This document shows, in pieces, positions 1 to 64,000 of a DNA stretch of 64,000 nucleotides; position 1 is the first letter of the stretch, and each line of letters opens with the position of its first letter. The stretch lies in assembly GCA_030748635.1 (NCBI GenBank), contig JASMLP010000147.1, positions 1 through 64,000 of the forward strand, read 5' to 3'. This DNA is from Planctomycetota bacterium. GTDB taxonomy: Bacteria > Planctomycetota > JACQVV01 > JASMLP01. The translations under genes were made by a program, and so were the position numbers. The notes under the pieces are model-generated. The model was not told the DNA's origin. It ran no database searches and worked only from the letters and a program-made list of their open reading frames with translations.

Positions 1-1
1 A

Positions 2-982
2 TCCCTCACCGGTTCGGAGGCCACCTACGGCGCTTTTCTGGAAGCGCAACTCCACTCGATCTTCGGCCCTCACCTCGTCACTCTCGAACGTCAGCCGGTG
101 GAGGCTGATCGATTCAACCTCCTGGCCTGCTGTGGATCGGATAATCCCGACATCCTCTTCTCCACTCACATCGACACCGTCCCTCCCTTCCTCGAACCTC
201 GGATCTCGGCCAACAAAATATTTGGTCGAGGCGCCTGCGACACCAAGGGGCTTCAGGTTTCGATGCTTCACGCCGGACAACAACTTCTGGAACAGGGGAT
301 TCACTCGTTTGGATTCCTATTCGTGGTCGGAGAAGAAGTCGACCACTGCGGCGCCCGAGTGGCTAGCCAGCAACTCTCCCTACACCCTTCGGGGATCCTG
401 CTCGGCGAGCCCACTCGAAACCGAATCATGCAGGCTCAAAAGGGAGTATTACGCATCCGGATCTCGACTCGAGGTGTAAGCGGTCACTCGGGATACCCGG
501 AATCCGGAAAAAGCGCCACTCATCAACTACTCGACTTTCTCCAAAATCTTCGCCACCTTGAACTTCCATCTCACCCGAACCGAGGAACGACCACCCTCAA
601 TATCGGCACCTTGACCGGCGGAGAAGCCGCCAATGTCATTGCGCCATCCGCATCGGCCGACATCATGATCCGGACCGTCTCCCCCACCCAAGTTCTGCTC
701 GACATGTTCACCCCACTGCTCCCCTCGGACACCACCCTCGAGGTCGTTCATCAGAGCGATCCGCTGGATCTTCATGTCTTGCCAGGCTTTGAAACCGATG
801 TGGCTCATTTCTTTACCGATGCCGGTTTCCTCCAGGCTCTCGGACCGGTCACTCTTTTGGGCCCTGGTGACATTCGATTCGCTCATTCCGAGCGGGAGCA
901 GATCACCCGAGAAGAACTTTACGAAGGATCGAAACTCTATCAACGAGCCGCGCGAACCTTATTAGAAAAATCCAGATCATGA
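2..982 (+). CDS. M20-family metallopeptidase/deacylase (5' end outside window)
   Basis: The frame is open from base 2, so the N-terminus lies outside; about 326 residues are visible. Landmarks of the M20 family (ArgE, DapE, carboxypeptidase G2) appear in order: HIDTVPP (metal His and neighbouring Asp), GRGACDTKG (bridging Asp), GEEVDH (general-base Glu and metal Glu), LLGEPT (metal acid) and a late AHSERE (metal His). The lid/dimerisation domain lies between, starting near ISTRGVSGHSGYPE. A soluble two-zinc hydrolase acting on an N-acyl amino acid or small peptide is expected; ArgE/DapE-like specificity cannot be decided. The stop overlaps the next start as ATGA, which implies coupled expression with the amidohydrolase, so both may act on the same acylated nitrogen compound. 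Confidence 0.85.
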   Translation, partial: SLTGSEATYGAFLEAQLHSIFGPHLVTLERQPVEADRFNLLACCGSDNPDILFSTHIDTVPPFLEPRISANKIFGRGACDTKGLQVSMLHAGQQLLEQGIHSFGFLFVVGEEVDHCGARVASQQLSLHPSGILLGEPTRNRIMQAQKGVLRIRISTRGVSGHSGYPESGKSATHQLLDFLQNLRHLELPSHPNRGTTTLNIGTLTGGEAANVIAPSASADIMIRTVSPTQVLLDMFTPLLPSDTTLEVVHQSDPLDLHVLPGFETDVAHFFTDAGFLQALGPVTLLGPGDIRFAHSEREQITREELYEGSKLYQRAARTLLEKSRS

Positions 983-2349
983 AGTATTTCAGCGCTGACC
1001 ATATTTATGCAAAAGGAGAGCTTCTCGAAAACCACGCCATGCTCGTGGACGAATCCGGAACCATCGTAGCCATCGGCCCCGGAGAGACCCTGGGTGGCGA
1101 CACCACCGATACCGTCGACGAAATGTATGTCTACCCAGGTTGCGTATTGCTCCCCGGATGTATCAACAGTCATGTCCATTCCTTCCAGGTCTACCTTCGC
1201 GGACGATCCGAAAGTTCCCTCCACTTTCAGGACTGGGTAACCTCTCACCTTTATCCGCTCATCCTTTCCCTCGACGCAACCAGCCTTCATTCAGCCGCTT
1301 TGCTGGCCTATCACGAGATGATTCTCTCCGGAACGACTACCGTGGGAGAATTCCACTATGTTCATCATGTCCCAGGCTGCGAGCGCGGTTCCGGCGCTCA
1401 CCAGATGGTCCAGGCAGCCGAGGCCCTGGGCCTACGAATCGTTCTCCTTCGTGCCCTCTACGACCGCGGTACCCACCCAGCTCAATCGCGCTTCCACGAG
1501 TCGCCCAGTGAAGCGATCCAAAGGCTCGAAGACCTCCACGCTCAGTACGCCGACCACCCCCTTGTTTCCATCCGCCCAGCCCCTCACTCCCTTCATGGCG
1601 CCAGCGGAGAGATGATCGAAGCCGCCGCCGACTTTTCGCGTCGTCACAAGGTTCCGATGCACATTCATCTGGCGGAGCAGGAATCGGACATCGAATATGC
1701 CCACAAGCACTATGGATGCGGACCACTCACCGCCCTCCAGAAATTAGGAGGTCTTCACGAACACACCGTACTCGTTCACGGATGTTGGCTGGATCAATCG
1801 GAGCGAGAACTCCTGGCCGAGACAGGAGGAGGTCTCGCCTACAACCCCCTCACGAACATGGCCCTGGGCGATGGGGTCACGGAGATCCCCGACCTCATTC
1901 AGCGGGGGGTTCCGATCAGCCTCGGCACGGACGCCAACATACGCCTCTCGATCTACGACGAAGCCCGAGCGGTGGAATACATCCAGCGAATCACCCGGAA
2001 GAAAATGGGAATTCTGAGCCCGGAGTCTCGAGAGGGACACCGCCTCCTCGACATGGCGACCCTTCAGGGAGGGCGCAACCTGGGAATCCCCTGCGGTTCC
2101 CTCGAAGTGGGACAACAAGCGGACATCGTCGTTCTGGACACTTCCGATCCATCCCTACAGCCAGGAGCGTTAGAAGCGGGAGAAGCTCTACTGTCCCAGA
2201 TTATTTTTTCCATGGTTCCGCAAACAGCGATCCAGCACGCGTTTGTCGGCGGACAACAGATCTTACGCCACCGAACTCCAACCCTGTTCTCTCGCCAAGA
2301 ACTTCACCAACTAATACTCAGCACACATCCGCGTTACAACTCCCACTAG
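979..2349 (+). CDS. HutF-like amidohydrolase (aminohydrolase/deiminase)
   Basis: A complete 456-residue subtype III amidohydrolase. It has the N-terminal composite-sheet segment, metal ligands H65/H67 in SHVHSF, H229 with E232 in HIHLAEQ, H267 in VHGCW and D318 in GTDAN. EFHYVHH, LGDG and the region after D318 (LSIYDEARAVEYIQR) closely resemble N-formimino-L-glutamate deiminase (HutF). From family knowledge HutF binds glutamate carboxylates with arginines, one in an HSLR motif and one in a WRE motif; here these read HSLH (203-206) and DWVTS, so the substrate probably differs. No other histidine-utilisation gene is visible. It is coupled by ATGA to the M20 hydrolase, which suggests a two-step deimination/deacylation route. 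Alternatives are SsnA/TrzN-type deaminases. Confidence 0.8.
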   Translation: MKYFSADHIYAKGELLENHAMLVDESGTIVAIGPGETLGGDTTDTVDEMYVYPGCVLLPGCINSHVHSFQVYLRGRSESSLHFQDWVTSHLYPLILSLDATSLHSAALLAYHEMILSGTTTVGEFHYVHHVPGCERGSGAHQMVQAAEALGLRIVLLRALYDRGTHPAQSRFHESPSEAIQRLEDLHAQYADHPLVSIRPAPHSLHGASGEMIEAAADFSRRHKVPMHIHLAEQESDIEYAHKHYGCGPLTALQKLGGLHEHTVLVHGCWLDQSERELLAETGGGLAYNPLTNMALGDGVTEIPDLIQRGVPISLGTDANIRLSIYDEARAVEYIQRITRKKMGILSPESREGHRLLDMATLQGGRNLGIPCGSLEVGQQADIVVLDTSDPSLQPGALEAGEALLSQIIFSMVPQTAIQHAFVGGQQILRHRTPTLFSRQELHQLILSTHPRYNSH

Positions 2350-2388
2350 TCGTCTCCGCCAGCGACCTTCCCAGAATGAACGAGGCCT

Positions 2389-3405
2389 TCAAACCGTTCT
2401 GCCAATGGCCGCGGCAACTCGCGACACCTGCCCCACCAACCCTTCAAACTGATCGGGATAGAGTGACTGAGCGCCATCAGAAAGGGCCTCTTCCGGTCGA
2501 TTATGGACCTCGACTATGAGCCCATCAGCGCCCGCAGCCACGGCCGCCAAGGCCAGAGGGAGAACCCCCTCTCGATGCCCCGCAGCGTGAGATGGATCGG
2601 CAAGAACCGGCAAGTGGCTTCGAGAATGGATCGCAGGCAACACCCCGATATCGAAAGTGTTTCGGCTGTGGTCGCTGAATGTCCGAATTCCACGTTCGCA
2701 CAAAATAACCTGTCGATTTCCTTCAGATAATACGTATTCGGCCGCCATCAAATACTCTTCCAGCGTGGCCGAAAGACCCCGCTTGAGAAGTACCGGTCGG
2801 TTCACACGACCAACTTTTTTCAGGAAGGAGTAGTTGTACATGTTACGAGCGCCGATCTGGATGATGTCGCTGACTTCGGCAATTCGCTCCAGACTTTCCT
2901 CGTCCACGGCTTCGGTGCAAACAGCAAGGCCGGTCTCTTCACGCACCGTTTTCAAGATCTCCAGTCCTTCTTGTCCGAGTCCCTGAAAGGAGTAGGGAGA
3001 CGTCCGGGGCTTATAAGCTCCACCCCGAAAAAGAACGGCGCCAGCAGCCTGAACACGATGCGCGATAGCCATCGCCTGTTCGGGACTTTCCAGCGAGCAG
3101 GGGCCCGCGATGACAACCACCTTGTTCCCACCAATTTCTATATTCTTGCCGACCTCGACAACCGTTCGATCGGGCTGCATTTCACGACTGACGAGCTTGT
3201 AAGGCTTGGTGACCCGGATCACATCCTGAACACCCTCGATCTCCTCGATCACCGCACTGTCAATCGGTCCCGTATTTCCGGTAATTCCGATGGCCGTTCG
3301 ACTGGCACCGGGCATCGTGTGTGGAGTCAACCCAAGATTGCGAACCACCTCACACGCAGCCTCGATCTGCGCCTCACTTGCCTGACGATTCATGACGATG
3401 AGCAT
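2389..3405 (-). CDS. aroF: 3-deoxy-7-phosphoheptulonate synthase (DAHP synthase), type I-beta
   Basis: Condenses phosphoenolpyruvate and erythrose 4-phosphate, the first step of aromatic amino acid synthesis. The 338 residues show a ferredoxin-like N-terminal regulatory domain (about 1-70, MLIVMNRQASEAQIEAA), then the TIM barrel with VIAGPCSLES near residue 100, FRGGAYKPRTSPYSFQG, IQIGARNMYN, VLLKRG, ILCERGIRTF and ADPSHAAGHR. These are the substrate and metal motifs of the AroF/KdsA family of the Bacillus/Thermotoga type. The N-terminal domain in this subclass mediates feedback inhibition by Tyr or Phe (family knowledge). It is a single gene, convergent with the amidohydrolase and divergent from the FHA-GGDEF gene; an AGAGGTG lies 6 bases before the ATG. 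Confidence 0.95.
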   Translation of the reverse strand: MLIVMNRQASEAQIEAACEVVRNLGLTPHTMPGASRTAIGITGNTGPIDSAVIEEIEGVQDVIRVTKPYKLVSREMQPDRTVVEVGKNIEIGGNKVVVIAGPCSLESPEQAMAIAHRVQAAGAVLFRGGAYKPRTSPYSFQGLGQEGLEILKTVREETGLAVCTEAVDEESLERIAEVSDIIQIGARNMYNYSFLKKVGRVNRPVLLKRGLSATLEEYLMAAEYVLSEGNRQVILCERGIRTFSDHSRNTFDIGVLPAIHSRSHLPVLADPSHAAGHREGVLPLALAAVAAGADGLIVEVHNRPEEALSDGAQSLYPDQFEGLVGQVSRVAAAIGRTV

Positions 3406-3498
3406 GAAAACACCTCTATCACACCAAGTTCTGTAAAATACGTTGCGAACATGATACTCGACCCTACGCTGTCAGTAACCGAGAAGTCTCGTGAACGC

Positions 3499-3526
3499 TT
3501 GCGACCCCTCTCAGGGGACGTACAAT
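3499..3526 (+). promoter_or_regulatory. Promoter of the FHA-GGDEF gene with a dyad in the spacer
   Basis: TTGCGA (3499-3504), a 16-base spacer and TACAAT (3521-3526) form a good housekeeping promoter 50 bases before the ATG at 3577. The spacer begins with the perfect inverted repeat CCCCT-CTC-AGGGG (3505-3517), directly after the -35 box. The position is ideal for an operator that controls polymerase binding; the regulator is unknown. A similar layout occurs at 17900-17927. Confidence 0.6.
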
Positions 3527-3576
3527 GCGATCGAGGATCGAGACCTCTTCTCATTCGATAACGAGAACAAAACAGC

Positions 3577-5526
3577 ATGGCACAAATCGTGATCGTTGAT
3601 GGACCCGACACGGGCCATAGCTTTGCCATCGGCGAGCATGCCGTCATCGGAACAGATCCAAACAACGAAGTCGTCCTGAGTGATCGGCGAGCCTCCAAGC
3701 GACATTCGGCGCTTCAAATGCGTGGGGACCAGTACGAAATACAGAATCTCGATTCCAGCAGAAAAATTTTCGTCAATACCGAACCGACGACTCAGCGTGT
3801 CCTCCATCACGGGGACATGATCACAATCGGGAACAGCAAACTCCTGTTCTCCCAAGAAGACCCCGCTACTCCTGAGCACGACCGCGACATTTCTGACGCC
3901 ACCAACACCCAGCTAGTCGAGGGACAAGTTCTTTCTCATCTCGGATCGATCCAGGATAGCGACACCCTCTTCCTCGAACTCGAAACCGCTGATGAACAAG
4001 GCCGTCGTCTTCTCGCTCTCTACAAAGTCAGCCAAGTTCTTCATGGAGAACTTGACCTGGATTCGATCCTCGTGAAGCTGACCCAGATCCTCTTTGAAGA
4101 ATTTCCCGCGGATCGCATCCTCATCTTGATCTCCCCGGGCGAAGAAAAAAACTTCGATGTCCAATTCGCATGGGACCGTTCTCGAGGAAGAGTGGAAGAA
4201 CCCATCCGTTACAGTCGAACCATTGTCTCCGAGGTCATGAAATCACGAGAAGCAATACTGACCGCCAACGCCATGGATGACCAGCGATTCGACATGAAAC
4301 AGAGCATCGTCGATCAATCGATAGTCAGCGCTCTCTGCGTCCCCCTTGTCCGCCGAGGACACTCCTTCGGAGTCATTCAACTCGACACTTCCAACGCCGA
4401 ACGAGCTTTCAACAATGACGACCTGGAGCAACTGACCAAAATCGGCTTCCAGTGCGCTGTGGCCATCCAGAACTCACTGACTTACTCAGAACCCCAGCAA
4501 GACGCCAACACGCTCAAGTCACTTTCCCGAGCAACGCGTCAACTATCGAGATACCTGGATGATCGTGGCGCCATCCTCAATGAAGGAATCAGTTATGCGT
4601 GCTGCCTGTTGGGGTGCAGAGATGGATCGATCATGCTGGCCTCGGCTCGAACCAAAAACCTCCACGTCATCACCTCGTTCAACCGATCGATAAAGCGTGG
4701 CATCCAATCCCCCATAGACCAAGGGCTTTCAGGATGGGCCTACTCCAATAATCGTCCGCTGATTCACCCCTCCAAAGATGGGCAATTCGCGCTGCCCGAC
4801 CCACTCAAGCCCACTCATCGAGATCGTTATCAAACCGATTCCTTTATGATCCTCCCGATCCACAGAACTGCGCAGGATGGAGAAGAAAGTCAGGTCATCG
4901 GCGTTCTAAACGTGACCGACAAAATGGGCGGAGGTAACTTCTCGAGCACCGACCTCAAAGTTCTTCAGGTGCTCGTCGCCCAGATCGGGATTGCGCTCAC
5001 CAATGCCCGTCTTTACGAAAAAGCGACCGTCGACTCTCTCACCCGACTCTATGTCAGGCGATTTTTTTTCGATCGCCTGAAGAACGAACTACGAATCGAA
5101 TCCGATAACGACAACTCACCTCTCAGCCTTCTCATGCTCGATCTCGACAACTTCAAATCCGTCAACGACAACTACGGACATCCCGCTGGCGACCTCATCC
5201 TACGGGAAACCGGACGCATCATCCGCTCCTGTTGCCGTGATAGCGATGTCGCTGCTCGCTATGGTGGCGAAGAACTGGCGATCTTGCTTCCGGGGACCCC
5301 ACCCCAGACCGCCCTCGAAGTGGCCGAACGCATCCGAAAAGCGATTGAAAACCATGTCTTTGCGACCAAGGAGAAGGAGCTAAAAATAACCGTCAGCATC
5401 GGTCTTGCGGGCCTCCAGGCCAAAGACACCCGGGACTCTCTTTTAGGAAGAGCAGATAAAGCCCTTTACGAGGCCAAGAAGTCCGGCAAGAATCGGGTTG
5501 TCTCCATGGAAACAGAACTTCACTGA
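3577..5526 (+). CDS. FHA-GAF-GAF-GGDEF diguanylate cyclase
   Basis: A cytoplasmic signalling protein of 649 residues without membrane segments. Domain order: FHA (about 5-95, with IGTDPNNEVVLSD and SKRHSAL, the phospho-Thr binding loops), GAF 1 (about 140-305), GAF 2 (about 320-480) and GGDEF (about 485-645). The active-site loop is GGEEL (563-567), an active variant, and the RxxD inhibitory site is present as RDSD (554-557), exactly five residues upstream, so product feedback by c-di-GMP is expected. The FHA domain suggests recruitment to a Thr-phosphorylated partner; two Ser/Thr kinases are encoded at 9.6 and 20.8 kb. It has its own promoter and overlaps the next gene by one base (TGATG). 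Confidence 0.93.
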   Translation: MAQIVIVDGPDTGHSFAIGEHAVIGTDPNNEVVLSDRRASKRHSALQMRGDQYEIQNLDSSRKIFVNTEPTTQRVLHHGDMITIGNSKLLFSQEDPATPEHDRDISDATNTQLVEGQVLSHLGSIQDSDTLFLELETADEQGRRLLALYKVSQVLHGELDLDSILVKLTQILFEEFPADRILILISPGEEKNFDVQFAWDRSRGRVEEPIRYSRTIVSEVMKSREAILTANAMDDQRFDMKQSIVDQSIVSALCVPLVRRGHSFGVIQLDTSNAERAFNNDDLEQLTKIGFQCAVAIQNSLTYSEPQQDANTLKSLSRATRQLSRYLDDRGAILNEGISYACCLLGCRDGSIMLASARTKNLHVITSFNRSIKRGIQSPIDQGLSGWAYSNNRPLIHPSKDGQFALPDPLKPTHRDRYQTDSFMILPIHRTAQDGEESQVIGVLNVTDKMGGGNFSSTDLKVLQVLVAQIGIALTNARLYEKATVDSLTRLYVRRFFFDRLKNELRIESDNDNSPLSLLMLDLDNFKSVNDNYGHPAGDLILRETGRIIRSCCRDSDVAARYGGEELAILLPGTPPQTALEVAERIRKAIENHVFATKEKELKITVSIGLAGLQAKDTRDSLLGRADKALYEAKKSGKNRVVSMETELH

Positions 5527-6125
5527 TGATCCAAACCAAACACATCGTCACCTTACTCCTGCTAGCCAACGTTGCTCTCCTTGCGGTCGGCTCGGCTCAA
5601 GAGCCCTTTGATGCGTACCTGGCAGGCTCGGCGGCAGGACTCGCCCTGTTGACCGTTATTTTCTGGTTATTCGGAACTCATCGATCCCATCTCAGTAGCC
5701 CTGAAGTCGCAGGAAGCACTCTCGAGTTGATCCCCCCCGCAGAAGGAGGAGCGCTCGGGGAAGAAATGACCATCGAAGCCAAGCTGACCCCCTCGAGAAC
5801 CCTACAGCTGAACTATCTGATTCTTCACCTGGTCAATAAACAGCTGGAGAAAAAACCTCCCCTGGACAAAGTCGTTCGACACTCCACGTTTATTTTTCGG
5901 AAAAATATTCACCGTGAGATTCGATCGGGCCAGCCAAACTCTGAGTCGATTCGGATCAAGGTGCCAGCATGTCGCGAGCCCACTCGTGAATCCAAATATG
6001 TCAGCATCACCTGGGAAATCACCCCAGAAGCCCACTTCTCGGCCCCTGAGGGTAGCCGGCAGGCGAGCTACGTTTATCGAGGCACACCCACCTCGATCCC
6101 GGTCGCCCCTCCGGAAGAATCCTGA
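5526..6125 (+). CDS. Small membrane-anchored protein of unknown function
   Basis: 199 residues. An N-terminal hydrophobic segment (about 8-24) and a second one (about 32-50, AGSAAGLALLTVIFWLF) predict two membrane passes or a cleaved signal plus one anchor. The remaining 150 residues are predicted beta-rich (LELIPPAEGG, MTIEAKLTPSR, SIRIKVPACRE, YVSITWEITPE), loosely like an arrestin-type sandwich, but I do not recognise the family. The start overlaps the stop of the FHA-GGDEF cyclase by one base, so the two proteins are made together and the membrane protein may be its partner or sensor (inference). It ends two bases after a shared TGAATATTCA palindrome with the convergent kinase stop. Confidence 0.75.
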   Translation: MIQTKHIVTLLLLANVALLAVGSAQEPFDAYLAGSAAGLALLTVIFWLFGTHRSHLSSPEVAGSTLELIPPAEGGALGEEMTIEAKLTPSRTLQLNYLILHLVNKQLEKKPPLDKVVRHSTFIFRKNIHREIRSGQPNSESIRIKVPACREPTRESKYVSITWEITPEAHFSAPEGSRQASYVYRGTPTSIPVAPPEES

Positions 6126-6129
6126 ATAT

Positions 6130-7341
6130 TCACGGCTGTTTCCGTGGTATTTCGATCCGAAAGACGCTCCCCTCCCCCGGAGTACTTTCCACGGAAACCT
6201 CTCCGCAATGAGCTTCGATCACACTTTTGACGATCGAAGTCCCTAACCCGGTGCCCCCATCGCCCTTGGAGCTATAAAACGGGGTAAATACTCGTTCGAG
6301 AGCCTTCGCGTCCATCCCCACTCCCGTATCCCGGACCTCCAACCCGACCGACCCCTCGCAAGAGTCGGTTGACAGAACCAGGAGACCTCCCTCCGACATC
6401 GCATCACGAGCATTTCCAGCCAGATTGTAAAGAACTCGCCGCATTCTGCTCGGATCGAAACAGACCCGACCAGAATCTTCGATCTCGGTGCGCAATTCGA
6501 TCCCCTGATTTTCAAGGTCGCGAGACAACACCTGAGCCACATCTGCCACAAATTCACCCCACGAAGCTTCCTCGAGCTGCAGTGAAGTTCCCCCCTTGGA
6601 GAAATCTAGTAACTCTTTTGTCATCCCGACAAGGCGATCGATTTCCGAGATAATGATGTCCGCATAACGCCGGTGCTCCGGACTCTGGCTGGCAATGAGA
6701 TGCGCATACCCTTGAATGGCAGCCATAGGGTTCTTGATGTCATGAATAATCGAACTCGCCATGCGGCCGATCACCGCCATCCGGTCCTCCTGAAAACGCT
6801 CCTGAGCTTGCCTCACCTGCTCGATGGCGTCGGAGGCCTGCTCTGCGAGCAACAAAAGGATATCTTCATCCTCTCTTCCAAATATCGTTCCGCTCTTCTT
6901 GTTCAAAGCTTCCAGAACCCCCAGAAGCCGCCCATCGACCTCGAGAGGAACCGCCAAGATCGACCGGGTCTGAAAATCCATATCCTCGTCTATATTGCCT
7001 GTAAACCGCTTATCCAGAGAGACATCAGGCACATGAACCACCTTCCGATGCAAAGCGGCCCAACCGGCTACGCCCTCTCCAACCGGAATCGGCGGATAGT
7101 TAGACAAAGCTTGTTCGCGCCCCCCTCGAATCGAATGAAAGGAAAGAAAAGTTTCTTCTGAATTCGCGAGAAGAAGCGTGGAAGCCTCCACTTCCAGCAA
7201 ATCGACGCAAACATCCAGTATTTCATCCAGCAGATCATCCAGGTCGAAAGGTTTTCGGAGACGTCGAACAATCTCCAGCAAAGCCCCAAACCGTCGATCG
7301 TGCCCCGAGGGGTGAACGGATCCGTTGACTCTCGTTTCCAT
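6130..7341 (-). CDS. GAF-domain sensor histidine kinase
   Basis: Domain order: GAF (about 15-165; ILDVCVDLLEVEASTLLLA, GEGVAGWAAL), linking helix, HisKA with the H-box HDIKNPMAAIQGY (phosphorylated His near residue 200), and HATPase with NLAGNARDAM (N-box), DTGVGMD (G1) and GGTGLGTSIVKSVIE (G2). All catalytic boxes are intact. There is no membrane segment, so it is a cytosolic sensor of the NtrB/PAS-GAF type. No response regulator lies next to it, so it is an orphan. The ATG at 7341 is chosen because TACAAT (7349-7354, - strand) lies 7 bases upstream, which would give a very short leader; the frame extends to a TTG at 7440. The gene ends 4 bases from the convergent membrane protein. Confidence 0.9.
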   Translation of the reverse strand: METRVNGSVHPSGHDRRFGALLEIVRRLRKPFDLDDLLDEILDVCVDLLEVEASTLLLANSEETFLSFHSIRGGREQALSNYPPIPVGEGVAGWAALHRKVVHVPDVSLDKRFTGNIDEDMDFQTRSILAVPLEVDGRLLGVLEALNKKSGTIFGREDEDILLLLAEQASDAIEQVRQAQERFQEDRMAVIGRMASSIIHDIKNPMAAIQGYAHLIASQSPEHRRYADIIISEIDRLVGMTKELLDFSKGGTSLQLEEASWGEFVADVAQVLSRDLENQGIELRTEIEDSGRVCFDPSRMRRVLYNLAGNARDAMSEGGLLVLSTDSCEGSVGLEVRDTGVGMDAKALERVFTPFYSSKGDGGTGLGTSIVKSVIEAHCGEVSVESTPGEGSVFRIEIPRKQP

Positions 7342-7452
7342 AAAGCAAATTGTAACATTCTCCACTCGCCCCTCGGGAAACAACTCGAAACCCCGTTCGA
7401 ACGGCCACATGAGAATCTGATACGCTTCCAAAGATTCCAATTATCGGTCGCG

Positions 7453-7481
7453 TTGTTCACAATCAAGTTGCGTCCTATACT
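7453..7481 (+). promoter_or_regulatory. Promoter for the CUB-like protein/lipoprotein/kinase operon
   Basis: TTGTTC (7453-7458), a 17-base spacer and TATACT (7476-7481). The start codon follows at 7554, giving a leader of about 65 bases that holds a short hairpin (GAGCC 7512-7516 with GGCTC 7522-7526, followed by CCTTTT), a weak attenuator-like element. Confidence 0.6.
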
Positions 7482-7553
7482 TGAGCAATCCGTTTTATCA
7501 TCCTTTTCCCAGAGCCATACGGGCTCCCTTTTCCTAACCGAAAGGCTCCCCTG

Positions 7554-9041
7554 ATGACGCTTCGCCTCTTCATGATCCTTCTTTTCGTCTTTCCTGGAGT
7601 CACCTCTCTGGCCCAATCCCAGGAATGGATCGAAGAACCCTTCTCGCTCTCCAGCAGCCACCCTTACCCGAATCGGGCCCAAGGAGAAACCCAGACCATT
7701 CAGAAACGAGGCGCTACATCGATTCGCTTGTGGTTTGATCTCCTGGAAACAGAACCGGGCTGGGATCACCTCAACCTCCAGGATGTCTCGGGAAATGTTT
7801 ACCAGGAACTCTCAGGATATCGTTCGGGTTTCTGGAGCAACCCAGTTCCCGGGGATACGATTTTCCTGCGATTCTGGAGTGACGACTCCATTTCTGGTTA
7901 CGGATATGTCATCAGCCGAATCGCTTATCAAACCGACGCGCCGACCCCTCCTAAACCCTCCCTATCCAAACCCTCTCTCCTATCAAAAATACGCCTCTAT
8001 CAGATCGACTCCGGCGGAACTCTTCACCAGATCAGAGAAACCAACACTATTCAGATTTTCACACAGGGAAGTCCCACCCGAACAACCTTTGACTTCCTGA
8101 TCTGGGGTTTTGACTCCTCAGATCGAAAACTGCGCCACTTTCCTTTCAAACCCAAAATCACCTTCGCTGGATCCGGTGTTTTCGGAACCCTCGAATCTCT
8201 CGATTCGACCACCTACCGATTTCATGCCGGCCCCATTCCTACCAAAAACCTGACGGTGACCGTGCAAGACCCCCAACACCACCAAGTCGAAGCTCGATTC
8301 CGGGTCGATATTCTCGAACCGGTCGTGAAACGCCCCTCTCGGCCTCCGAGCCTTTCCCCACCAACCTATGTTCAGATCGGGGCCTTTACCAATCCCGAGT
8401 GGGCCAGCCGAAAAATCGCTCAGGAACCTCAATTCCCCATCCCAACCGCCTACCAAACGTGCAACGCATTCCAGATCATTTCCGAAAAGTCGATCGAGAT
8501 CGAACACATTCAGATCCGATTTCAGGGACAAAACAGATCCCAAACAATCGTACACGGCCCCATACAGGTTCGAGCCGGTGAACCCTACGAATTCTCGACT
8601 CCAAACCGTTCCGGCCAACGAATCGTCCGCCTCGACGTCAAACAACGGATGCACCGTTCTGGGCGCACACTCCTTTACGCGCGCGCTTTCCAACGCCATC
8701 CGGTAGCCCCCCAATTCGTACAAATCGGAACCTTCACCAACCCGGAGTGGGCCAGTCGAAAAATTGCTCAGGAACCCCACTTCTCGATCCCGACGGCCCA
8801 TCAAAACCGCAACACATTCCGAATCGTGACCGACAAGCCGATCGAACTCGACCGTATTCAAGCCTGGATCGCAGGCCACTCCAAGCCGCTTACCGTAATC
8901 CGAGGGCCAATCCGAATCGAAGCAGGTCAAGCCTACGACTTCTCGACTCCCAACCAACCGGGTAAGCCCATCCAACGCATCAAGATCATGCAGCGCATGC
9001 ACCGCACCGGACACACCACTCTCCACGTCCAGGTTCCATGA
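7554..9041 (+). CDS. Secreted CUB-like protein with tandem C-terminal beta repeats
   Basis: 495 residues with a signal peptide (about 1-20, ending near TSLAQSQ). Residues about 23-125 (SSSHPYPNRAQ.., TEPGWDHLNL, SGFWSNPVPGDTIFLRFWSDDSISGYGYVI) resemble the CUB-like beta sandwich found on secreted proteases. A beta-rich middle follows. The C-terminus is a tandem duplication with a period of 116 residues (about 272-387 and 388-495); both copies keep NPEWASRKIAQEP, a GPI(Q/R)(V/I)xAGxxYxFSTPN core and QRMHR(S/T)G. These copies resemble DUF2541-type beta domains (low certainty) rather than SPOR domains. First gene of an operon with a lipoprotein (ATGA overlap) and a Ser/Thr kinase, so an extracellular ligand-binding or adhesive role is inferred. 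Confidence 0.8.
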   Translation: MTLRLFMILLFVFPGVTSLAQSQEWIEEPFSLSSSHPYPNRAQGETQTIQKRGATSIRLWFDLLETEPGWDHLNLQDVSGNVYQELSGYRSGFWSNPVPGDTIFLRFWSDDSISGYGYVISRIAYQTDAPTPPKPSLSKPSLLSKIRLYQIDSGGTLHQIRETNTIQIFTQGSPTRTTFDFLIWGFDSSDRKLRHFPFKPKITFAGSGVFGTLESLDSTTYRFHAGPIPTKNLTVTVQDPQHHQVEARFRVDILEPVVKRPSRPPSLSPPTYVQIGAFTNPEWASRKIAQEPQFPIPTAYQTCNAFQIISEKSIEIEHIQIRFQGQNRSQTIVHGPIQVRAGEPYEFSTPNRSGQRIVRLDVKQRMHRSGRTLLYARAFQRHPVAPQFVQIGTFTNPEWASRKIAQEPHFSIPTAHQNRNTFRIVTDKPIELDRIQAWIAGHSKPLTVIRGPIRIEAGQAYDFSTPNQPGKPIQRIKIMQRMHRTGHTTLHVQVP

Positions 9042-9559
9042 CTCCCAAACCCAAGCCGACCATCCCCCCTCTCTTCCTGCCCCTTCTCCTCTTGATTTCT
9101 TTTGCACCAGGAGGGTGCAAAAGCCTTGGCGATCCCGGTCCGCTCTCTTCTCCTCCAGAAACCACCGCCCCCGATCCGGCCCGACTCACCCGATTTCTTG
9201 CTGAAATTCGACAATTGATGTTTCAGGCCCAGATCCACCGGCTTCAAGGACCTCACGACCTGATCCTGGAACAAAAAACGTTCTATCGTCTTGTACGAAA
9301 GACCCCATCGACAGAATCTGTCGTTATCGGTTCACTCCCGATCCCTCCAGAACTGGAATTGGTCTCCTCTCCCCCGGTCGTTCGATTTCACCGAGAAGGT
9401 CATTTCAGTTGGTCCGGCCCTGATGTAACCGATATCACCTCTCCCACAACCAAGAGGGGCGATATCACCGTCCGATTAAGAGGAACAAACCAGTATGGAT
9501 TCATCGATCTGGTTCCTAAAATGGGTCGCGTCCAACTACTCATCAAGAGCTTTCGCTAA
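9038..9559 (+). CDS. Putative lipoprotein of unknown function
   Basis: 173 residues. The N-terminus has a hydrophobic core (FLPLLLLISFAPGG) followed by C and KS, a somewhat atypical lipobox (PGGC) that would give an envelope lipoprotein. The body is mixed beta and helix with no family I recognise; the segment after residue 55 contains FLAEIRQLMFQAQIHRL and a beta-rich C-terminus. It starts inside the stop of the secreted CUB-like gene (ATGA) and ends 6 bases before the kinase ATG, so the three are almost certainly one transcript. A lipoprotein partner of the secreted protein, reporting to the kinase, is a reasonable guess and nothing more. Confidence 0.7.
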   Translation: MTPKPKPTIPPLFLPLLLLISFAPGGCKSLGDPGPLSSPPETTAPDPARLTRFLAEIRQLMFQAQIHRLQGPHDLILEQKTFYRLVRKTPSTESVVIGSLPIPPELELVSSPPVVRFHREGHFSWSGPDVTDITSPTTKRGDITVRLRGTNQYGFIDLVPKMGRVQLLIKSFR

Positions 9560-9565
9560 CCCTTC

Positions 9566-12310
9566 ATGCCCCCCTCTACGGACCCTCCTCCCGAACCGAC
9601 AGACCCGGACCACGCCGGCATTCCGCTCGATGACGATTCCTTTCATTCGAGCGAACTCCCGATCGTTTCCCCTCGTCTCCGGGAAATTTCGGAGGAAGAC
9701 TCCCTGCAGACTCCTCGAGCGGGAAATTCTTTTGGCTCATTCCGGCTACTCCGACTCATCGGACGCGGTGGCATGGGCTCTGTGTACGAGGCCCAGCAAG
9801 ATACACCCTCCCGACGAGTCGCGTTAAAAATCCTCGGCTCTCACTGCTGGACAAACCCCACCGCGCGCCAGCGATTCCGAAGAGAGATTCTTTCCATCTC
9901 TTCTTTTCAGCACGACCACATCGTCCGCGTGTTCACAGCGGGAGAAATCGACGATATCCCCTATTACGCGATGGAATTACTCGAGGGCCAACCGTTGGAC
10001 CAGTTTCTCTCGGAAGGGCACCTCCCTCCTCGAAAAGCTTGCCAAATCGCCCTTCAGGTCGCCAGCGGGCTCGAGTACTCACATAGCCGAGGCATTGTTC
10101 ACCGAGACATCAAGCCGTCCAACCTCATTCTCACCCAGAGAAAAACAGACGAAGATCACATCGTCATAACCGACTTCGGCCTCGCCCAAGATGAATTCGG
10201 GGAAGATCTGACTGCTACAGGCCAGATCTTAGGCACTCCTCTCTACATGGCTCCCGAACAGGTTTACGGAATCCGAGACCAGATCGGGAAGAAAAGCGAT
10301 ACCTACTCTCTGGGAGCAACCCTCTACCATCTTTTGACCGGGCGCCCTCCGATCGACGCCAAAAGTTTTGGAGAGCTCCAATCTCGGCTTGAAACCCAAC
10401 CGTTCATCCCGCCGAGCAAGATCCTCTCCAGCATCCCCACCGATCTGGATCGGATATGCAACCACGCCCTGTCGAATAACCCAAAAGATCGTTATCCATC
10501 AACCGGAGAAATGGCGCGCGACCTGGATCGATTCCTTCGCGGAGAGGCGGTATGCGCGCCTCAAGTTCCTTCCCCTCACCGAACGCGTAATGTAATCGTT
10601 GCGCTCACCCTGATCGGTGTCCTTTGTGGAATCGGCTTTCAACTCCTTCTCAGCAGGACTTCACAGCAAGATCTCGATCAGAAAATCACCACCCAGGACG
10701 AGAAACGCTTAGCTCAGATACTCCGGTCCAAAGATCAGAAGCGATTGGCTCTTCTCCAAACCGATTTCAACAAAATCTCGAGTCGTTTTTATTCTCGCCA
10801 CATCGGCCACAAACAATATCAATCGGCACTCCAAGACATACTCCTGCAGCTACGAGTCCTGATTACTCAATCACCCAACATTTCAGGGTGTCATGACCTG
10901 AGAGGACAAATTCTGGGACAACTAGGTCAACCCGAGCAATCCGAAATATCCTGGCGAAAATCGATCCAGATCGACCCCCACGCTCTTGGAACCCGAATTC
11001 GCCTGATGAGGCACCTCCTCCACCAGGTGTACGACCTTCGATATCTTCCCCTAGATGGGTCCCCGACCCGTGCGCTCGAACGCTCACGCGCCATGGCCAA
11101 TGCACTTCAGGATCTGTATACCCAAGCTCCTCTTCTTCCGGATGAATCCCGGTCAATCGCTCTGGAGACACTCACCCAAATTGGCCATTCGGTGGCATTC
11201 AAGGATGATCTCGATACCCACACTCTCTGCCTGCAAGGCTTGAAACAGGATTTGCCTCCCGCTGTGCGAGCAGATCTGGAGTGGATTGGTGGCCTCTCTG
11301 CCCAGCCCCCTTCCGAAATGCGGCGTGGTTTCGAAAAGGCGATCGAACTATCTCCCCAGCACATTCACGCTCGATTCAGCCTCGCTCGCTTCCATCATCA
11401 ACAAGCGGTTCAGTCGCCTACAGGAACGGGACGTCACCTGAGTAAAGCTCGAGAAATTCTGGATGAAATCATCCTCCTTTCCCCTAAACGAGTCTGGTCA
11501 TTTGTCGAGCGAGGAACGATCCTCTTGCGCCTGAAAAATTACCCGAAAGCCCTCAAGGATCTGAATCGAGCCGTCGAACTGAGTCCCATCTATTACGCCG
11601 CACGCCTCCAGCGCGGAATCGCCCGTCGACAGACCGGCGACTTCCTGGGTTCCATTGAAGATCTGGACACCGCCATCGGGGCCCACCCCCAGGAAACCGA
11701 AGCCTGGCTGGAGCGAGCCCGCGCCTACATGGAGCTTCAGAAATACAAAGAGGCCTTTCACGACTTTAGCAGAGTCCTTTCCATGTCCCCCGACCACCTC
11801 GAGGCCCGAGCCCAGCGATCCATCCTCCACAACATTTCCGGCCGAAAGGAAGAAGCTCTCCTGGACGCCAACAGATATATCCAACTCGCCCCCAAATCCT
11901 CATCCGGCTACCGAGCCCGAGGACAGGCCCACCTCTCGATGGGTGGCTACCTACAAGCTATCCAGGATTTCACCCAAGCCATTGAAGTCGACACAAAACC
12001 CTCAGCCCACGACTTTTCCAATCGCGCTGTGGCCCGATGGAGAATTAATCAAATCCAAGAGGCCTTCAAAGACTTCTCTCATTCGCTAAAAATCGACCCC
12101 TCCCATAGCCGATCTCTATTGGGTCGAGCCGGCATCTTCCTTCAGATGAGCAAAAATCCCGGCCTAAAGAAAGCGGATCGAACCCGTTTGCTCCAGAAAG
12201 CCCTGATCGACTGTCGACAGTTTCTGAAAACGCCGGAAAATCGGGCCCTCCCCCACAAAAAGGGGAAGGATCTGCTGAGAAGGATTCAGAGCCACCTCAA
12301 TCAGCGGTAA
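9566..12310 (+). CDS. Transmembrane Ser/Thr protein kinase with C-terminal TPR array
   Basis: 914 residues. A disordered acidic N-terminus (1-55) precedes a Hanks-type kinase domain (about 56-330): GRGGMGSVY glycine loop, VALKIL Lys near 88, VHRDIKPSN catalytic loop near 180, TDFGLA near 202 and TPLYMAPEQ near 228, all intact. One membrane segment follows (about 341-362, VIVALTLIGVLCGIGF), then a long outer-face or periplasmic region (about 435-895) of TPR units (DLRGQILGQLGQPEQSE.., RGTILLRLKNYPKALKDLNRA, RARAYMELQKYKEAFHDFSRV). This is the PknB-TPR layout common in Planctomycetota. It is the last gene of the operon begun by the CUB-like protein and is convergent with an ECF-like sigma factor, so it may signal to that or to the FHA proteins in this window (inference). 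Confidence 0.93.
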   Translation: MPPSTDPPPEPTDPDHAGIPLDDDSFHSSELPIVSPRLREISEEDSLQTPRAGNSFGSFRLLRLIGRGGMGSVYEAQQDTPSRRVALKILGSHCWTNPTARQRFRREILSISSFQHDHIVRVFTAGEIDDIPYYAMELLEGQPLDQFLSEGHLPPRKACQIALQVASGLEYSHSRGIVHRDIKPSNLILTQRKTDEDHIVITDFGLAQDEFGEDLTATGQILGTPLYMAPEQVYGIRDQIGKKSDTYSLGATLYHLLTGRPPIDAKSFGELQSRLETQPFIPPSKILSSIPTDLDRICNHALSNNPKDRYPSTGEMARDLDRFLRGEAVCAPQVPSPHRTRNVIVALTLIGVLCGIGFQLLLSRTSQQDLDQKITTQDEKRLAQILRSKDQKRLALLQTDFNKISSRFYSRHIGHKQYQSALQDILLQLRVLITQSPNISGCHDLRGQILGQLGQPEQSEISWRKSIQIDPHALGTRIRLMRHLLHQVYDLRYLPLDGSPTRALERSRAMANALQDLYTQAPLLPDESRSIALETLTQIGHSVAFKDDLDTHTLCLQGLKQDLPPAVRADLEWIGGLSAQPPSEMRRGFEKAIELSPQHIHARFSLARFHHQQAVQSPTGTGRHLSKAREILDEIILLSPKRVWSFVERGTILLRLKNYPKALKDLNRAVELSPIYYAARLQRGIARRQTGDFLGSIEDLDTAIGAHPQETEAWLERARAYMELQKYKEAFHDFSRVLSMSPDHLEARAQRSILHNISGRKEEALLDANRYIQLAPKSSSGYRARGQAHLSMGGYLQAIQDFTQAIEVDTKPSAHDFSNRAVARWRINQIQEAFKDFSHSLKIDPSHSRSLLGRAGIFLQMSKNPGLKKADRTRLLQKALIDCRQFLKTPENRALPHKKGKDLLRRIQSHLNQR

Positions 12311-12352
12311 GTTCCACCTCCGACACCTCTTCCGAGAACACTGCGCGTTCCC

Positions 12353-13099
12353 TCAGCAATCTTCCTCCGGATCCTCGGTTTTCGCATGGATCGAAGATGC
12401 CGAAAAATCGAGCACCCGATGACTTCCCAGAAACTGAGTCAGGTCGCGAAGTTCGGCTTCCACATCCTCCTCTCGAGTCACATATTCGGAAATCGAAAGA
12501 CGGATCTCCTTGGCAAAAACCGCTTTCCCCCGGTGAACAAAATTCTTCACCTGGGCCAGAGTCAAGTCGAGTTCCTCAGCAATATCCTTCTGTGACCAAG
12601 TCACTTCTGATCCACTTTTGCCAAAACAGAAGAGTCGGAATGCCCGATAACACTCGGGACGTCCTCGGCCGTAATAGTGTTCCTTGAGTCGTCGACGAGC
12701 CTGATTGAATAACGAGGCGTACCATTCCTGATCGAACGATTCTTCACCCAAATCCTCACCACTTTCGGCATCCCCCACCGCTTCGAGGGGAACGACCCGG
12801 CCCGCCCCACGCTTCTGAGCCGAAGCCGCCCGGTACCTGTCGATCAAAAATTGACGAGCAGCGTGGAAAAGAAACTTCCGAAAGGATCCCTTGCGCGCAT
12901 CGGCTCGCCCCAAAAAGTCTCGCTCCAGAAAGGCGTAAAAAAGTTCTTGGGTGACTTCCTCTGACTCCTCCACAGACGGCAAGCGACGAGCCACAAAACG
13001 CCGAACGGGGCTCCAGTATTTCTGAAAAAAATGCTCGAAATCGCGCCCTTCGATACGAGTCCATTCGGTCAGAAGAGGTTCGTCAGGAAATGACTTCAT
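12353..13099 (-). CDS. ECF-like RNA polymerase sigma factor
   Basis: 248 residues. Region 2 is visible at about 20-95 (FEHFFQKYWSPVRRFVARRL, EEVTQELFYAFLERDFL, FRKFLFHAARQFLIDRYR) and region 4 at about 170-205 (WSQKDIAEELDLTLAQVKNFVHRGKAVF, a helix-turn-helix). A 60-residue linker separates them and a C-terminal tail of about 45 residues follows, longer than a minimal ECF factor. The start codon overlaps the mnmA stop as ATGA on the - strand, so it is translationally coupled to a tRNA-modifying enzyme, an unusual partner. No anti-sigma gene is adjacent; the convergent Ser/Thr kinase is the nearest signalling gene, which fits ECF factors regulated by kinases in this phylum (inference). Confidence 0.88.
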   Translation of the reverse strand: MKSFPDEPLLTEWTRIEGRDFEHFFQKYWSPVRRFVARRLPSVEESEEVTQELFYAFLERDFLGRADARKGSFRKFLFHAARQFLIDRYRAASAQKRGAGRVVPLEAVGDAESGEDLGEESFDQEWYASLFNQARRRLKEHYYGRGRPECYRAFRLFCFGKSGSEVTWSQKDIAEELDLTLAQVKNFVHRGKAVFAKEIRLSISEYVTREEDVEAELRDLTQFLGSHRVLDFSASSIHAKTEDPEEDC

Positions 13100-14184
13100 C
13101 TATTTTTCCCTTCAATAGTTCCTCGTGCGAGAACGACCCGATCTTCAAGATCATAAAGGACAAGAGTCTGTCCTGGAGTCACAGCATCCTGGCGCTCCTC
13201 GAAATACACTTCAATTCGATCCCTTTCCTGGCAGGCAATACTCGCTCCCACGGCACGATGACGATAACGGATCTGAACCCGACAAGAAAAGGATTCTCCT
13301 ACTTCTGGGGGCGATGCTCCCATCCAGTTCATCCCGCTGGCCACGAGTCCTCCACTCGCCAATTCTTCACGCCCTCCCACCACAACCGTCCGTGCTGCGG
13401 GGTCGAGTTCGAGAACATAGAGAGGCTTTTCGGAAGAAATCCCCAACCCTCGCCTCTGCCCAATGGTAAATCCCGCCACCCCATCGTGGCGGCCCAGGAT
13501 TTTCCCGGACCGATCCAAAATCTCTCCCGGAGCCATCGCATCCGGTCTGCGATCACGAACCAGGGAGCGATAATTTCCTGAAGGAACGAAACAGATTTCC
13601 TGACTCTCCGGTTTGTAGGCGTTGGGAAATCCGTGTTTTTTCGCAAGACTGCGCACCTCGGATTTTTCCAAATTCGCCAGAGGGAACCGGGCCCACTCGA
13701 GCTGTTCCTGGGTCAAACCCGCCAGATAATAGGTCTGATCCTTGTCCCGGTCCTTCGGTCGACACAAAGCGCGACGACCCGAAGGAGCGACCAGAATATC
13801 GGCGTAGTGCCCGGTAGCAACCGCTTCCGCCCCCACCGATCGAGCAAAATCCAGGAGGTGACCAAACTTGAGCCAGTCGTTACAGCGAACGCAAGGGTTG
13901 GGGGTTCGACCGGCCGCGTAAGCGTTCACGAAATCCTCGATGATCCGCCCGAAATCATCTTCGAAATTCAAGGCATAAAAGGGGATACCGAGGATGCCCG
14001 CGCACCCACGAGCGATCTGAGCATCGGCCGCCGAACAGCATCCTTGTCGATGAGGATCCACGTCAAGAGGGGCTTCGACACCGCTGCGCATGAAAAGCCC
14101 GATCACCTCGTGCCCCTCCTCGAGCAGTCGCAAAGCGGCTACGCTCGAGTCCACTCCTCCGCTCATCGCCGCCAGAATTCTCAT
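13096..14184 (-). CDS. mnmA: tRNA-specific 2-thiouridylase MnmA
   Basis: Adds sulfur to uridine 34 of Lys, Glu and Gln tRNAs. The 362 residues have the PP-loop AAMSGGVDSSVAAL at the N-terminus, the first catalytic Cys in NPCVRCN (near 100), the second in ICFVPSGNYR (near 200) and the C-terminal beta-barrel with FTIGQRRGLGI and YRHRAVGA. Length and motif order match the family, so it should be active. Its stop overlaps the start of the sigma factor (ATGA), so the two are cotranscribed. The 190-base gap to yajC on the other strand holds the divergent promoters. Confidence 0.96.
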   Translation of the reverse strand: MRILAAMSGGVDSSVAALRLLEEGHEVIGLFMRSGVEAPLDVDPHRQGCCSAADAQIARGCAGILGIPFYALNFEDDFGRIIEDFVNAYAAGRTPNPCVRCNDWLKFGHLLDFARSVGAEAVATGHYADILVAPSGRRALCRPKDRDKDQTYYLAGLTQEQLEWARFPLANLEKSEVRSLAKKHGFPNAYKPESQEICFVPSGNYRSLVRDRRPDAMAPGEILDRSGKILGRHDGVAGFTIGQRRGLGISSEKPLYVLELDPAARTVVVGGREELASGGLVASGMNWMGASPPEVGESFSCRVQIRYRHRAVGASIACQERDRIEVYFEERQDAVTPGQTLVLYDLEDRVVLARGTIEGKNR

Positions 14185-14307
14185 AAGCCCTCATATTGAA
14201 GAAAAACGCCCCGAATCGCAAAAATTAGATTCGCCCGAAATAGACCTTTCGGCCGGCTTTTCGATTGTAAAAGACCCGATGAAGCCTGCAAAGTTCAACC
14301 TGCTATC

Positions 14308-14335
14308 TTGCATCCCGCCGATCGGCCCCTAGAAT
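14308..14335 (+). promoter_or_regulatory. Promoter for yajC-secDF
   Basis: TTGCAT (14308-14313), a 16-base spacer and TAGAAT (14330-14335), 39 bases before the yajC ATG. The spacing equals that of the other promoters read in this window. Confidence 0.55.
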
Positions 14336-14374
14336 CAGGCCCTTTTCCAAACTTTTCCTCGAAAGATCGTTTCG

Positions 14375-14722
14375 ATGCCTGACCGATTACTACTTATCCT
14401 AGCCTCCCCCGAAGGAGCAAGCCCTCTGGTCGGCCTGGCTCCCTTCGCCATCATGTTCTTCATCTTCTGGATCCTCTTGATCCGCCCCCAAAAAAAGCGA
14501 CACGATCAGCGCATGCAAGTCATCAAGAACCTACAACGCAACGATCATATCGTCACCATGGGCGGTCTTTTCGGCACCATCTTGAAAATTCATGACGACC
14601 GTATCGTTCTGCGAATCTGCGACAAAACCAATGCCCAGATCACCGTGACCAAAAATTCCATCGCCGGCAAGGTCTCCAATGGAACCGAAACCAGTGGAAC
14701 CGAAACTGGCGGCGCAAGCTAA
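14375..14722 (+). CDS. yajC: Preprotein translocase accessory subunit YajC
   Basis: 115 residues with one N-terminal membrane segment (about 20-40, LAPFAIMFFIFWILLI) followed directly by RPQKKRHDQRMQ and the conserved NDHIVTMGGLFGTILKI domain, the YajC signature. YajC associates with SecDF to assist protein export at the inner membrane. The C-terminal tail (TETSGTETGGAS) is low in complexity. It lies 39 bases before secDF, the classical yajC-secD-secF order, and has its own promoter upstream. Confidence 0.95.
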   Translation: MPDRLLLILASPEGASPLVGLAPFAIMFFIFWILLIRPQKKRHDQRMQVIKNLQRNDHIVTMGGLFGTILKIHDDRIVLRICDKTNAQITVTKNSIAGKVSNGTETSGTETGGAS

Positions 14723-14761
14723 TTCAAACAATCGGCCGTCAGGCCGGGAGAACCCGTACCC

Positions 14762-17700
14762 ATGTCCGAAAATCTGCCCCTACGATTTCTGACCATCTTC
14801 GCACTCGTCGCCGTGGCGGCCTTTTTTGCCCTCCCCCCGGACTCTCGTCCGATACTCCAGACAGAAACCGAAGTCTTCAAGATCCACCTAGGCCTGGATC
14901 TCTCCGGTGGCACCGAACTGGTCTATCGAATCGACCCCAAAAAACTTCCCAAGAATGAAACCTTGCAAAAGGTGGTCGAGGATGCCCGCCGGGTCATGGA
15001 GAACCGGATTAACAGTTCGGGATTGATCAAGGAACCGATGGTCGCCATCCAGGGAGATGACCAGATCCTGGTCCAGCTCCCCGGCGTCAGCGACCAGGAA
15101 GCACAGACCATCAAGCGAGTTCTCGAACAGGTCGGATCGCTCGAATGGCGCATGGTTTCCCTACAGGAAAAAGACGAACGCGCCAAATACGACCAGTTCA
15201 AAGAAGGCAAAAACCCGGGCTACAAACCGCCCGCAGGAACTCGATGGATTCCGTCGACCCCTGACATAAACGGATCGTCTCAACTGGATCGTCTCATCGA
15301 GTGGAGCGAAAACCCCAAGAAATTCTTTACCGGAGAACAACTCCAGTCGGTCGGCCTGACCACCGACCACAGGACACTCAAGCAAGTTCCGAGTTTCCAG
15401 TTCAAGACCAAATACCACGGCCTGTTCGCTTCCTTCACCGGAGACCCAAAACATACCGGTCGTCCCATGGCCATCATCTACAACCAGAAGGTGAAAAGTG
15501 CGCCTGTCATCGAGCAGAAAATCCCAGGGGGAGCCGGAATCATCACCGGAATGGATCCCGAAGAAGCCCGTGATCTGAAAGTCGTCCTCAGTGCGGGTCG
15601 CCTGTCGGTGAAGCCAGAGCCGATCAAGGAAAACACCGTCGGACCGACTCTCGGCGACGATTCGATCAACAAGGGCCGAGAAGCCATGCTGGTCGGATTC
15701 GGACTGGTCATTCTTTTCATGGCCCTCTATTACCGGATCGCTGGCCTGGTTGCCGTGGCCTCCTTGATCATCAACCTCCTACTCATGTATGCCGGCCTGG
15801 TTCTCGGCGGAGCCACACTCACCTTGCCCGGCATCGCCGGAGTCATTCTCACCGTCGGCATGTCGGTGGATGCCAACATCATCGTCTTCGAACGGATCCG
15901 GGAAGAACGAATTCGGGGCAAATCGCTGGCCCAAGCGATCCGTTCCGGATTTGAACGCGCCATGGTCACGATTCTGGACGCCAACATCACCACCCTACTG
16001 ACCGCGGGTATTCTTTACTGGGTCGGTAGCGGACCTGTTCAAGGTTTTGCCGTCACGCTGTCTCTGGGCATTCTCTGCTCGATGTTCACCGCTCTCTTCG
16101 TGACCCGAACCATTCTGGTCGCGCTGGTCAACGGCGGAATCATGAAAGAGTTCGGCACGGGTCGGCTTTTTAGCAACTCGGCTTTTTCCCTCCTCTCCAA
16201 ACGCCAGGCCGCTGCCTTCATCTCGATCGGCGCCATCATTGCGGGTTTAACGATCTTCGTGCAACGCGGTGACAGCAACCTGGGAATCGACCTGAAGGGT
16301 GGCGCGTTGGTTCACTTTCGACTCGGTAGTGCCGTCGACGTCAGCGAAGTCCGCCAAATCATTGTCAAGGGTTTCGAAGACGAAAGTTCGCCCAGCAAGG
16401 CAATGATTCAGGGTTTCGATCGTGCCGAGGTCCAGCGAGTAAAAACCCAGGGATTCGACGACCCCCCTGGTAAAGGACGAGCCTTTGCCGTCAAAACAGC
16501 AGGACTCTCCAAGGAAAAGCTCCTTTCCCTCAACGACACACTCCGTCAGCGAAGCCAGATCGTTGAAACCAACCGGATCAACGCTCGCGGGGACGAACTG
16601 GGTGCCCTGGAGAGAGAGAGTGCTATCCTCAACGACCTGATCGAGCAGATCAACCTGCTCCAAAAAGTCAGCGAGATCGACGAGAAAATCGCCACCGGCA
16701 AAGGGGCGAAGATCGAACTCGATCAGCAACGCCAAAATCTGCTGCGGGATCAAAAACTCCCCAATACAGACCGCCTCACTGCCGAGTACTTACGCGCCTT
16801 CCTTTTGCACTATTTCAATAAGAAGCTTGTTCCCGAAGGAATCACCTCAGGATTCCGGGAAAAAACCGGGGACCAAGGCACCTTCCGCTTCTCATTTAAT
16901 CTTCGCTTTCTCAACCCTGTGACCTCCGATCTTGTCTGGGACAATCTAAGGGTAAACAAGGAGGGCCAGCCCGCATTATTCGGAAACACCAACAACCAGA
17001 ATAACAATAGCAAGCAGGTGAAACTCTACCCACTCGATCCGAGCGGGAAAGTGATCACCAACGCCGACCCGACCGCGATGTTCGAACAGTTCAGCCTGGA
17101 CTTTCCCCTGTCCGGGACCTCGGCCACGGATACCGCGCTGGAATTGGCCGTCGTCGAACAACAGGTTCGTAAGCGCATCCGCAAGCTGCGAAATTCCGAG
17201 GAAGCCATCGTCTCCTACCTCTCGGAACCTTTTACCAGCACCACCAACATCACCGGAGTGGTCGCTAAACGCCAGAAACAGGATGCAACCGTCGCCATCA
17301 TCGGCGCCCTTTTCGTGATCTTGATCTACATCGGCTTTCGGTTCCAGTGGCGTTTCGGGGTCGCGGCCATCGTTGCCCTAAGCCACGATGTGTTGATCAC
17401 GTTGGGGTGCATCGCGATCTTCGCGCAAACCGGATTGGTCGACGTCGAGATCAACTTGCCGATCATCGCCGCTTTGCTCACGATTGTGGGTTACAGCCTC
17501 AACGATACCATCGTTCTCTTCGATCGAATCCGGGAAAATCTCACTTCCCAGACGGGTGACGCCTATATCGAAGTGCTGAACAAGAGCATCAACCAAACTC
17601 TTTCCCGTACCGTTTTTACCAGTTTTACTACCTTCCTGGTTGTCGCCATACTGTTTGGAGTCAACTACGGGTACGGCAGCGTCATGGAAGGATTCGGCTT

Positions 17701-17830
17701 TGCCCTGATCGTCGGAGTGGTTGCAGGAACCTACTCCTCGATCTTCATTGCCACTCCGGTTCTCGCCGCATGGCATCTGCGAAATCTCCGCAAAAAGGAG
17801 AACGCGGGAAAGGCCAAACGCGCTTCCTGA
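14762..17830 (+). CDS. secDF: Fused protein-export membrane protein SecD-SecF
   Basis: 1022 residues joining SecD (about 1-485) and SecF (about 490-1022). The SecD part shows a first membrane segment, HLGLDLSGGTELVYRI, the P1 segment (RRVMENRINSSG, VQLPGV), then FGLVILFMALYYR and the remaining membrane helices with GMSVDANIIVFERIREE. The SecF part repeats the plan: LGIDLKGGALVHF near 505, then GYSLNDTIVLFDRIREN and ALIVGVVAGTYSSIFIATPVLA. Both conserved Asp-containing motifs are present. The region between the SecF signature and its next membrane helix (near 839) is about 320 residues, roughly three times the usual SecF P1 loop. Uses proton flow to pull exported proteins across the membrane with YajC. 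Confidence 0.96.
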   Translation: MSENLPLRFLTIFALVAVAAFFALPPDSRPILQTETEVFKIHLGLDLSGGTELVYRIDPKKLPKNETLQKVVEDARRVMENRINSSGLIKEPMVAIQGDDQILVQLPGVSDQEAQTIKRVLEQVGSLEWRMVSLQEKDERAKYDQFKEGKNPGYKPPAGTRWIPSTPDINGSSQLDRLIEWSENPKKFFTGEQLQSVGLTTDHRTLKQVPSFQFKTKYHGLFASFTGDPKHTGRPMAIIYNQKVKSAPVIEQKIPGGAGIITGMDPEEARDLKVVLSAGRLSVKPEPIKENTVGPTLGDDSINKGREAMLVGFGLVILFMALYYRIAGLVAVASLIINLLLMYAGLVLGGATLTLPGIAGVILTVGMSVDANIIVFERIREERIRGKSLAQAIRSGFERAMVTILDANITTLLTAGILYWVGSGPVQGFAVTLSLGILCSMFTALFVTRTILVALVNGGIMKEFGTGRLFSNSAFSLLSKRQAAAFISIGAIIAGLTIFVQRGDSNLGIDLKGGALVHFRLGSAVDVSEVRQIIVKGFEDESSPSKAMIQGFDRAEVQRVKTQGFDDPPGKGRAFAVKTAGLSKEKLLSLNDTLRQRSQIVETNRINARGDELGALERESAILNDLIEQINLLQKVSEIDEKIATGKGAKIELDQQRQNLLRDQKLPNTDRLTAEYLRAFLLHYFNKKLVPEGITSGFREKTGDQGTFRFSFNLRFLNPVTSDLVWDNLRVNKEGQPALFGNTNNQNNNSKQVKLYPLDPSGKVITNADPTAMFEQFSLDFPLSGTSATDTALELAVVEQQVRKRIRKLRNSEEAIVSYLSEPFTSTTNITGVVAKRQKQDATVAIIGALFVILIYIGFRFQWRFGVAAIVALSHDVLITLGCIAIFAQTGLVDVEINLPIIAALLTIVGYSLNDTIVLFDRIRENLTSQTGDAYIEVLNKSINQTLSRTVFTSFTTFLVVAILFGVNYGYGSVMEGFGFALIVGVVAGTYSSIFIATPVLAAWHLRNLRKKENAGKAKRAS

Positions 17831-17839
17831 CCCCATCCC

Positions 17840-17880
17840 TTTCCAGGACAGAGCATTGCAACTGATCTCTGTCCTGGAAA
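17840..17880 (+). terminator. Perfect 14-bp inverted repeat after secDF
   Basis: TTTCCAGGACAGAG (17840-17853) pairs without mismatch with CTCTGTCCTGGAAA (17867-17880) around a 13-base loop, starting 10 bases after the secDF stop. No T-run follows, so a factor-independent terminator is not certain; a 3'-end stabilising hairpin is an alternative. Confidence 0.55.
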
Positions 17881-17899
17881 ATCATCCAGAGAGACCGAC

Positions 17900-17927
17900 T
17901 TGCCTCCCCGAAAGTCGGGGGTATACT
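17900..17927 (+). promoter_or_regulatory. LysM-gene promoter with a perfect dyad filling the spacer
   Basis: TTGCCT (17900-17905), a 16-base spacer and TATACT (17922-17927). The first 15 spacer bases are the perfect hairpin CCCCGA-AAG-TCGGGG (17906-17920). A second near-palindrome, GGGG-GTATAC-TCCCC (17917-17931), is centred on the -10 box. This arrangement is expected of an operator. It also shows that the TTG at 17900 is a -35 box rather than a start codon. Confidence 0.6.
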
Positions 17928-17993
17928 CCCCCTGCTTTTCGCTGCGGGAGAGCCCTGCGGCTGCACCCATCCTGACCCCCATCCGGGAGCAAA

Positions 17994-19039
17994 TGACGAT
18001 GGAGGAACCTCAAGTCCGCTTCGAAGTCGGACGTTCTGCCCGTTATGCCCTTGCGGCACTTCTAGTTGCAATTCTTCTCGCGATCATCTTCTGGCGTCCG
18101 GAAACCGCCCAGAAACCGACCGTCGAAACCGATCCCCTCGCTGCCGTGAATTCGGTCCCAGCCCCAAAGCATCCGGTTTCGAGTACGGAAATCGTGGTAG
18201 GCTCCCGCCCAACGAACAATCAGAACCCGACTCTCGCTTCGAAGACCCCGTCTTCCAACGAACTACGCCTGGAAGCCCAAGGTCCCCCTCGATCCTCCCA
18301 TCGGGAAACGCTGACAGAGCGCCTCTCGGGATCCTCCACTCAACCCGAACAGAAAGCTCCGCAGACTTCCTCCGAAACCCGGATTCATATCGTCCAGTCC
18401 GGAGACAGCCCCTCGCTGATCGCACGACGGTATCTGGGCTCTCCGGATTCCTGGAACCGGATTCAATCCGCGAACCCAGGATTGATTCCGGGACGCCTTC
18501 CGGTCGGAACCCGACTCATCATTCCCTGGCCAGAAACCAACTCGCCGAGTTCCATCCCGGTCGCCAAATCCGCTCCCAAGAAACCGGAGCCTCTCTCGCA
18601 AGCCATGAAGATGGACCGCGGACGTGTTCACATTGTCAAGCCGGGTGAGACTCTTTCCACCATTGCCCGTCACTATCTCGGTGACGCTCGCCTCTGGAAA
18701 CAAATTGCGAAGGCCAACCCAACTCTTTCTCCCCATCGAGTCGCCATCGGTAGCCGAATTTTCATTCCAACACCCGGATCCACGGCAAAAAGCCCCACCC
18801 CCCCCCAAAAGACCAAAACAGTTGAAACGGTATCGGCTTCCCAAGCCTCCTCAACACCTCCCGCTCCGCCGAAGCCTCGGTCGGGACGAACCCATGTGGT
18901 TCAAAAGGGCGAAAGCCTGTATACCATCGCCAAGAAGTTTTACGGATCCGGAAATCATTGGCGACGGATTCGCGACGCCAACGCGTTTCCCGAGGATTCC
19001 TGGGCGGTCCATGTGGGCCAAAAGCTCATGATCCCCTGA
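17994..19039 (+). CDS. Membrane-anchored protein with three LysM domains
   Basis: 348 residues. One membrane segment near the N-terminus (about 15-35, YALAALLVAILLAIIFW), a Pro/Ser/Thr-rich linker, and three LysM peptidoglycan/chitin-binding modules at about 130-180 (HIVQSGDSPSLIARRYLG), 209-258 (HIVKPGETLSTIARHYLG) and 297-347 (HVVQKGESLYTIAKKFYG). No catalytic domain is present, so it is probably a peptidoglycan-binding envelope protein. The ATG at 17994 is chosen because GGGAG lies 7 bases upstream and the promoter ends at 17927; the frame can be extended to a TTG at 17900. The gene contains a run of nine C at 18798-18806. It meets the nadB stop 13 bases downstream. Confidence 0.88.
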
Positions 19040-19052
19040 AACGAATCGGAAT

Positions 19053-20672
19053 TCACGCCTCTCGCCGAACGAAAAGACGTCGGCCAAACCGCTCGTCATC
19101 GCGGTTCGGAAAGTCTTCCCGGTGATGGACTCCTCGTGACTCCTCCCGCGCGATCGCCTGCTCCACCACAAGACCTGCCAGAGTCAATAAATTCTGCATT
19201 TCCCATCCCTCCGGGTTCTGAAAGACCTGGCTGTGGACATACCGACTCCAGGCACCAATTCTCTCTCGAGCCTCCTCCAACCCCAGTCGATCCCGAAAAA
19301 CCCCCACCCGCCGATCCAGCAACGATTCCAGCGAGTTACGCAGATCCATCAGATCGAGATGAGGTCCTGAACCACCACGGATCTCCTCCCCCTTCATCTC
19401 CCGCGGGGGAATGGCCTTGCGAACCCGAAGGTCCTTCCTGGCAATCGCCCCGGCCTCCTTGCCCAGCACTAGCCCCTCCAGAAGGGAGTTCGAACCGAGA
19501 CGATTGCCACCGTGCAAGCCGCTCGCCGTCACTTCACCACACCCGTAAAGTCCTGGAACATCGCTCCGGCACTGTAAGTCCGTCCTGATTCCACCGATAA
19601 AATAGTGCGCGCTAGGCCGAACCGGCACCATCTCCCGAGTCAAATCGAAGCGAAAATCTTCCGCGATACGAGCCAGTCCAGGAAATCGGTTCAGAACCTG
19701 ATCGACATCTAGGTGTCGAATATCCAGTCGGACATGAGTATCTCCACATTCGGCCATGCTGGACAAGATGGCCCGACTCACCACATCCCGGGGAGCCAAC
19801 TCCGCATCCGGATGGACGGGAACTAAAAACCTCTCACCGTTTCGATCACGCAAATACGCCCCCTCGCCGCGGACCGCTTCGGTGATCAGTTTCCTCTGGG
19901 AACCCGGCACATAGAGAGTCGTCGGATGGAACTGAACAAACTCCAGGTCCGCCATCGTAACTCCTGCTCGCCACGCCATCGCCTGGCCATCCCCGGTAGC
20001 CTCCTCCGGGTTCGTCGTTTCCCGGTACATCCGACCGGCCCCGCCCGCGGCCAAAATCGTAGTGCGAGACTGGATCCAGGAGGTCCGCCCGGGCCTCTCC
20101 CACACCAGGGCGCCGCAGCAACCACCTTCCATATCTGTCACGAGATCGATGACAAAAACGTCTTCCAGGATATGAATGCGTGGAGATTGCCTTGCCTTCT
20201 CCACCAGCGTTCTTTGAACCTCGAGTCCGGTCGCGTCTCCGCCCGAATGGATGACCCTTCGAAACGAGTGACCTCCTTCTCGAGTCAAAGCCAACCCCTC
20301 TTCCTCGGCATCAAAGTTCGCTCCCCAACCGAGAAGATCTTCCAACGCGGAAGGTCCACCCGCGACAACCTTACGGGCAACCGAAAGGTCGACCAGGCCC
20401 GCGCCGACCTGGCGTGTATCGGCAACGTGCGCCTCCAGTGAGTCCTCCTGATCCAGAACCGTGGCAATCCCACCCTGAGCCCAACGGGTATTACTCTGAT
20501 GTACTTTCCCTTTCGTCACCACCAGAACATCCACTTCCTCTGCCGCCTCGATCGCGGCCCTCAGACCAGCAACACCCGAACCGATCACCAAAAGCGGGAT
20601 CTCACGCCTCCAAAGTCGATTCAACTGACAAGAAACCAGGTAGCGTCGTGTGGTCTGGGAAAACGTCATCAC
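19053..20672 (-). CDS. nadB: L-aspartate oxidase
   Basis: Oxidises L-aspartate to iminoaspartate, the first step of de novo NAD synthesis. The 539 residues carry an N-terminal FAD-binding loop LLVIGSGVAGLRAAIEAA, then SNTRWAQGGIATV, the capping domain with FVQFHPTTLY, ITEAVRGEGAYLRDRNGERF, a late SAHYFIGGIRTD and GLYGCGEVTASGLHGGNRLGSNSLLE, and a C-terminal helical domain. This matches NadB rather than SdhA (soluble, short C-terminus). A 30-residue leader precedes the FAD loop. No nadA or nadC is in the window. It is divergent from the second kinase across 137 bases. Confidence 0.93.
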   Translation of the reverse strand: MMTFSQTTRRYLVSCQLNRLWRREIPLLVIGSGVAGLRAAIEAAEEVDVLVVTKGKVHQSNTRWAQGGIATVLDQEDSLEAHVADTRQVGAGLVDLSVARKVVAGGPSALEDLLGWGANFDAEEEGLALTREGGHSFRRVIHSGGDATGLEVQRTLVEKARQSPRIHILEDVFVIDLVTDMEGGCCGALVWERPGRTSWIQSRTTILAAGGAGRMYRETTNPEEATGDGQAMAWRAGVTMADLEFVQFHPTTLYVPGSQRKLITEAVRGEGAYLRDRNGERFLVPVHPDAELAPRDVVSRAILSSMAECGDTHVRLDIRHLDVDQVLNRFPGLARIAEDFRFDLTREMVPVRPSAHYFIGGIRTDLQCRSDVPGLYGCGEVTASGLHGGNRLGSNSLLEGLVLGKEAGAIARKDLRVRKAIPPREMKGEEIRGGSGPHLDLMDLRNSLESLLDRRVGVFRDRLGLEEARERIGAWSRYVHSQVFQNPEGWEMQNLLTLAGLVVEQAIAREESRGVHHREDFPNRDDERFGRRLFVRREA

Positions 20673-20739
20673 TCACGATCTTACGTCAGAAGAGGAAGTT
20701 GAAACCAGCCCTCTCTTCCCTCTTCTGGATTTGTTGATC

Positions 20740-20767
20740 TTGACGACCTGAAATGCCCTCATAGAAT
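20740..20767 (+). promoter_or_regulatory. Promoter of the jelly-roll Ser/Thr kinase, overlapped by a dyad
   Basis: TTGACG (20740-20745), a 16-base spacer and TAGAAT (20762-20767), 43 bases before the ATG. An inverted repeat with one bulged C, AATGCC-C-TCAT / ATGA-GGCATT (20752-20775), has the -10 box in its centre and could be an operator. Confidence 0.6.
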
Positions 20768-20809
20768 GAGGCATTCACTCTGAACTTATCAGGAAGGCTT
20801 TCCCAACCA

Positions 20810-23800
20810 ATGTCGGATTCGTCGACAGACCCTTATATAGGGCGAACCTTTGGCCCATGCCGTGTAGAGAAAAAACTGGCTGTTGGTGGGTACGGTGTCG
20901 TCTATCAGGCCGTCGACAACACCCTGGGAATCCCCCGCGCAGTCAAGGTCTTTCACCCTCACGTTTCTCGTGAACCTGAGTTCCGGGGCCGCTTCCAAAA
21001 CGAAGTCCGACTGATGGCTCAGTTGGATCACCCGAATATCGTCAAGATCGTCTACGCCATCGTCGAGGAAGACGTCTCCGGATTCGTGATGGAGTTCGTC
21101 GCCGGCGAAGAAATTGGAGAATATCTAGAAAAAAGTGAACGCATAGAGATCCCCGAATGCTTCCAGATCATGACCCAGGTTTTACGAGCCATCGAATATG
21201 CCCACTCGTTGGACCCCCCGGTCATTCATAGAGACCTATCCCCGGATAACCTCCTGCGTCGCTCCGATGGTCAGGTCAAAATCATGGATTTTGGCATTGC
21301 GAAAACGATCAACTCCGAAAAACTGACCCAGACCGGCGTTGTTCTGGGCAAACCGTGCTACATGGCCCCCGAACAGTTCGAAGGACAGGTCACTCCAGCC
21401 ACCGACCAGTACGCCCTTGGAGTCATCTTTTATGAACTTCTTACCGGAGACATTCCCTTCGAAGGTGAATCTCCGGTAGCCCAGTACAAGGCTCGATTTC
21501 AACAAGAGGTCAAATTTTCGGCTGAGGACCGTTCCCGCATCCCCGAAACGATTCAGGACATCGTTCTGAAATCGCTGGCCCAGGACGCCGACGACCGCTA
21601 CGCCTCCATCTCCGAAATGCTCTCCGCGCTCGAATCCGAATTAGGTTCAAACGCGGGCCTTCAAAACGCCGCAGCCCCCACGCCAAAAAGTTCTCTTCCC
21701 CCGGAAGCTCGCGAACATTACGAAGCGGGAGTGCTCGCTCTTCAGCGAGCCGACTATGTCGGCGCAAAGGAAGCTTTCGGTCGAGTACTGGAAATCGATC
21801 CCGATCACCCCGACGCGGCCAAGCACCAGGATTTCGTACAGAAGGAACTGGAGCACCAGCAACTCGAAACCCGCCAAAACGTCAACATGGCTCGAGAAAT
21901 CACCACCACCTTGAACACCGGCAAAGATCTTCTCATGGCCGGAGAAAGTGGTGAGGCGGCTCGACATTTCCGAAGAGTCCTGAACTGGAACGAGAATCAC
22001 ACCGAAGCCCACCAACTTCTCGCCGAATGCAAACGAGCCATCGAAGACCAGGATCGACGAGAACAGATCAGCCTGTTCTACAGTGAAGGAATTTCCTTCT
22101 ACGAAAATCGTAAATTTTCCGAAGCCACCCGGTGCTTCGACAAGGTTCTGGAATGCTTTGGAGGTCACAAGGGCGCTCTCGACCACCGATCGAAATGCCA
22201 AAGTATCCTCGAAAACAAAGATCAGATCGAAGCCCTGCAGCGTGAAGGACTCGAACTTTTTCACGGAGCGGACTACGAAACGGCTCTTGCTCGATTCGAA
22301 AACATCCTCGAGTTAGACCCGGAAAACCCGGAGGCCCAGAAGTACAGGAATCTCAGTCGCGAACTCATCTACGAGGAAAGTCGTAGCGCTTCGGGTCCAT
22401 CGGTGCCCCCAGCCAGACGTCGAACCACCAACCAACTCGCCCGACCGAGACGAACGACCACGCAATCCTCGAGAGTGCGACGCCGAACCACCCAATCGAA
22501 CACTCAACCGAGTAGCACGCAATGGGTTCTCCCCGCCACGATCGGAGGAGTCATCCTGATTGCGCTCATGTTTTTCATGTTTCATTCTTCCTCCTCCGAC
22601 TCCGTGGCGACAAACCTCAACCCTTCTCCAGCCCCCTCCACTCCGAAGGACCCCAAAAAGCTGCGAGCAGAAAAGGTCGACAAAGCCACGGAAGCCTTCC
22701 GAAAAGCCATCACATCCAAGCGAGTTCGGAAAGCGACCCAGGCTCTTCAGGAAGCGATCCAGGCCGCAGGAACCCAGCGCGCCCTGCTAGAAGAACTCCA
22801 AAGTTTCCTCGCTCTGCCTGGCCGTGTCGAATGGCTTCTCGACACGGAACCCAAAACCCACTCCGACCTGCTCGTCAAGGTATTCGGGAAAAACGACCCC
22901 TTTCTCGATCAATTGAGCGGCAAGTTTTCGGAAGAGAGTCAAGGCTACCTCGAATCCAAGAAATACGAAAAAGCCCGACAAGCGGCCTCTCGCGCCTTGC
23001 TTCTCAACGATGCCGATATGGAAGCCCGTAAAAGCCGAAGCCTCGCTTATTTCGGTGAGAGACAGTACCTGGAAGCTATTCCCGATCTGGAAATCCTACG
23101 AAAGCAACACCAGTCAGAACTCCTCTTCCACCTGGCCATGTGCTATCTCCACACTCAGAAGTTAGAAAAAGCTCGACAGACAGCTGAAGAGTTCCGGCAA
23201 GCGACCCCCGAAAATCCTGATGGATACCGACTCCGAGCGAAAATCCTCATCGAACAGGGCGATTTCCGCGGAGCGATTCTCGACTTGCAAGAGGTCATGA
23301 AGCTTGACAACCCCAACGGAGTCGCTCGATTCAAAATTCTACAGATGCTCTCCAAAGCTCACTATGGACTCGGAGATCTCTGGCGCGCCTGCCTGTACGA
23401 ACTCCAAGCGGTCAAGTTCGCCGATCAGGATTATGCACGAGGACAACACCCCCAGCAGTTGACCGATCTGCTGAACGGACACCTTGCCAAACTACAGACC
23501 TCTCAACGACTCCCCTACGATCTGGACTTCCGCGTCATGCCCCCGACCGGAAATCTTCAATCGCGGGTCCAGGTCGCCTTTCCCTGGCCCAATGATCACC
23601 AGTGGAAAAACCGAGACAACCTCTGGGGTCTGCGAATGTTTATCGGAGGGCAAAGCGCCTTCGAGGCTCGATTCCAGTTGAGTTCGTCGGAAATCGCCCG
23701 AGGAATTCAACTCCGCCTGGATCATGTAAGCACCAATCGACCCGATGGGCTCCGAGATGGCCGAATTTCTCTCTGGATCAACGACTCCCTGATCGAAAAA

Positions 23801-23950
23801 AACAAAAATCTCTGCGGAAAAGCCCAAGACCCCTATCAATGCGACATCACCAAGATGTGCAAACCGGGAAACAACTCCGTGAAAATCCGTTTTGCGGAAA
23901 ACTCCCAAACCCAATACTGGCTGCGACGGGTACAGATCTCCTCCCGTTGA
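20810..23950 (+). CDS. Transmembrane Ser/Thr kinase with TPR units and C-terminal jelly-roll domain
   Basis: 1046 residues. Kinase domain about 15-275: AVGGYGVVY, AVKVF with K46, HRDLSPDN (140-147) and MDFGIAK (D160). The catalytic loop has Ser144 where most Ser/Thr kinases have Lys; this variant is known in bacterial kinases and need not be inactive. TPR-like helices follow (about 300-520), then a basic Arg/Thr-rich linker and one membrane segment (about 571-592, ATIGGVILIALMFFMF). The outer part has more TPR units (about 690-860) and ends with a beta domain (about 950-1046; DGRISLWINDSL, DITKMCKPGNNSVKIRF) like the sugar-binding jelly-roll of glycosidases. It therefore may sense a glycan or envelope ligand (inference). 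Own promoter upstream. Confidence 0.9.
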   Translation: MSDSSTDPYIGRTFGPCRVEKKLAVGGYGVVYQAVDNTLGIPRAVKVFHPHVSREPEFRGRFQNEVRLMAQLDHPNIVKIVYAIVEEDVSGFVMEFVAGEEIGEYLEKSERIEIPECFQIMTQVLRAIEYAHSLDPPVIHRDLSPDNLLRRSDGQVKIMDFGIAKTINSEKLTQTGVVLGKPCYMAPEQFEGQVTPATDQYALGVIFYELLTGDIPFEGESPVAQYKARFQQEVKFSAEDRSRIPETIQDIVLKSLAQDADDRYASISEMLSALESELGSNAGLQNAAAPTPKSSLPPEAREHYEAGVLALQRADYVGAKEAFGRVLEIDPDHPDAAKHQDFVQKELEHQQLETRQNVNMAREITTTLNTGKDLLMAGESGEAARHFRRVLNWNENHTEAHQLLAECKRAIEDQDRREQISLFYSEGISFYENRKFSEATRCFDKVLECFGGHKGALDHRSKCQSILENKDQIEALQREGLELFHGADYETALARFENILELDPENPEAQKYRNLSRELIYEESRSASGPSVPPARRRTTNQLARPRRTTTQSSRVRRRTTQSNTQPSSTQWVLPATIGGVILIALMFFMFHSSSSDSVATNLNPSPAPSTPKDPKKLRAEKVDKATEAFRKAITSKRVRKATQALQEAIQAAGTQRALLEELQSFLALPGRVEWLLDTEPKTHSDLLVKVFGKNDPFLDQLSGKFSEESQGYLESKKYEKARQAASRALLLNDADMEARKSRSLAYFGERQYLEAIPDLEILRKQHQSELLFHLAMCYLHTQKLEKARQTAEEFRQATPENPDGYRLRAKILIEQGDFRGAILDLQEVMKLDNPNGVARFKILQMLSKAHYGLGDLWRACLYELQAVKFADQDYARGQHPQQLTDLLNGHLAKLQTSQRLPYDLDFRVMPPTGNLQSRVQVAFPWPNDHQWKNRDNLWGLRMFIGGQSAFEARFQLSSSEIARGIQLRLDHVSTNRPDGLRDGRISLWINDSLIEKNKNLCGKAQDPYQCDITKMCKPGNNSVKIRFAENSQTQYWLRRVQISSR

Positions 23951-24269
23951 TTCCGCCTTTCCTGAACCGATCGATGAACGACTCCGAGATCGAATCGAAT
24001 CGAATCTCGTAAGATCCACCTTACAAAACGAAGGGCTATCCACCAGATACCCTCCCAAAAATAGGCTGAAAAACACTCATACAAAAGGACTTACGCCAAC
24101 CACCCCGCTTGCCACGTAATCGGCATTTCTTTTGCTGTTATAATCTACAACTCCTCATTTGAAGTACTGAAGTAGTTCCATCCGCTATCACAAATGATCC
24201 CCAGATCAGGCTCGTAATCGATGACGGATCGGTCAAATCATTCGAGCACCACCCCGCAGGAAGACGCAC
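23951..24269 (+). other. Intergenic region before the FHA-CAP gene
   Basis: 319 bases without a gene. It holds a short run of ATCGA units (about 23989-24006) just after the kinase stop, an AT-richer stretch (24050-24170), and a TATAAT at 24139-24144 that could be the -10 box for the FHA-CAP gene although no good -35 box sits at 16-18 bases. I see no tRNA, no terminator with a T-run and no convincing small reading frame. Confidence 0.5.
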
Positions 24270-27200
24270 ATGACCATCGAGATTCGTATCATCGAAAATG
24301 GAGAGGAACGAACCGTCGACTTCCCTCCAGACAGCGACTCCATCACCATCGGTCGCGCCCCGGACAACGACATCCAGATTCTGGAGAAACGCTCCAGTCG
24401 TTATCACTGCCGAATCGAACGCGACGGAAACAATTATCTGCTCGTCGATCTCGGTTCTGCCAACAAGACGCTCCTTCGAGGCGAGCCCGTTACTTCCGCC
24501 TCTCTCGATCGAGGCGACGCCTTCGAAGTGGGCAAAACTCGATTTATTTTCGGCAAAGCCAGAGCGGCGAATCGCCCCCCTACCAGTCGTCGACATCGCC
24601 GCCAGACCGTGACCAACACGACAAACTCTTCGGACGGTTACTTCAGTAAATTCTGGGGCGAAATCCAGTCCACCATTCCGGCCCACCAGCGGCAAATGAT
24701 CGGCTTGTTTGGGGGTGGAGCCCTGGTCCTCATTCTGGTGATCGTCGGACTCAACGCCTACTCTCGGCAACAACTAACCGAGCAAACCCGACGCGACTAC
24801 ATGCGCGCCAAACAACTACACGAACAAGCCAACGCGGAATGGAAAAAAGTTCAAGGCCTTGAGCCGGACATCGTCCTGCCTCCATCGGTCACTCAAAATC
24901 TTGACTCCTCGACCCTGGCAAGAATCGACAGAATCCAACAGGAAAAGGTCGAAGCGTACTACGAAGAATACCACGCCGTTCTCGAAACGTTTCGTAAAGC
25001 CCGGAAAGGTTACGAACGAACCTCCAAGGGAATGGGAGCCAAAGCAACCACCGCAAGATCCCAAGCCAAAAAACTGAAAAAGTTTCTTCTCCTCAACGAC
25101 GAAGCCAAAAAAGAGTATGACAAACTGTGGACCAACGCACAGGAGGGGCGTTACTCCGCCACGCTTTACATCCGCCGACTTCAGCGATTGCTCGAAACCT
25201 ACAAAGGCACACTCATCGAGGCTCACGCTCTCCACCAGATTTCTACCGCCAGACGTCTCGAAGAGAACACCATTCGAAAAGAGATGGTTCAAATCCGAGA
25301 CGATGTGCGTGATCTAATCGCCAACGGGGACTATCCCAAAGCCGTCCAACGCTGGAACGACTTCCGTTCTCACTACAACAACCCAGCCTTCGAGTCGAGA
25401 ATCGAACAAGAACTCATCAAGATCAACCAACTGGCCATAGATGAATTCCGAATGATCGCACGGACCGCGGATCAGTGGGTAGACCAGAAGCGGTATAACG
25501 AAGCCCGACGCCTCTACAATGAAGCCATTTCCAACTACCGAGGAACCGGCGTCCCCTATCTGGCTCGAGAAAAGATCGAAGAGATCGAAATCATCAATGC
25601 GCAAGGAATTTCGAGGCAAAAGGCCGCCCTTCTCCTTGCACGTCAGGGCGAATTCCGCCAGAAAGCCCGCCAGGTCGACCAACTCATCCAGGCCGGAAAA
25701 CACCGAGAGGCGGTCGCGCTCGCCCGTGAAGTTCAAGAACAGCTGCAGAAACTGAACGATCCTGAACTGAGTCTCCTGGCTTCCCGATTCGAGCAACGCG
25801 TCGACGACATCAGTCGCATGGTAGCCCTGGAAGCCAAGCTATCCCAAGCCATTAACTCTCGAACCCTTGCCCGAGATGAGATCAAACTTCCAGAAGGCGG
25901 CACCCAACAAGTTTCTGGAGCCGACAAAACCTTTGTCTATTTTCTGGCTCACGGAGGAAATGTGGAGTTCCGTTTACGGTGGTCTGAACTTCGCAAGCGA
26001 CCCAAAGATCTCTACGCCCTTTTTTCCCTCCTCGAGCTCACAGCGCAGGACCACCTCGCGCTGGCCATGTTCTGCTTTGAAAACGACCTGGAGAGATTAG
26101 GCCACCTGGAACTGATCCTCGCCCTGAAAAACGATCCCAAAATGTCCACCGCCGTTTTTGCCTACTTCTCCCGACGTACAGGCAAGGCCATCCCCACTGG
26201 AGGCTTCCTCGTCCACAACAAACGGCTCATGACTCCCGAAGAAAAGGTTCGAGACCTGGACAGTGAAGCGCTCGCGGCCCTCGCTCGGCGCGCGGGAACA
26301 TCCGGCAAATCAGGAAGCGCCGCCTTCGAAGAACTGAAAGCCAAGCTCGAGTCCATGGGGAGCAAGCATGGTGAAGACTTTACCCAGAAAATTCGTAAAG
26401 AACTGATCACCAAAATCGAAAAGAAAAAAAATAGCTACCTGGCCTCATTGGAGCGTTCTTCGAGCTTCGGCGACATCAAAACCCTCAAATTGCTTCGGGA
26501 GGAACTCGACTCTCGGCGCAAACACGCGCTCGAACTGATCTTTGACGAGGTCAAATACCCGTACGACGCTTGCCACGGATGCAAAGCCCAGCCCGAAGTC
26601 GACAAGCGGGTCGCAGCCGTTCGCGAGATCTGGGACACCCCGATGAACGGCGTCAAAACCGTCAACAAGAATATCGGCAACATGACACGCCGGATCGAAG
26701 AGATGAATAAGCAACTCCAAGCGCTCGACCCGGAATACAAAAGCGATTCCAAGGTCGACCTGAAATACATCGAAAGCCTGGCCAACAAAAAGCTAGACAT
26801 CAAAAATTTCGCTCCGTCCAGCGCATCCCAAGACAAACAGACCATTCGGCACAATAACGAGGTCATGAAAGAAAACGCTTCCAAAAAATCCGTAGCGACA
26901 GATCTGGAGCGAGAGCAAGTCCGGATCACCAACAAATACCGTATCATGATGGGAAAACGCGCGGTCCGCCTCGACGACAAACTCATCCTCGCCGCTCGTG
27001 GTCATAGCGAGTACATGCAACGCTCCGGTCAATTTGCCCACCGAGTGCCGGGACATCCAGATGGCGCCAGCCCCCAAGATCGAGCCCGCAAACAGGGATA
27101 CGTGGGCGGAGTGGGTGAGAATATTTCAATGGGCCGCGAATCTCCTCAAGGGGCCCACGACGCCTGGGTCCATTCCTCTGGCCACCATCGCAATATTTTG

Positions 27201-27272
27201 CGGGATCAGTGGAAAGCGATGGGCGCCGGACACGCCGGAAAATACTGGACACAGGTTTTCGGCAGTAAATAG
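24270..27272 (+). CDS. FHA - transmembrane - coiled coil - CAP/SCP fusion protein
   Basis: 1000 residues. An N-terminal FHA domain (about 5-95; ITIGRAPDNDIQI, SSRYHCRI, VDLGSANKT) is cytoplasmic. A single membrane segment (about 147-168, GGGALVLILVIVGL) leads to a long helical, charged coiled-coil region (about 180-860) with several Glu/Lys/Arg heptad stretches and a CHGC motif near 767-770. The C-terminus (about 877-1000) is a CAP/SCP domain: NKYRIMMGKRAVRLDDKL, HSEYMQRSGQFAH, GVGENISMG and WVHSSGHHRNIL, with the usual His/Glu/His cavity residues. The design couples phospho-Thr recognition inside to an envelope CAP module outside. It lies directly after the jelly-roll kinase and before RNase Y. 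I know of no named family with this order. Confidence 0.88.
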   Translation: MTIEIRIIENGEERTVDFPPDSDSITIGRAPDNDIQILEKRSSRYHCRIERDGNNYLLVDLGSANKTLLRGEPVTSASLDRGDAFEVGKTRFIFGKARAANRPPTSRRHRRQTVTNTTNSSDGYFSKFWGEIQSTIPAHQRQMIGLFGGGALVLILVIVGLNAYSRQQLTEQTRRDYMRAKQLHEQANAEWKKVQGLEPDIVLPPSVTQNLDSSTLARIDRIQQEKVEAYYEEYHAVLETFRKARKGYERTSKGMGAKATTARSQAKKLKKFLLLNDEAKKEYDKLWTNAQEGRYSATLYIRRLQRLLETYKGTLIEAHALHQISTARRLEENTIRKEMVQIRDDVRDLIANGDYPKAVQRWNDFRSHYNNPAFESRIEQELIKINQLAIDEFRMIARTADQWVDQKRYNEARRLYNEAISNYRGTGVPYLAREKIEEIEIINAQGISRQKAALLLARQGEFRQKARQVDQLIQAGKHREAVALAREVQEQLQKLNDPELSLLASRFEQRVDDISRMVALEAKLSQAINSRTLARDEIKLPEGGTQQVSGADKTFVYFLAHGGNVEFRLRWSELRKRPKDLYALFSLLELTAQDHLALAMFCFENDLERLGHLELILALKNDPKMSTAVFAYFSRRTGKAIPTGGFLVHNKRLMTPEEKVRDLDSEALAALARRAGTSGKSGSAAFEELKAKLESMGSKHGEDFTQKIRKELITKIEKKKNSYLASLERSSSFGDIKTLKLLREELDSRRKHALELIFDEVKYPYDACHGCKAQPEVDKRVAAVREIWDTPMNGVKTVNKNIGNMTRRIEEMNKQLQALDPEYKSDSKVDLKYIESLANKKLDIKNFAPSSASQDKQTIRHNNEVMKENASKKSVATDLEREQVRITNKYRIMMGKRAVRLDDKLILAARGHSEYMQRSGQFAHRVPGHPDGASPQDRARKQGYVGGVGENISMGRESPQGAHDAWVHSSGHHRNILRDQWKAMGAGHAGKYWTQVFGSK

Positions 27273-27342
27273 GTCACAAAACGGCAAAAGAGCCTTCTTC
27301 TCACCCTAAGGAGAAGCATGCGGCACGAGCACGGGGTCCGCC

Positions 27343-27370
27343 TTGGCTCGCACGCCTGATCTGCTACAAT
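27343..27370 (+). promoter_or_regulatory. Promoter of the RNase Y gene
   Basis: TTGGCT (27343-27348), a 16-base spacer and TACAAT (27365-27370). The start codon at 27380 is only 9 bases beyond the -10 box, so the transcript would be leaderless or nearly so. Confidence 0.55.
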
Positions 27371-27379
27371 GCCTCGCTC

Positions 27380-28924
27380 ATGTTCGACTGGATTATTCTG
27401 ACCCTATGCGCCACCACTTTTGGCATCGCCTTCTCTCTTCGGCTTCTCCTGTTGAGAGTTGTCCGGGCACGTTCGGAGCGCCGCGGCGCCGCGCAGATCG
27501 AACAGGCACGCCGACAAGCGGATCGAGAGATTCGCCACCAACAACATAAAGCGACCCAACAAGTCGATCAGAAGTTGGAGAAGAAGCGAACTCGGCTAAA
27601 AAATCGACTGGCTCGGCAAATATCGAGAACAGAGGAACTCAAAGAGCGCGAGGAACGCAACCAGGAAGATTCCCTACGCATCGAAAACATCCTCCGAGAA
27701 CTCAACAACGACCGAAGTTCCCTGGGGCGCCAGCGAAAACGCATCCTTTCCCAGCAAAGCGAAGCCGCCGAAATCGACAGTCAGATCAAGAAAGAACTCC
27801 TCGAAAAAATCGACCAGACTCCCGATCAAATCCAGTCCCAGATACTCGCCCCCCTACAGGAAAAACTCGACGAGGAGATGCGGCGCAGAGTCGAGCACAC
27901 CATGAAATCGCTCGAATGGGAGGCCAATCGGCGAGTCGGGCGTACGATCCGTACAGCCATCGATCGCTGCCAGGTATCCCACTTCAGCGAGTTTCGCCCC
28001 GCCGCGGTCAGCCTTCGGCGTCGCGATGGCAAGGGAGTTCCACTGCCAGGAGAAGAGGTAAACGCCCTGCTCGAAGAGACTTTAGAAGTCGGACTGACTC
28101 AGGAGGAATCCAAAGAATGGTCGGTCAGTTCTGGCGATGGCGTCGGGCGCGAAGTGGCCAAACGAGCCATCGCCGAAACGCTTCGTTCCCGACAAGGGAA
28201 TGTGGATTTGCTGCGCAAAAAAATCCAAAAACAGCTGAAGATCATGGAAAAAGAGCTACTCAAAACCGGAAGGTGGGCAGCCCGGCAATCCAAAATCAAA
28301 AATCCCCCCAACTCGGTTCTCGAGTGCCTAGGACGGCTTAAATTCCGAACCAGTTACGGCCAAAACATCCTCTATCACTCCATCGAAGTCGCCCACCTCA
28401 CAGGACTGTTTGCGATAGAACTCAAGATGGCCCCTCACCTAGCCCGGCAAGCGGGGCTACTTCACGACATCGGAAAAGCTCTCGATCACAACCAGGAGGG
28501 AGGCCACCCGGAACTTGGTGGACGCCTGCTCCGGGACGCCAAGATGCCCGAAGAGGTCTACCTGGCCGCTGAAGGACATCACTTCGATCCAGAAAAACAG
28601 AGCCGGGTCACCCTTCTCGTCTCCGCGGCTGACGCGATCAGCGCGAGCCGTCCCGGAGCGCGCCGCGAATCTTTCGACCTTTACATCGAACGCCTTCAGC
28701 GCCTCGAATCGATCGCCTACGAACAACGTGGCGTACAAACCGCTTATGCCATCCAGGCCGGGAGGGAACTCCGGGTTCTGGTAGACCCAAAACACATCGA
28801 CGACACCGCGGCTCATGACATCAGCCAATCGATCGTCGGACGCATCGAATCCGAACTTCAATATCCCGGCCCGGTCAAGGTCACCGTGATCCGAGAAAAA
28901 ATGGTGGTGGAATATGCTCGCTAA
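27380..28924 (+). CDS. rny: RNase Y-like membrane HD phosphodiesterase with degenerate KH domain
   Basis: 514 residues. An N-terminal membrane segment (about 2-25) is followed by a long Arg/Gln/Glu-rich coiled coil (about 30-180) and an HD domain with GQNILYHSIEVAHLTG, LLHDIGKALD (near 358) and EGHH, all intact. This is the RNase Y plan for initiating mRNA decay at the inner membrane. The stretch where the KH domain should be (about 200-285) keeps the spacing and the tail VGREVAKRAIAETL, but the RNA-contacting GRIIGREGRNI loop is replaced by GVPLPGEEVNAL. RNA recognition must therefore differ. The last 11 bases overlap the next gene. Confidence 0.88.
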   Translation: MFDWIILTLCATTFGIAFSLRLLLLRVVRARSERRGAAQIEQARRQADREIRHQQHKATQQVDQKLEKKRTRLKNRLARQISRTEELKEREERNQEDSLRIENILRELNNDRSSLGRQRKRILSQQSEAAEIDSQIKKELLEKIDQTPDQIQSQILAPLQEKLDEEMRRRVEHTMKSLEWEANRRVGRTIRTAIDRCQVSHFSEFRPAAVSLRRRDGKGVPLPGEEVNALLEETLEVGLTQEESKEWSVSSGDGVGREVAKRAIAETLRSRQGNVDLLRKKIQKQLKIMEKELLKTGRWAARQSKIKNPPNSVLECLGRLKFRTSYGQNILYHSIEVAHLTGLFAIELKMAPHLARQAGLLHDIGKALDHNQEGGHPELGGRLLRDAKMPEEVYLAAEGHHFDPEKQSRVTLLVSAADAISASRPGARRESFDLYIERLQRLESIAYEQRGVQTAYAIQAGRELRVLVDPKHIDDTAAHDISQSIVGRIESELQYPGPVKVTVIREKMVVEYAR

Positions 28925-30656
28925 TTACCCTCTCCCATCAACCCCAACGCGCTGGCGAACTCTCCTTCCCGCACTGCTGGTTTCCCTAGGGATTCTTGCT
29001 GGCTGTTCCAGTTCCCCAGACGCAGACCTCGACTCCTCTTCCTCCACCAAGGATATCCGACACTTTTTCTCCGATCTCGACCGAGACCTGAAAGCGTGGA
29101 GCACAGCAGAATCTCATCAACAAATTTCCAGAGCGGAAGAACTGGGACGTCAAATCGGTCGCAAGGTTCGCGCCCATTATTCCTTCATCGTATCAGCCCT
29201 CAACGGTTCGAATCGCTGGAAGCAGGCCATCGCGGCGGCGGCGGTCGGATTCTCGAACGATGAACGCTTCTGCAGTTCACTCCAGTTCTGTCTTCAATCT
29301 CCAGATGAAACCGTTCAGATCAATACACTGACTTCGCTGGGAAACCTCCGGTACCGGTGGGCCCCCCAAAAACAGATTCTTCAGTTTTTGGAGCATGATC
29401 GCGCCGAACTCCGCGCTTCAGCGGCGTACCTTCTCGGGCGCATTTTAACTCCCTCCTCCGCGGAAAGTGCCATCGGCCCACTCATGCGCCACACTGCCGA
29501 TCCGGATCGAAATGTCCGCATCAATGCGATCATCGCTCTGGCTGAAATTGGTGACTACCACTCCACTCCGGCATTGACGGACCGACTCCTCGGCGACCCG
29601 GACCCTGCGATCCGCTCCCTCGCTTCTCAAGCCCTTTTCCGCCTGAAAGGTGAGCCGGCTCTCGCCGGCCTCATGGAAGGGCTACGTCAGGAAGAAGAAC
29701 CCACGGTACGTAAAAACATAATCATTTCACTCGAGAAGAGTAGCCACAAAAACTTTGGTGACAACTCCTCTCAGTGGGAAGAGTGGTGGACCCGCCGATT
29801 GGCCTCTCCTGAAACCGGGCCGGAATCGTCCAGATCCTCCTCATCCAAGATTCTGCGCGCTCTGGGCCCCCATGTCGGGAAAGACGTCCCAAAAAACACC
29901 CAAGAACCAACCCTCGTTCGCACGCCGCCCAATCGAAATGTCCCCGCGACTTCGCGCACCCAAGAATCCTCCTCGTCAGAAAATTCGGGTACCCAAAAAC
30001 CCTCCTCGTCGGAAAGCTCGGGCACCCAAAAACCCTCCTCGTCGGAATCTCCGGAAGAAAGTCCGCCAGGGGTCAAGGAGTCCCCCGATGTCCAGAAAGC
30101 TTTCTACTACCTCCGAGAAGGCACTCCAGCAGAGATCGCTCGAGCCAAAGAACGTCTCATCAACATGAAAGCGGAAATTTTACCCGGCGTTCTCAATCGC
30201 CTACCGAACGCCAACACCATCTATGCCCAACGCTTGATCGAACTGCTCGTAGAGATCCGAGACCCATCCGTCGCCCCTTCGCTCGCCTCGCTTTTTTCCT
30301 CTCGAGCCAACAGCGTTGTTCAACTCGAAATCCTGGACGCCCTTTCGACCCTTGGCGGCGACGAAGTGAGCGAGACCGCTCATAAAGGCCTCCAGAGTGA
30401 ATGGTCATCCGTTCGACTCAAAAGCGCGCGAATCCTTTACGACATCGAGGATACCGCCTCCATTCCGGTCCTGATCGGATTTCTCGAAGACCGCGACATC
30501 CTCAACCGATTCACGGTTTTCGACGCGCTTCGACGAGCGACGGGAGAAACTTTTGGATATCTGCCTCGAGGGTCTCAGTCGGAACGCCGCGCTGCCGTGA
30601 CCCGATGGAAGGCCTGGTGGACAGACCAAGGATCAACGTTCCGATTCCGTGAGTAA
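28914..30656 (+). CDS. HEAT-repeat lipoprotein
   Basis: 580 residues. The signal ends in LVSLGILAGCSSS, a typical lipobox. Two blocks of HEAT-like helical repeats are seen: about 90-295 (LQSPDETVQINTLTSLGNLRY, HDRAELRASAAYLLGRIL, DPDRNVRINAIIALAEIGDY, DPDPAIRSLASQALFRL) and about 390-580 (RLIELLVEIRDPSVAPSLASL, LKSARILYDIEDTASI). Between them is a Ser/Thr/Pro-rich linker made by a 33-base tandem repeat. The block ends resemble WRAWW-type tails seen in planctomycetal HEAT proteins. It starts inside the rny gene (11-base overlap) and its own last 8 bases overlap the next gene. A scaffold on the outer or inner membrane is likely; the partner is unknown. Confidence 0.85.
   Translation: MLANYPLPSTPTRWRTLLPALLVSLGILAGCSSSPDADLDSSSSTKDIRHFFSDLDRDLKAWSTAESHQQISRAEELGRQIGRKVRAHYSFIVSALNGSNRWKQAIAAAAVGFSNDERFCSSLQFCLQSPDETVQINTLTSLGNLRYRWAPQKQILQFLEHDRAELRASAAYLLGRILTPSSAESAIGPLMRHTADPDRNVRINAIIALAEIGDYHSTPALTDRLLGDPDPAIRSLASQALFRLKGEPALAGLMEGLRQEEEPTVRKNIIISLEKSSHKNFGDNSSQWEEWWTRRLASPETGPESSRSSSSKILRALGPHVGKDVPKNTQEPTLVRTPPNRNVPATSRTQESSSSENSGTQKPSSSESSGTQKPSSSESPEESPPGVKESPDVQKAFYYLREGTPAEIARAKERLINMKAEILPGVLNRLPNANTIYAQRLIELLVEIRDPSVAPSLASLFSSRANSVVQLEILDALSTLGGDEVSETAHKGLQSEWSSVRLKSARILYDIEDTASIPVLIGFLEDRDILNRFTVFDALRRATGETFGYLPRGSQSERRAAVTRWKAWWTDQGSTFRFRE
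29958..30050 (+). repeat. 33-bp tandem repeat inside the HEAT lipoprotein gene
   Basis: Units at 29958-29990 and 29991-30023 and a partial third at 30024-30050. Each full unit encodes TQ(E/K)(S/P)SSSE(N/S)SG, so unit gain or loss would keep the frame and only change linker length. Confidence 0.9.
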
Positions 30657-31647
30657 CTCCCAACAAATTCGTCCAGCGAGGCTCCGGAATCTACTGCTGA
30701 CCACGCTCCTCTTCTCAGGGGTCTTGCAAGGACAGCAATCTCCTTTCGATCCAAACGCCTATCTCCGAAACAAATTCGAAGAAGCCCGCTCGGAATATCG
30801 ACAAGGACGATCGGATCGCGCGGAGGCTCTCGCACGCGCCCTCCTGACTCTCGAGCCGGAAATCGCGTTTCGAAACCAGGTCGAGTCCTTTCTGGAAATG
30901 CTCCAGGACGAGAAAAAAGAGCTGGGGAACTACCTTGGATTGACCCGAAGTCCATCCTCTTTCATCGCCTGGAATACCCCGACCCGGATTTCACTTCTAC
31001 TGCTCAATCAAGGCACCACGAACTTGACCATCGAACCGGTCGCTCAGGCGGAGTCCTCCTCCCAGAACACCTGGATTGAACAACGACTCCTCCTCACCCA
31101 GTATTCCCTCGGAGGTAGCGTTCGACGTCACCGTTTCACACAAACGGTCAAGATCGAGGATCGAATCGACCTGGCTCCGGGAGCCTTATGGAAGACCTCG
31201 TTTCCGCTCCAGTTCGACACCCAACGACGCGACGACGCCGTCATCGGAGTGCTCCGGATCGAATGTAGACTTCATGGAGCCCAAGTGGAGTGGGACGACC
31301 TCATTCCTCCAACTGGATTCCGTTTCGCTGCCCTCACCCTCACCTTCCTCCCAACCGGATTCCAGACCCTTCCGGGCCCTCCGCTCCAAAACCTGCGAAA
31401 CGCCCTCCAGAGCGGATACGCGCCGCAAATATTGACATCGGGGTTCTTGCTTACCCCTAGCGACTACCGGGAGGGGATCGATCTGCTGATCGAGGAAGTA
31501 GGAGATCAAGTCGGACCCGCTCGACGAGCCGTGATTACCCTCCTGCAACGTATGAGTCAGATTCGACACCCGGGAGAAAGTTCAGCCGCCTGGCGAGCTT
31601 GGTGGCTGGCTCATAAGGAACGATACGCTCCTCCCCGAGAACGCTGA
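30649..31647 (+). CDS. Secreted protein of unknown function with HEAT-like tail
   Basis: 332 residues, GTG start overlapping the HEAT lipoprotein gene by 8 bases. A signal peptide is visible (about 12-28, LLLTTLLFSGVLQGQQ). A short helical pair (about 32-85; EEARSEYRQGRSDRAEALARALLTLEP, TPR-like) precedes a beta-rich centre (about 100-245, FIAWNTPTRISLLLLNQGTTNLTIEP) that could be an Ig-like sandwich, and a helical C-terminus ending SSAAWRAWWLAHKERY. The same WRAWW-type ending occurs in the preceding HEAT protein, so the two probably share origin or partner. I do not recognise the family. The stop lies in the stem of a hairpin shared with the convergent tyrS stop. Confidence 0.78.
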   Translation: MSNSQQIRPARLRNLLLTTLLFSGVLQGQQSPFDPNAYLRNKFEEARSEYRQGRSDRAEALARALLTLEPEIAFRNQVESFLEMLQDEKKELGNYLGLTRSPSSFIAWNTPTRISLLLLNQGTTNLTIEPVAQAESSSQNTWIEQRLLLTQYSLGGSVRRHRFTQTVKIEDRIDLAPGALWKTSFPLQFDTQRRDDAVIGVLRIECRLHGAQVEWDDLIPPTGFRFAALTLTFLPTGFQTLPGPPLQNLRNALQSGYAPQILTSGFLLTPSDYREGIDLLIEEVGDQVGPARRAVITLLQRMSQIRHPGESSAAWRAWWLAHKERYAPPRER

Positions 31648-31665
31648 CCCTCCCATTCAGGGTCA
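31645..31665. terminator. Bidirectional stem formed by the two convergent stop codons
   Basis: TGACCCT (31645-31651) and AGGGTCA (31659-31665) are perfect complements around a 7-base loop. The outer TGA of each arm is the stop codon of a gene (30649 gene on +, tyrS on -). The stem can form in both transcripts; it lacks a T-run, so termination strength is uncertain. Confidence 0.4.
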
Positions 31666-32874
31666 CGCGGTCCATTCGATCCGAGCAAAGCGGCGTTTTC
31701 CTACCCGAAGCACCGCCCCATCACGAATCTCGATCCACGCGTTGGGATCCTCGATGCGTTGATCATCAACCCGAACCCCTCCCTGCGAAATCACCCGACG
31801 AGCCTCACCACCGCTGGTGGCAAAATTCGCCTGACGCAAAAGACTCACAATCCAGATCTTCCCATCCTCCACCTGAGAACGATCGATCTCGATTCGCGGC
31901 ATCTCATCGGGAGTCTCACGTTTTTGAAACACTTTCTCGAAATGTTCTTTCCCCAAACGCGCCCCAGCCTCCCCGTGATAATCGAGCAAAATACGGGTAG
32001 CGAGATCCATCTTGGCCTGCATCGGATGATCAGAGATTTTGGTCCGATACTCCTCTTCGGCTTCCGAAGTCAACAACAGATAGTAATCCGAAAGAAGGGC
32101 GTCGGGAATCGACATGCACTTCCCAAACATTTCCTGAGGAGACTCTGAAACACCGATGTAGTTTCCCAACGATTTGGACATTTTTTTCACCCCGTCGGTC
32201 CCCGGGAGAATCGGCGTAGTAATACAAACCTGAGGTTCCTGACCCTCCTCTTTCTGAAGCGTCCGCCCCAGAAGCAAGTTGAAAGTCTGGTCGGTTCCCC
32301 CTAGCTCCACATCCGCCTTCACTTGCACAGAATCGTACGCTTGCATCAGGGGATAAATAAATTCGTGCAGACTGATCGGAACTCCATCTCGATAACGTTT
32401 CTGAAAATCATCTCGCTCGAGCAAACGCGCGACCGTAGAGCGCGCCGAGAGATGAATCACCTCGAGAAAGCTCATCGCGCCAAACCACGTGCCGTTACGA
32501 ACCACCTCGACCCGGTCCAGATCGAGTATCTTCGACACCTGCTCCAGATAGGTTGCCGCATGCCTATCCACATCATCCCCGGAAAGCTGAGGGCGAGTCT
32601 TGTTTCTCCCCGAGGGATCTCCAATTCGCGCCGTGTAGTCACCCAGAATGAGTACCGGCTGATGCCCCAGGTCCTGAAAAGCCTTCATCTTTCGCAACAC
32701 CACGGTAAATCCCAGGTGAATATCCGGAGCGGTCGGATCGATGCCCAACTTGACTCGTAAAGGCCGACCTGACTCCAGAGAACGACCCAATTTCTTCTCG
32801 AGTTCTTCTTCCGAGGTGAGATCGACTACTCCACGCCGAATCAGCTCTATCTGTTCTTTTATGCCTTGTTTCAT
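31663..32874 (-). CDS. tyrS: Tyrosyl-tRNA synthetase
   Basis: Charges tRNA-Tyr. 403 residues from the ATG at 32874, preceded by AGGAG at a 10-base distance; the frame extends to 32943 but that adds only a poorly conserved leader. Class I signatures are present: PDIHLGFTVVLRKM (HIGH-type), GGTDQTFNLLLGR, KMSKSLGNYIG, and a C-terminal S4 RNA-binding domain (EARRVISQGGVRVDDQRI). GDYTARIGDPSGR is typical of the TyrZ-type subclass. It follows two lipoprotein genes on the same strand with a gap of 59 bases. Confidence 0.95.
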   Translation of the reverse strand: MKQGIKEQIELIRRGVVDLTSEEELEKKLGRSLESGRPLRVKLGIDPTAPDIHLGFTVVLRKMKAFQDLGHQPVLILGDYTARIGDPSGRNKTRPQLSGDDVDRHAATYLEQVSKILDLDRVEVVRNGTWFGAMSFLEVIHLSARSTVARLLERDDFQKRYRDGVPISLHEFIYPLMQAYDSVQVKADVELGGTDQTFNLLLGRTLQKEEGQEPQVCITTPILPGTDGVKKMSKSLGNYIGVSESPQEMFGKCMSIPDALLSDYYLLLTSEAEEEYRTKISDHPMQAKMDLATRILLDYHGEAGARLGKEHFEKVFQKRETPDEMPRIEIDRSQVEDGKIWIVSLLRQANFATSGGEARRVISQGGVRVDDQRIEDPNAWIEIRDGAVLRVGKRRFARIEWTA

Positions 32875-32933
32875 CCCGCTCGATCTCCTGGATTCGATTC
32901 CCTTGACCTCAATCGACGACCTGAACTTCCGGG

Positions 32934-33332
32934 TCAGTCCCAAGCAACTCGGAATACCCGATCTACCTCACGCTCGAGAGCATGATACCGCAGCTTCAGT
33001 ATTCGGGGAGAAACACCTCCCCGAGCACGCTCGTATAGGTCCTGGTATTTCGACGCAACGCGGTCCCAGTGTTGCGAAGCAACGGAATCGGTCAAGTGTT
33101 TCATTCGAACGATCTGCTCGATCACCGCGGCGTGGGATTCTTGTACTTGCAAAACATCGCCGCCCAGAGAGCGCACCAGAGACCGATGTGAAGTTCGCCA
33201 CATCAACCGAGCTCGTGCTAGCCGAGGATTCAACCGGCCGTCTTCTTTGGCCACCTCACCGGAAGCGCGGCAGCCAGAAACCGTACAGATGACCACTCCC
33301 AGCATCACCCCAAAAAGAACCGACCGTCTCAC
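32934..33332 (-). CDS. Small lipoprotein of unknown function
   Basis: 132 residues starting at GTG 33332, which overlaps the stop of the TPR lipoprotein as GTGA; the frame runs further upstream but that part lies wholly inside the TPR gene. A signal with VMLGVVICTVSGC gives a lipobox. The rest is helical and Arg-rich (LARARLMWRTSHRSLVRSLGGDVLQVQESH, YHALEREVDRVFRV), perhaps a helical hairpin or coiled coil. No family recognised. Coupled translation suggests it partners with the TPR lipoprotein upstream. Confidence 0.65.
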   Translation of the reverse strand: MRRSVLFGVMLGVVICTVSGCRASGEVAKEDGRLNPRLARARLMWRTSHRSLVRSLGGDVLQVQESHAAVIEQIVRMKHLTDSVASQHWDRVASKYQDLYERARGGVSPRILKLRYHALEREVDRVFRVAWD

Positions 33333-34129
33333 GGGGCTCCTTTCCCTGTCTTGGGGTGAACCTCCGGACCGACATGTTGCTCCAGAACGCGAGCCATGCC
33401 ACAAGCCATATTCCATTCCAATCGCTGCGCATCCGGATAAAAAGGCCCTGTCACTTCCTCGGGAGGAGTTCCTCTCAATCGCGACAAGACTCCTTTCGCA
33501 CGGCCCCGTTCCCTCAGAACCAGGTGAAGTCGCACGAGATTCAGATAAGCTGTGGGCAACCCAGGACGCAACTCCATCGCGGTCTGAAAATACGCCTTGG
33601 CCTCCGACAGGGTCGCATCCGACCAACCGAGACGATGGGCCAGGACAATCCACTCCCCCAGAGCCACATGAGCCCGAGATTCCCTCGGCTTCCTGGAAAT
33701 TACCCAGAGCAGGTCGCCGCGCGTCCGGGGCAACCCCTGCAAGACACGGTCTCCTGAACGGTTCCTGTTAAATCCGAGCCAACTGATCGCCCGCCACAAC
33801 CTCGGGTCGATCGCTACCGGATCGGACTCCACCGCACCGTTCGACTTTTCCAGGGCCCGTTCCCACTCCCCCCGAAAGGCGAAGGTCCTCGCAGACTCCC
33901 ATGCAAGTTCGCTACCATTTGGGACTTGGCGGCATAGCCATTCATAAAGAACAGCTGAACTACGACCTCCATCCTGGTCTCTCCAAGCGTAACGACGCCG
34001 GGCTTCAGCCTGAGCCTCTTCGATGCTCCGGGTCTTCCAGTAACCCAGATCCAATTCGGTCAGGACAGGAACGGAAGAACACCCCCCAAAACCCGACAGA
34101 ATCACCAGCGCAAGATACAATGAGATCAT
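33329..34129 (-). CDS. TPR-containing lipoprotein
   Basis: 266 residues from the ATG at 34129, chosen because MISLYLALVILSGFGGC is a compact lipoprotein signal; the frame can extend to 34171 with an unlikely leader. The mature part has TPR-like helical pairs (AWESARTFAFRGEWERALEKSNGAVESDP, AHVALGEWIVLAHRLGW, EAKAYFQTAMELRPGLPTAYLNLVRLHLVLRERGRA). An envelope scaffold is likely. With this start its ATG overlaps the divergent LigD-N gene's ATG by two bases. It is the first gene of a three-gene unit with the small lipoprotein and tyrS. Confidence 0.8.
   Translation of the reverse strand: MISLYLALVILSGFGGCSSVPVLTELDLGYWKTRSIEEAQAEARRRYAWRDQDGGRSSAVLYEWLCRQVPNGSELAWESARTFAFRGEWERALEKSNGAVESDPVAIDPRLWRAISWLGFNRNRSGDRVLQGLPRTRGDLLWVISRKPRESRAHVALGEWIVLAHRLGWSDATLSEAKAYFQTAMELRPGLPTAYLNLVRLHLVLRERGRAKGVLSRLRGTPPEEVTGPFYPDAQRLEWNMACGMARVLEQHVGPEVHPKTGKGAP
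34093..34121 (+). promoter_or_regulatory. Promoter for the LigD-N domain gene, giving a leaderless transcript
   Basis: CCGACA (34093-34098), a 17-base spacer and TACAAT (34116-34121). Transcription would begin 6-7 bases later, which is the A of the ATG at 34128. The element lies inside the 5' coding end of the divergent TPR gene. Confidence 0.45.
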
Positions 34130-34520
34130 GGAGCCCCAGTCCTCACGATTTGTAATCCACCGGCACATCACAGAGCCCCTCCACTTCGACCTGATGATCG
34201 ATCAGGGGAATACCTTGGCGACCTGGTCCTTCCCCTCCCATCCGAAAAACGGCTCTCCGTTTCCCCTCGAAGGCAAAAAGATCCAGGACCATCGGTCGCA
34301 ATATCTCGAATACGAAGGTCCGATATCAAAGGGACGAGGCCGGATTGAAAAAGTCGATCAAGGTCCTCTTCAAATCCTTCAGAGTTCGCCCAAAAACTGG
34401 ATCCTCGAATTCCAGGGACACGATCTCTCTGGCATCTACGTTCTCGAACGACAAAAAGACTCTTCCTGGAAACTCGACCGACAGCCGACAGCTTCACCCC
34501 ATTCACTCAATCGCGAGTGA
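34128..34520 (+). CDS. Stand-alone LigD N-terminal (3'-phosphoesterase-like) domain protein
   Basis: 130 residues. FVIHRHITEPLHFDLMIDQGNTLATWSFP followed by LEYEGPISKGRGRIEKVDQGPLQIL matches the DNA polymerase LigD N-terminal domain (PE domain), which removes 3'-phosphates or ribonucleotides at DNA ends in bacterial end joining. The catalytic-type His and Asp of HxxxxLHFDLM are visible. Here it is a single domain without ligase or polymerase, a form seen in several planctomycetal genomes. No ku gene is in the window. Start overlaps the divergent TPR gene, and the last 14 bases overlap the convergent squalene-cyclase-fold gene. Confidence 0.85.
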   Translation: MEPQSSRFVIHRHITEPLHFDLMIDQGNTLATWSFPSHPKNGSPFPLEGKKIQDHRSQYLEYEGPISKGRGRIEKVDQGPLQILQSSPKNWILEFQGHDLSGIYVLERQKDSSWKLDRQPTASPHSLNRE

Positions 34521-35796
34521 CAGCCACACCCACAGGAATCGTGGCTTTTTTGAGGAAAAGCAACGCGTAACAGGTGTCGATGATGTCGGTCGGTTCCACC
34601 TCGGAGTGGGTATTCCAGTGCCCATCCGGTTTCTGAGCGTTGACCAGCACCTTCGCTCCCTCGGCGTACCAGTGATGCTTTCCGATATATTCTACCGATC
34701 CCAAAACTCCGACTCGTTCGAGGCCATAGAGGTAGTAATAAATCCGGTTGTGCCCAGCACCCGGATTCTGTTGAAGTGTCCAGTGATGATCGAGCCAGGC
34801 CAGCCCATCAAATATCCCGCGCTCGGTCCGAGTAGCAAGAGTCTTCCGGTAGCGTCCATTCCTTCTCAAAACCGCCTTGCAGAGGATCAGGCTAACCGTA
34901 CCCGCCGCGGTCATACTCCCGACAACTTTTCCATCTTTGTGTGGAGCTCCTGGGATATAGGGAAATCCGCGCGCCTTATCCCCCTCCCGAACGACAAAAC
35001 TCTTATCGGATCCCCCTCCGGTATCCCCAACCACCTGAGCTGCCAGTGCGGGACCGTCCTTTTCCTGGGCCTCATGAAGAAAACCGAGGGTTTTCAAAAA
35101 CACCTTTTCATGCGTCTTATGCCGAGTTCCCAGCCGAGAACCGGCCATCAAACCCAGAAGAACGAATTGCGTTGACGAGACATCCTCGGAATGTCCCACG
35201 TCGGACATATTGGGGCCGTAACGCCATCCTCCGCGGGGGCTCTGGTTGACGACCAAAAAGTCGACCATCCGCTTGACGTGATCCCGCTCCTTCTTGGTTA
35301 ACCATTTCGCCGCCAGGCGGCGGCTCTTCTCGACAAACACTCGACGTCGTTTCGGATCCTTGATCTTGGCCTTCGCAGTGGCCTGAATCCGCCCCTGAGC
35401 CAGCGCGTCGTAAGCCAGAATCATAACCGAGGTTTCGTAGGTATGAGCAGGAACTGAACCACTCTTCGCCAAAAACGCAAACCCTTTAGTTATAACGGGA
35501 TCTGTCGGAGGAACATCGCTTTTCAGCAATGCGAACAGGACCAAAGCGGCGATCCCGTTGCGCGGCTCATAGGCATTGCCAGCTCCTCCATAGGTGGGAT
35601 TCTTGCCGATTCCCCACGACCCATCCGGTAATTGCTTGGTTTTCAGCCAGGCCGCCCCCTTCTTGATCGCCTCCTCGATCCTGGGAACCAATTCGGGGCT
35701 CACTCCGGCCCCCTGGGTAACACCTGGGTTCGCCAGAGTCATGAACCCTGCTACCCCCCAGAAAACAGCCAACGACCAAGCTTTCCACATCATCAA
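34507..35796 (-). CDS. Secreted prenyltransferase/squalene-oxidase-fold repeat protein
   Basis: 429 residues with a signal peptide (about 4-28, WSLAVFWGVAGFMTLANPG). The body is an alpha/alpha-barrel repeat array: IKKGAAWLKTKQLPDGSWGIGK, VDFLVVNQSPRGGWRYGP, FDGLAWLDHHWTLQQN, AKVLVNAQKPDGHWNT, each with the QxxDGSW-type turn. The DXDD catalytic motif of true squalene-hopene cyclases is not seen, so this is not a cyclase; such secreted proteins are common in Planctomycetota with unknown role. The 3' end overlaps the LigD-N gene tail. Two further ATG codons follow the first (MMMW), so the exact start is open by two residues. Confidence 0.88.
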   Translation of the reverse strand: MMMWKAWSLAVFWGVAGFMTLANPGVTQGAGVSPELVPRIEEAIKKGAAWLKTKQLPDGSWGIGKNPTYGGAGNAYEPRNGIAALVLFALLKSDVPPTDPVITKGFAFLAKSGSVPAHTYETSVMILAYDALAQGRIQATAKAKIKDPKRRRVFVEKSRRLAAKWLTKKERDHVKRMVDFLVVNQSPRGGWRYGPNMSDVGHSEDVSSTQFVLLGLMAGSRLGTRHKTHEKVFLKTLGFLHEAQEKDGPALAAQVVGDTGGGSDKSFVVREGDKARGFPYIPGAPHKDGKVVGSMTAAGTVSLILCKAVLRRNGRYRKTLATRTERGIFDGLAWLDHHWTLQQNPGAGHNRIYYYLYGLERVGVLGSVEYIGKHHWYAEGAKVLVNAQKPDGHWNTHSEVEPTDIIDTCYALLFLKKATIPVGVAVTRD

Positions 35797-35911
35797 TCTA
35801 CTCCAAATTACCCAAACTCGTGGGGTTTCATCGCCTGCCCAACGGACATCATCCGATTCATTCTAACAGGGTGCCGACCCTTCCCCAGGAAAACAAGAGC
35901 AAGGAGAAGAC

Positions 35912-35939
35912 TCGACCTCCCCGATTCCACGGCTACAAT
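35912..35939 (+). promoter_or_regulatory. Probable promoter for purL-purQ and the giant protein
   Basis: TCGACC (35912-35917), a 16-base spacer and TACAAT (35934-35939), 44 bases before the purL ATG. The -10 box is good and the -35 box is partial. No purine riboswitch-like structure is evident in the leader. Confidence 0.45.
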
Positions 35940-35983
35940 GTCCCCCTGATTTTTCGAATTCCAAGGAAATCGACGTTCCCAAC

Positions 35984-38866
35984 ATGACTCAAACCTGTCA
36001 AATCGAAATTTCGATGCGCGCTCAGTGGAGATCTCCTGAGATTCTTCCGGTTCGAGCAGCCCTGGAGCAGGAGAAGAAAATCGATAAATCCGAAATTCGT
36101 TTTGTCCAGGTATACATGTTGGAGGGAAATCTCAGCTCTTCCCAGATTCAACGTGCGGCCCAGGAACTCTTCACCGATCCCATCCTCCACGACTTTCGAA
36201 TCGATGAACCGTTCGACTTTTTCGGAACCCGAGGGCGAACCATCACCATCGCTCGACTTCCTGGAGTCATGGACCCCGCCGAAGGCAGTATCCTCCGCGC
36301 GCTCTCGGACCTTTCGATTGACGCGACTCGAGTCCGTAGAGCTCGAAAATATCACTTCCTGGATTTTCCGTCCGACCTGGACCTCTCAGAATTTGCCGCC
36401 CACCACCTTGCGAACCCCCTGATCGAAGAACTCACCGAAGGAAACTGTCTAGGCAACGCTTTTCCTCCTAGCAAAACCTACACGTTTAGAAGAATCGACA
36501 TTCCCCTGGAGGGTTTATCCCACTCGGAACTCGAATCTCTTTCTCAACAAATGGGCCTAGCGCTGGATGGGCTGGAGATGTCAACCATTCAGCAACACTT
36601 CCAGTCGCTGGGACGCGCTCCGACGGATGCAGAACTCGAAACTCTCGCCCAAACCTGGTCAGAGCACTGCAAGCATAAAACGTTAACCGGTCCCATCGAC
36701 TTTGACGGAGAGCGTATCGAAAATCTACTCCGCGAAACCGTTGCCAAGGCGACCCGAACACTCAACTGTGACTGGTTGGTCTCGGTGTTCGTGGATAATG
36801 CCGGAATCATCGAGTTCGATTCCAAGCACAGCCTGGCCATCAAGGTGGAAACTCACAATCACCCTTCGGCACTCGAACCGTACGGAGGAGCCGGAACCGG
36901 CACTGGCGGTGTCATCCGTGACATCTTGGGTTGCGGACTGGGCGCCCGCCCGATTCTCGCCACCGATGTCTTCTGTGTCGGGCCGCTGGAAACCCTCCAG
37001 AATGAGGTCCCTTCGGGATGCCACCCTCCCCGCCGAATCCTTCGGGAGGTGGTGGCAGGAGTGCGAGACTACGGCAACCGCATGGGCATACCGACCGTAT
37101 CCGGCGCCGTTCATGAACATCCCAGCTTTCTGGCCAATCCTCTCGTTTTCTGTGGAACCGTAGGCCTGATGCCCACCTGGGCTGCTACCAAGAAAATTCA
37201 CCCAGGAGATCGTATTGTCGTAGCTGGCGGGCGAACCGGAAGAGACGGAATCCACGGAGCGACCTTCAGCAGTCAACGTCTCGACTCCGAGAGCGAGGTC
37301 GTCTCGAGCGGAGCCGTCCAAATTGGGGACCCGATCACCGAGAAAAAAGTTCTCGACGCCCTACTCGAAGCTCGGGATCTGCGCCTCTACTCTTCGTTGA
37401 CCGACTGCGGCGCCGGAGGACTCTCCAGCGCGATCGGGGAGATGGGCGAGCAACTCGGAGCTGAAGTTCATCTCGACCAGGTTCCCCTCAAGTACTCCGG
37501 TCTTTCTTACGATGAAATTTGGATCAGCGAGGCCCAGGAGCGGATGGTTCTGGCCGTTCCTCCCGATCAGATGGAATCCCTCGAGGCCGTGTTTAGGCGT
37601 CATGAAGTCGAAGCCACCGATCTGGGGCATTTTGCCGATCACGGCAAGTTGCAACTCTTCTACGAAGGCCAGCAGGTCTGCGACCTCGAAATGTCCTTTC
37701 TACACGACGGTTTGCCGCAACCGCTGCGAGTAGCCACTCACCCCCAGACACCTCCCTCTTCAGAAACCCCCACCTCTTACCCGAAAAACGACAACAAGCT
37801 TTTACTTGGGATTCTCGGCACGACCGGAGTCGCCAGCAAGGAGTGGATCATTCGCCAGTACGACCACGAAGTCCAGGGACGAACGGTTCTGGGACCTCTG
37901 GTCGGAAGCGCTCTGGACGGTCCCTCCGACGCCACAGTCGTGCTCCCCATTGACGGGTCTCTTCGAGGCGCCGCAATCGCTTGCGGCGGCAATCCGCACC
38001 TTGGGCAACTCGATCCCTATCAGATGGCAGCCCATGCCGTAGACGAAGCTCTCCGCAATGTGGTCTCCGTCGGCGCCGATCCGGACCGAATATGTATCCT
38101 CGACAACTTCTCGTGGGCCGATACCCGGCGCCCTGAAGAGTTAGGGAGCCTGGTCCTGGCCGCCCGCGCCTGTCACGACACAGCTCTCGCTTACCGAACA
38201 CCGTTCGTTTCCGGCAAGGATAGCCTCAACAACGAATTCCTGACCGAGTCGGGGGTTCGGATCGCCATTCCCCCGACCTTGATCATCACCTCGCTGGGCA
38301 TCGTTCCGGACGCATCCAGAACGATTTCCATGGACTGGAAGTCCGCCGAAGATCGTGTCTATCTCATCGGATCCACGAAACCGGGACTGGGAGGAAGCCA
38401 TCTCCACCTGAAATGTGGCATCACGGGGGGCTCCGTTCCGATTCTCGACCCCAAAAAGGCTCGGCAGATCTTCCTGGCCGTTTACGAGGCGATCCAGACG
38501 GGACTGCTTGCGAGCTGTCACGATCTTTCCGAAGGGGGCCTCGCCGTTGCCGCAGCCGAATCGGCCCTGGCGGGCCGACTCGGTGCTCAACTCGATCTCT
38601 CCGTATTGGAACAAGAGACCGGCCTGGACGTGACCACGCTCCTCTGGTCCGAAAGCCCCTCCCGCTTCCTCGTCTCCTGCCCGCCCGAATCAGCCCGATC
38701 CTTCGAAACACTGTTTTCCAGGTTGAAGATTCCGCATCACCTTCTCGGAAAGGTCACCCGCGGGGATTCTCTCCAGATCCGAGATTCCAGCGGTTCGCCA
38801 CGCATCCAGCTAACACTCGAAAGCGTTCGAGAAGCCTGGCAAGGCCGATTGGAGGTTCTGAACTGA
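35984..38866 (+). CDS. purL: Phosphoribosylformylglycinamidine synthase, PurS-PurL type
   Basis: Fourth step of purine synthesis: ATP-dependent amidation of FGAR. 960 residues. The first 80 residues (IDKSEIRFVQVYMLEGNLSSSQI) look like the small PurS subunit fused to the N-terminus; the synthetase core follows with EHCKHKT, VETHNHPSALEPYGGAGTGTGGVIRDILG near 290, LTDCGAGGLSSAIGEMG, then the second half with DNFSWAD, SGKDSLNNEF and CHDLSEGGLAVAAAE. The C-terminal glutaminase of the E. coli enzyme is absent and is supplied by the following purQ, whose start overlaps the purL stop by one base (TGATG). The complex would therefore have two chains rather than one or three. Confidence 0.95.
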   Translation: MTQTCQIEISMRAQWRSPEILPVRAALEQEKKIDKSEIRFVQVYMLEGNLSSSQIQRAAQELFTDPILHDFRIDEPFDFFGTRGRTITIARLPGVMDPAEGSILRALSDLSIDATRVRRARKYHFLDFPSDLDLSEFAAHHLANPLIEELTEGNCLGNAFPPSKTYTFRRIDIPLEGLSHSELESLSQQMGLALDGLEMSTIQQHFQSLGRAPTDAELETLAQTWSEHCKHKTLTGPIDFDGERIENLLRETVAKATRTLNCDWLVSVFVDNAGIIEFDSKHSLAIKVETHNHPSALEPYGGAGTGTGGVIRDILGCGLGARPILATDVFCVGPLETLQNEVPSGCHPPRRILREVVAGVRDYGNRMGIPTVSGAVHEHPSFLANPLVFCGTVGLMPTWAATKKIHPGDRIVVAGGRTGRDGIHGATFSSQRLDSESEVVSSGAVQIGDPITEKKVLDALLEARDLRLYSSLTDCGAGGLSSAIGEMGEQLGAEVHLDQVPLKYSGLSYDEIWISEAQERMVLAVPPDQMESLEAVFRRHEVEATDLGHFADHGKLQLFYEGQQVCDLEMSFLHDGLPQPLRVATHPQTPPSSETPTSYPKNDNKLLLGILGTTGVASKEWIIRQYDHEVQGRTVLGPLVGSALDGPSDATVVLPIDGSLRGAAIACGGNPHLGQLDPYQMAAHAVDEALRNVVSVGADPDRICILDNFSWADTRRPEELGSLVLAARACHDTALAYRTPFVSGKDSLNNEFLTESGVRIAIPPTLIITSLGIVPDASRTISMDWKSAEDRVYLIGSTKPGLGGSHLHLKCGITGGSVPILDPKKARQIFLAVYEAIQTGLLASCHDLSEGGLAVAAAESALAGRLGAQLDLSVLEQETGLDVTTLLWSESPSRFLVSCPPESARSFETLFSRLKIPHHLLGKVTRGDSLQIRDSSGSPRIQLTLESVREAWQGRLEVLN

Positions 38867-39654
38867 TGACTCACCCCACCCCTCGCGCTCTCGTTCTGGT
38901 CGCCGGAGGCACCAACTGCGACCGTGAAACGATTCTGGCCCTGGAGCGAGCCGGAGCCGCAGCCGAGCGGATTCACATTCAGTCCCTGATCGATTCGCCC
39001 GACAAGATTTTTCAGTACGACTTGGCCGTCATTCCGGGCGGTTTCACTTACGGAGACGATGTGGCCGCGGGCAAAATCCTGGCCATCCAGATCCAGCACC
39101 GATTGGGGGATCCATTCCGGGAGTTTGCCGCCTCCGGACGCCCTATTCTGGGAATTTGTAACGGTTTTCAAGTGCTCGTCAAAGCGGGCCTTCTGCCCGA
39201 CCTCGCGAAGGAACAAAAACCTCAATCGGTCACCCTGACTAGCAACGATTGCGGCCGGTTCGTCTGCCGCTGGGTCCGCCTGAAAAGTTGCTCTCCGCTC
39301 TCCATCTTCAGCGCCCCAGGAACCCACATAGAAATGCCCGTCGCGCATGCCGAAGGGAAGCTAGTGGCCCCCCCCCAAGTAATAGAGGACCTCAAGCTTG
39401 CGAAGCAGATTGCCTATGTGTACTCTGATAACACGAACCCGAACGGTTCGATTGATGACATCGCAGGACTTTGCGACCCCACGGGTCATATCCTCGGACT
39501 TATGCCGCATCCGGAACGAAACGTCTCCTGGCACCACCACCCACTCTGGTTTCGCAAAACCAGACTCCAGAAGACCTCCCCTTGTGAGAGGGCAGGTGAA
39601 GGTATGGGAATCTTTCAGAATATGATTCAGCATTGTCGGGAGAAAATCTCCTAA
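38866..39654 (+). CDS. purQ: Phosphoribosylformylglycinamidine synthase, glutaminase subunit
   Basis: Supplies ammonia from glutamine to PurL. 262 residues with LVLVAGGTNCDRETILALERAGA, VIPGGFTYGDDVAAG, the nucleophile Cys in GICNGFQVLVKAGLLP (near 99) and the His/Glu pair in LMPHPERN (near 215). The start is the ATG overlapping the purL stop; the frame continues upstream inside purL only by chance. The protein is slightly longer than usual because of a C-terminal piece (RKTRLQKTSPCERAGEGM). A run of nine C lies at 39368-39376. The stop TAA is immediately followed by the ATG of the giant secreted protein. Confidence 0.95.
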   Translation: MTHPTPRALVLVAGGTNCDRETILALERAGAAAERIHIQSLIDSPDKIFQYDLAVIPGGFTYGDDVAAGKILAIQIQHRLGDPFREFAASGRPILGICNGFQVLVKAGLLPDLAKEQKPQSVTLTSNDCGRFVCRWVRLKSCSPLSIFSAPGTHIEMPVAHAEGKLVAPPQVIEDLKLAKQIAYVYSDNTNPNGSIDDIAGLCDPTGHILGLMPHPERNVSWHHHPLWFRKTRLQKTSPCERAGEGMGIFQNMIQHCREKIS

Positions 39655-42600
39655 ATGTACCGATTTTCATCCCTCTATCTGCTGATTCTGATCGTGGCTC
39701 CTGGCCTCATCGCTCAAGAAACCGATGGGCGAGATGCGGAGCAAAACGTTCCCATTGTCCATTACGTCTCCCACCGTAGCGCAAAGGTTCCCTGGAAGAA
39801 CCCCCCCGGGACCGCCGAGGAAGGGGACTGGGTCTTTTTTCGCACAGATGATGACGGCCAAAGCTGGATACCCGTAGCCGCGATCTACCCAAATGCGGAC
39901 GGAATGGCCTCGTTGCCTCGGTTCGAGAAAGATGGGCATTACGGGTACCGTTTCGTCAAACTAAAAGGCGGCATGCTCGAAGCAACTTTGACACCCTTGC
40001 CGGGGACTCCCCCCGAGATCAAGATCATCCTCGACACCAAAGCTCCGATATGTCGCTGGACTCTTCCCCAAAGATCTCTCCTCCGCGGCCCCCCAGTTCT
40101 TCTCGAATGGGAGGCCAAAGACGACAATCTTTCTGAAAATTGTGTACGCATCGACTACCGCCGAGAAGGTACTTACGAGTGGAAGCGAGTCGCTGATCGA
40201 ATTTCCAATTCCGGCTCCTACCGGTGGAAAAACCCTCCACGCGGACTGGGGCAGGTTCGTTTTCGGCTTACCATCATAGATCGAGGAGGCCTTGTCGCAA
40301 CGATCCGTAGTCGAACGTATGAGGTAACTCCCGTTCGGCTGACCATTCGCATGGGTCCCGGAGCTCGTACCCATCATAAACCCGGCCCCATTCCGATTCC
40401 CTACATCCTGGATAACTACGCAGGAATGTCGATCGCCGGAGCCAGCCTATGGGTCACCCACGACGAGGGAAAAAACTGGGGAATGGCCGACGAGCGAATG
40501 GAGACACGCGGCATCTTCGAAATGCGCCTCCTGAAAGAGGGGATCTACGGTCTCTGGATGGAAGCTCGTGAACCGGGAGCCCCCAAAAGCCCCGGCCCCT
40601 CCTCCGGGCAACTCCCGATGGCATCCATCGTGGTTGATGGGACGCCACCAACAGTGGTATTCCAATGTGCACCCGGCCCGGAAACCCGTTTCAAACCAGG
40701 ACAAACATTGACCCTGACCTGGTCGGCCAAGGACAAGCATCTGCGCTCCAACGAGATGCGCATCGAGGCGTCCAAAGACGGCGGAAAAACCTGGGAAGTC
40801 GTTCACCAGAATCTCGCCTCCCGAGGCACGAATCAGATTTCGATCCCCGACGTGGACGACGAGAGCTTCCTGCTCCGAGCCTCGATCACGGACCAAGCGG
40901 GAAACCGGACCGATCAGTTTCTTCCCGACAACGGATACTTCCGAGTCGGCTCCTCCCCTTCTGTCACTCCCCCCCCCCCCACACCCGAAGTCCCCCAGCC
41001 AGATATCCCCACGCCACTTGAGCAGCCCAAGGGGTTCACCGCTCATCTCTTCAACTTCAACGGATCGAGTCAGCAGCCGGAAATTTACAAGGGCGGGAAA
41101 ACAGAAGTCGTCCGCTGGTATCTGCCCAGTAAAACGACCCAAGCCAAGCTTGAAGTGAACTATGGAGACGGGACCTATCAAACCCTGAAAGAAGGTATCA
41201 GATCCAACCAGTACGTCTGGATACTCCCCCGGATCACCCAATCCAATTGCCGCTTGCGCCTCACAATCGAAGACGAAGAACACCCCGCGGAGATGACCAG
41301 CAGCCGGAAAACCTTTTCCATCGACAGCCTCCCACCCAGATGCACAAAAATCCTCGGGATGAAATGGCTCGGCTCCCGATCCGCCCAACTCAACATGACC
41401 GCATTCATCGAGGACCAGGGCGATGCCGGGGTGAAAGAATTGCGCCTTTGGTCTCGGCGTGACTCGCCTGACTCGAGTACTGAGTGGAGATTGGAAAAAC
41501 ACTCGAAGGTGGATCGAGCCACGTGGGCAGGCAGGTGGCGTCTTTTCAACTCCAAACCCGCAGACGGTCGATGGCACTTCTTCGTGACATCAACCGACCG
41601 TGTAGGGAACGAATCCCCTCCCCCCAAGGCCAACAGCAAGCCTCAATACACCGTCACCATCGACTCCAAGGGACCTGAAGTCGAATTCGACTGGACACCG
41701 ATTGCCGAGGGTTATCACTTCCGGTGGACCGCCCAGGACCCGAATCCAGGCCGAGTCGCGATCGAATACTCTGAAGTCGGCACCGACCAGTGGCACCCCA
41801 TTCACAGCCAACTCCCTATGCAGGGCGAACACACATGGACCGTGAAGGCAGGTCGGTTCGAACAGGTCGAACTCTTATTCCGAGTACGCGCCGCGGATGC
41901 CGCCGGCAACGAGACCAAAATGGAACGGATCACCCCAGGTGTTGCCCCCGTCGGCACTGTCCGCAACGAGCTGGCAGTCGTAGCCACAGGCCCCCGCCAA
42001 AGCGATAGCCACCTGATCCAAGTGACCTACGATGTTCGCTGGATCGAAGCCAGGGCTCAGCTTCAAAGAGTCGACGTGTGGCTCTCCCCCGATGGAGGCG
42101 CGAGTTGGAAAGGCGCTTACGGGCCGGACGACCCTGAAGCCCCCATCCCCTCTACGATCCAAGTTCGAGTGAATCGAGACGGCACCTACGGAATCATCGC
42201 AAGAGCCAGAGATAGTCTCGGGAACCAGGAGCCCCCCATCAAGGCAAACGCCACTCCTGAGTTCTCTGTGCTCGTCGATACCGCTCCACCTCGCCTGGAA
42301 GTGAACTCGACCCCATCACTCGAGACCCCTCTCGCCCCGAACACTCCAATCCTGCTCTCCTGGGAAGTCCAAGACGCCAACCTCTCCCCCAAACCTGTTC
42401 ACATCGAGATCTCCGAGGACGGAGGTCGAACCTGGAAAGATCTCGACCGAAACGCACCTCCGCGAGGAAATCGTAAATGGGACTCCTCTTCCCAGGAACG
42501 AACCTATATCAAATTTCGCCTGACCGCGACCGACCTCGCAGGAAAAACCGCTCAGAAGATTATTCCCGCTCAAGCTCCAAGCGTCGAGGTCACACGCCTC

Positions 42601-45600
42601 GAACAATCTTCTGATGGGCGACTCTCGGCGGGATATCGAGTTCGCAACCTTTCCGCTCCTCACCGTCTCCAACGCGTCGAAATTTTCACTCGAATGTCGG
42701 GAAATCCTCCACGCCGGTGGACACCCTCAGGTCAGTATAAAACAGGAATCGAAGGCACCTTTCATCTCGATCTCCCCCCCGCGGCTTACGATCTCCTCAT
42801 ACGCCTCATACTCGAAAGGGACATCCAAAAAAGCCCCGACCCCAAAACCAAACCAACGGCAAGCTATCAACTGGGGGGAACAGGATCTGAACTCGAACTC
42901 CTCTCTCTGAACGGCGGACCGAATCAGGTTTATCAGGGGGGCTCCACCGAGACCGTTCGCTGGCGCTTGCGATCGAGCATGTCTCCCGCGGCTCTCAAAC
43001 TTTCCTATCGAGTCAGCGAGTCCGGCGAATGGATTCCCGTTACCCAACTCGACTCCGACACCGATTCTTACGAGTGGCCCCTTCCCCGACTTACGGCCAG
43101 GTCCGTTCGGATCCGTCTGGAGTGGGAAGGTCCCAACGGCAAAAAAGCCTGGGCGACCAGCCGCAATCCGTTCGCTATCGACTCGGCCTCCCCCCAGTTC
43201 GAATCCATCGAAGGCCCCTCTTTCTATAGCCACGACACAGCCCAACCGATTCGTCTGACCATCCAGTTTCGTGATATCGGAGATGCCGGCCTCGCTCGAG
43301 GCATTCTCTGGGAACGCCCGTTGGGCAAAACCCGCTGGCAACGCATGGGCGCCCCCAACCAAAAGGTCGATCCCACCGGAATATGGGTCTTCGAATTGAG
43401 ACTGAAACCCACATCCGCACAAGCTCACGAATTTTTTGTTACCGGGGTCGATCGAGCGGGGAATGCCATGACTCCCCCCACTCCCGACAGTCCTCCACAC
43501 CACACGATGACTATCGATTCGATCAAGCCGGATCTCCAATTTTCGACCACCCCTTCCGGCGAGAATCCCCTTCGAGAAGGCGAAGTCCTACAACTCGAAT
43601 GGCTGGCCAGCGATGAGAATCTGGCCGAGAAACCGGTCCAGATTCTTTACCTAGGCAAAGACCGGAACTGGCGCCCGATCGCCACGAATTTGGATGCCCA
43701 AGGCAGCATGAATTGGATCGTTCCCTCCACTCTCGCGGGAAGTCCGGTACGAATTCGCGCGAGCGCCAGAGACCAGGCTTCCAACGTCACTCTTGTGAAC
43801 TGGGGCACCAGCGCTTCAGTCACTCAAAGACCTCCCGGCCCAAGAGTTGAGATGCCAACCGCTGTCGGCCTGGATGTACGAGCTCTGGGCCCCTTCGAAA
43901 GCGCCCATCGCACCATCAAGCTGGACATCAGCACCCAAGGCCTTGCACCGGGGACATCACTCACGAAGGTGAATGTCTTCTGGACCAAGGATGGGGGCTT
44001 GCGCTGGGAAGGGCCCGCAGCAATCAGTCGCATCTTGAGTCCCAACCAGATCGAAACTCAACTACCGACGGATGGACGACTGGGATTGACCCTGCGCGGT
44101 ATCACCTCCGATGGAACCGCGGAATCCACACCTCGTTCTCCCAATCCGCCCGAGCTCGACATTCTTGTCGACTCCACTCCCCCCGAAGTTCAGTTAACAG
44201 ATCTTGATGAAGACGTTTTCTGGAATCGTCCGATCTACCCGATTCGCTGGCAACCCGCGGCAGACGAGAATCTGTCTGATCGTCCGATCCGACTTTACTT
44301 CCGGCTCCAGGGAGAAAACAGCTGGAAGGCGATCGAAGGCGATCTTCCCAACCGAGGCAGCCACGCCTGGAGAATTCCCGCCGGGTTCATGGGGCCCGCG
44401 CAATTCAAAATCGTAGCCCGCGATCGCCTGGGCAATCAGAGTGAACAGATCAGCCCGGGCCGATTCTACTTCGAGTCCATTCGGCCCACTCTGCGGGTGA
44501 TCGCTCCCAAGGGCTTGGTCAACCAGGGTGGCCAAGAAATCATCTTCGAGTTGCTCAACCGAAAACTCGAACTGGAGAAAGTCGATATCTATCGTTCCAT
44601 TGACGGCGGAACCACCTGGCAACCCGCGCTGGGAGCCTACACCACACGAGGCAATCTACATGCGCTCGGGAACAGAAAGTATCGCCTGGCTTACGAGGGG
44701 ATCGAGGGAGAAAACAGTGTGTATCTGGTCGCTCACGACCGAGCCGGCAATCACAACCCTCTCCCGACACCCGGCACCCTTCCCCAACTGACTTTTCTTC
44801 TGGATCAAATTCCTCCCCGAGTGATGATCCAAGACTCCATGGGAGGCAAAGCGTTCCCTCCTGGCCACTCCCTCGATCTGGAATGGAGCGCCGCAGACCT
44901 CAATCTGTCTGAATCATCCATCAAGATCGCGCTTTCGGATTCCAGCGGAAGAACTTGGGAAACGACCCTAAGTGACAACCTACCCAATAGCGGCAAACAT
45001 CCACTCTCACTCCCCCAGAAGAACGGGGAACATTATCGGATTCGCGTCCAGGCGACAGATCGAGCGGGCAACACAGGAACCGCAGTGTCAGGGGAATTCA
45101 TCATCGACGGACTCCCCCCCACCAGCCAGGCACTCCCCCCCGAAAACTGGACCGAGTCCACAGCCATCCCCATCCAGGTGACCGCTCGTGACGCCGGTGG
45201 CGCAGGAGTTCAAGCCGTCCAGCTCTGGTTCAAGCACGAAGAGATCGAGGACGGAAAATGGCAACTCCTTCTTCCCTGGACTCCTCACCCCCTGAGTAAT
45301 CCGATTCCACTCAGCGGTCCTGACGGAGATTACGAAATCGTCTCCAGAAGCCGCGACCGAGCTGGCAACCTGGAGAGCAAGTCCGGATTCGAAGAAGCAG
45401 GCCCGACTCCCGAAGCGACCGCGGACGCATCTCTCACCCTTTCTCGCACCGGACCTCAGGTCCGATTCATCAAAACCTTTGCCCAAAGCGGCCTGGTCGG
45501 GGGAGGCGCCCATTCCATTCACTGGGAGACCAACTGGAATCAACTCGGTCAAATCGCCCCCATCACCCAGGTCCAGATCAAATTCTCCACGGATGGTGGA

Positions 45601-46533
45601 CAAAACTGGGAACTGATCGCCGGAGCCGAAGCCCTTCCCGACACCCCACCCTTTACTTGGACTCCTCCGCCATCGGTCATGAAGGAAACCTGTTATCTTC
45701 AGATTCTGGTTCAGAACGAATTCGGCCAGAAGAGTTCCTCAACCAGCGCGGCATTCCGACTCGACACGGTTCCCCCCAAAACAACCATCCGATTTCAAGA
45801 TGATGAAGACGATCAAGTTCGAGGTTGGATCGAACCTTCCCTGAGACTGGACCTCGAAATGCTCCCGCTCTTGGAGTCGCTCCCGCGGCTTCCGAGTTCG
45901 CTCTTTCATGCTCTCTACTTCTCGGCCTCCGAAACGATGAAGAAAGCGACCAACGCCTTCTTCGACGGACGCTATCCGGAAGCCATCCGCCTCATCCAAT
46001 CGCAACTCGATTCAACCCCAACCCCCTCTTTCCAGTTGCACTACCTGCTCGCTCTTAGTTTGCGGGAACGTGACGGTGATAGCCACGAGGTCGAACATCA
46101 CCTGAAAATCGCGTCCAAACTCGCCGGAAATGATCCCAAAATCGCTAACGATCTCGGGTGCCTTTACTTCCGACGAGGCCAATTCGATTCTGCTCACCAG
46201 TGGTTCAACAAAGCGATCCAAACATCCCAAGGTGACCTTTTTGATAAAACGACAAGAGCCCGATTCTTCTACAACCTGGGCGCGACCTACTATCACCAGA
46301 AAGACCCATCTGGCGCCATCGGAGCTTTCAATCAATGCCTATCCCACGCTCCGATTCGTGAGGCCCATGTGTACCTGGCTCTCGCTCACGCTCGACTAGG
46401 CCAAACCGCCCAAGAAATCCAGCACTTGCGCGACATCGCCCTGCTCTACCCCAGCGACTCCTCCGTCTCTTCCTGGGCCCGAAACCGCCTTCGAGTTCGT
46501 CCAGCCTCCGCCCCGAAGAGTCTTGCCCGATGA
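39655..46533 (+). CDS. Giant secreted protein of repeated Ig-like beta modules with TPR tail
   Basis: 2292 residues. A signal peptide (about 1-21, ending PGLIAQE) precedes a long series of beta-sandwich modules. The commonest type (D-x-x-P-P.., LxWxAxDxNLS, DGGxTW, ATDxAGN) recurs near residues 126, 326, 671, 876, 1287, 1505 and 1716, alternating with a GxYGL-type module and with GGxTExVRW and DxGDAGV types. The block C-D-A-B-A at about 479-970 is repeated at about 1094-1605 (offset 615-633 residues). The C-terminus (about 2060-2292) is a TPR array (ATNAFFDGRYPEAIRLIQSQL, NDLGCLYFRRGQFDSAHQWFNKA). No enzyme domain. A cell-surface or periplasmic scaffold is inferred. It starts at the base after the purQ stop and overlaps the BamD-like gene (ATGA). 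Confidence 0.85.
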   Translation: MYRFSSLYLLILIVAPGLIAQETDGRDAEQNVPIVHYVSHRSAKVPWKNPPGTAEEGDWVFFRTDDDGQSWIPVAAIYPNADGMASLPRFEKDGHYGYRFVKLKGGMLEATLTPLPGTPPEIKIILDTKAPICRWTLPQRSLLRGPPVLLEWEAKDDNLSENCVRIDYRREGTYEWKRVADRISNSGSYRWKNPPRGLGQVRFRLTIIDRGGLVATIRSRTYEVTPVRLTIRMGPGARTHHKPGPIPIPYILDNYAGMSIAGASLWVTHDEGKNWGMADERMETRGIFEMRLLKEGIYGLWMEAREPGAPKSPGPSSGQLPMASIVVDGTPPTVVFQCAPGPETRFKPGQTLTLTWSAKDKHLRSNEMRIEASKDGGKTWEVVHQNLASRGTNQISIPDVDDESFLLRASITDQAGNRTDQFLPDNGYFRVGSSPSVTPPPPTPEVPQPDIPTPLEQPKGFTAHLFNFNGSSQQPEIYKGGKTEVVRWYLPSKTTQAKLEVNYGDGTYQTLKEGIRSNQYVWILPRITQSNCRLRLTIEDEEHPAEMTSSRKTFSIDSLPPRCTKILGMKWLGSRSAQLNMTAFIEDQGDAGVKELRLWSRRDSPDSSTEWRLEKHSKVDRATWAGRWRLFNSKPADGRWHFFVTSTDRVGNESPPPKANSKPQYTVTIDSKGPEVEFDWTPIAEGYHFRWTAQDPNPGRVAIEYSEVGTDQWHPIHSQLPMQGEHTWTVKAGRFEQVELLFRVRAADAAGNETKMERITPGVAPVGTVRNELAVVATGPRQSDSHLIQVTYDVRWIEARAQLQRVDVWLSPDGGASWKGAYGPDDPEAPIPSTIQVRVNRDGTYGIIARARDSLGNQEPPIKANATPEFSVLVDTAPPRLEVNSTPSLETPLAPNTPILLSWEVQDANLSPKPVHIEISEDGGRTWKDLDRNAPPRGNRKWDSSSQERTYIKFRLTATDLAGKTAQKIIPAQAPSVEVTRLEQSSDGRLSAGYRVRNLSAPHRLQRVEIFTRMSGNPPRRWTPSGQYKTGIEGTFHLDLPPAAYDLLIRLILERDIQKSPDPKTKPTASYQLGGTGSELELLSLNGGPNQVYQGGSTETVRWRLRSSMSPAALKLSYRVSESGEWIPVTQLDSDTDSYEWPLPRLTARSVRIRLEWEGPNGKKAWATSRNPFAIDSASPQFESIEGPSFYSHDTAQPIRLTIQFRDIGDAGLARGILWERPLGKTRWQRMGAPNQKVDPTGIWVFELRLKPTSAQAHEFFVTGVDRAGNAMTPPTPDSPPHHTMTIDSIKPDLQFSTTPSGENPLREGEVLQLEWLASDENLAEKPVQILYLGKDRNWRPIATNLDAQGSMNWIVPSTLAGSPVRIRASARDQASNVTLVNWGTSASVTQRPPGPRVEMPTAVGLDVRALGPFESAHRTIKLDISTQGLAPGTSLTKVNVFWTKDGGLRWEGPAAISRILSPNQIETQLPTDGRLGLTLRGITSDGTAESTPRSPNPPELDILVDSTPPEVQLTDLDEDVFWNRPIYPIRWQPAADENLSDRPIRLYFRLQGENSWKAIEGDLPNRGSHAWRIPAGFMGPAQFKIVARDRLGNQSEQISPGRFYFESIRPTLRVIAPKGLVNQGGQEIIFELLNRKLELEKVDIYRSIDGGTTWQPALGAYTTRGNLHALGNRKYRLAYEGIEGENSVYLVAHDRAGNHNPLPTPGTLPQLTFLLDQIPPRVMIQDSMGGKAFPPGHSLDLEWSAADLNLSESSIKIALSDSSGRTWETTLSDNLPNSGKHPLSLPQKNGEHYRIRVQATDRAGNTGTAVSGEFIIDGLPPTSQALPPENWTESTAIPIQVTARDAGGAGVQAVQLWFKHEEIEDGKWQLLLPWTPHPLSNPIPLSGPDGDYEIVSRSRDRAGNLESKSGFEEAGPTPEATADASLTLSRTGPQVRFIKTFAQSGLVGGGAHSIHWETNWNQLGQIAPITQVQIKFSTDGGQNWELIAGAEALPDTPPFTWTPPPSVMKETCYLQILVQNEFGQKSSSTSAAFRLDTVPPKTTIRFQDDEDDQVRGWIEPSLRLDLEMLPLLESLPRLPSSLFHALYFSASETMKKATNAFFDGRYPEAIRLIQSQLDSTPTPSFQLHYLLALSLRERDGDSHEVEHHLKIASKLAGNDPKIANDLGCLYFRRGQFDSAHQWFNKAIQTSQGDLFDKTTRARFFYNLGATYYHQKDPSGAIGAFNQCLSHAPIREAHVYLALAHARLGQTAQEIQHLRDIALLYPSDSSVSSWARNRLRVRPASAPKSLAR
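40969..40980 (+). repeat. Homopolymeric C12 tract in the giant protein gene
   Basis: Twelve consecutive C encode the PPPP in a Pro-rich linker near residues 439-442. The tract is the longest homopolymer I saw in the window and lies in frame; a one-base slip would truncate the protein. Confidence 0.9.
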
Positions 46534-47480
46534 AATCGAGCCGGATCGCAACCCTCACGATTCTTGGACTCCTGATGACACTTCCCCTCCAAGCCGACTG
46601 GGTCTGGAGTCCGGAAACCGGTTGGGTGAACACGAAATACAAAGGCTCCACGACCAGCCGAAGCCTTCAGGCTCGCGGAGAAGCTCTTCTCGAGAAGAAG
46701 GAATATTCGAAAGCAGCCGAAGCTTTCCGGAATATCGAACAGATGCATCCGGACTCTCCAGAGGGAGAAGAGGCGCTCTTTCTCGCGGGCAATGCCCACT
46801 TCGAAGCCCGCCGATACGATCGTGCGCACGACTGTTTCAGTCGGTTTCTCGATCGTTACCCCGCATCGGAACGAATTCGAGAAGTTGTCGATCGGGAATA
46901 CAAGATAGCGTTAGCTCTTTTGCAACCCGAAACCCAATCGTTTATCGGTTTTCGGTTGGTCTCGAGCAAACAGCTCGCCCTCGAAATCCTCCGTCGAGTG
47001 ATTGCAACCGTCCCCTACGGTCAGCACGCGGATGAAGCCCAACTCACCATTGCCAACTACTACTTTCGAGAGAAATTTTATTTCGAAGCCCAGGCCGAAT
47101 ATCGTGAATTAAGGAAGAAATATCCCCAAAGCGCGTGGGCTCACTTCTCCCTTTACCAGATCGGACGGTGCGATGAATCCCTTTTCGAGGGAGTCGAATA
47201 CGACACCAGCCCTCTGGAATCGGCGCAAAAATCCTTCGAGGAGTACTTGCGAGTAGCGCCCGAGGGAAATCACCTCGCGGAAGTAAACAGGCGATTGATT
47301 CGGATCAACGAGATCCTGGCCGAAAAAGAACTCACCATCGCCCGATTTTATCTGCAAAAAAAACGATATCGAACCGCCCGAATTTATCTTGAAGCAGCTC
47401 TTTCGAAATATCCCCAAGCCCCCTCCTCGGCCGAAGCCCGCCGCCTGCTCTCCAAGACAAAACCCGTGGCCAATCGATAA
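46530..47480 (+). CDS. BamD-like TPR outer-membrane assembly protein
   Basis: 316 residues with an N-terminal signal (MKSSRIATLTILGLLMTLPLQAD) and a WVWSPETGWVN start of the mature chain. Helical repeats follow: ARGEALLEKKEYSKAAEAFRNIEQMHPDSPEGEEALFLAGNAHFEARRYDRAHDCFSRFLDRYP, then DEAQLTIANYYFREKFYFEAQAEYRELRKKYPQS and FYLQKKRYRTARIYLEAALSKYPQAPSS. This is the YfiO/BamD layout of TPR pairs with YP turns; no lipobox Cys is visible, so it may be soluble in the periplasm. Overlap with the giant protein (ATGA) and proximity to LptE point to a job in outer-membrane assembly or in anchoring the giant protein. Confidence 0.8.
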   Translation: MKSSRIATLTILGLLMTLPLQADWVWSPETGWVNTKYKGSTTSRSLQARGEALLEKKEYSKAAEAFRNIEQMHPDSPEGEEALFLAGNAHFEARRYDRAHDCFSRFLDRYPASERIREVVDREYKIALALLQPETQSFIGFRLVSSKQLALEILRRVIATVPYGQHADEAQLTIANYYFREKFYFEAQAEYRELRKKYPQSAWAHFSLYQIGRCDESLFEGVEYDTSPLESAQKSFEEYLRVAPEGNHLAEVNRRLIRINEILAEKELTIARFYLQKKRYRTARIYLEAALSKYPQAPSSAEARRLLSKTKPVANR

Positions 47481-47507
47481 CTCTTTTCCCCAGAATCGGT
47501 TAGCTAG

Positions 47508-47536
47508 TTGACCCGGTCTAAGCAGGTCTATAGCAT
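47508..47536 (+). promoter_or_regulatory. Possible promoter for lptE-ftsH
   Basis: TTGACC (47508-47513), a 17-base spacer and TAGCAT (47531-47536). The -35 box is strong and the -10 weak. The -10 overlaps the candidate ATG of lptE at 47535; if the promoter is used, translation must start downstream (GTG at 47568). Confidence 0.35.
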
Positions 47537-48116
47537 GGTGCCTTTTCTGTTCAAAGCGTCGTCTCTCGTGCCCAAAAACACCCCAACACCCCATTCAATA
47601 CCCGCGCGTTCGGGACTATTCCGCAACTTCTGGCTGACCCTACTCTTCGTGCTTATCAACACGGGTGGAGTAGGGTGTGGATATTCCACAAAAAGCCTGA
47701 CACCCTCGGGCATCCACACGGTTGCAATTCCGATCGCAAAGAACATAACCTTATATAGACACTATGAGTTACCGTTGACTCGTCGAGTTACTCAGGAAAT
47801 CATGGCCCGGACCGACCTGAGCATTGTCGAGGAATCCTACGCTGACTCCATTCTGAGAATTCGAATCATCGATATCCGTCAACCGGTGATAACCGAGGAT
47901 GAACTTGACCGAGTCACCGAGGTTCGAATTCTCATCACAACTCAACTGGAATGGGCCGACCTTCGAACCGGCGAAATACTCCTCAAACGAACCCGAATTA
48001 CAGAATCCAATGAGTTCTCCGCCCTGCAGGGGGAGAACATTCAACAAGCAACTGAACGTGCCTTAGGACAAATGGCCGAACGAATCGTTACCGAGATGGA
48101 ATCGGCCCAATGGTGA
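47535..48116 (+). CDS. lptE: LptE-like lipopolysaccharide assembly lipoprotein
   Basis: 193 residues from the ATG at 47535 (AGG at a 9-base distance); a TTG at 47508 and a GTG at 47568 are alternatives. The signal is unusually far inside (FRNFWLTLLFVLINTGGVGCGYST) and ends in a lipobox-like GGVGC. The mature part matches LptE: CGYSTKSLTPSGIHTVAIPIAKN, ITLYRHYELPLTRRVTQEIMARTDLSIV, TTQLEWADLRTGEILLKRTRITESNEFSALQGE, and the closing helix. LptE plugs the LptD translocon and delivers LPS to the outer leaflet, so the organism probably makes an LPS-like lipid. FtsH follows 10 bases later. Confidence 0.82.
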   Translation: MVPFLFKASSLVPKNTPTPHSIPARSGLFRNFWLTLLFVLINTGGVGCGYSTKSLTPSGIHTVAIPIAKNITLYRHYELPLTRRVTQEIMARTDLSIVEESYADSILRIRIIDIRQPVITEDELDRVTEVRILITTQLEWADLRTGEILLKRTRITESNEFSALQGENIQQATERALGQMAERIVTEMESAQW

Positions 48117-48126
48117 ACCAAACCTG

Positions 48127-50226
48127 ATGACAGACCCCAACAACTCCCCCCAACCCTCCGAACCCAACGACAACGAAGATCCCGACACCAGTCGGCGATC
48201 GCGAAACCTGTTCGGCTTCTTCCTCATCATGGCTAGCTTTGTCTTGCTTGTCGTTCTTCTCGGGCAAGAAAGCCTTGATGGAGGCCGCGAGGAACTCCAG
48301 TTAGGCGAATTCCGCAACCAGCTGGATGCCGGCAAAATCAAAAGTGTCACCTGCGAAGGGAATCGTCTTAAAGGTGACTACGCACCCGGCAAAAAGGAAA
48401 CGGAAGCGTCCGGATACACAGTCCTCGTACCGCGCGAATATCTGGTGGAGAAAAAAATCCGCTACAAGATCGCTCGCAAAGTACCCGGTGGACCCGATGA
48501 GATCATCGAAGAGGAAGGAACCTACCTCGACTACATCATCTCGAAGGTAGAACCGAAAAACTTCGAATATCGTGAACCGTCAAATCTCGTCTACAGTTTG
48601 CTTTTCAACTTTGGCCCCTGGCTGATCATATTCCTCTTCCTTTACCTCTTCATCTTCCGTCAGATGCGTGGCGGCGGACCCGGAGGAGGGGTTCTGGCTT
48701 TCGGCCGAAGTCGCGCCAAACTCGTTGGCCAAGATGAGACCGGAGTGACCTTCAAAGATGTTGCCGGTATCGAAGAAGCCAAGGATGAGGTCGAAGAAAT
48801 CGTAAAGTTTTTGAAAGACCCCTCGCCTTTCATCAAGATTGGCGGCCGGATTCCTCGGGGAGTCCTTCTCATCGGCCCACCTGGCTGCGGAAAAACACTG
48901 CTGGCCAAGGCGATTGCCGGCGAAGCCTGCGTTCCCTTCTTCTCCATCTGTGGCTCGGACTTCGTCGAGATGTTCGTCGGCGTGGGAGCCAGTCGAGTTC
49001 GAGATCTATTCAAGCAAGCCCGTGAAAAAAGCCCCTGCCTGGTTTTTCTGGACGAAATCGATGCCGTAGGCCGTCGTCGTGGAGCCGGACTCGGAGGCGG
49101 CCACGATGAACGCGAACAGACACTTAACGCCATGCTCGTCGAAATGGACGGTTTTGAAACGGACAGCGGAATCATCGTCGTCGCCGCGACCAACCGGCCC
49201 GATGTTCTCGATCCCGCTCTTTCTCGTCCAGGCCGTTTCGATCGGCAGATCACCATCGACCTCCCCGACCTCAAGGGGCGTGAAGCCATCCTTCGGGTGC
49301 ATGCCAGCAAGATCAAAATGTCCCCCGAGGTCGATCTGTCGAGCGCGGCGAGAGGAACCACCGGATGCTCCGGTGCCGACCTGGAAGCGATCCTTAACGA
49401 AGCGGCCATTCGAGCGGCTCTGGCCGGTCGCGAATTGGTCCTTCCCGATGACGTGGAAGAAGCGCGAGACAAGGTCCTTTTTGGACCCCAAAAACGTAGT
49501 CGCATCATGGACGAAGCCGATCGGCGCCTCACCGCATACCACGAAGCTGGTCATGCGATACTTGCCCACCTGATTCCGGAGGTCGAGCCACTTCATAAAG
49601 TGACGATCTTGCCTCGCGGCCGATACCTCGGAGCCACGATGCAGCTGCCCACCAAAGACTCTCACTCCATAGGCCGCCATAAAGCCTTAGGTGATCTTCA
49701 AGTCTTTTATGGTGGACGAATCGCGGAAGAAATTTTTCTGGGAGACATCTCGGCCGGAGCGATCGGCGATATCCAGCAGGCCACGTCTCTCTCTCGTCGT
49801 ATGGTTTGCCAGTGGGGCATGAGCGAATCCCTCGGCCCCATTGAGTATGTAGAAAAAGAGGAAGAGATCTTTATCGGACGAGAAATTTCCAAAAACAGAG
49901 TCCATAGCGACGCGACTTACGAAAAGATCGATCTGGAGATCCAGCAAATTCTTGACTCCTCCTACACCAAGGCCAAAGCCAAAATATTGGAACATCGGGA
50001 GGATGTCGAAGCCATCACCGCAGCTCTACTCCGTCACGAAACCCTGACCGGCGAAGATGTCGCAGCGATACTTGATGGCCAAGATATTGATGCGATCAAA
50101 TCCGCCGCTTCCCAGGACTCGGACCCGGCGCCTACGGTTGCAACCCCGGATCCGACCTCGACCCAAGCCTCAGAATCCGAGGAAGAGATCAAAGGTTTTG
50201 ATGGTACTGGTGAGCCCGCTTACTAA
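48127..50226 (+). CDS. ftsH: ATP-dependent zinc metalloprotease FtsH
   Basis: Membrane AAA protease that degrades unassembled membrane proteins and regulators such as LpxC. 699 residues. Two membrane segments (about 31-49 and 157-177) flank a periplasmic domain with a basic insertion. The AAA domain shows [18 protein letters not shown] near 248 (Walker A), [16 protein letters not shown] (Walker B), [22 protein letters not shown] (second region of homology), and the protease domain has HEAGHAIL near 472. All catalytic features are intact. The C-terminal 35 residues are a Glu/Ser/Thr-rich tail. The next gene is separated by a structured 116-base gap. Confidence 0.97.
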
Positions 50227-50286
50227 CAACTCCATCCAACGATTCCGACTCCTGCATCGGAATGGTAGACTTGAGGTGTGGAGTTG
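50227..50286 (+). other. Nested inverted repeats in the ftsH-folP gap
   Basis: Outer arms CAACTCCA (50227-50234) and TGGAGTTG (50279-50286), 8 bp perfect; inner arms ATTCCGA (50242-50248) and TCGGAAT (50257-50263), 7 bp perfect, with an 8-base loop. Starting at the base after the ftsH stop, they could fold as one two-helix RNA element. No T-run follows at once, so terminator or leader regulation are both open. Confidence 0.5.
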
Positions 50287-50342
50287 AAACATCGAACGCT
50301 ACTTTTCCGACATTCGACCGTTCCCCAACCCTGAGGAAGCGG

Positions 50343-51593
50343 ATGAAAGTCGCATCGATCGAAATATTGCCCATGGATGCCCAGGACCTGATAACCCTCG
50401 AAAGGCTCAACCCACACCTGCTGGAGCAACCACTGGCCGAAGGCCTTCGGCTTGAAATGGATTCCGTTGGCAGCCCTCGCTTTTCTCCTCATCACGCCAG
50501 ACACCTCTGGATTCGACTCGAACGACTCTATCACGAAGAACTCGAAGCTCTGGTGGAAGGACTGGGACGAGACCGCGTCGCTTTCTATACCTGCCCAGAA
50601 ACCAGCGACGTCATCGCTCTGGGAGAAAGTCGGATCGATCGGTGGAAGACATTTTCCGAATCTTCTCTCTGTCCTCCCGAACTGCGATTTGCTCTCAACC
50701 ACCTTCTCGAGTCCAATGCGACCACGTCTTTTGAGCTTTCTCTTGCTGGGGGCGGCACCTTTCTGTTGGATCAAAACCCTCGGGTAGCCGGCATTCTCAA
50801 TATCACCCCCGACTCCTTCTCCGATGGTGGCCAGTTCATCGCCCCCCAAAAAGCCATTGATCACGGCCTCGAGATGGTCGAACTCGGAGCGGACTGGATC
50901 GACATCGGAGGCGAATCGTCTCGTCCGGGGTCCGATCCAGTTCCAGCAAAGATTCAGCTCTCGAGGGTGCTCCCGGTCATTGAGGCCCTGTCCGACCAAG
51001 TCGATGTTCCCCTATCCATCGACACAACGTCCAGCCTGGTGGCAAGAGAATCCCTTGCCGCCGGCGCCCACATCGTCAACGACATCAGCGGACTTCATCA
51101 CGACCCCGAACTCGCCACGGTCGTAGCCTCCGCTGGAGCTTCTATCGTGCTCATGCATATGCGAGGCACCCCGGCCACCATGCAGCAAGACACACACTAC
51201 GACAATCTGATCGGAGAAATTCTCACCGGCCTGCGCACCTCGATCCGAATGGCCCTGACAGCGGGAGTTCCCGCTCACTCGATCATTATCGATCCGGGTA
51301 TCGGATTCGGAAAAAACATGGATCAGAACTTCCAGATCCTATCTCGACTGAGTGAATTTCGAAGCCTGGGGAAACCGATACTCGTCGGTCCCAGCCGAAA
51401 GCAATTTATCGGATCTTCTCTCCAGCGAGAAACTCCTGACCGGATTCATGGCACAGCCGCAGCCGTTGCTCTTTCCGTCGCTTCAGGTGCCCATATCGTA
51501 CGTGTTCACGATGTGAGCGCGATGAAAGATGTCGCTCGAATCGCGGCATGGATCCGGCAAGGCCAGGGACCCGTCGTAGGGGTTCCTTCATGA
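50343..51593 (+). CDS. folP: Dihydropteroate synthase with N-terminal extension
   Basis: Joins p-aminobenzoate to the pterin diphosphate in folate synthesis. 416 residues from the ATG at 50343, which has GAGG six bases upstream; the frame is open to 50262. The catalytic TIM barrel (about 150-416) shows GILNITPDSFSDGG, ADWIDIGGESSRPGS, NDISGLHHDPEL, LMHMRGTPATMQ and IIDPGIGFGKN. The first 145 residues (LITLERLNPHLLEQPLAEGLRLEMDSVGSPRFSP) resemble the extension of the roughly 400-residue DHPS type known from Clostridia, whose role is unknown. Its stop overlaps the cdaA start (ATGA). Confidence 0.94.
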   Translation: MKVASIEILPMDAQDLITLERLNPHLLEQPLAEGLRLEMDSVGSPRFSPHHARHLWIRLERLYHEELEALVEGLGRDRVAFYTCPETSDVIALGESRIDRWKTFSESSLCPPELRFALNHLLESNATTSFELSLAGGGTFLLDQNPRVAGILNITPDSFSDGGQFIAPQKAIDHGLEMVELGADWIDIGGESSRPGSDPVPAKIQLSRVLPVIEALSDQVDVPLSIDTTSSLVARESLAAGAHIVNDISGLHHDPELATVVASAGASIVLMHMRGTPATMQQDTHYDNLIGEILTGLRTSIRMALTAGVPAHSIIIDPGIGFGKNMDQNFQILSRLSEFRSLGKPILVGPSRKQFIGSSLQRETPDRIHGTAAAVALSVASGAHIVRVHDVSAMKDVARIAAWIRQGQGPVVGVPS

Positions 51594-52363
51594 GCGACTT
51601 CCTGAGAGCAGCCCTTGAAATCTTTATCATCTTTCTGGTGATTTATGGGATCTTTCGATTTCTTCAAGGCACCCGAGCGGAAGGCATTATCCGTGGATAT
51701 GTCGTCCTCTTTGTGCTCATTTTTCTCGGTGTGTTCTTTGTTACGCGTGAACTAGAACTTCACCGGCTCGGGTATCTCTTGACCCACTTTTTCACCGCCA
51801 GCTTCTTTGCCCTGATCATCATCTTCCAGCCGGAACTCCGCAACGGCCTCATACGCTTGGGCCAAAACCCCTTTGTGGGCCGTTTTATCCGTTCTCGCGG
51901 ATTTGGTTCCCAGGAAATCGTAGACGCCATGGAGTATCTTGCGGAGCGACAAATTGGAGCCCTTATCGCCATCGAACGAGAAGTCGGCCTGGGCAACTAC
52001 ATCGAAGGAGGCGTTGCCATCGATAGCCGGATCGGAAAAGGCCTGCTCGTTTCCATTTTTCATGTCTCTAGCCCCCTGCACGACGGGGCCGTCGCCATCC
52101 GCAAAGGGCGTATCGCAGCCGCAGGGTGCCTTCTCCCACTCACCGACAACCCAAACATCGACAAATCGTTCGGAACCCGACACCGGGCCGCCATCGGACT
52201 GACCGAAGAAACCGATGCGCTCGTGATCGTAGTCAGCGAAGAGAACGGCACCATTTCGATCTGTGAGCGCTCCTCGATTCAGCGCGATGTCACAATCGAG
52301 CAACTCTCCCTTCGCCTGACCGAACTCGAGACCGAATCTGAACAGAGGGTGAATGTCGGATGA
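51590..52363 (+). CDS. cdaA: Diadenylate cyclase CdaA
   Basis: Makes c-di-AMP from two ATP at the membrane. 257 residues with three predicted N-terminal membrane segments (about 5-25, 35-52 and 66-82), then the DAC domain: FQPELRNGLIRLG, FHVSSPLHDGAVAIRKGRIAAAGCLLPL (DGA motif) and GTRHRAAIGLTEETDALVIVVSEENGTIS (RHR motif). Both nucleotide-binding motifs are intact. The ATG overlaps the folP stop (ATGA) and its own stop overlaps ybbR (ATGA). The order cdaA-ybbR-glmM is the conserved operon of Firmicutes, where it links c-di-AMP to cell-wall precursor supply. Confidence 0.95.
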   Translation: MSDFLRAALEIFIIFLVIYGIFRFLQGTRAEGIIRGYVVLFVLIFLGVFFVTRELELHRLGYLLTHFFTASFFALIIIFQPELRNGLIRLGQNPFVGRFIRSRGFGSQEIVDAMEYLAERQIGALIAIEREVGLGNYIEGGVAIDSRIGKGLLVSIFHVSSPLHDGAVAIRKGRIAAAGCLLPLTDNPNIDKSFGTRHRAAIGLTEETDALVIVVSEENGTISICERSSIQRDVTIEQLSLRLTELETESEQRVNVG

Positions 52364-53424
52364 ATCCCCCCACCTCAACTCAGTCCAACTTCCCTTCGAC
52401 CGCCCCCCGCTTGACGACTTTCCTGAAGGCTCTTCTCTTCCAGGACATCTACAGCAAAATCATGGCCCTTGTCTGCGCCGTTGTGCTCTGGTTTTTTGTC
52501 TACGGCGAGGTCACCGACAAAGTCATCCTCGACCTGAATATCGTCATCTGGCCAGGTGGAAACTCCTTACTGGTCGAAGACCAAAGTCTCGAAAGAATCA
52601 GCCTGGAATTTCAAGGCCCTTCCGACACCATCAAAAAACTGCAGGCCTCCGAAATCACCCGCCCCTACCTGATCCAGGAGTCCGTACTCGGGTCCACGGA
52701 GACGACCAAAGCGATAGAAATACCTCTTTCTTCATTCCTCAACCTTCCCCCCATGGTTCGAACCGTGGAATCCATAAAGTCGCGTTTTGTCCGGGTCCAG
52801 GTAACCCGCTCCATGATCAAAACCCTCGAGGTTCAGGAAAAGATTGACGGAAAAGTAGCTTCCGGTTTTCGCCATGTCCGGACAACCTTCGATCCCACTG
52901 AAGTTCGAGTTCGCGGACCCGCCGAGATACTTTCCACTCAACAGCAAATCCACACCCGAGCCATTTCCGTTGCGGGCCGATCTCAGTCTTTCAGCATGAC
53001 GATCAAAACCATCGACCGAATCGGCAAGTCACCTGGACGTTCCGGACGCCGGATTTTTTACATGGAAGATCGACCGATCATGGCCACCGTAATCATCGAG
53101 CCGATGACCCAGGAGATCGAAATCCCGGTCCGAGTTCTTCGCGATCCAAACCGAACAGCCTCTTTCCCCTATAACTTCAAAATGATCGATCGAACCGTCA
53201 AAATACGCCTTGCTGGATCTCCGGAGGCTCTTAAAGAAACCGAACGATTCATCGCATATGTTGATCTGACCCAAGTCGACCCGAAACAGATCGAGAGGGA
53301 ATTGGGGTTAGGACAATATTTTGATGTCTACTTCAACTTACCCCCAGGTGTTCGACTCGCAGACCCTTCTCCGCCAAGAGTACGCATGGAATTCCTCCGT
53401 CCCAAAGAGCCCGAAAAAAAGTAG
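52360..53424 (+). CDS. YbbR-domain protein, CdaA regulator (CdaR-like)
   Basis: 354 residues. One membrane segment (about 24-46, DIYSKIMALVCAVVLWFFVYGE) with the C-terminal part on the outer face. Several YbbR-like beta modules are visible: VEDQSLERISLEFQGPSDTIKKL, VEVQE..FDPTEVRVRGPAEILSTQQQ, and KMIDRTVKIRLAGSPEALKETERFIAYVDLTQVDP. YbbR/CdaR proteins bind CdaA and modulate its activity (family knowledge). ATGA overlap with cdaA; glmM follows after 9 bases. Confidence 0.88.
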   Translation: MNPPTSTQSNFPSTAPRLTTFLKALLFQDIYSKIMALVCAVVLWFFVYGEVTDKVILDLNIVIWPGGNSLLVEDQSLERISLEFQGPSDTIKKLQASEITRPYLIQESVLGSTETTKAIEIPLSSFLNLPPMVRTVESIKSRFVRVQVTRSMIKTLEVQEKIDGKVASGFRHVRTTFDPTEVRVRGPAEILSTQQQIHTRAISVAGRSQSFSMTIKTIDRIGKSPGRSGRRIFYMEDRPIMATVIIEPMTQEIEIPVRVLRDPNRTASFPYNFKMIDRTVKIRLAGSPEALKETERFIAYVDLTQVDPKQIERELGLGQYFDVYFNLPPGVRLADPSPPRVRMEFLRPKEPEKK

Positions 53425-53433
53425 GAATAGACC

Positions 53434-54819
53434 ATGCACAAATTCGGCACCGACGGTGTGCGTGGAGTCGCTGGCCAAGGACTCATGACCACCCGAAGTA
53501 TTCTCGACCTTGGAATCGCCTCGTCCCGAATACTCTCCCTCCCAAACGCGAACAGTCCGACCTTGCTCGTGGGGCGAGATACCCGAGCGTCAGGAGCGGC
53601 GCTCCAGGCCGCCCTCACTGCCGGCTTCCTCTCTCAAGGGTGGAATGTCGTAGACGCCGGAGTACTTCCCACTCCAGCCATCGCCCGGCTTGTCCGTGGA
53701 GACGACTTCCAAGCGGGTGTGGTCATTTCCGCCAGCCACAACCCATGGCACGACAACGGGGTTAAATTCTTCGATTCCCAGGGATCCAAGCTCTCCTCAG
53801 AAACCGAACACTCCATTGAAAGTGCCTGGGAATCTCTCGCCCATGACCGTCAAACCGAAACCGCCCCGGTGGTCTTTGGTCGATCCTACGCTCGAACGGA
53901 TCTGATCGATCGATATCGCGAGGAGTTGCTACAAGAAACCCAGGCCCCCTCCAACCACTTCCCTTTACACGTCATTGTCGACTGCGCTCACGGAGCCGCC
54001 ACCCCGGTCTGGTCCCAATCATTTTTCGATTCTCTTGGACTCAAAGGATCCCTCCTTCACACCGAACCGAATGGGACCAACATCAACCAAAATTGCGGCG
54101 CCACTCACCTCGACACGTTGACAGAAGCCGTTCTTCGGAGTGGCGCGGACCTAGGAATCGCTTTTGACGGAGACGCCGACCGAGCTCTCTTTATCGATGC
54201 TCGAGGACACGAGGTAGATGGAGACGCCACGCTGGCCATCCTCGCCCGCTCTTGGATTGAATCGGAAGGCTCAATCCCCTCCGGTCAGGTGGTTGCCACG
54301 GTCATGAGCAATCTGGGACTCGAAACCGCCTTGCGCAAGGATTCCATCTCTCTTGTTCGAACCGATGTCGGCGATCGTCACGTGGCGGAGGCGATGAAAA
54401 ACAGGGGATCTGCAATCGGCGGAGAACAGTCCGGTCACATCATTGTTCGTTCGCATATTCACCCTGACCTTCTCGTTGGGGATGGAACCCGGACAGCTCT
54501 GGCCATCCTCAAACGAATGACCACATCCGGCCTTTCCCTCCAGGAACTCGCCTCGGCATACACTCGATGCCCCCAGGTTCTCGTCAATGTCCCCGTTCGT
54601 GAAAAACCTCCCTTCGACTCGATACCGGCTGTTGTCGATGCTCAGAACAGGATTCTGGACTCTCTCCAAAATCGAGGCCGAATCCTTCTGCGATACTCGG
54701 GTACCGAACCGATCGCTCGTGTCATGCTCGAAGGAGAAGATCGAGAAGAGATTGAAGCTTTGGCCAGCCCACTAATCGAAGCCCTTCACTCCTCGCTGGG
54801 AACGGCCAAGTCCTCATGA
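53434..54819 (+). CDS. glmM: Phosphoglucosamine mutase
   Basis: Converts glucosamine 6-phosphate to the 1-phosphate for UDP-GlcNAc, and so for peptidoglycan and LPS. 461 residues. N-terminal KFGTDGVRGVAG, phosphoserine loop VISASHNPWHDNGVKFF near 101, metal loop AFDGDADRALFID, sugar loop GGEQSGHII and C-terminal RYSGTEPIARVM are all intact. The neighbours cdaA and ybbR form the known c-di-AMP/cell-wall operon; in Bacillus GlmM binds and restrains CdaA. Its stop overlaps tsaB (ATGA). Confidence 0.96.
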   Translation: MHKFGTDGVRGVAGQGLMTTRSILDLGIASSRILSLPNANSPTLLVGRDTRASGAALQAALTAGFLSQGWNVVDAGVLPTPAIARLVRGDDFQAGVVISASHNPWHDNGVKFFDSQGSKLSSETEHSIESAWESLAHDRQTETAPVVFGRSYARTDLIDRYREELLQETQAPSNHFPLHVIVDCAHGAATPVWSQSFFDSLGLKGSLLHTEPNGTNINQNCGATHLDTLTEAVLRSGADLGIAFDGDADRALFIDARGHEVDGDATLAILARSWIESEGSIPSGQVVATVMSNLGLETALRKDSISLVRTDVGDRHVAEAMKNRGSAIGGEQSGHIIVRSHIHPDLLVGDGTRTALAILKRMTTSGLSLQELASAYTRCPQVLVNVPVREKPPFDSIPAVVDAQNRILDSLQNRGRILLRYSGTEPIARVMLEGEDREEIEALASPLIEALHSSLGTAKSS

Positions 54820-55583
54820 AAATTCTGGCTATCGAGACCTCTGGCGAGTCCGGAGGCATCGCGCTGGCCCAAGAAGGTCGCCTCCTCGACCAGAATAGCA
54901 CCCTGGCCGGAAGGACTCAGAGCCGAGACCTTATGCCCTGCATCGATCGTACTTTACGCTCTCAGGGTTGGGCGCCTGGAGATCTGGAACTGGTCGCCGT
55001 CGGCCGCGGACCCGGGAGCCACAACGGTGTGCGAGTCGCCATCACCACGGCCAAAGTAATCGCTTACGGATTGAAAATCCCCCTGGTCGCGATCGACTCC
55101 ATGGATGCGCGAGCGCACGGTATCGACACTCCAACCGATACCCATCTGATCGCAGTCGTGGACGCTCGACGAAAGAATCTTTTTGTAGCTCACTTCCACA
55201 CCTCAGCCACACCCGGCGCTCCACCTTTACGGAAAAGCGAAAATAGGGTTCTCTCCCAGTACGACTTTGTCGAATCTTTGCGGGCGACAGAACACCCCGT
55301 CTATCTCGTCGGCGACGGGATTGGGTGCTGCCAGGAGGCTCTTCTCGAACTTCCACACATCTCCCTGATCTCTCGAGACAAAGACTCCCCAACTCCCGAA
55401 TCGGTCCTCCGCCTCGCACTCGACGCCTACTGCTACGAAAGTTGGGATGAGCGTAGCGGGCACCAGGTCGCTCGGGACAATGATATTCACTCCGTCATGC
55501 CGATCTACCTTCTCAGAACCGAAGCGGAAGAACGAGCCGACACAACCCAACTTCTTCCTTCATCAAATAAGACCGAGTCGTGA
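54816..55583 (+). CDS. tsaB: tRNA threonylcarbamoyladenosine protein TsaB
   Basis: Partner of TsaD in making t6A at tRNA position 37. 255 residues: ILAIETSGESGGIALAQEG, SRDLMPCIDRTL, VGRGPGSHNGVRVAITTAKVIAYGLKIPLVAIDSMDA, VVDARRKNLFVA. The usual GPGSFTGLR loop reads GPGSHNGVR, a mild change. Lacks the metal site of TsaD, as TsaB does. The ATG overlaps the glmM stop (ATGA) and the stop overlaps the next GTG (GTGA). Confidence 0.92.
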   Translation: MKILAIETSGESGGIALAQEGRLLDQNSTLAGRTQSRDLMPCIDRTLRSQGWAPGDLELVAVGRGPGSHNGVRVAITTAKVIAYGLKIPLVAIDSMDARAHGIDTPTDTHLIAVVDARRKNLFVAHFHTSATPGAPPLRKSENRVLSQYDFVESLRATEHPVYLVGDGIGCCQEALLELPHISLISRDKDSPTPESVLRLALDAYCYESWDERSGHQVARDNDIHSVMPIYLLRTEAEERADTTQLLPSSNKTES

Positions 55584-56320
55584 CCTCATCCATCCCTGAC
55601 CTGAGCGTAATCATCCCTTGCTACAACGAGGAGGAGCGCCTTGCCCCCTCCCTCGACGATGTACTGGCCACACTCAAAGACGAACCCATCACGTTCGAAA
55701 TCGTAGCTGTCGATGACGGAAGCGACGACGGCACAGTCGCGTTGATCAATCAATATACCGAGAAGCATCCCCATCAGGTCCGACTCCTTGCTCTAGGTGA
55801 GAACTCAGGCAAAGGCGTAGCCGTCACTCGAGGAATGCTCGAGGCTCAAGGGAAGCGACGCCTTTTCATGGATGCCGACGGAAGCGTCCCTTTTCGAGAG
55901 TACCGAAAACTGTGGAAAATCCTCGATAATGGCGAAGATCTGGCGATCGGATCCCGTGTGGCTCCAGGAAAGAGCGAACTGGTAACCAAGCCCACCCGCA
56001 GATGGGTCGGTTGGTGTTTTCGACAAACCTTGCGCATGATTGGCATGAATCTGGTCGATGACTCTCAGTGCGGATTCAAAATGTTCAGCGCCTACTGCGC
56101 TGAAGAGGTCTTCACAAGAATTCGCTCCCAAGGATTTGGATTCGACCTGGAAGCCATCTATCTCACTCGAAAACTGGGTTTTCATTTCTTCGAAGTTCGA
56201 GTCGAATGGCACCACCGGATCGGCAGCAAGGTCGATCTACTTCAGGATTCCATTCGTATTCTTCGAGACGCATTCCTCACCCCAATACGCCACGGTCGAG
56301 TCCGGAAAATATCTCGATAG
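55580..56320 (+). CDS. Family 2 glycosyltransferase (dolichol-phosphate glucosyltransferase-like)
   Basis: 246 residues, GTG start coupled to tsaB. GT-A fold motifs: LSVIIPCYNEEERLAPSLDDVL, VAVDDGSDDGTV, GKGVAVTRGMLEAQG, LFMDADGSVPF, LAIGSR and VDDSQCGFKMFSA. These are typical of enzymes that transfer a sugar from a nucleotide to a polyprenyl phosphate (Alg5/DPG-synthase group). No C-terminal membrane anchor is evident, so it probably acts at the membrane surface. The role in glycan or LPS building fits the neighbouring glmM. The 3' end is 18 bases from the convergent SDR gene. Confidence 0.88.
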   Translation: MTSSIPDLSVIIPCYNEEERLAPSLDDVLATLKDEPITFEIVAVDDGSDDGTVALINQYTEKHPHQVRLLALGENSGKGVAVTRGMLEAQGKRRLFMDADGSVPFREYRKLWKILDNGEDLAIGSRVAPGKSELVTKPTRRWVGWCFRQTLRMIGMNLVDDSQCGFKMFSAYCAEEVFTRIRSQGFGFDLEAIYLTRKLGFHFFEVRVEWHHRIGSKVDLLQDSIRILRDAFLTPIRHGRVRKISR

Positions 56321-56338
56321 TCGAACGCTGGAAGAACC

Positions 56339-57166
56339 TTACTTCTCACGACTCCAGTCGGGATCGACGAGTTGGATACTCATCGGCTCCGGCTCATGTT
56401 CGGGATCACAGCGGTATCGACTCAGATCGGTAATCCCCTCTTCCGCCAAAACTTCCTCATCCAGCCAAGCTCGAAAGGAACAGCTTGCCGGGTCTCTGGA
56501 AATCAGGGCTACAGTCGAGTCGGAAAGGATTTCCGGCGTCCGCCACTCCCGCTCCGCGCCCATCCCCAAATTTACAGTCGCCGCGGTACGCACCCCGGTC
56601 ACCGGCCAGAGTGCGTGTGCGGCAACCTGTTCCTCTTCCGCATCGATAGCCATGGCAAGCATCGTCATACCAATTTTGGATATCAGGTAAGGAGCTTTCC
56701 CTACGGATGCCTTGGGATTGATCGGTGGCGACATCATCAGGATGTGTCCACCCTGCTTACGAAGATGAGGAAGCGCCAACCGACTGGCCAGAAACGCTCC
56801 TCTCACATTGACATCCATCACCAGATCAAACCGTTTCGTAGGCCAATCAGCGGTGGGAGCCCAGAAGATCGCGCCGGCATTGTTGATCAAAACATCGAGT
56901 CGACCGAAACGCTCCACGGTCGCCTCGATCATCGCCTCGACCTCGTTTTCCTCCCGAATATCCACCTGAATCGATAACGCCTCCCGACCGAGCGATTCGA
57001 CTTCGGCCGCAACCTCCCCCAGTGTTCCTGGAAGTTTCGGATTCGGTCGAACGGTCTTGGCGGCGAGAGCGATATTTGCTCCCTCCCGCGCACATGCTAC
57101 CGCGCAAGCGGCCCCCACCCCTCGACTCCCACCAGTGATCAGAACCACTTGACCTTGAAGCTTCAT
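56339..57166 (-). CDS. HSDL2-like short-chain dehydrogenase/reductase
   Basis: 275 residues. The Rossmann loop TGGSRGVGAACA, INNAGAIFW, catalytic Ser in LMMSPPIN, and YLISK (YxxxK) are intact. The segment KTVRPNPKLPGTLGEVAAEVESLG, DWPTKRFDLVMDVNVRGAFLASR and ALWPVTGVRTAATVN closely match the HSDL2/citronellal-dehydrogenase branch, which has a second coenzyme loop insertion after the first helix. The substrate is unknown; a lipid aldehyde or acyl-CoA is usual in the family. The gene stands alone, divergent from phnD across an AT-rich gap. Confidence 0.88.
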   Translation of the reverse strand: MKLQGQVVLITGGSRGVGAACAVACAREGANIALAAKTVRPNPKLPGTLGEVAAEVESLGREALSIQVDIREENEVEAMIEATVERFGRLDVLINNAGAIFWAPTADWPTKRFDLVMDVNVRGAFLASRLALPHLRKQGGHILMMSPPINPKASVGKAPYLISKIGMTMLAMAIDAEEEQVAAHALWPVTGVRTAATVNLGMGAEREWRTPEILSDSTVALISRDPASCSFRAWLDEEVLAEEGITDLSRYRCDPEHEPEPMSIQLVDPDWSREK

Positions 57167-57253
57167 CTCAAATTCACTCCTTCGTTACCATAAATCGATT
57201 CCCGAGGAAGCAGGCAGGATACTGTAACCGCCCCCAATGGTCACCCCGAAGCC

Positions 57254-57282
57254 TATATATAGATATTTTCTATATATATAAT
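57254..57282 (+). promoter_or_regulatory. AT-rich dyad and -10 box before phnD
   Basis: TATATATAG (57254-57262) and CTATATATA (57270-57278) are a perfect 9-bp inverted repeat with a 7-base loop, and TATAAT (57277-57282) overlaps its right arm. The surrounding stretch 57253-57297 is almost pure A+T in a G+C-rich window. It lies between the divergent SDR and phnD genes and looks like an operator for one of them; a Pho-box match is not apparent. Confidence 0.5.
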
Positions 57283-57375
57283 TGATAATATTTATAGCTT
57301 GTCTCCGCTCTTCGAGCCAAAATATTCACCCTATTTTGAACCTCCAGACGCACAACCGTAACGCGACAAATCTCC

Positions 57376-58254
57376 ATGAAATTACTCTCGATCCCTCTTT
57401 TCTTGTTCGCCGTTCTTGCAGTCGTAGGCTGTGGAGACGGAGATACCACCTCCCCCTCAAGTCCTCTCCTTTTCAGCGCAATTCCCGATCAAGATGAAAC
57501 CCGACTACGGGAGAAATTTGAACCGATCGCAAGGTATCTCGAGCAAAAACTCGGAGTTCCTGTTCGATATGTACACGCCACAAGTTATCCCGATGCGGTC
57601 GAACTATTCAAAAACGGAGACATCCATCTGGCCTGGTTCGGTGGACTTTCCGGCGTCCAGGCCCGGCACCAGGTTCCCGGGGCAAGAGCCATCGCCCAAG
57701 GAGAAGCTGACCCTGAATTTTTCAGCTACTTCATCGCACACCGCGATAGCGGTATCCAACCCGGAGAAGCGTTCCCGACCGATTTAGCCGGGAAAACATT
57801 TACCTTTGGATCCAACAGTTCCACTTCAGGCCGACTGATGCCGGAATTCTTCATCCGAAAATTCGCGAAATCCTCTCCCAACGACCTCTTTTCCCGGATC
57901 GGCTTTAGCGGCAGTCACGACAAAACAGCCGAACTCGTAGAATCTGGGTCCTTCGATGTGGGGGCCTTGAACTACAAGGTATACGAACGTCGAGTTCAAT
58001 CGGGCCAAACCGATCCGAACATTTGTCGAGTAATCTGGAAAACACCGGTCTATCCCGATTACAACTTCACCGCTCACCCGGAACTCGAAAAACGATTTGG
58101 CGAGGGATTTATCGATCGTCTCCAGAAAGCTCTTCTTTCGATGGACGACCCCGCTCTCCTGTCGGCCTTTCCTCGCAACCGCATGATTCCCGCTTCCAAT
58201 GAAGACTACGATCCCATTCACCAGCTAGCAGAAGACCTCCAATTCATTCAATAA
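57376..58254 (+). CDS. phnD: Phosphate/phosphonate/phosphite-type substrate-binding lipoprotein
   Basis: 292 residues. The signal LFAVLAVVGCGDG has a lipobox. The solute-binding fold matches PhnD/PtxB: FSAIPDQDETRLREKFEPIARYLEQKLGVPVRYVHATSYPDAVELFKNGDIHLAWFGGLSGVQA, and FGSNSSTSGRLMPEFFI. The SSTSGRL stretch is the usual oxyanion-binding turn. The ligand could be a phosphonate, phosphite or hypophosphite; catabolic genes (C-P lyase, ptxD) are not in the window. First gene of a phnD-C-E-E unit; phnC begins at its stop codon. Confidence 0.9.
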   Translation: MKLLSIPLFLFAVLAVVGCGDGDTTSPSSPLLFSAIPDQDETRLREKFEPIARYLEQKLGVPVRYVHATSYPDAVELFKNGDIHLAWFGGLSGVQARHQVPGARAIAQGEADPEFFSYFIAHRDSGIQPGEAFPTDLAGKTFTFGSNSSTSGRLMPEFFIRKFAKSSPNDLFSRIGFSGSHDKTAELVESGSFDVGALNYKVYERRVQSGQTDPNICRVIWKTPVYPDYNFTAHPELEKRFGEGFIDRLQKALLSMDDPALLSAFPRNRMIPASNEDYDPIHQLAEDLQFIQ

Positions 58255-59072
58255 AATCCAACAAGGATCTACCCTCAGCCAACGCGAGCGCCACTTCCCC
58301 ACCCGCGATTGTCCTTGATGATGTTTCTGTCCACTTCAAAAACTTGCACGCCCTCTCATCCCTGAATCTCGCCATCGATACAGGCGAGGCCGTCGCCTTC
58401 GTCGGCCCCAGCGGTTCAGGCAAGACAACCGCACTGAAACTCATTACCGGATCGGTTCGTCCCTCTCGAGGACAGGTGCTGCTCTACAGCCAGGATCTAT
58501 CCAGTCACTCTCCCGGAGAGCTACGGCGCCTCCGTAGCCGAATCGGCTTTATCCACCAAGAACTTTGCCTGCTGCCCCACCTGCGTGTCTGGCAAAACAT
58601 CCTCGTCGGACGCCTGGGGCGACACTCCCTCCCCGCTTCGATTCGAAACATGATCCGACCCCCTCGTAAAATACTCGAGGAAATTCATCACATCCTCTCT
58701 CGAGTTGGAATTGGCGAGAAAATTTTCCAACGCACCCACCATCTCTCCGGCGGTCAACAACAGCGCGTCGCGATCGCCCGCGCTCTCTTTCAAAAACCCC
58801 GGATCCTGCTCGCTGACGAACCGGTTGCTAGCGTCGACCCTGCCCGCGCCCAGAATACCGTCGAACTCCTGACCCAAATATCTCGTGAACAAGGCCTGAC
58901 CCTGTGCATGAGTTTACATAACCTCGATCTTGCGAGAAATTTCTTCCAGCGACTCATCGGACTCCGAATGGGTCGGATTGTTTTCGACCAACCGGCGTCG
59001 ACCATCGAAAGGAGCCAGTGGGAAAACCTGTACCAACTCAACTCTCCCCAACGTCCTCCCGATGTCCCTTGA
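58251..59072 (+). CDS. phnC: Phosphonate-type ABC transporter ATP-binding protein, non-canonical start
   Basis: Intact ATPase motifs: GPSGSGKTTALKL (Walker A), GFIHQELCLLPHL (Q-loop), LSGGQQQRVAIARAL (signature), ILLADEPVASVD (Walker B) and SLHNLD (H-loop). The first ATG/GTG/TTG in frame is the TTG at 58344, but the obligatory first beta strand and A-loop aromatic (IVLDDVSVHFKN) are encoded just before it. Upstream to the in-frame stop at 58200 there is no ATG, GTG or TTG. Candidates are ATA at 58251, which overlaps the phnD TAA as ATAA, and ATT at 58242 or 58308. The ATA start is given here as the best coupled option; it is unproven. 11-base overlap with phnE follows. Confidence 0.85.
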   Translation: MKSNKDLPSANASATSPPAIVLDDVSVHFKNLHALSSLNLAIDTGEAVAFVGPSGSGKTTALKLITGSVRPSRGQVLLYSQDLSSHSPGELRRLRSRIGFIHQELCLLPHLRVWQNILVGRLGRHSLPASIRNMIRPPRKILEEIHHILSRVGIGEKIFQRTHHLSGGQQQRVAIARALFQKPRILLADEPVASVDPARAQNTVELLTQISREQGLTLCMSLHNLDLARNFFQRLIGLRMGRIVFDQPASTIERSQWENLYQLNSPQRPPDVP

Positions 59073-59946
59073 TTCTCTTCAAGCTCCACCGAGTTGGGGC
59101 CATAAAACGACCTGTCTGGCCATCCTGCTACTCGCGGCAGTCGCTTCCTGGTTCTGGCTCGAGCTTTCCCTGACCGATGTCGTTCCCAGTCGCGGGGGAT
59201 GGCTGGTAGCTCGCGACTTTCTCTCTCGCGCTCTCTCTCCCGCCTGGAAATCGGAAGCTCACTACATTCCCCCCGGAACCCCTTCCCTGCCATGGATCGC
59301 CCTGGGCGCCGCGGCTCAAACTCTCCTTTTTGCCGCTGCCGCGATGGGACTTGCGATCCCCCTAGGAGGTCTCCTGGGCTTCCTGGCCTCCAGCGCATGG
59401 TGGAGCGATGAAATGATCGGGAGGCGCAACAAAACCGCTCGCAGATTTCGACAATTCCTCTGCCCCATCATCTGGACGTTCGCTCGAGTCCAGATCGCCC
59501 TCCTGAGATCGATTCACGAGATTCTCTGGGCCATTCTTTTCCTGGCCGCTCTCGGCCTGTCTCCCATGGCCGCAGTCCTAGCCATCGCTCTTCCGTTCTC
59601 GGGTGTCCTGGCCAAGATCTATTCGGAACTGATCGACGAAGCCCCGCGAGCTCAAGCTCACGCCCTTCGCTCTGCCGGCGCCTCGACCCCACAGATATAC
59701 CTTTTCGGGTTGGTCACCCCAGCCCTACCCGACATGATCGCCTACACCTTCTATCGTTTTGAATGCGCCGTTCGATCTTCCGCGGTACTCGGCTTTTTCG
59801 GATTTCCGACCCTAGGACTCTACATCCGGCAATCTTCCGCCAGCCTCAACCATGGAGAAACTTGGACCTATCTTTACGTTCTCATCGCCACGATCCTTCT
59901 CCTGGAAATCTGGAGCGGCTCGGTTCGCAGGAGACTCCTCTCATGA
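59062..59946 (+). CDS. phnE: Phosphonate-type ABC transporter permease, first copy
   Basis: 294 residues. About six membrane segments: LAILLLAAVASWFWLELSL, IALGAAAQTLLFAAAAMGLAIPLGGLLGFLA, EILWAILFLAALGLSPMAAVLAIALPF and a C-terminal VLIATILLLEIWSG. The cytoplasmic coupling loop (EAA motif) reads EAPRAQAHALRSAGASTPQIYLFGLVTPALP. The ATG is chosen inside the phnC end, with an 11-base overlap; the frame upstream is chance. The stop overlaps the second permease (ATGA). Confidence 0.9.
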   Translation: MSLDSLQAPPSWGHKTTCLAILLLAAVASWFWLELSLTDVVPSRGGWLVARDFLSRALSPAWKSEAHYIPPGTPSLPWIALGAAAQTLLFAAAAMGLAIPLGGLLGFLASSAWWSDEMIGRRNKTARRFRQFLCPIIWTFARVQIALLRSIHEILWAILFLAALGLSPMAAVLAIALPFSGVLAKIYSELIDEAPRAQAHALRSAGASTPQIYLFGLVTPALPDMIAYTFYRFECAVRSSAVLGFFGFPTLGLYIRQSSASLNHGETWTYLYVLIATILLLEIWSGSVRRRLLS

Positions 59947-60863
59947 TCCCTCACAAGGAGTCATTCGAGTACCTCCATACCCATCGACCAAGAAGTCGTT
60001 TCCTGCAGATCAGCCTCACCCTGGCCCTCCTCGGCCCGGCGATTTCCTGGTGGATCGGCAACTTCTCATGGAGCGACCTCACTCATCAACGGCGCATCGA
60101 CAACCTCCGGCGTTTTCTCGACAACATTCGACCTCATCCACTTCGCCATCAAGACTGGGACTGGAGCATTGCGTGGAAGTGGGTCCTAGACTTTCTCACC
60201 GAACCCGGCCTGAACGCGACGCTTTCCACCCTAGCCATCTCCATTCTTGCCATCTCATTCGCCGCGCTCTGGGGAACGATTTTAGCCCTTCCCGCCGCCA
60301 AAACACTGACCCGAGCCTCCCCGTTTCTTCCCGCAGGTGGATCGGAAGGACGATGGCGACACGGAGCCTGGAACGGCCTCTACCTCCTGACCCGATTCTC
60401 TTTGGCTCTTCTTCGATCCGTTCCCGAATACATCCTCGCTTTCCTGCTGCTGGCCATGATCGGCCCTGGAGCCTGGCCAGCGATTCTAGCTCTGGCCATT
60501 CACAATACTGGGATTCTGGGTCGACTCGGCGCCGAAACCATCGAGAACCTCCCTCCGGAACCGATGGCGTCGCTGCGGGCCCTAGGCGCCAGACGGTCCA
60601 CCATCATCACGAGCGCGATCCTTCCCCCAGCTCTCTCTCGTTTAATTCTCTATTTTTCTGTTCGGTGGGAGACATGTGTCCGCGAAGCGACCGTCCTGGG
60701 AATGCTCGGAATCACATCCCTGGGATTCTGGATATCGGAAGCGCGCGCTCACGGACAATACGATCGGCTGCTACTTCTGGTAAGCCTAGGCTCCCTGCTC
60801 GTCTTGCTCGGAGATCTGGTTTCGGCTCTCGTACGCAGTCGCATGAGACAAGATCTTCGATGA
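59943..60863 (+). CDS. phnE: Phosphonate-type ABC transporter permease, second copy
   Basis: 306 residues, coupled by ATGA to the first permease. Membrane segments include ISLTLALLGPAISWWIG, LAISILAISFAALWGTILALPA, SVPEYILAFLLLAMIGPGAWPAILALAI and LLLVSLGSLLVLLGDLV. The coupling loop is ETIENLPPEPMASLRALGARRSTIITSAILPPALS. It is diverged from the first copy, so the transporter probably uses a PhnE heterodimer, a known variation. It ends 38 bases before the convergent alr stop. Confidence 0.9.
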   Translation: MIPHKESFEYLHTHRPRSRFLQISLTLALLGPAISWWIGNFSWSDLTHQRRIDNLRRFLDNIRPHPLRHQDWDWSIAWKWVLDFLTEPGLNATLSTLAISILAISFAALWGTILALPAAKTLTRASPFLPAGGSEGRWRHGAWNGLYLLTRFSLALLRSVPEYILAFLLLAMIGPGAWPAILALAIHNTGILGRLGAETIENLPPEPMASLRALGARRSTIITSAILPPALSRLILYFSVRWETCVREATVLGMLGITSLGFWISEARAHGQYDRLLLLVSLGSLLVLLGDLVSALVRSRMRQDLR

Positions 60864-60901
60864 AAACTTAAACCGGCCTCGACTCCCGACATTCAAAGGC
60901 T

Positions 60902-62107
60902 CTACCAGCCCCCAGCCCCCACCGGAACGGGAGCCAACGGATAAGTTTCGGGTGATGGATGATAAATCCTTTCTACTCGACGTCCCAGACAGCAGGTCAC
61001 TTCATAGGGAATCGTTCCCGCGTGCCGAGCCAACTCTTCTGCTCGAATCCACTCGTCCCCATCTTTCCCGATCAAGGTGACGATATCCCCAACTCGAACT
61101 CCTGCGATATGCCCGACGTCGACAATGGTGTAATCCATGCACACCCGACCAACGACCGGAGCCCGTTCACCCCGAACGAGAACATGCGCGCAGTTGGAGT
61201 AGGAAAGCTGATAACCATCGGCATAGCCGATCGGAATCGTGGCCAAACGCGTCGCCTCCTGGGTCAGATACTGGCCTCCATAACCGACCGGTGTTCCCGC
61301 TTCCACATCTTTGAGATAAATCACCTGAGCCTTCAGTGAAAGAGCGGGCTCGATCCCCAACCGCTGAGGATAAGTCTCCCCCGGATCCAATCCGTAAGTC
61401 AAAATTCCTGGACGAACGAGATTTCCCCGAGAATCCGGATACCGGACGAGACCGGCACTTGCGGCAGCATGCGCGTAACGGATCGGAAATCCTGCCCGCT
61501 GACAAAACTCTCTCACCTCGGCAAAACGAGCCATCTGAGTGCGGGTGTGCTCTTCTCCGCCTTTCCCGGACGCATGGCTGAAGTGGGTAGCCAAGCCAAC
61601 CAGGCGCACATGAGGAGTTCGAGAAATTTCATCCAGAAAACGCCCAACCGCAGCCGGGAGGACTCCCAGGCGAGTCATACCTGTATCCACCATCAGGTGG
61701 ACCGGAACGGTACGCCCTCTCCGAGCGGCAACCGCCGAAAGAACTCGCGCCCTTTCGGTCGAATGGAGGCAGATCGCGACGCCAGCATCGACAATCCTCT
61801 CGAGTTCGGAACGGACCACAGCCCCCAAAATCAACATCGGGACCCGAACACCCGATTCGATCAACTCCAGCGCCTCGGTCGAGCTACCCACTCCAACCAT
61901 GGAAGCGCCAGCGGTGTGCACAGCTCGTGCCACAGGAACCGCCCCGTGTCCGTAAGCGTTGGCCTTCACAACCACGAGGAGTTCCACCCCCGGCCCCACT
62001 ATCTTCTTCAAAATTCCGCAGTTACGGCGAATCACGGAGAGGTCGATCTCGGCCCAAACCCGAGCGGATGGATCCTCTCCAGAAAACGGCTTCTGGATTG
62101 TCGTCAT
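60902..62107 (-). CDS. alr: Alanine racemase
   Basis: Produces D-alanine for peptidoglycan. 401 residues with the PLP lysine in LLVVVKANAYGHGA (near 50), MVDTGMTRLGV, the PLP-contacting THFSHASGKG, HAAASAGLVRYPDS, GYGGQY (catalytic Tyr in the C-terminal barrel), IPIGYADGYQ and GRVCMDYTIVDV. An N-terminal extension of about 15 residues precedes the first strand. GAGGGAA lies 3-4 bases upstream of the ATG and next to a 6-bp GC hairpin. The gene faces phnE and diverges from the FHA-HATPase gene. Confidence 0.96.
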   Translation of the reverse strand: MTTIQKPFSGEDPSARVWAEIDLSVIRRNCGILKKIVGPGVELLVVVKANAYGHGAVPVARAVHTAGASMVGVGSSTEALELIESGVRVPMLILGAVVRSELERIVDAGVAICLHSTERARVLSAVAARRGRTVPVHLMVDTGMTRLGVLPAAVGRFLDEISRTPHVRLVGLATHFSHASGKGGEEHTRTQMARFAEVREFCQRAGFPIRYAHAAASAGLVRYPDSRGNLVRPGILTYGLDPGETYPQRLGIEPALSLKAQVIYLKDVEAGTPVGYGGQYLTQEATRLATIPIGYADGYQLSYSNCAHVLVRGERAPVVGRVCMDYTIVDVGHIAGVRVGDIVTLIGKDGDEWIRAEELARHAGTIPYEVTCCLGRRVERIYHPSPETYPLAPVPVGAGGW

Positions 62108-62118
62108 GAATTCCCTCT

Positions 62119-62135
62119 GGCCACCCCGAGTGGCC
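62119..62135 (-). other. Hairpin in the alr leader next to the ribosome-binding site
   Basis: GGCCAC and GTGGCC arms (6 bp perfect, 5-base loop) read on either strand. On the alr mRNA the stem ends one base before the AGAGGGAA Shine-Dalgarno segment, so it could modulate access of the ribosome. Confidence 0.45.
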
Positions 62136-62159
62136 CCATTACCCCATATAACTTCTGGG

Positions 62160-62187
62160 AGTATACCTCACGAATCCTGACCAAGAA
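62160..62187 (-). promoter_or_regulatory. Probable alr promoter
   Basis: On the - strand TATACT (62160-62165) follows TTCTTG (62182-62187) at 16 bases. The -10 box is good and the -35 partial. It lies about 53 bases before the alr ATG. Confidence 0.4.
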
Positions 62188-62301
62188 AAAGGAAGTGAAA
62201 CCCCAACCGAAAGCCACTCGCCCTCCTCCTCACCCTCAAGTCCGAAGCGTCGAGCGATCGCCTCACCCCAGAGTCGACGCACTTCCAAAATGAGCAGCCA
62301 G

Positions 62302-62329
62302 TTGAGGAAAACGAGAAGGCTGGTAAAAT
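62302..62329 (+). promoter_or_regulatory. Promoter of the FHA-HATPase gene
   Basis: TTGAGG (62302-62307), a 16-base spacer and TAAAAT (62324-62329); the ATG at 62345 lies 15 bases beyond, so the leader would be about 9 bases. Confidence 0.6.
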
Positions 62330-62344
62330 GCTCTCACCTTAACC

Positions 62345-63244
62345 ATGCCAAGCCTAAAAATTGAAATCACCCGAAATTTTGTCGAGGTTCGAGACCTCAA
62401 CGAAGAAGTCGTGCTGGGACGAGGGCGTCATGCGGATGTGGTCCTACTCCACGCCAGTGTTTCCAGAAAACACGCCCGGGTTTTCCAAAAAGATACCGAA
62501 TACATCATCGAGGATCTGAACAGTTCCAACGGCCTCAAGGTCAATGGAGAATCGGTTCACTCCAAACTCCTCGAACACGGCGACACCATCGAGATCGGGA
62601 TCAATCGGCTCTTCTATAGCAACGAAGACCTGGGCATCCCCCAGCGCATCATCGACCTCACTCTTCGCCCGGAAGATGCGGATGCCAAACTGGCCGTCGC
62701 TCGCAATCTTTCCGATGTCGCTATCCGCTTCGTGTCAGAAGAACGTTACGTCGAACTCGTTCAAGTCGAAATCGGCCGCATGCTCGAACTCCTCGACTTT
62801 GACGACCGGGAACGGATGAATATCGAAACCGCCATGAACGAAGCCATCGGCAACGCCGTGCGCCATGGCCATCAATACGAGCAAAGCAAGATTGTCGAGT
62901 TCCGTTACATACGGAAACCCGATCGCCTCATCGTGCGTGTGGCTGACGAGGGTCCAGGATTCGACTATCGTGCCATGCTGAAAAGAGGGATGGAACTCGA
63001 TGCCGTCGACGCCGCGCGCCAGCGCTACATGGAAGGGGGAATGGGCGGCCTGGGAATCCTCATGATGCTACGTTGCATGGACAAGGTGGAATACAACAAT
63101 CTCGGCAATGAAGTCACACTTTCAAAGTATCTGACCGAAGATGCTCGACTAGCGGCCGCCCCACCTCCCTCGGACACTGACCACCAGATTGCCACCAACG
63201 ACCTGTCGTCCTCTACAGACGAAACTCAATCCGGAATAGATTGA
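62345..63244 (+). CDS. FHA-HATPase protein, RsbW-like anti-sigma/kinase
   Basis: 299 residues. An FHA domain (about 15-95: VVLGRGRHADVVLLHASVSRKHARV, IEDLNSSNGLKVNG) with the conserved R, S and N/G phospho-Thr contacts is joined to a HATPase domain (about 125-250): MNEAIGNAVRHGHQ (N-box), VADEGPGFDYRAM (G1), GGMGGLGILMMLRCMDKVEY. This is the RsbW/SpoIIAB Ser-kinase type that normally binds a sigma factor or an STAS anti-anti-sigma protein; no STAS gene is adjacent. The FHA domain would make partner switching depend on phospho-Thr. The C-terminus is a short acidic, Thr-rich tail. 19-base overlap with the convergent HEAT/TPR gene. Confidence 0.9.
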   Translation: MPSLKIEITRNFVEVRDLNEEVVLGRGRHADVVLLHASVSRKHARVFQKDTEYIIEDLNSSNGLKVNGESVHSKLLEHGDTIEIGINRLFYSNEDLGIPQRIIDLTLRPEDADAKLAVARNLSDVAIRFVSEERYVELVQVEIGRMLELLDFDDRERMNIETAMNEAIGNAVRHGHQYEQSKIVEFRYIRKPDRLIVRVADEGPGFDYRAMLKRGMELDAVDAARQRYMEGGMGGLGILMMLRCMDKVEYNNLGNEVTLSKYLTEDARLAAAPPPSDTDHQIATNDLSSSTDETQSGID

Positions 63245-63984
63245 CCCCCACCCCCCGAGGGCTGTCGACGTTGCCGAATTTCTTTCCAGCGAGGATCGTC
63301 ATGGAGGGCGCGTAGATCACCGTCGACCAGCATCCACTCCAGATTCTTGAATCCAGAGCTTAGGGCCTTGTTCAACGCGTCAAAGGCTTCATCTATCCGA
63401 TTTGACTTGGCATATGCGCACGCCAGATTGTAATGCGTACCCGCACTCTTCGGATCCAGGTCGATCGCCTTCAGATAGAAAGTAACACTCGAATCGACTT
63501 CCCCGAGTTGTGAATATATCAGCGCCATCTGAGAATAGAACGCGCTGGCCCCCTTCTTATCTCCAGTTTCTATCATCTGTTTTGCCGAAGTCGTCCACTG
63601 GTAAAATACCCGGTCGATCACGGTTCGATCTCCCAGGCGAGCCAGGGCTACCGCGGCCTGTATCTTGTATTGCCCAGGCACCGATGGATCCTGAATCCAG
63701 CCGCGCAACCGAGGCATGAGTTCCCGGGTTCCCAGTTCACTCAACGCCTCCAGAGCCAGCATTCGAATCTGAAGATCGGCCTCGGTTTCAAAAATCGACG
63801 CTAGATGATTGATAAGTTCCGGGCTCTGCCATTTACGAAGATTCTCGAACCGATCTTCATAGAATCCTTGCTGACCACTGTCAGTAAAATGATCGTATAA
63901 AGCACGCAACACGACCTGCTTTGAGGGCACATTTTTCGTTGTCTCTTTTTTTTCTGAGAGAACATCGGGCTTGGAGTTGCTCAT
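63226..63984 (-). CDS. HEAT/TPR-repeat protein
   Basis: 252 residues, complete; the ATG at 63984 lies 16 bases from the window edge. No signal peptide. Residues about 30-125 are HEAT-like (LRKWQSPELINHLASIFETEADLQIRMLALEALSELGTRELMPRL, YKIQAAVALARLGDRTVIDRV), and about 140-225 TPR-like (ASAFYSQMALIYSQLGEVDSSVTFYLKAIDLDPKSAGTHYNLACAYAKSNRIDEAF). A C-terminal LHDDPRWKEIRQRRQ ends it. A cytoplasmic protein-interaction scaffold is likely. Its last 19 bases overlap the FHA-HATPase gene tail. Confidence 0.85.
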   Translation of the reverse strand: MSNSKPDVLSEKKETTKNVPSKQVVLRALYDHFTDSGQQGFYEDRFENLRKWQSPELINHLASIFETEADLQIRMLALEALSELGTRELMPRLRGWIQDPSVPGQYKIQAAVALARLGDRTVIDRVFYQWTTSAKQMIETGDKKGASAFYSQMALIYSQLGEVDSSVTFYLKAIDLDPKSAGTHYNLACAYAKSNRIDEAFDALNKALSSGFKNLEWMLVDGDLRALHDDPRWKEIRQRRQPSGGGGQSIPD

Positions 63985-64000
63985 AGAAAAAGGACCCCGC

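What the first reader, a model, noticed from the sequence alone, without database searches (positions are those of the whole stretch)
24270..27272. New architecture: FHA - TM - long coiled coil - CAP in one chain
A phospho-Thr reader inside and a CAP domain outside are joined by about 700 residues of helix with a CHGC motif. CAP domains are normally secreted, and I know no described protein that ties one to a cytoplasmic FHA. It follows a jelly-roll kinase directly, so kinase and reader may form a transmembrane signalling system.
Basis: partly seen in the sequence, partly recalled or inferred. Interest (0 to 1): 0.65.

Follow-up and report, generated by a model that had tools for sequence, protein, structure and literature searches.

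The report
Membrane-spanning FHA–CAP protein family of planctomycetes
This gene encodes a single-pass membrane protein that joins a domain able to read protein phosphorylation inside the cell to a cell-wall-type domain outside it; the design is old and widespread in the bacterial phylum Planctomycetota, I found no description of it, and it may let internal signalling control the cell envelope.

Summary
The ORF at 24270-27272 (+) is one open frame of 1000 aa with an N-terminal FHA domain (Pfam E=1e-15), one strong hydrophobic helix at 143-161, and a C-terminal CAP domain (E=1e-13). It is not a chance fusion: 70 distinct Planctomycetota proteins share the order FHA, TM, stalk, CAP, and 87 of 199 phylum genomes carry a relative at E<=1e-20.

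Three details need correcting. The middle is not a 700-residue coiled coil: it is a TPR/BamD-like helical repeat (165-530) followed by an undescribed module (530-875; no Pfam family, no significant PDB fold match). CHGC occurs in only 2 of 49 aligned members. The upstream kinase is conserved only in the one genome of the same order; across the family the enriched neighbours are a second FHA-TM protein downstream and FHA-GAF-sigma54 activators upstream.

Unexpectedly, the start of the middle module recurs in proteins that end in an HExxH (DUF1570) domain instead of CAP, two of them with 4-5 FHA domains before the TM; one is in the window's own genome. The likely picture is a phospho-Thr-gated, envelope-spanning chassis with exchangeable outer domains. 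DalA, a characterised CAP-like relative, binds peptidoglycan. Function is inferred, not shown.

The parts
24270..27272 (+). FHA-TM-stalk-CAP protein, 1000 aa
   Evidence: ORF; Pfam FHA and CAP; 70 proteins with the same order
24279..24560 (+). FHA domain (aa 4-97), predicted cytoplasmic
   Evidence: Pfam PF00498 1.1e-15; fold match to FHA domains of FhaA and GarA, TM-score 0.7-0.9 by target length; phospho-binding residues mostly kept
24561..24695 (+). disordered, basic and Thr-rich juxtamembrane linker (aa 98-142)
   Evidence: pLDDT mostly below 50; sequence
24696..24752 (+). single transmembrane helix (aa 143-161)
   Evidence: Kyte-Doolittle 2.61; a segment at the corresponding place in 70/70 family members
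24762..25859 (+). TPR/BamD-like alpha-helical repeat stalk (aa 165-530)
   Evidence: AlphaFold2 helices; profile match to BamD/YfiO; TPR_14/YfiO Pfam hits in some homologues
25857..26249 (+). small beta plus helical module (aa 530-660), shared with DUF1570 proteins
   Evidence: AlphaFold2; recurs outside CAP proteins; no significant PDB fold match
26250..26894 (+). CAP-linked helical module with the Y-P..QxEVDxRV..W motif (aa 661-875)
   Evidence: conserved in 49 sequences; no Pfam family in the window protein
26571..26582 (+). CHGC (aa 768-771), lineage-specific
   Evidence: 2 of 49 aligned members
26895..27269 (+). CAP domain (aa 876-1000), predicted periplasmic; H912, H924, E950 and H973 invariant
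   Evidence: Pfam PF00188; PDB 4ifa; invariant in 49/49
20810..23950 (+). upstream Ser/Thr kinase-TPR-TM-TPR protein, possible partner
   Evidence: Pfam; TM at aa 573-591; adjacency kept only in the same-order relative among FHA-CAP loci

Best explanation
The gene is a member of a widespread, apparently undescribed Planctomycetota family of single-pass inner-membrane proteins. Shown by sequence: an FHA domain, one TM-grade segment, a TPR-like stalk, an undescribed module and a CAP domain, in a fixed order. Inferred: the FHA lies in the cytoplasm and docks on a phosphothreonine made by a Ser/Thr kinase; the stalk crosses part of the periplasm; and the CAP domain, with its four invariant H/H/E/H residues, binds or acts on the cell wall (peptidoglycan). 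The protein would thus place or gate an envelope function at sites of kinase signalling, or report wall state to FHA partners. A similar chassis also carries an HExxH domain in place of CAP, so the outer domain looks like an exchangeable output.
For: Fixed architecture in 70 proteins, each with a TM-grade segment after the FHA; relatives in 87 of 199 phylum genomes. FHA fold match to phospho-Thr FHA domains and phospho-binding residues kept in about 80-90% of members. CAP positions H912, H924, E950 and H973 in 49/49, aligning with the same residues of 4ifa. The CAP region matches DalA (NF052539, E=7e-12) and YkwD (TIGR02909, E=3e-16), both below the curated cut-offs; tagged purified DalA binds peptidoglycan (PMC10470522). 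The window's own genome has transpeptidase and Mur ligase genes, some clustered on C152. The beta module recurs without CAP in seven other proteins examined, all with an HExxH motif, five with a TM-grade segment before it or more, and two with 4-5 FHA domains before the TM. FHA-TM neighbours are strongly enriched. FHA-bearing members are spread over the whole tree, which needs 8 label changes against 15.8 for shuffled labels.
Against: No experiment was possible. Topology rests on hydropathy: K/R counts favour FHA-inside in 51 of 70 (11 opposite), but the window protein itself is one of the 11 over the 20 residues on each side (2 before, 5 after). DalA's peptidoglycan binding was shown for the whole tagged lipoprotein, not for its CAP region alone. 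All 39 genomes tested have peptidoglycan genes, so presence/absence gives no test of the wall link. Eukaryotic CAP domains do other things (lipid binding, protease; from own knowledge), so the ligand could differ.
Confidence: 0.5

Rival explanations
1. The protein is a dedicated partner of the kinase next to it: the kinase autophosphorylates its Thr-rich juxtamembrane segment and the FHA docks there, a two-protein transmembrane receptor.
For: The kinase is directly upstream in the window and in the only same-order relative found. The window kinase has a basic, Thr-rich segment just before its TM helix.
Against: Outside this order no FHA-CAP gene had a kinase directly beside it (2 of 40 upstream, 0 of 44 downstream). 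The orthologous kinase in the relative has no predicted TM and ends before the TM/C-terminal region. A 319-bp gap separates the two genes in the window.
Confidence: 0.2
2. It is a structural scaffold: the FHA assembles with other FHA-TM proteins and sigma54 activators, and CAP simply anchors the complex to the wall, with no phospho-switch.
For: An FHA-TM neighbour directly downstream in 12 of 57 loci; FHA-GAF-sigma54 activators upstream. About 10-20% of members lack one or more phospho-binding residues. GltG of Myxococcus, also an FHA protein predicted to be transmembrane, belongs to a proposed envelope-spanning motility complex (PMC3169522).
Against: Most members keep the phospho-binding residues.
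Confidence: 0.25
3. It is a T3SS YscD/CdsD-type inner-ring protein, as the Yop-YscD_cpl hit suggests.
For: Pfam Yop-YscD_cpl E=5.8e-14 at residues 10-97; fold match to the FHA domain of CT664 of Chlamydia.
Against: That Pfam model covers only the FHA-like domain, and other FHA proteins hit it too. The periplasmic part is TPR-like plus an undescribed module plus CAP, with no ring-building domain in Pfam.
Confidence: 0.03

Closest known systems
DalA of Rhodobacter sphaeroides (NF052539), outer-membrane lipoprotein
   Same: C-terminal 130 aa of the window protein match the DalA model (E=7e-12); DalA is an outer-membrane lipoprotein that binds peptidoglycan
   Different: The DalA model is 169 aa long, with no room for FHA, TM and stalk; the match is far below the curated cut-off (45.5 against 200 bits)
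YkwD family / PDB 4ifa (extracellular SCP-domain protein of a Bacillus)
   Same: CAP fold, rmsd 1.0 over 122 columns; same H/H/E/H positions
   Different: Extracellular protein; no FHA-TM-stalk in the match
GltG of Myxococcus xanthus (NF033760)
   Same: FHA domain in a predicted transmembrane protein with a different C-terminal domain, in an envelope-spanning complex
   Different: C-terminal domain is TonB-like, not CAP; only the FHA region matches
YscD/CdsD (Yop-YscD_cpl, PF16697)
   Same: FHA-type domain followed by a TM helix (topology from own knowledge); CT664 FHA is a fold match
   Different: No CAP; the periplasmic part has no detectable relation
FHA(n)-TM-beta module-DUF1570 (HExxH) proteins of Planctomycetota (L122, L126 here)
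   Same: FHA, TM and the same beta module
   Different: HExxH domain instead of CAP; 4-5 FHA domains

Membership tests
FHA domain (phospho-Thr reader) | profile match and FHA fold | tested here: met
FHA domain (phospho-Thr reader) | conserved phospho-binding residues (Gly-Arg, Ser-Arg-x-His, Asn) | tested here: met
   G28, R29, S43, R44, H46 and N65 in the window; 39-49 of 49 in the family. The canonical Asn-Gly is Asn-Lys in the window
FHA domain (phospho-Thr reader) | binds phosphothreonine peptide | not testable with these tools
   needs protein and peptide
CAP (PF00188) | profile match above gathering score | tested here: met
   52.1 against 21.1 bits
CAP (PF00188) | conserved His/Glu cavity residues | tested here: met
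   H912, H924, E950 and H973 in 49/49; aligned to 4ifa
CAP (PF00188) | exported or extracytoplasmic | tested here: inconclusive
   TM before the domain and signal-like starts in FHA-less members; hydropathy only
DalA (NF052539) | score above curated cut-off | tested here: not met
   45.5 against 200 bits
YkwD (TIGR02909) | score above curated cut-off | tested here: not met
   59.7 against 171 bits
YscD/T3SS inner ring | periplasmic ring-building domains | tested here: not met
   no such Pfam match; TPR-like, undescribed module and CAP instead
GltG | score above curated cut-off and TonB-like C-terminus | tested here: not met
   28.3 against 650 bits, FHA region only

The most novel reading that the evidence does not exclude
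Planctomycetota have a phylum-wide class of phospho-Thr-gated transmembrane effectors: one or more cytoplasmic FHA domains, one TM helix, a TPR-like stalk and a shared undescribed module, ending in an exchangeable periplasmic effector (CAP or an HExxH peptidase), so that Ser/Thr kinase signalling directly controls wall or envelope enzymes across the membrane.
Probability: 0.3. Interest if true: 0.75.

Novelty: new variant of a known kind. Interest (0 to 1): 0.55.

Why it matters
Planctomycetes have many Ser/Thr kinases and FHA proteins, but few of their outputs are known. A conserved protein that physically connects an FHA reader to a cell-wall-type domain gives a direct, testable route from phosphorylation to the envelope. 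It may also help assign a role to bacterial CAP domains, few of which have a known function. The exchange of CAP for an HExxH domain on a similar chassis suggests a general design.

Tried and rejected
Chance fusion or wrong start: rejected, 70 proteins keep the architecture. Long coiled coil: rejected. CHGC as a family metal site: rejected, 2 of 49. T3SS YscD membership: rejected. Single-protein search of genome contigs found nothing; the alignment search worked. Phylum search with the long alignment A4 failed twice and was replaced by the single protein. Test of co-occurrence with peptidoglycan genes had no power, since all 39 genomes have them. Promoter/terminator scan gave no excess over shuffles. 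Plasmid records: no record covers 80% of the query and the 15 listed match only the C-terminal CAP region. No RNA family in the window. PDB fold search of the middle module gave no hit at E<=0.001. The literature library holds no paper on FHA plus CAP that I could find, but it lacks most subscription journals.

Full report
Observation. The ORF at 24270-27272 (+) is open for 1000 codons. Pfam finds FHA at 25-88 (E=1.1e-15) and CAP at 885-991 (E=1.4e-13). One hydrophobic segment lies at 143-161 with a Kyte-Doolittle mean of 2.61. The window lies in a 4.2-Mb, 217-contig assembly whose relatives with named records are nearly all labelled Planctomycetota.

Family. A search of 40 genomes and a profile scan of named genomes recovered many homologues. 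After removing duplicates, 70 proteins (the window's included) hold FHA, a TM-grade segment, the middle module and CAP in that order; 17 have the middle module and CAP but no FHA, and 8 are cut by a contig end. In a draw of 199 phylum genomes, 87 have a relative at E<=1e-20, in 70 of 156 genera; that count includes CAP-module relatives without FHA. On a tree of the C-terminal part, FHA-bearing members occur throughout, and the FHA label needs 8 changes against a shuffled mean of 15.8. This fits an old fusion with several losses (inference). Some contigs carry two or three copies in tandem (L055, L058, L071, L082). Occurrence outside Planctomycetota could not be tested properly.

Anatomy. AlphaFold2 with 49 sequences gives mean pLDDT 86: FHA 1-97; disordered, Thr-rich basic linker; TM helix of low confidence; helical repeats 165-530; small beta domain about 537-570; helices and a hairpin to 871; CAP 878-998. 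The overall pTM is 0.54, so relative domain placement is not reliable. The FHA matches phospho-Thr FHA structures (FhaA, GarA) and the CAP matches 4ifa at 1.0 A over 122 columns. The 165-532 profile matches BamD/YfiO-type TPR proteins and a minority of members hit TPR_14 or YfiO in Pfam. The 530-875 module has no Pfam family in the window protein and no PDB fold match at E<=0.001 although it is predicted with pLDDT 90. CHGC occurs in 2 of 49 members.

Conserved residues. The FHA keeps G28 in 49/49, R29 in 41, S43 in 39, R44 in 40, H46 in 45 and N65 in 40 of 49. The CAP keeps H912, H924, E950 and H973 in 49/49, which align to the same residues of 4ifa. Both ends look functional rather than decayed.

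Topology. K/R residues are more frequent in the 20 positions before the TM helix than after it in 51 of 70 members, the reverse in 11. The window protein belongs to the 11 by this count, although its linker further upstream is strongly basic. FHA-less members often begin with a hydrophobic segment, as for exported proteins. FHA-inside, CAP-outside is the likely topology but is not proven.

Neighbours. The kinase upstream (20810-23950) has an ortholog upstream of the same gene in the only same-order genome, with 41% identity over the kinase and TPR part, but that kinase has no predicted TM. In the other loci no kinase directly adjoins an FHA-CAP gene; one FHA-less relative (L037) has a kinase directly upstream. 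Enriched instead: an FHA protein with its own TM directly downstream in 12 of 57 loci against 2 of 293 background genes (binomial 5e-15, which treats related loci as independent and so overstates significance), and upstream activators with FHA, GAF and sigma54 domains.

An unexpected result. The first part of the middle module (about 130 aa) recurs in other proteins of the same genomes. Of the eight additional proteins fetched, seven carry this part without CAP; two of them have four and five FHA domains before a TM helix, and all seven hold an HExxH motif with a DUF1570 match, weak in some. One four-FHA protein is in the window's own genome (G000:C187). The eighth is a second CAP protein of the window's genome without this module (L127). 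So the FHA-TM-stalk looks like a chassis with at least two alternative outer domains. The seven were not a random sample.

Mechanism. Of the NCBIfam CAP-region matches, DalA is the one with a published function: its purified tagged form binds peptidoglycan. The match is below the curated cut-off, so this is a resemblance, not membership. The window's genome has peptidoglycan synthesis genes. I propose that the FHA docks on a pThr in the cytoplasm and that the CAP domain binds or acts on the wall. The FHA and CAP identities and their order are shown; phospho-binding, topology and wall contact are inferred.

Comparison and novelty. FHA proteins that cross the membrane are known (GltG, YscD/CdsD), but none with CAP was found in the searched literature. 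I rate it a new variant of a known kind: new architecture from known domains plus one undescribed module.

Noticed in passing
window 3577-5526 (+): FHA-GAF-GAF-GGDEF protein (649 aa), a second FHA protein in the window, possibly linking pThr reading to c-di-GMP synthesis.
   Followed up: no
window 9566-12310 (+): A second Ser/Thr kinase with a TM helix at 343-361 and C-terminal TPR repeats.
   Followed up: no
window 27380-28924 (+): RNase Y-like HD protein; the match covers nearly the whole length but scores below the curated cut-off (351 against 454 bits) and Pfam reports no KH domain.
   Followed up: no
L122:808-4596 (-), own genome G000:C187: Four FHA domains, TM, two copies of the beta module and an HExxH/DUF1570 domain in one 1263-aa protein; a five-FHA version is in L126.
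   Followed up: partly
L023:4610-7732, L044:6193-9576 and six other loci: A conserved gene of mostly about 1000-1100 aa near the FHA-CAP gene in eight loci; the two members scanned have no Pfam match.
   Followed up: no
L049:7450-9951, L097:7157-9883 and related loci: Proteins with repeated carboxypeptidase-regulatory-like domains close upstream of the FHA-CAP gene in about five loci.
   Followed up: no
window 39655-46533 (+): 2292-aa protein with weak Ig-like and BNR matches and C-terminal TPR repeats.
   Followed up: no
L127:2184-4265 (+), own genome G000:C204: The only other CAP domain found in the window's genome; no FHA and no beta module.
   Followed up: partly
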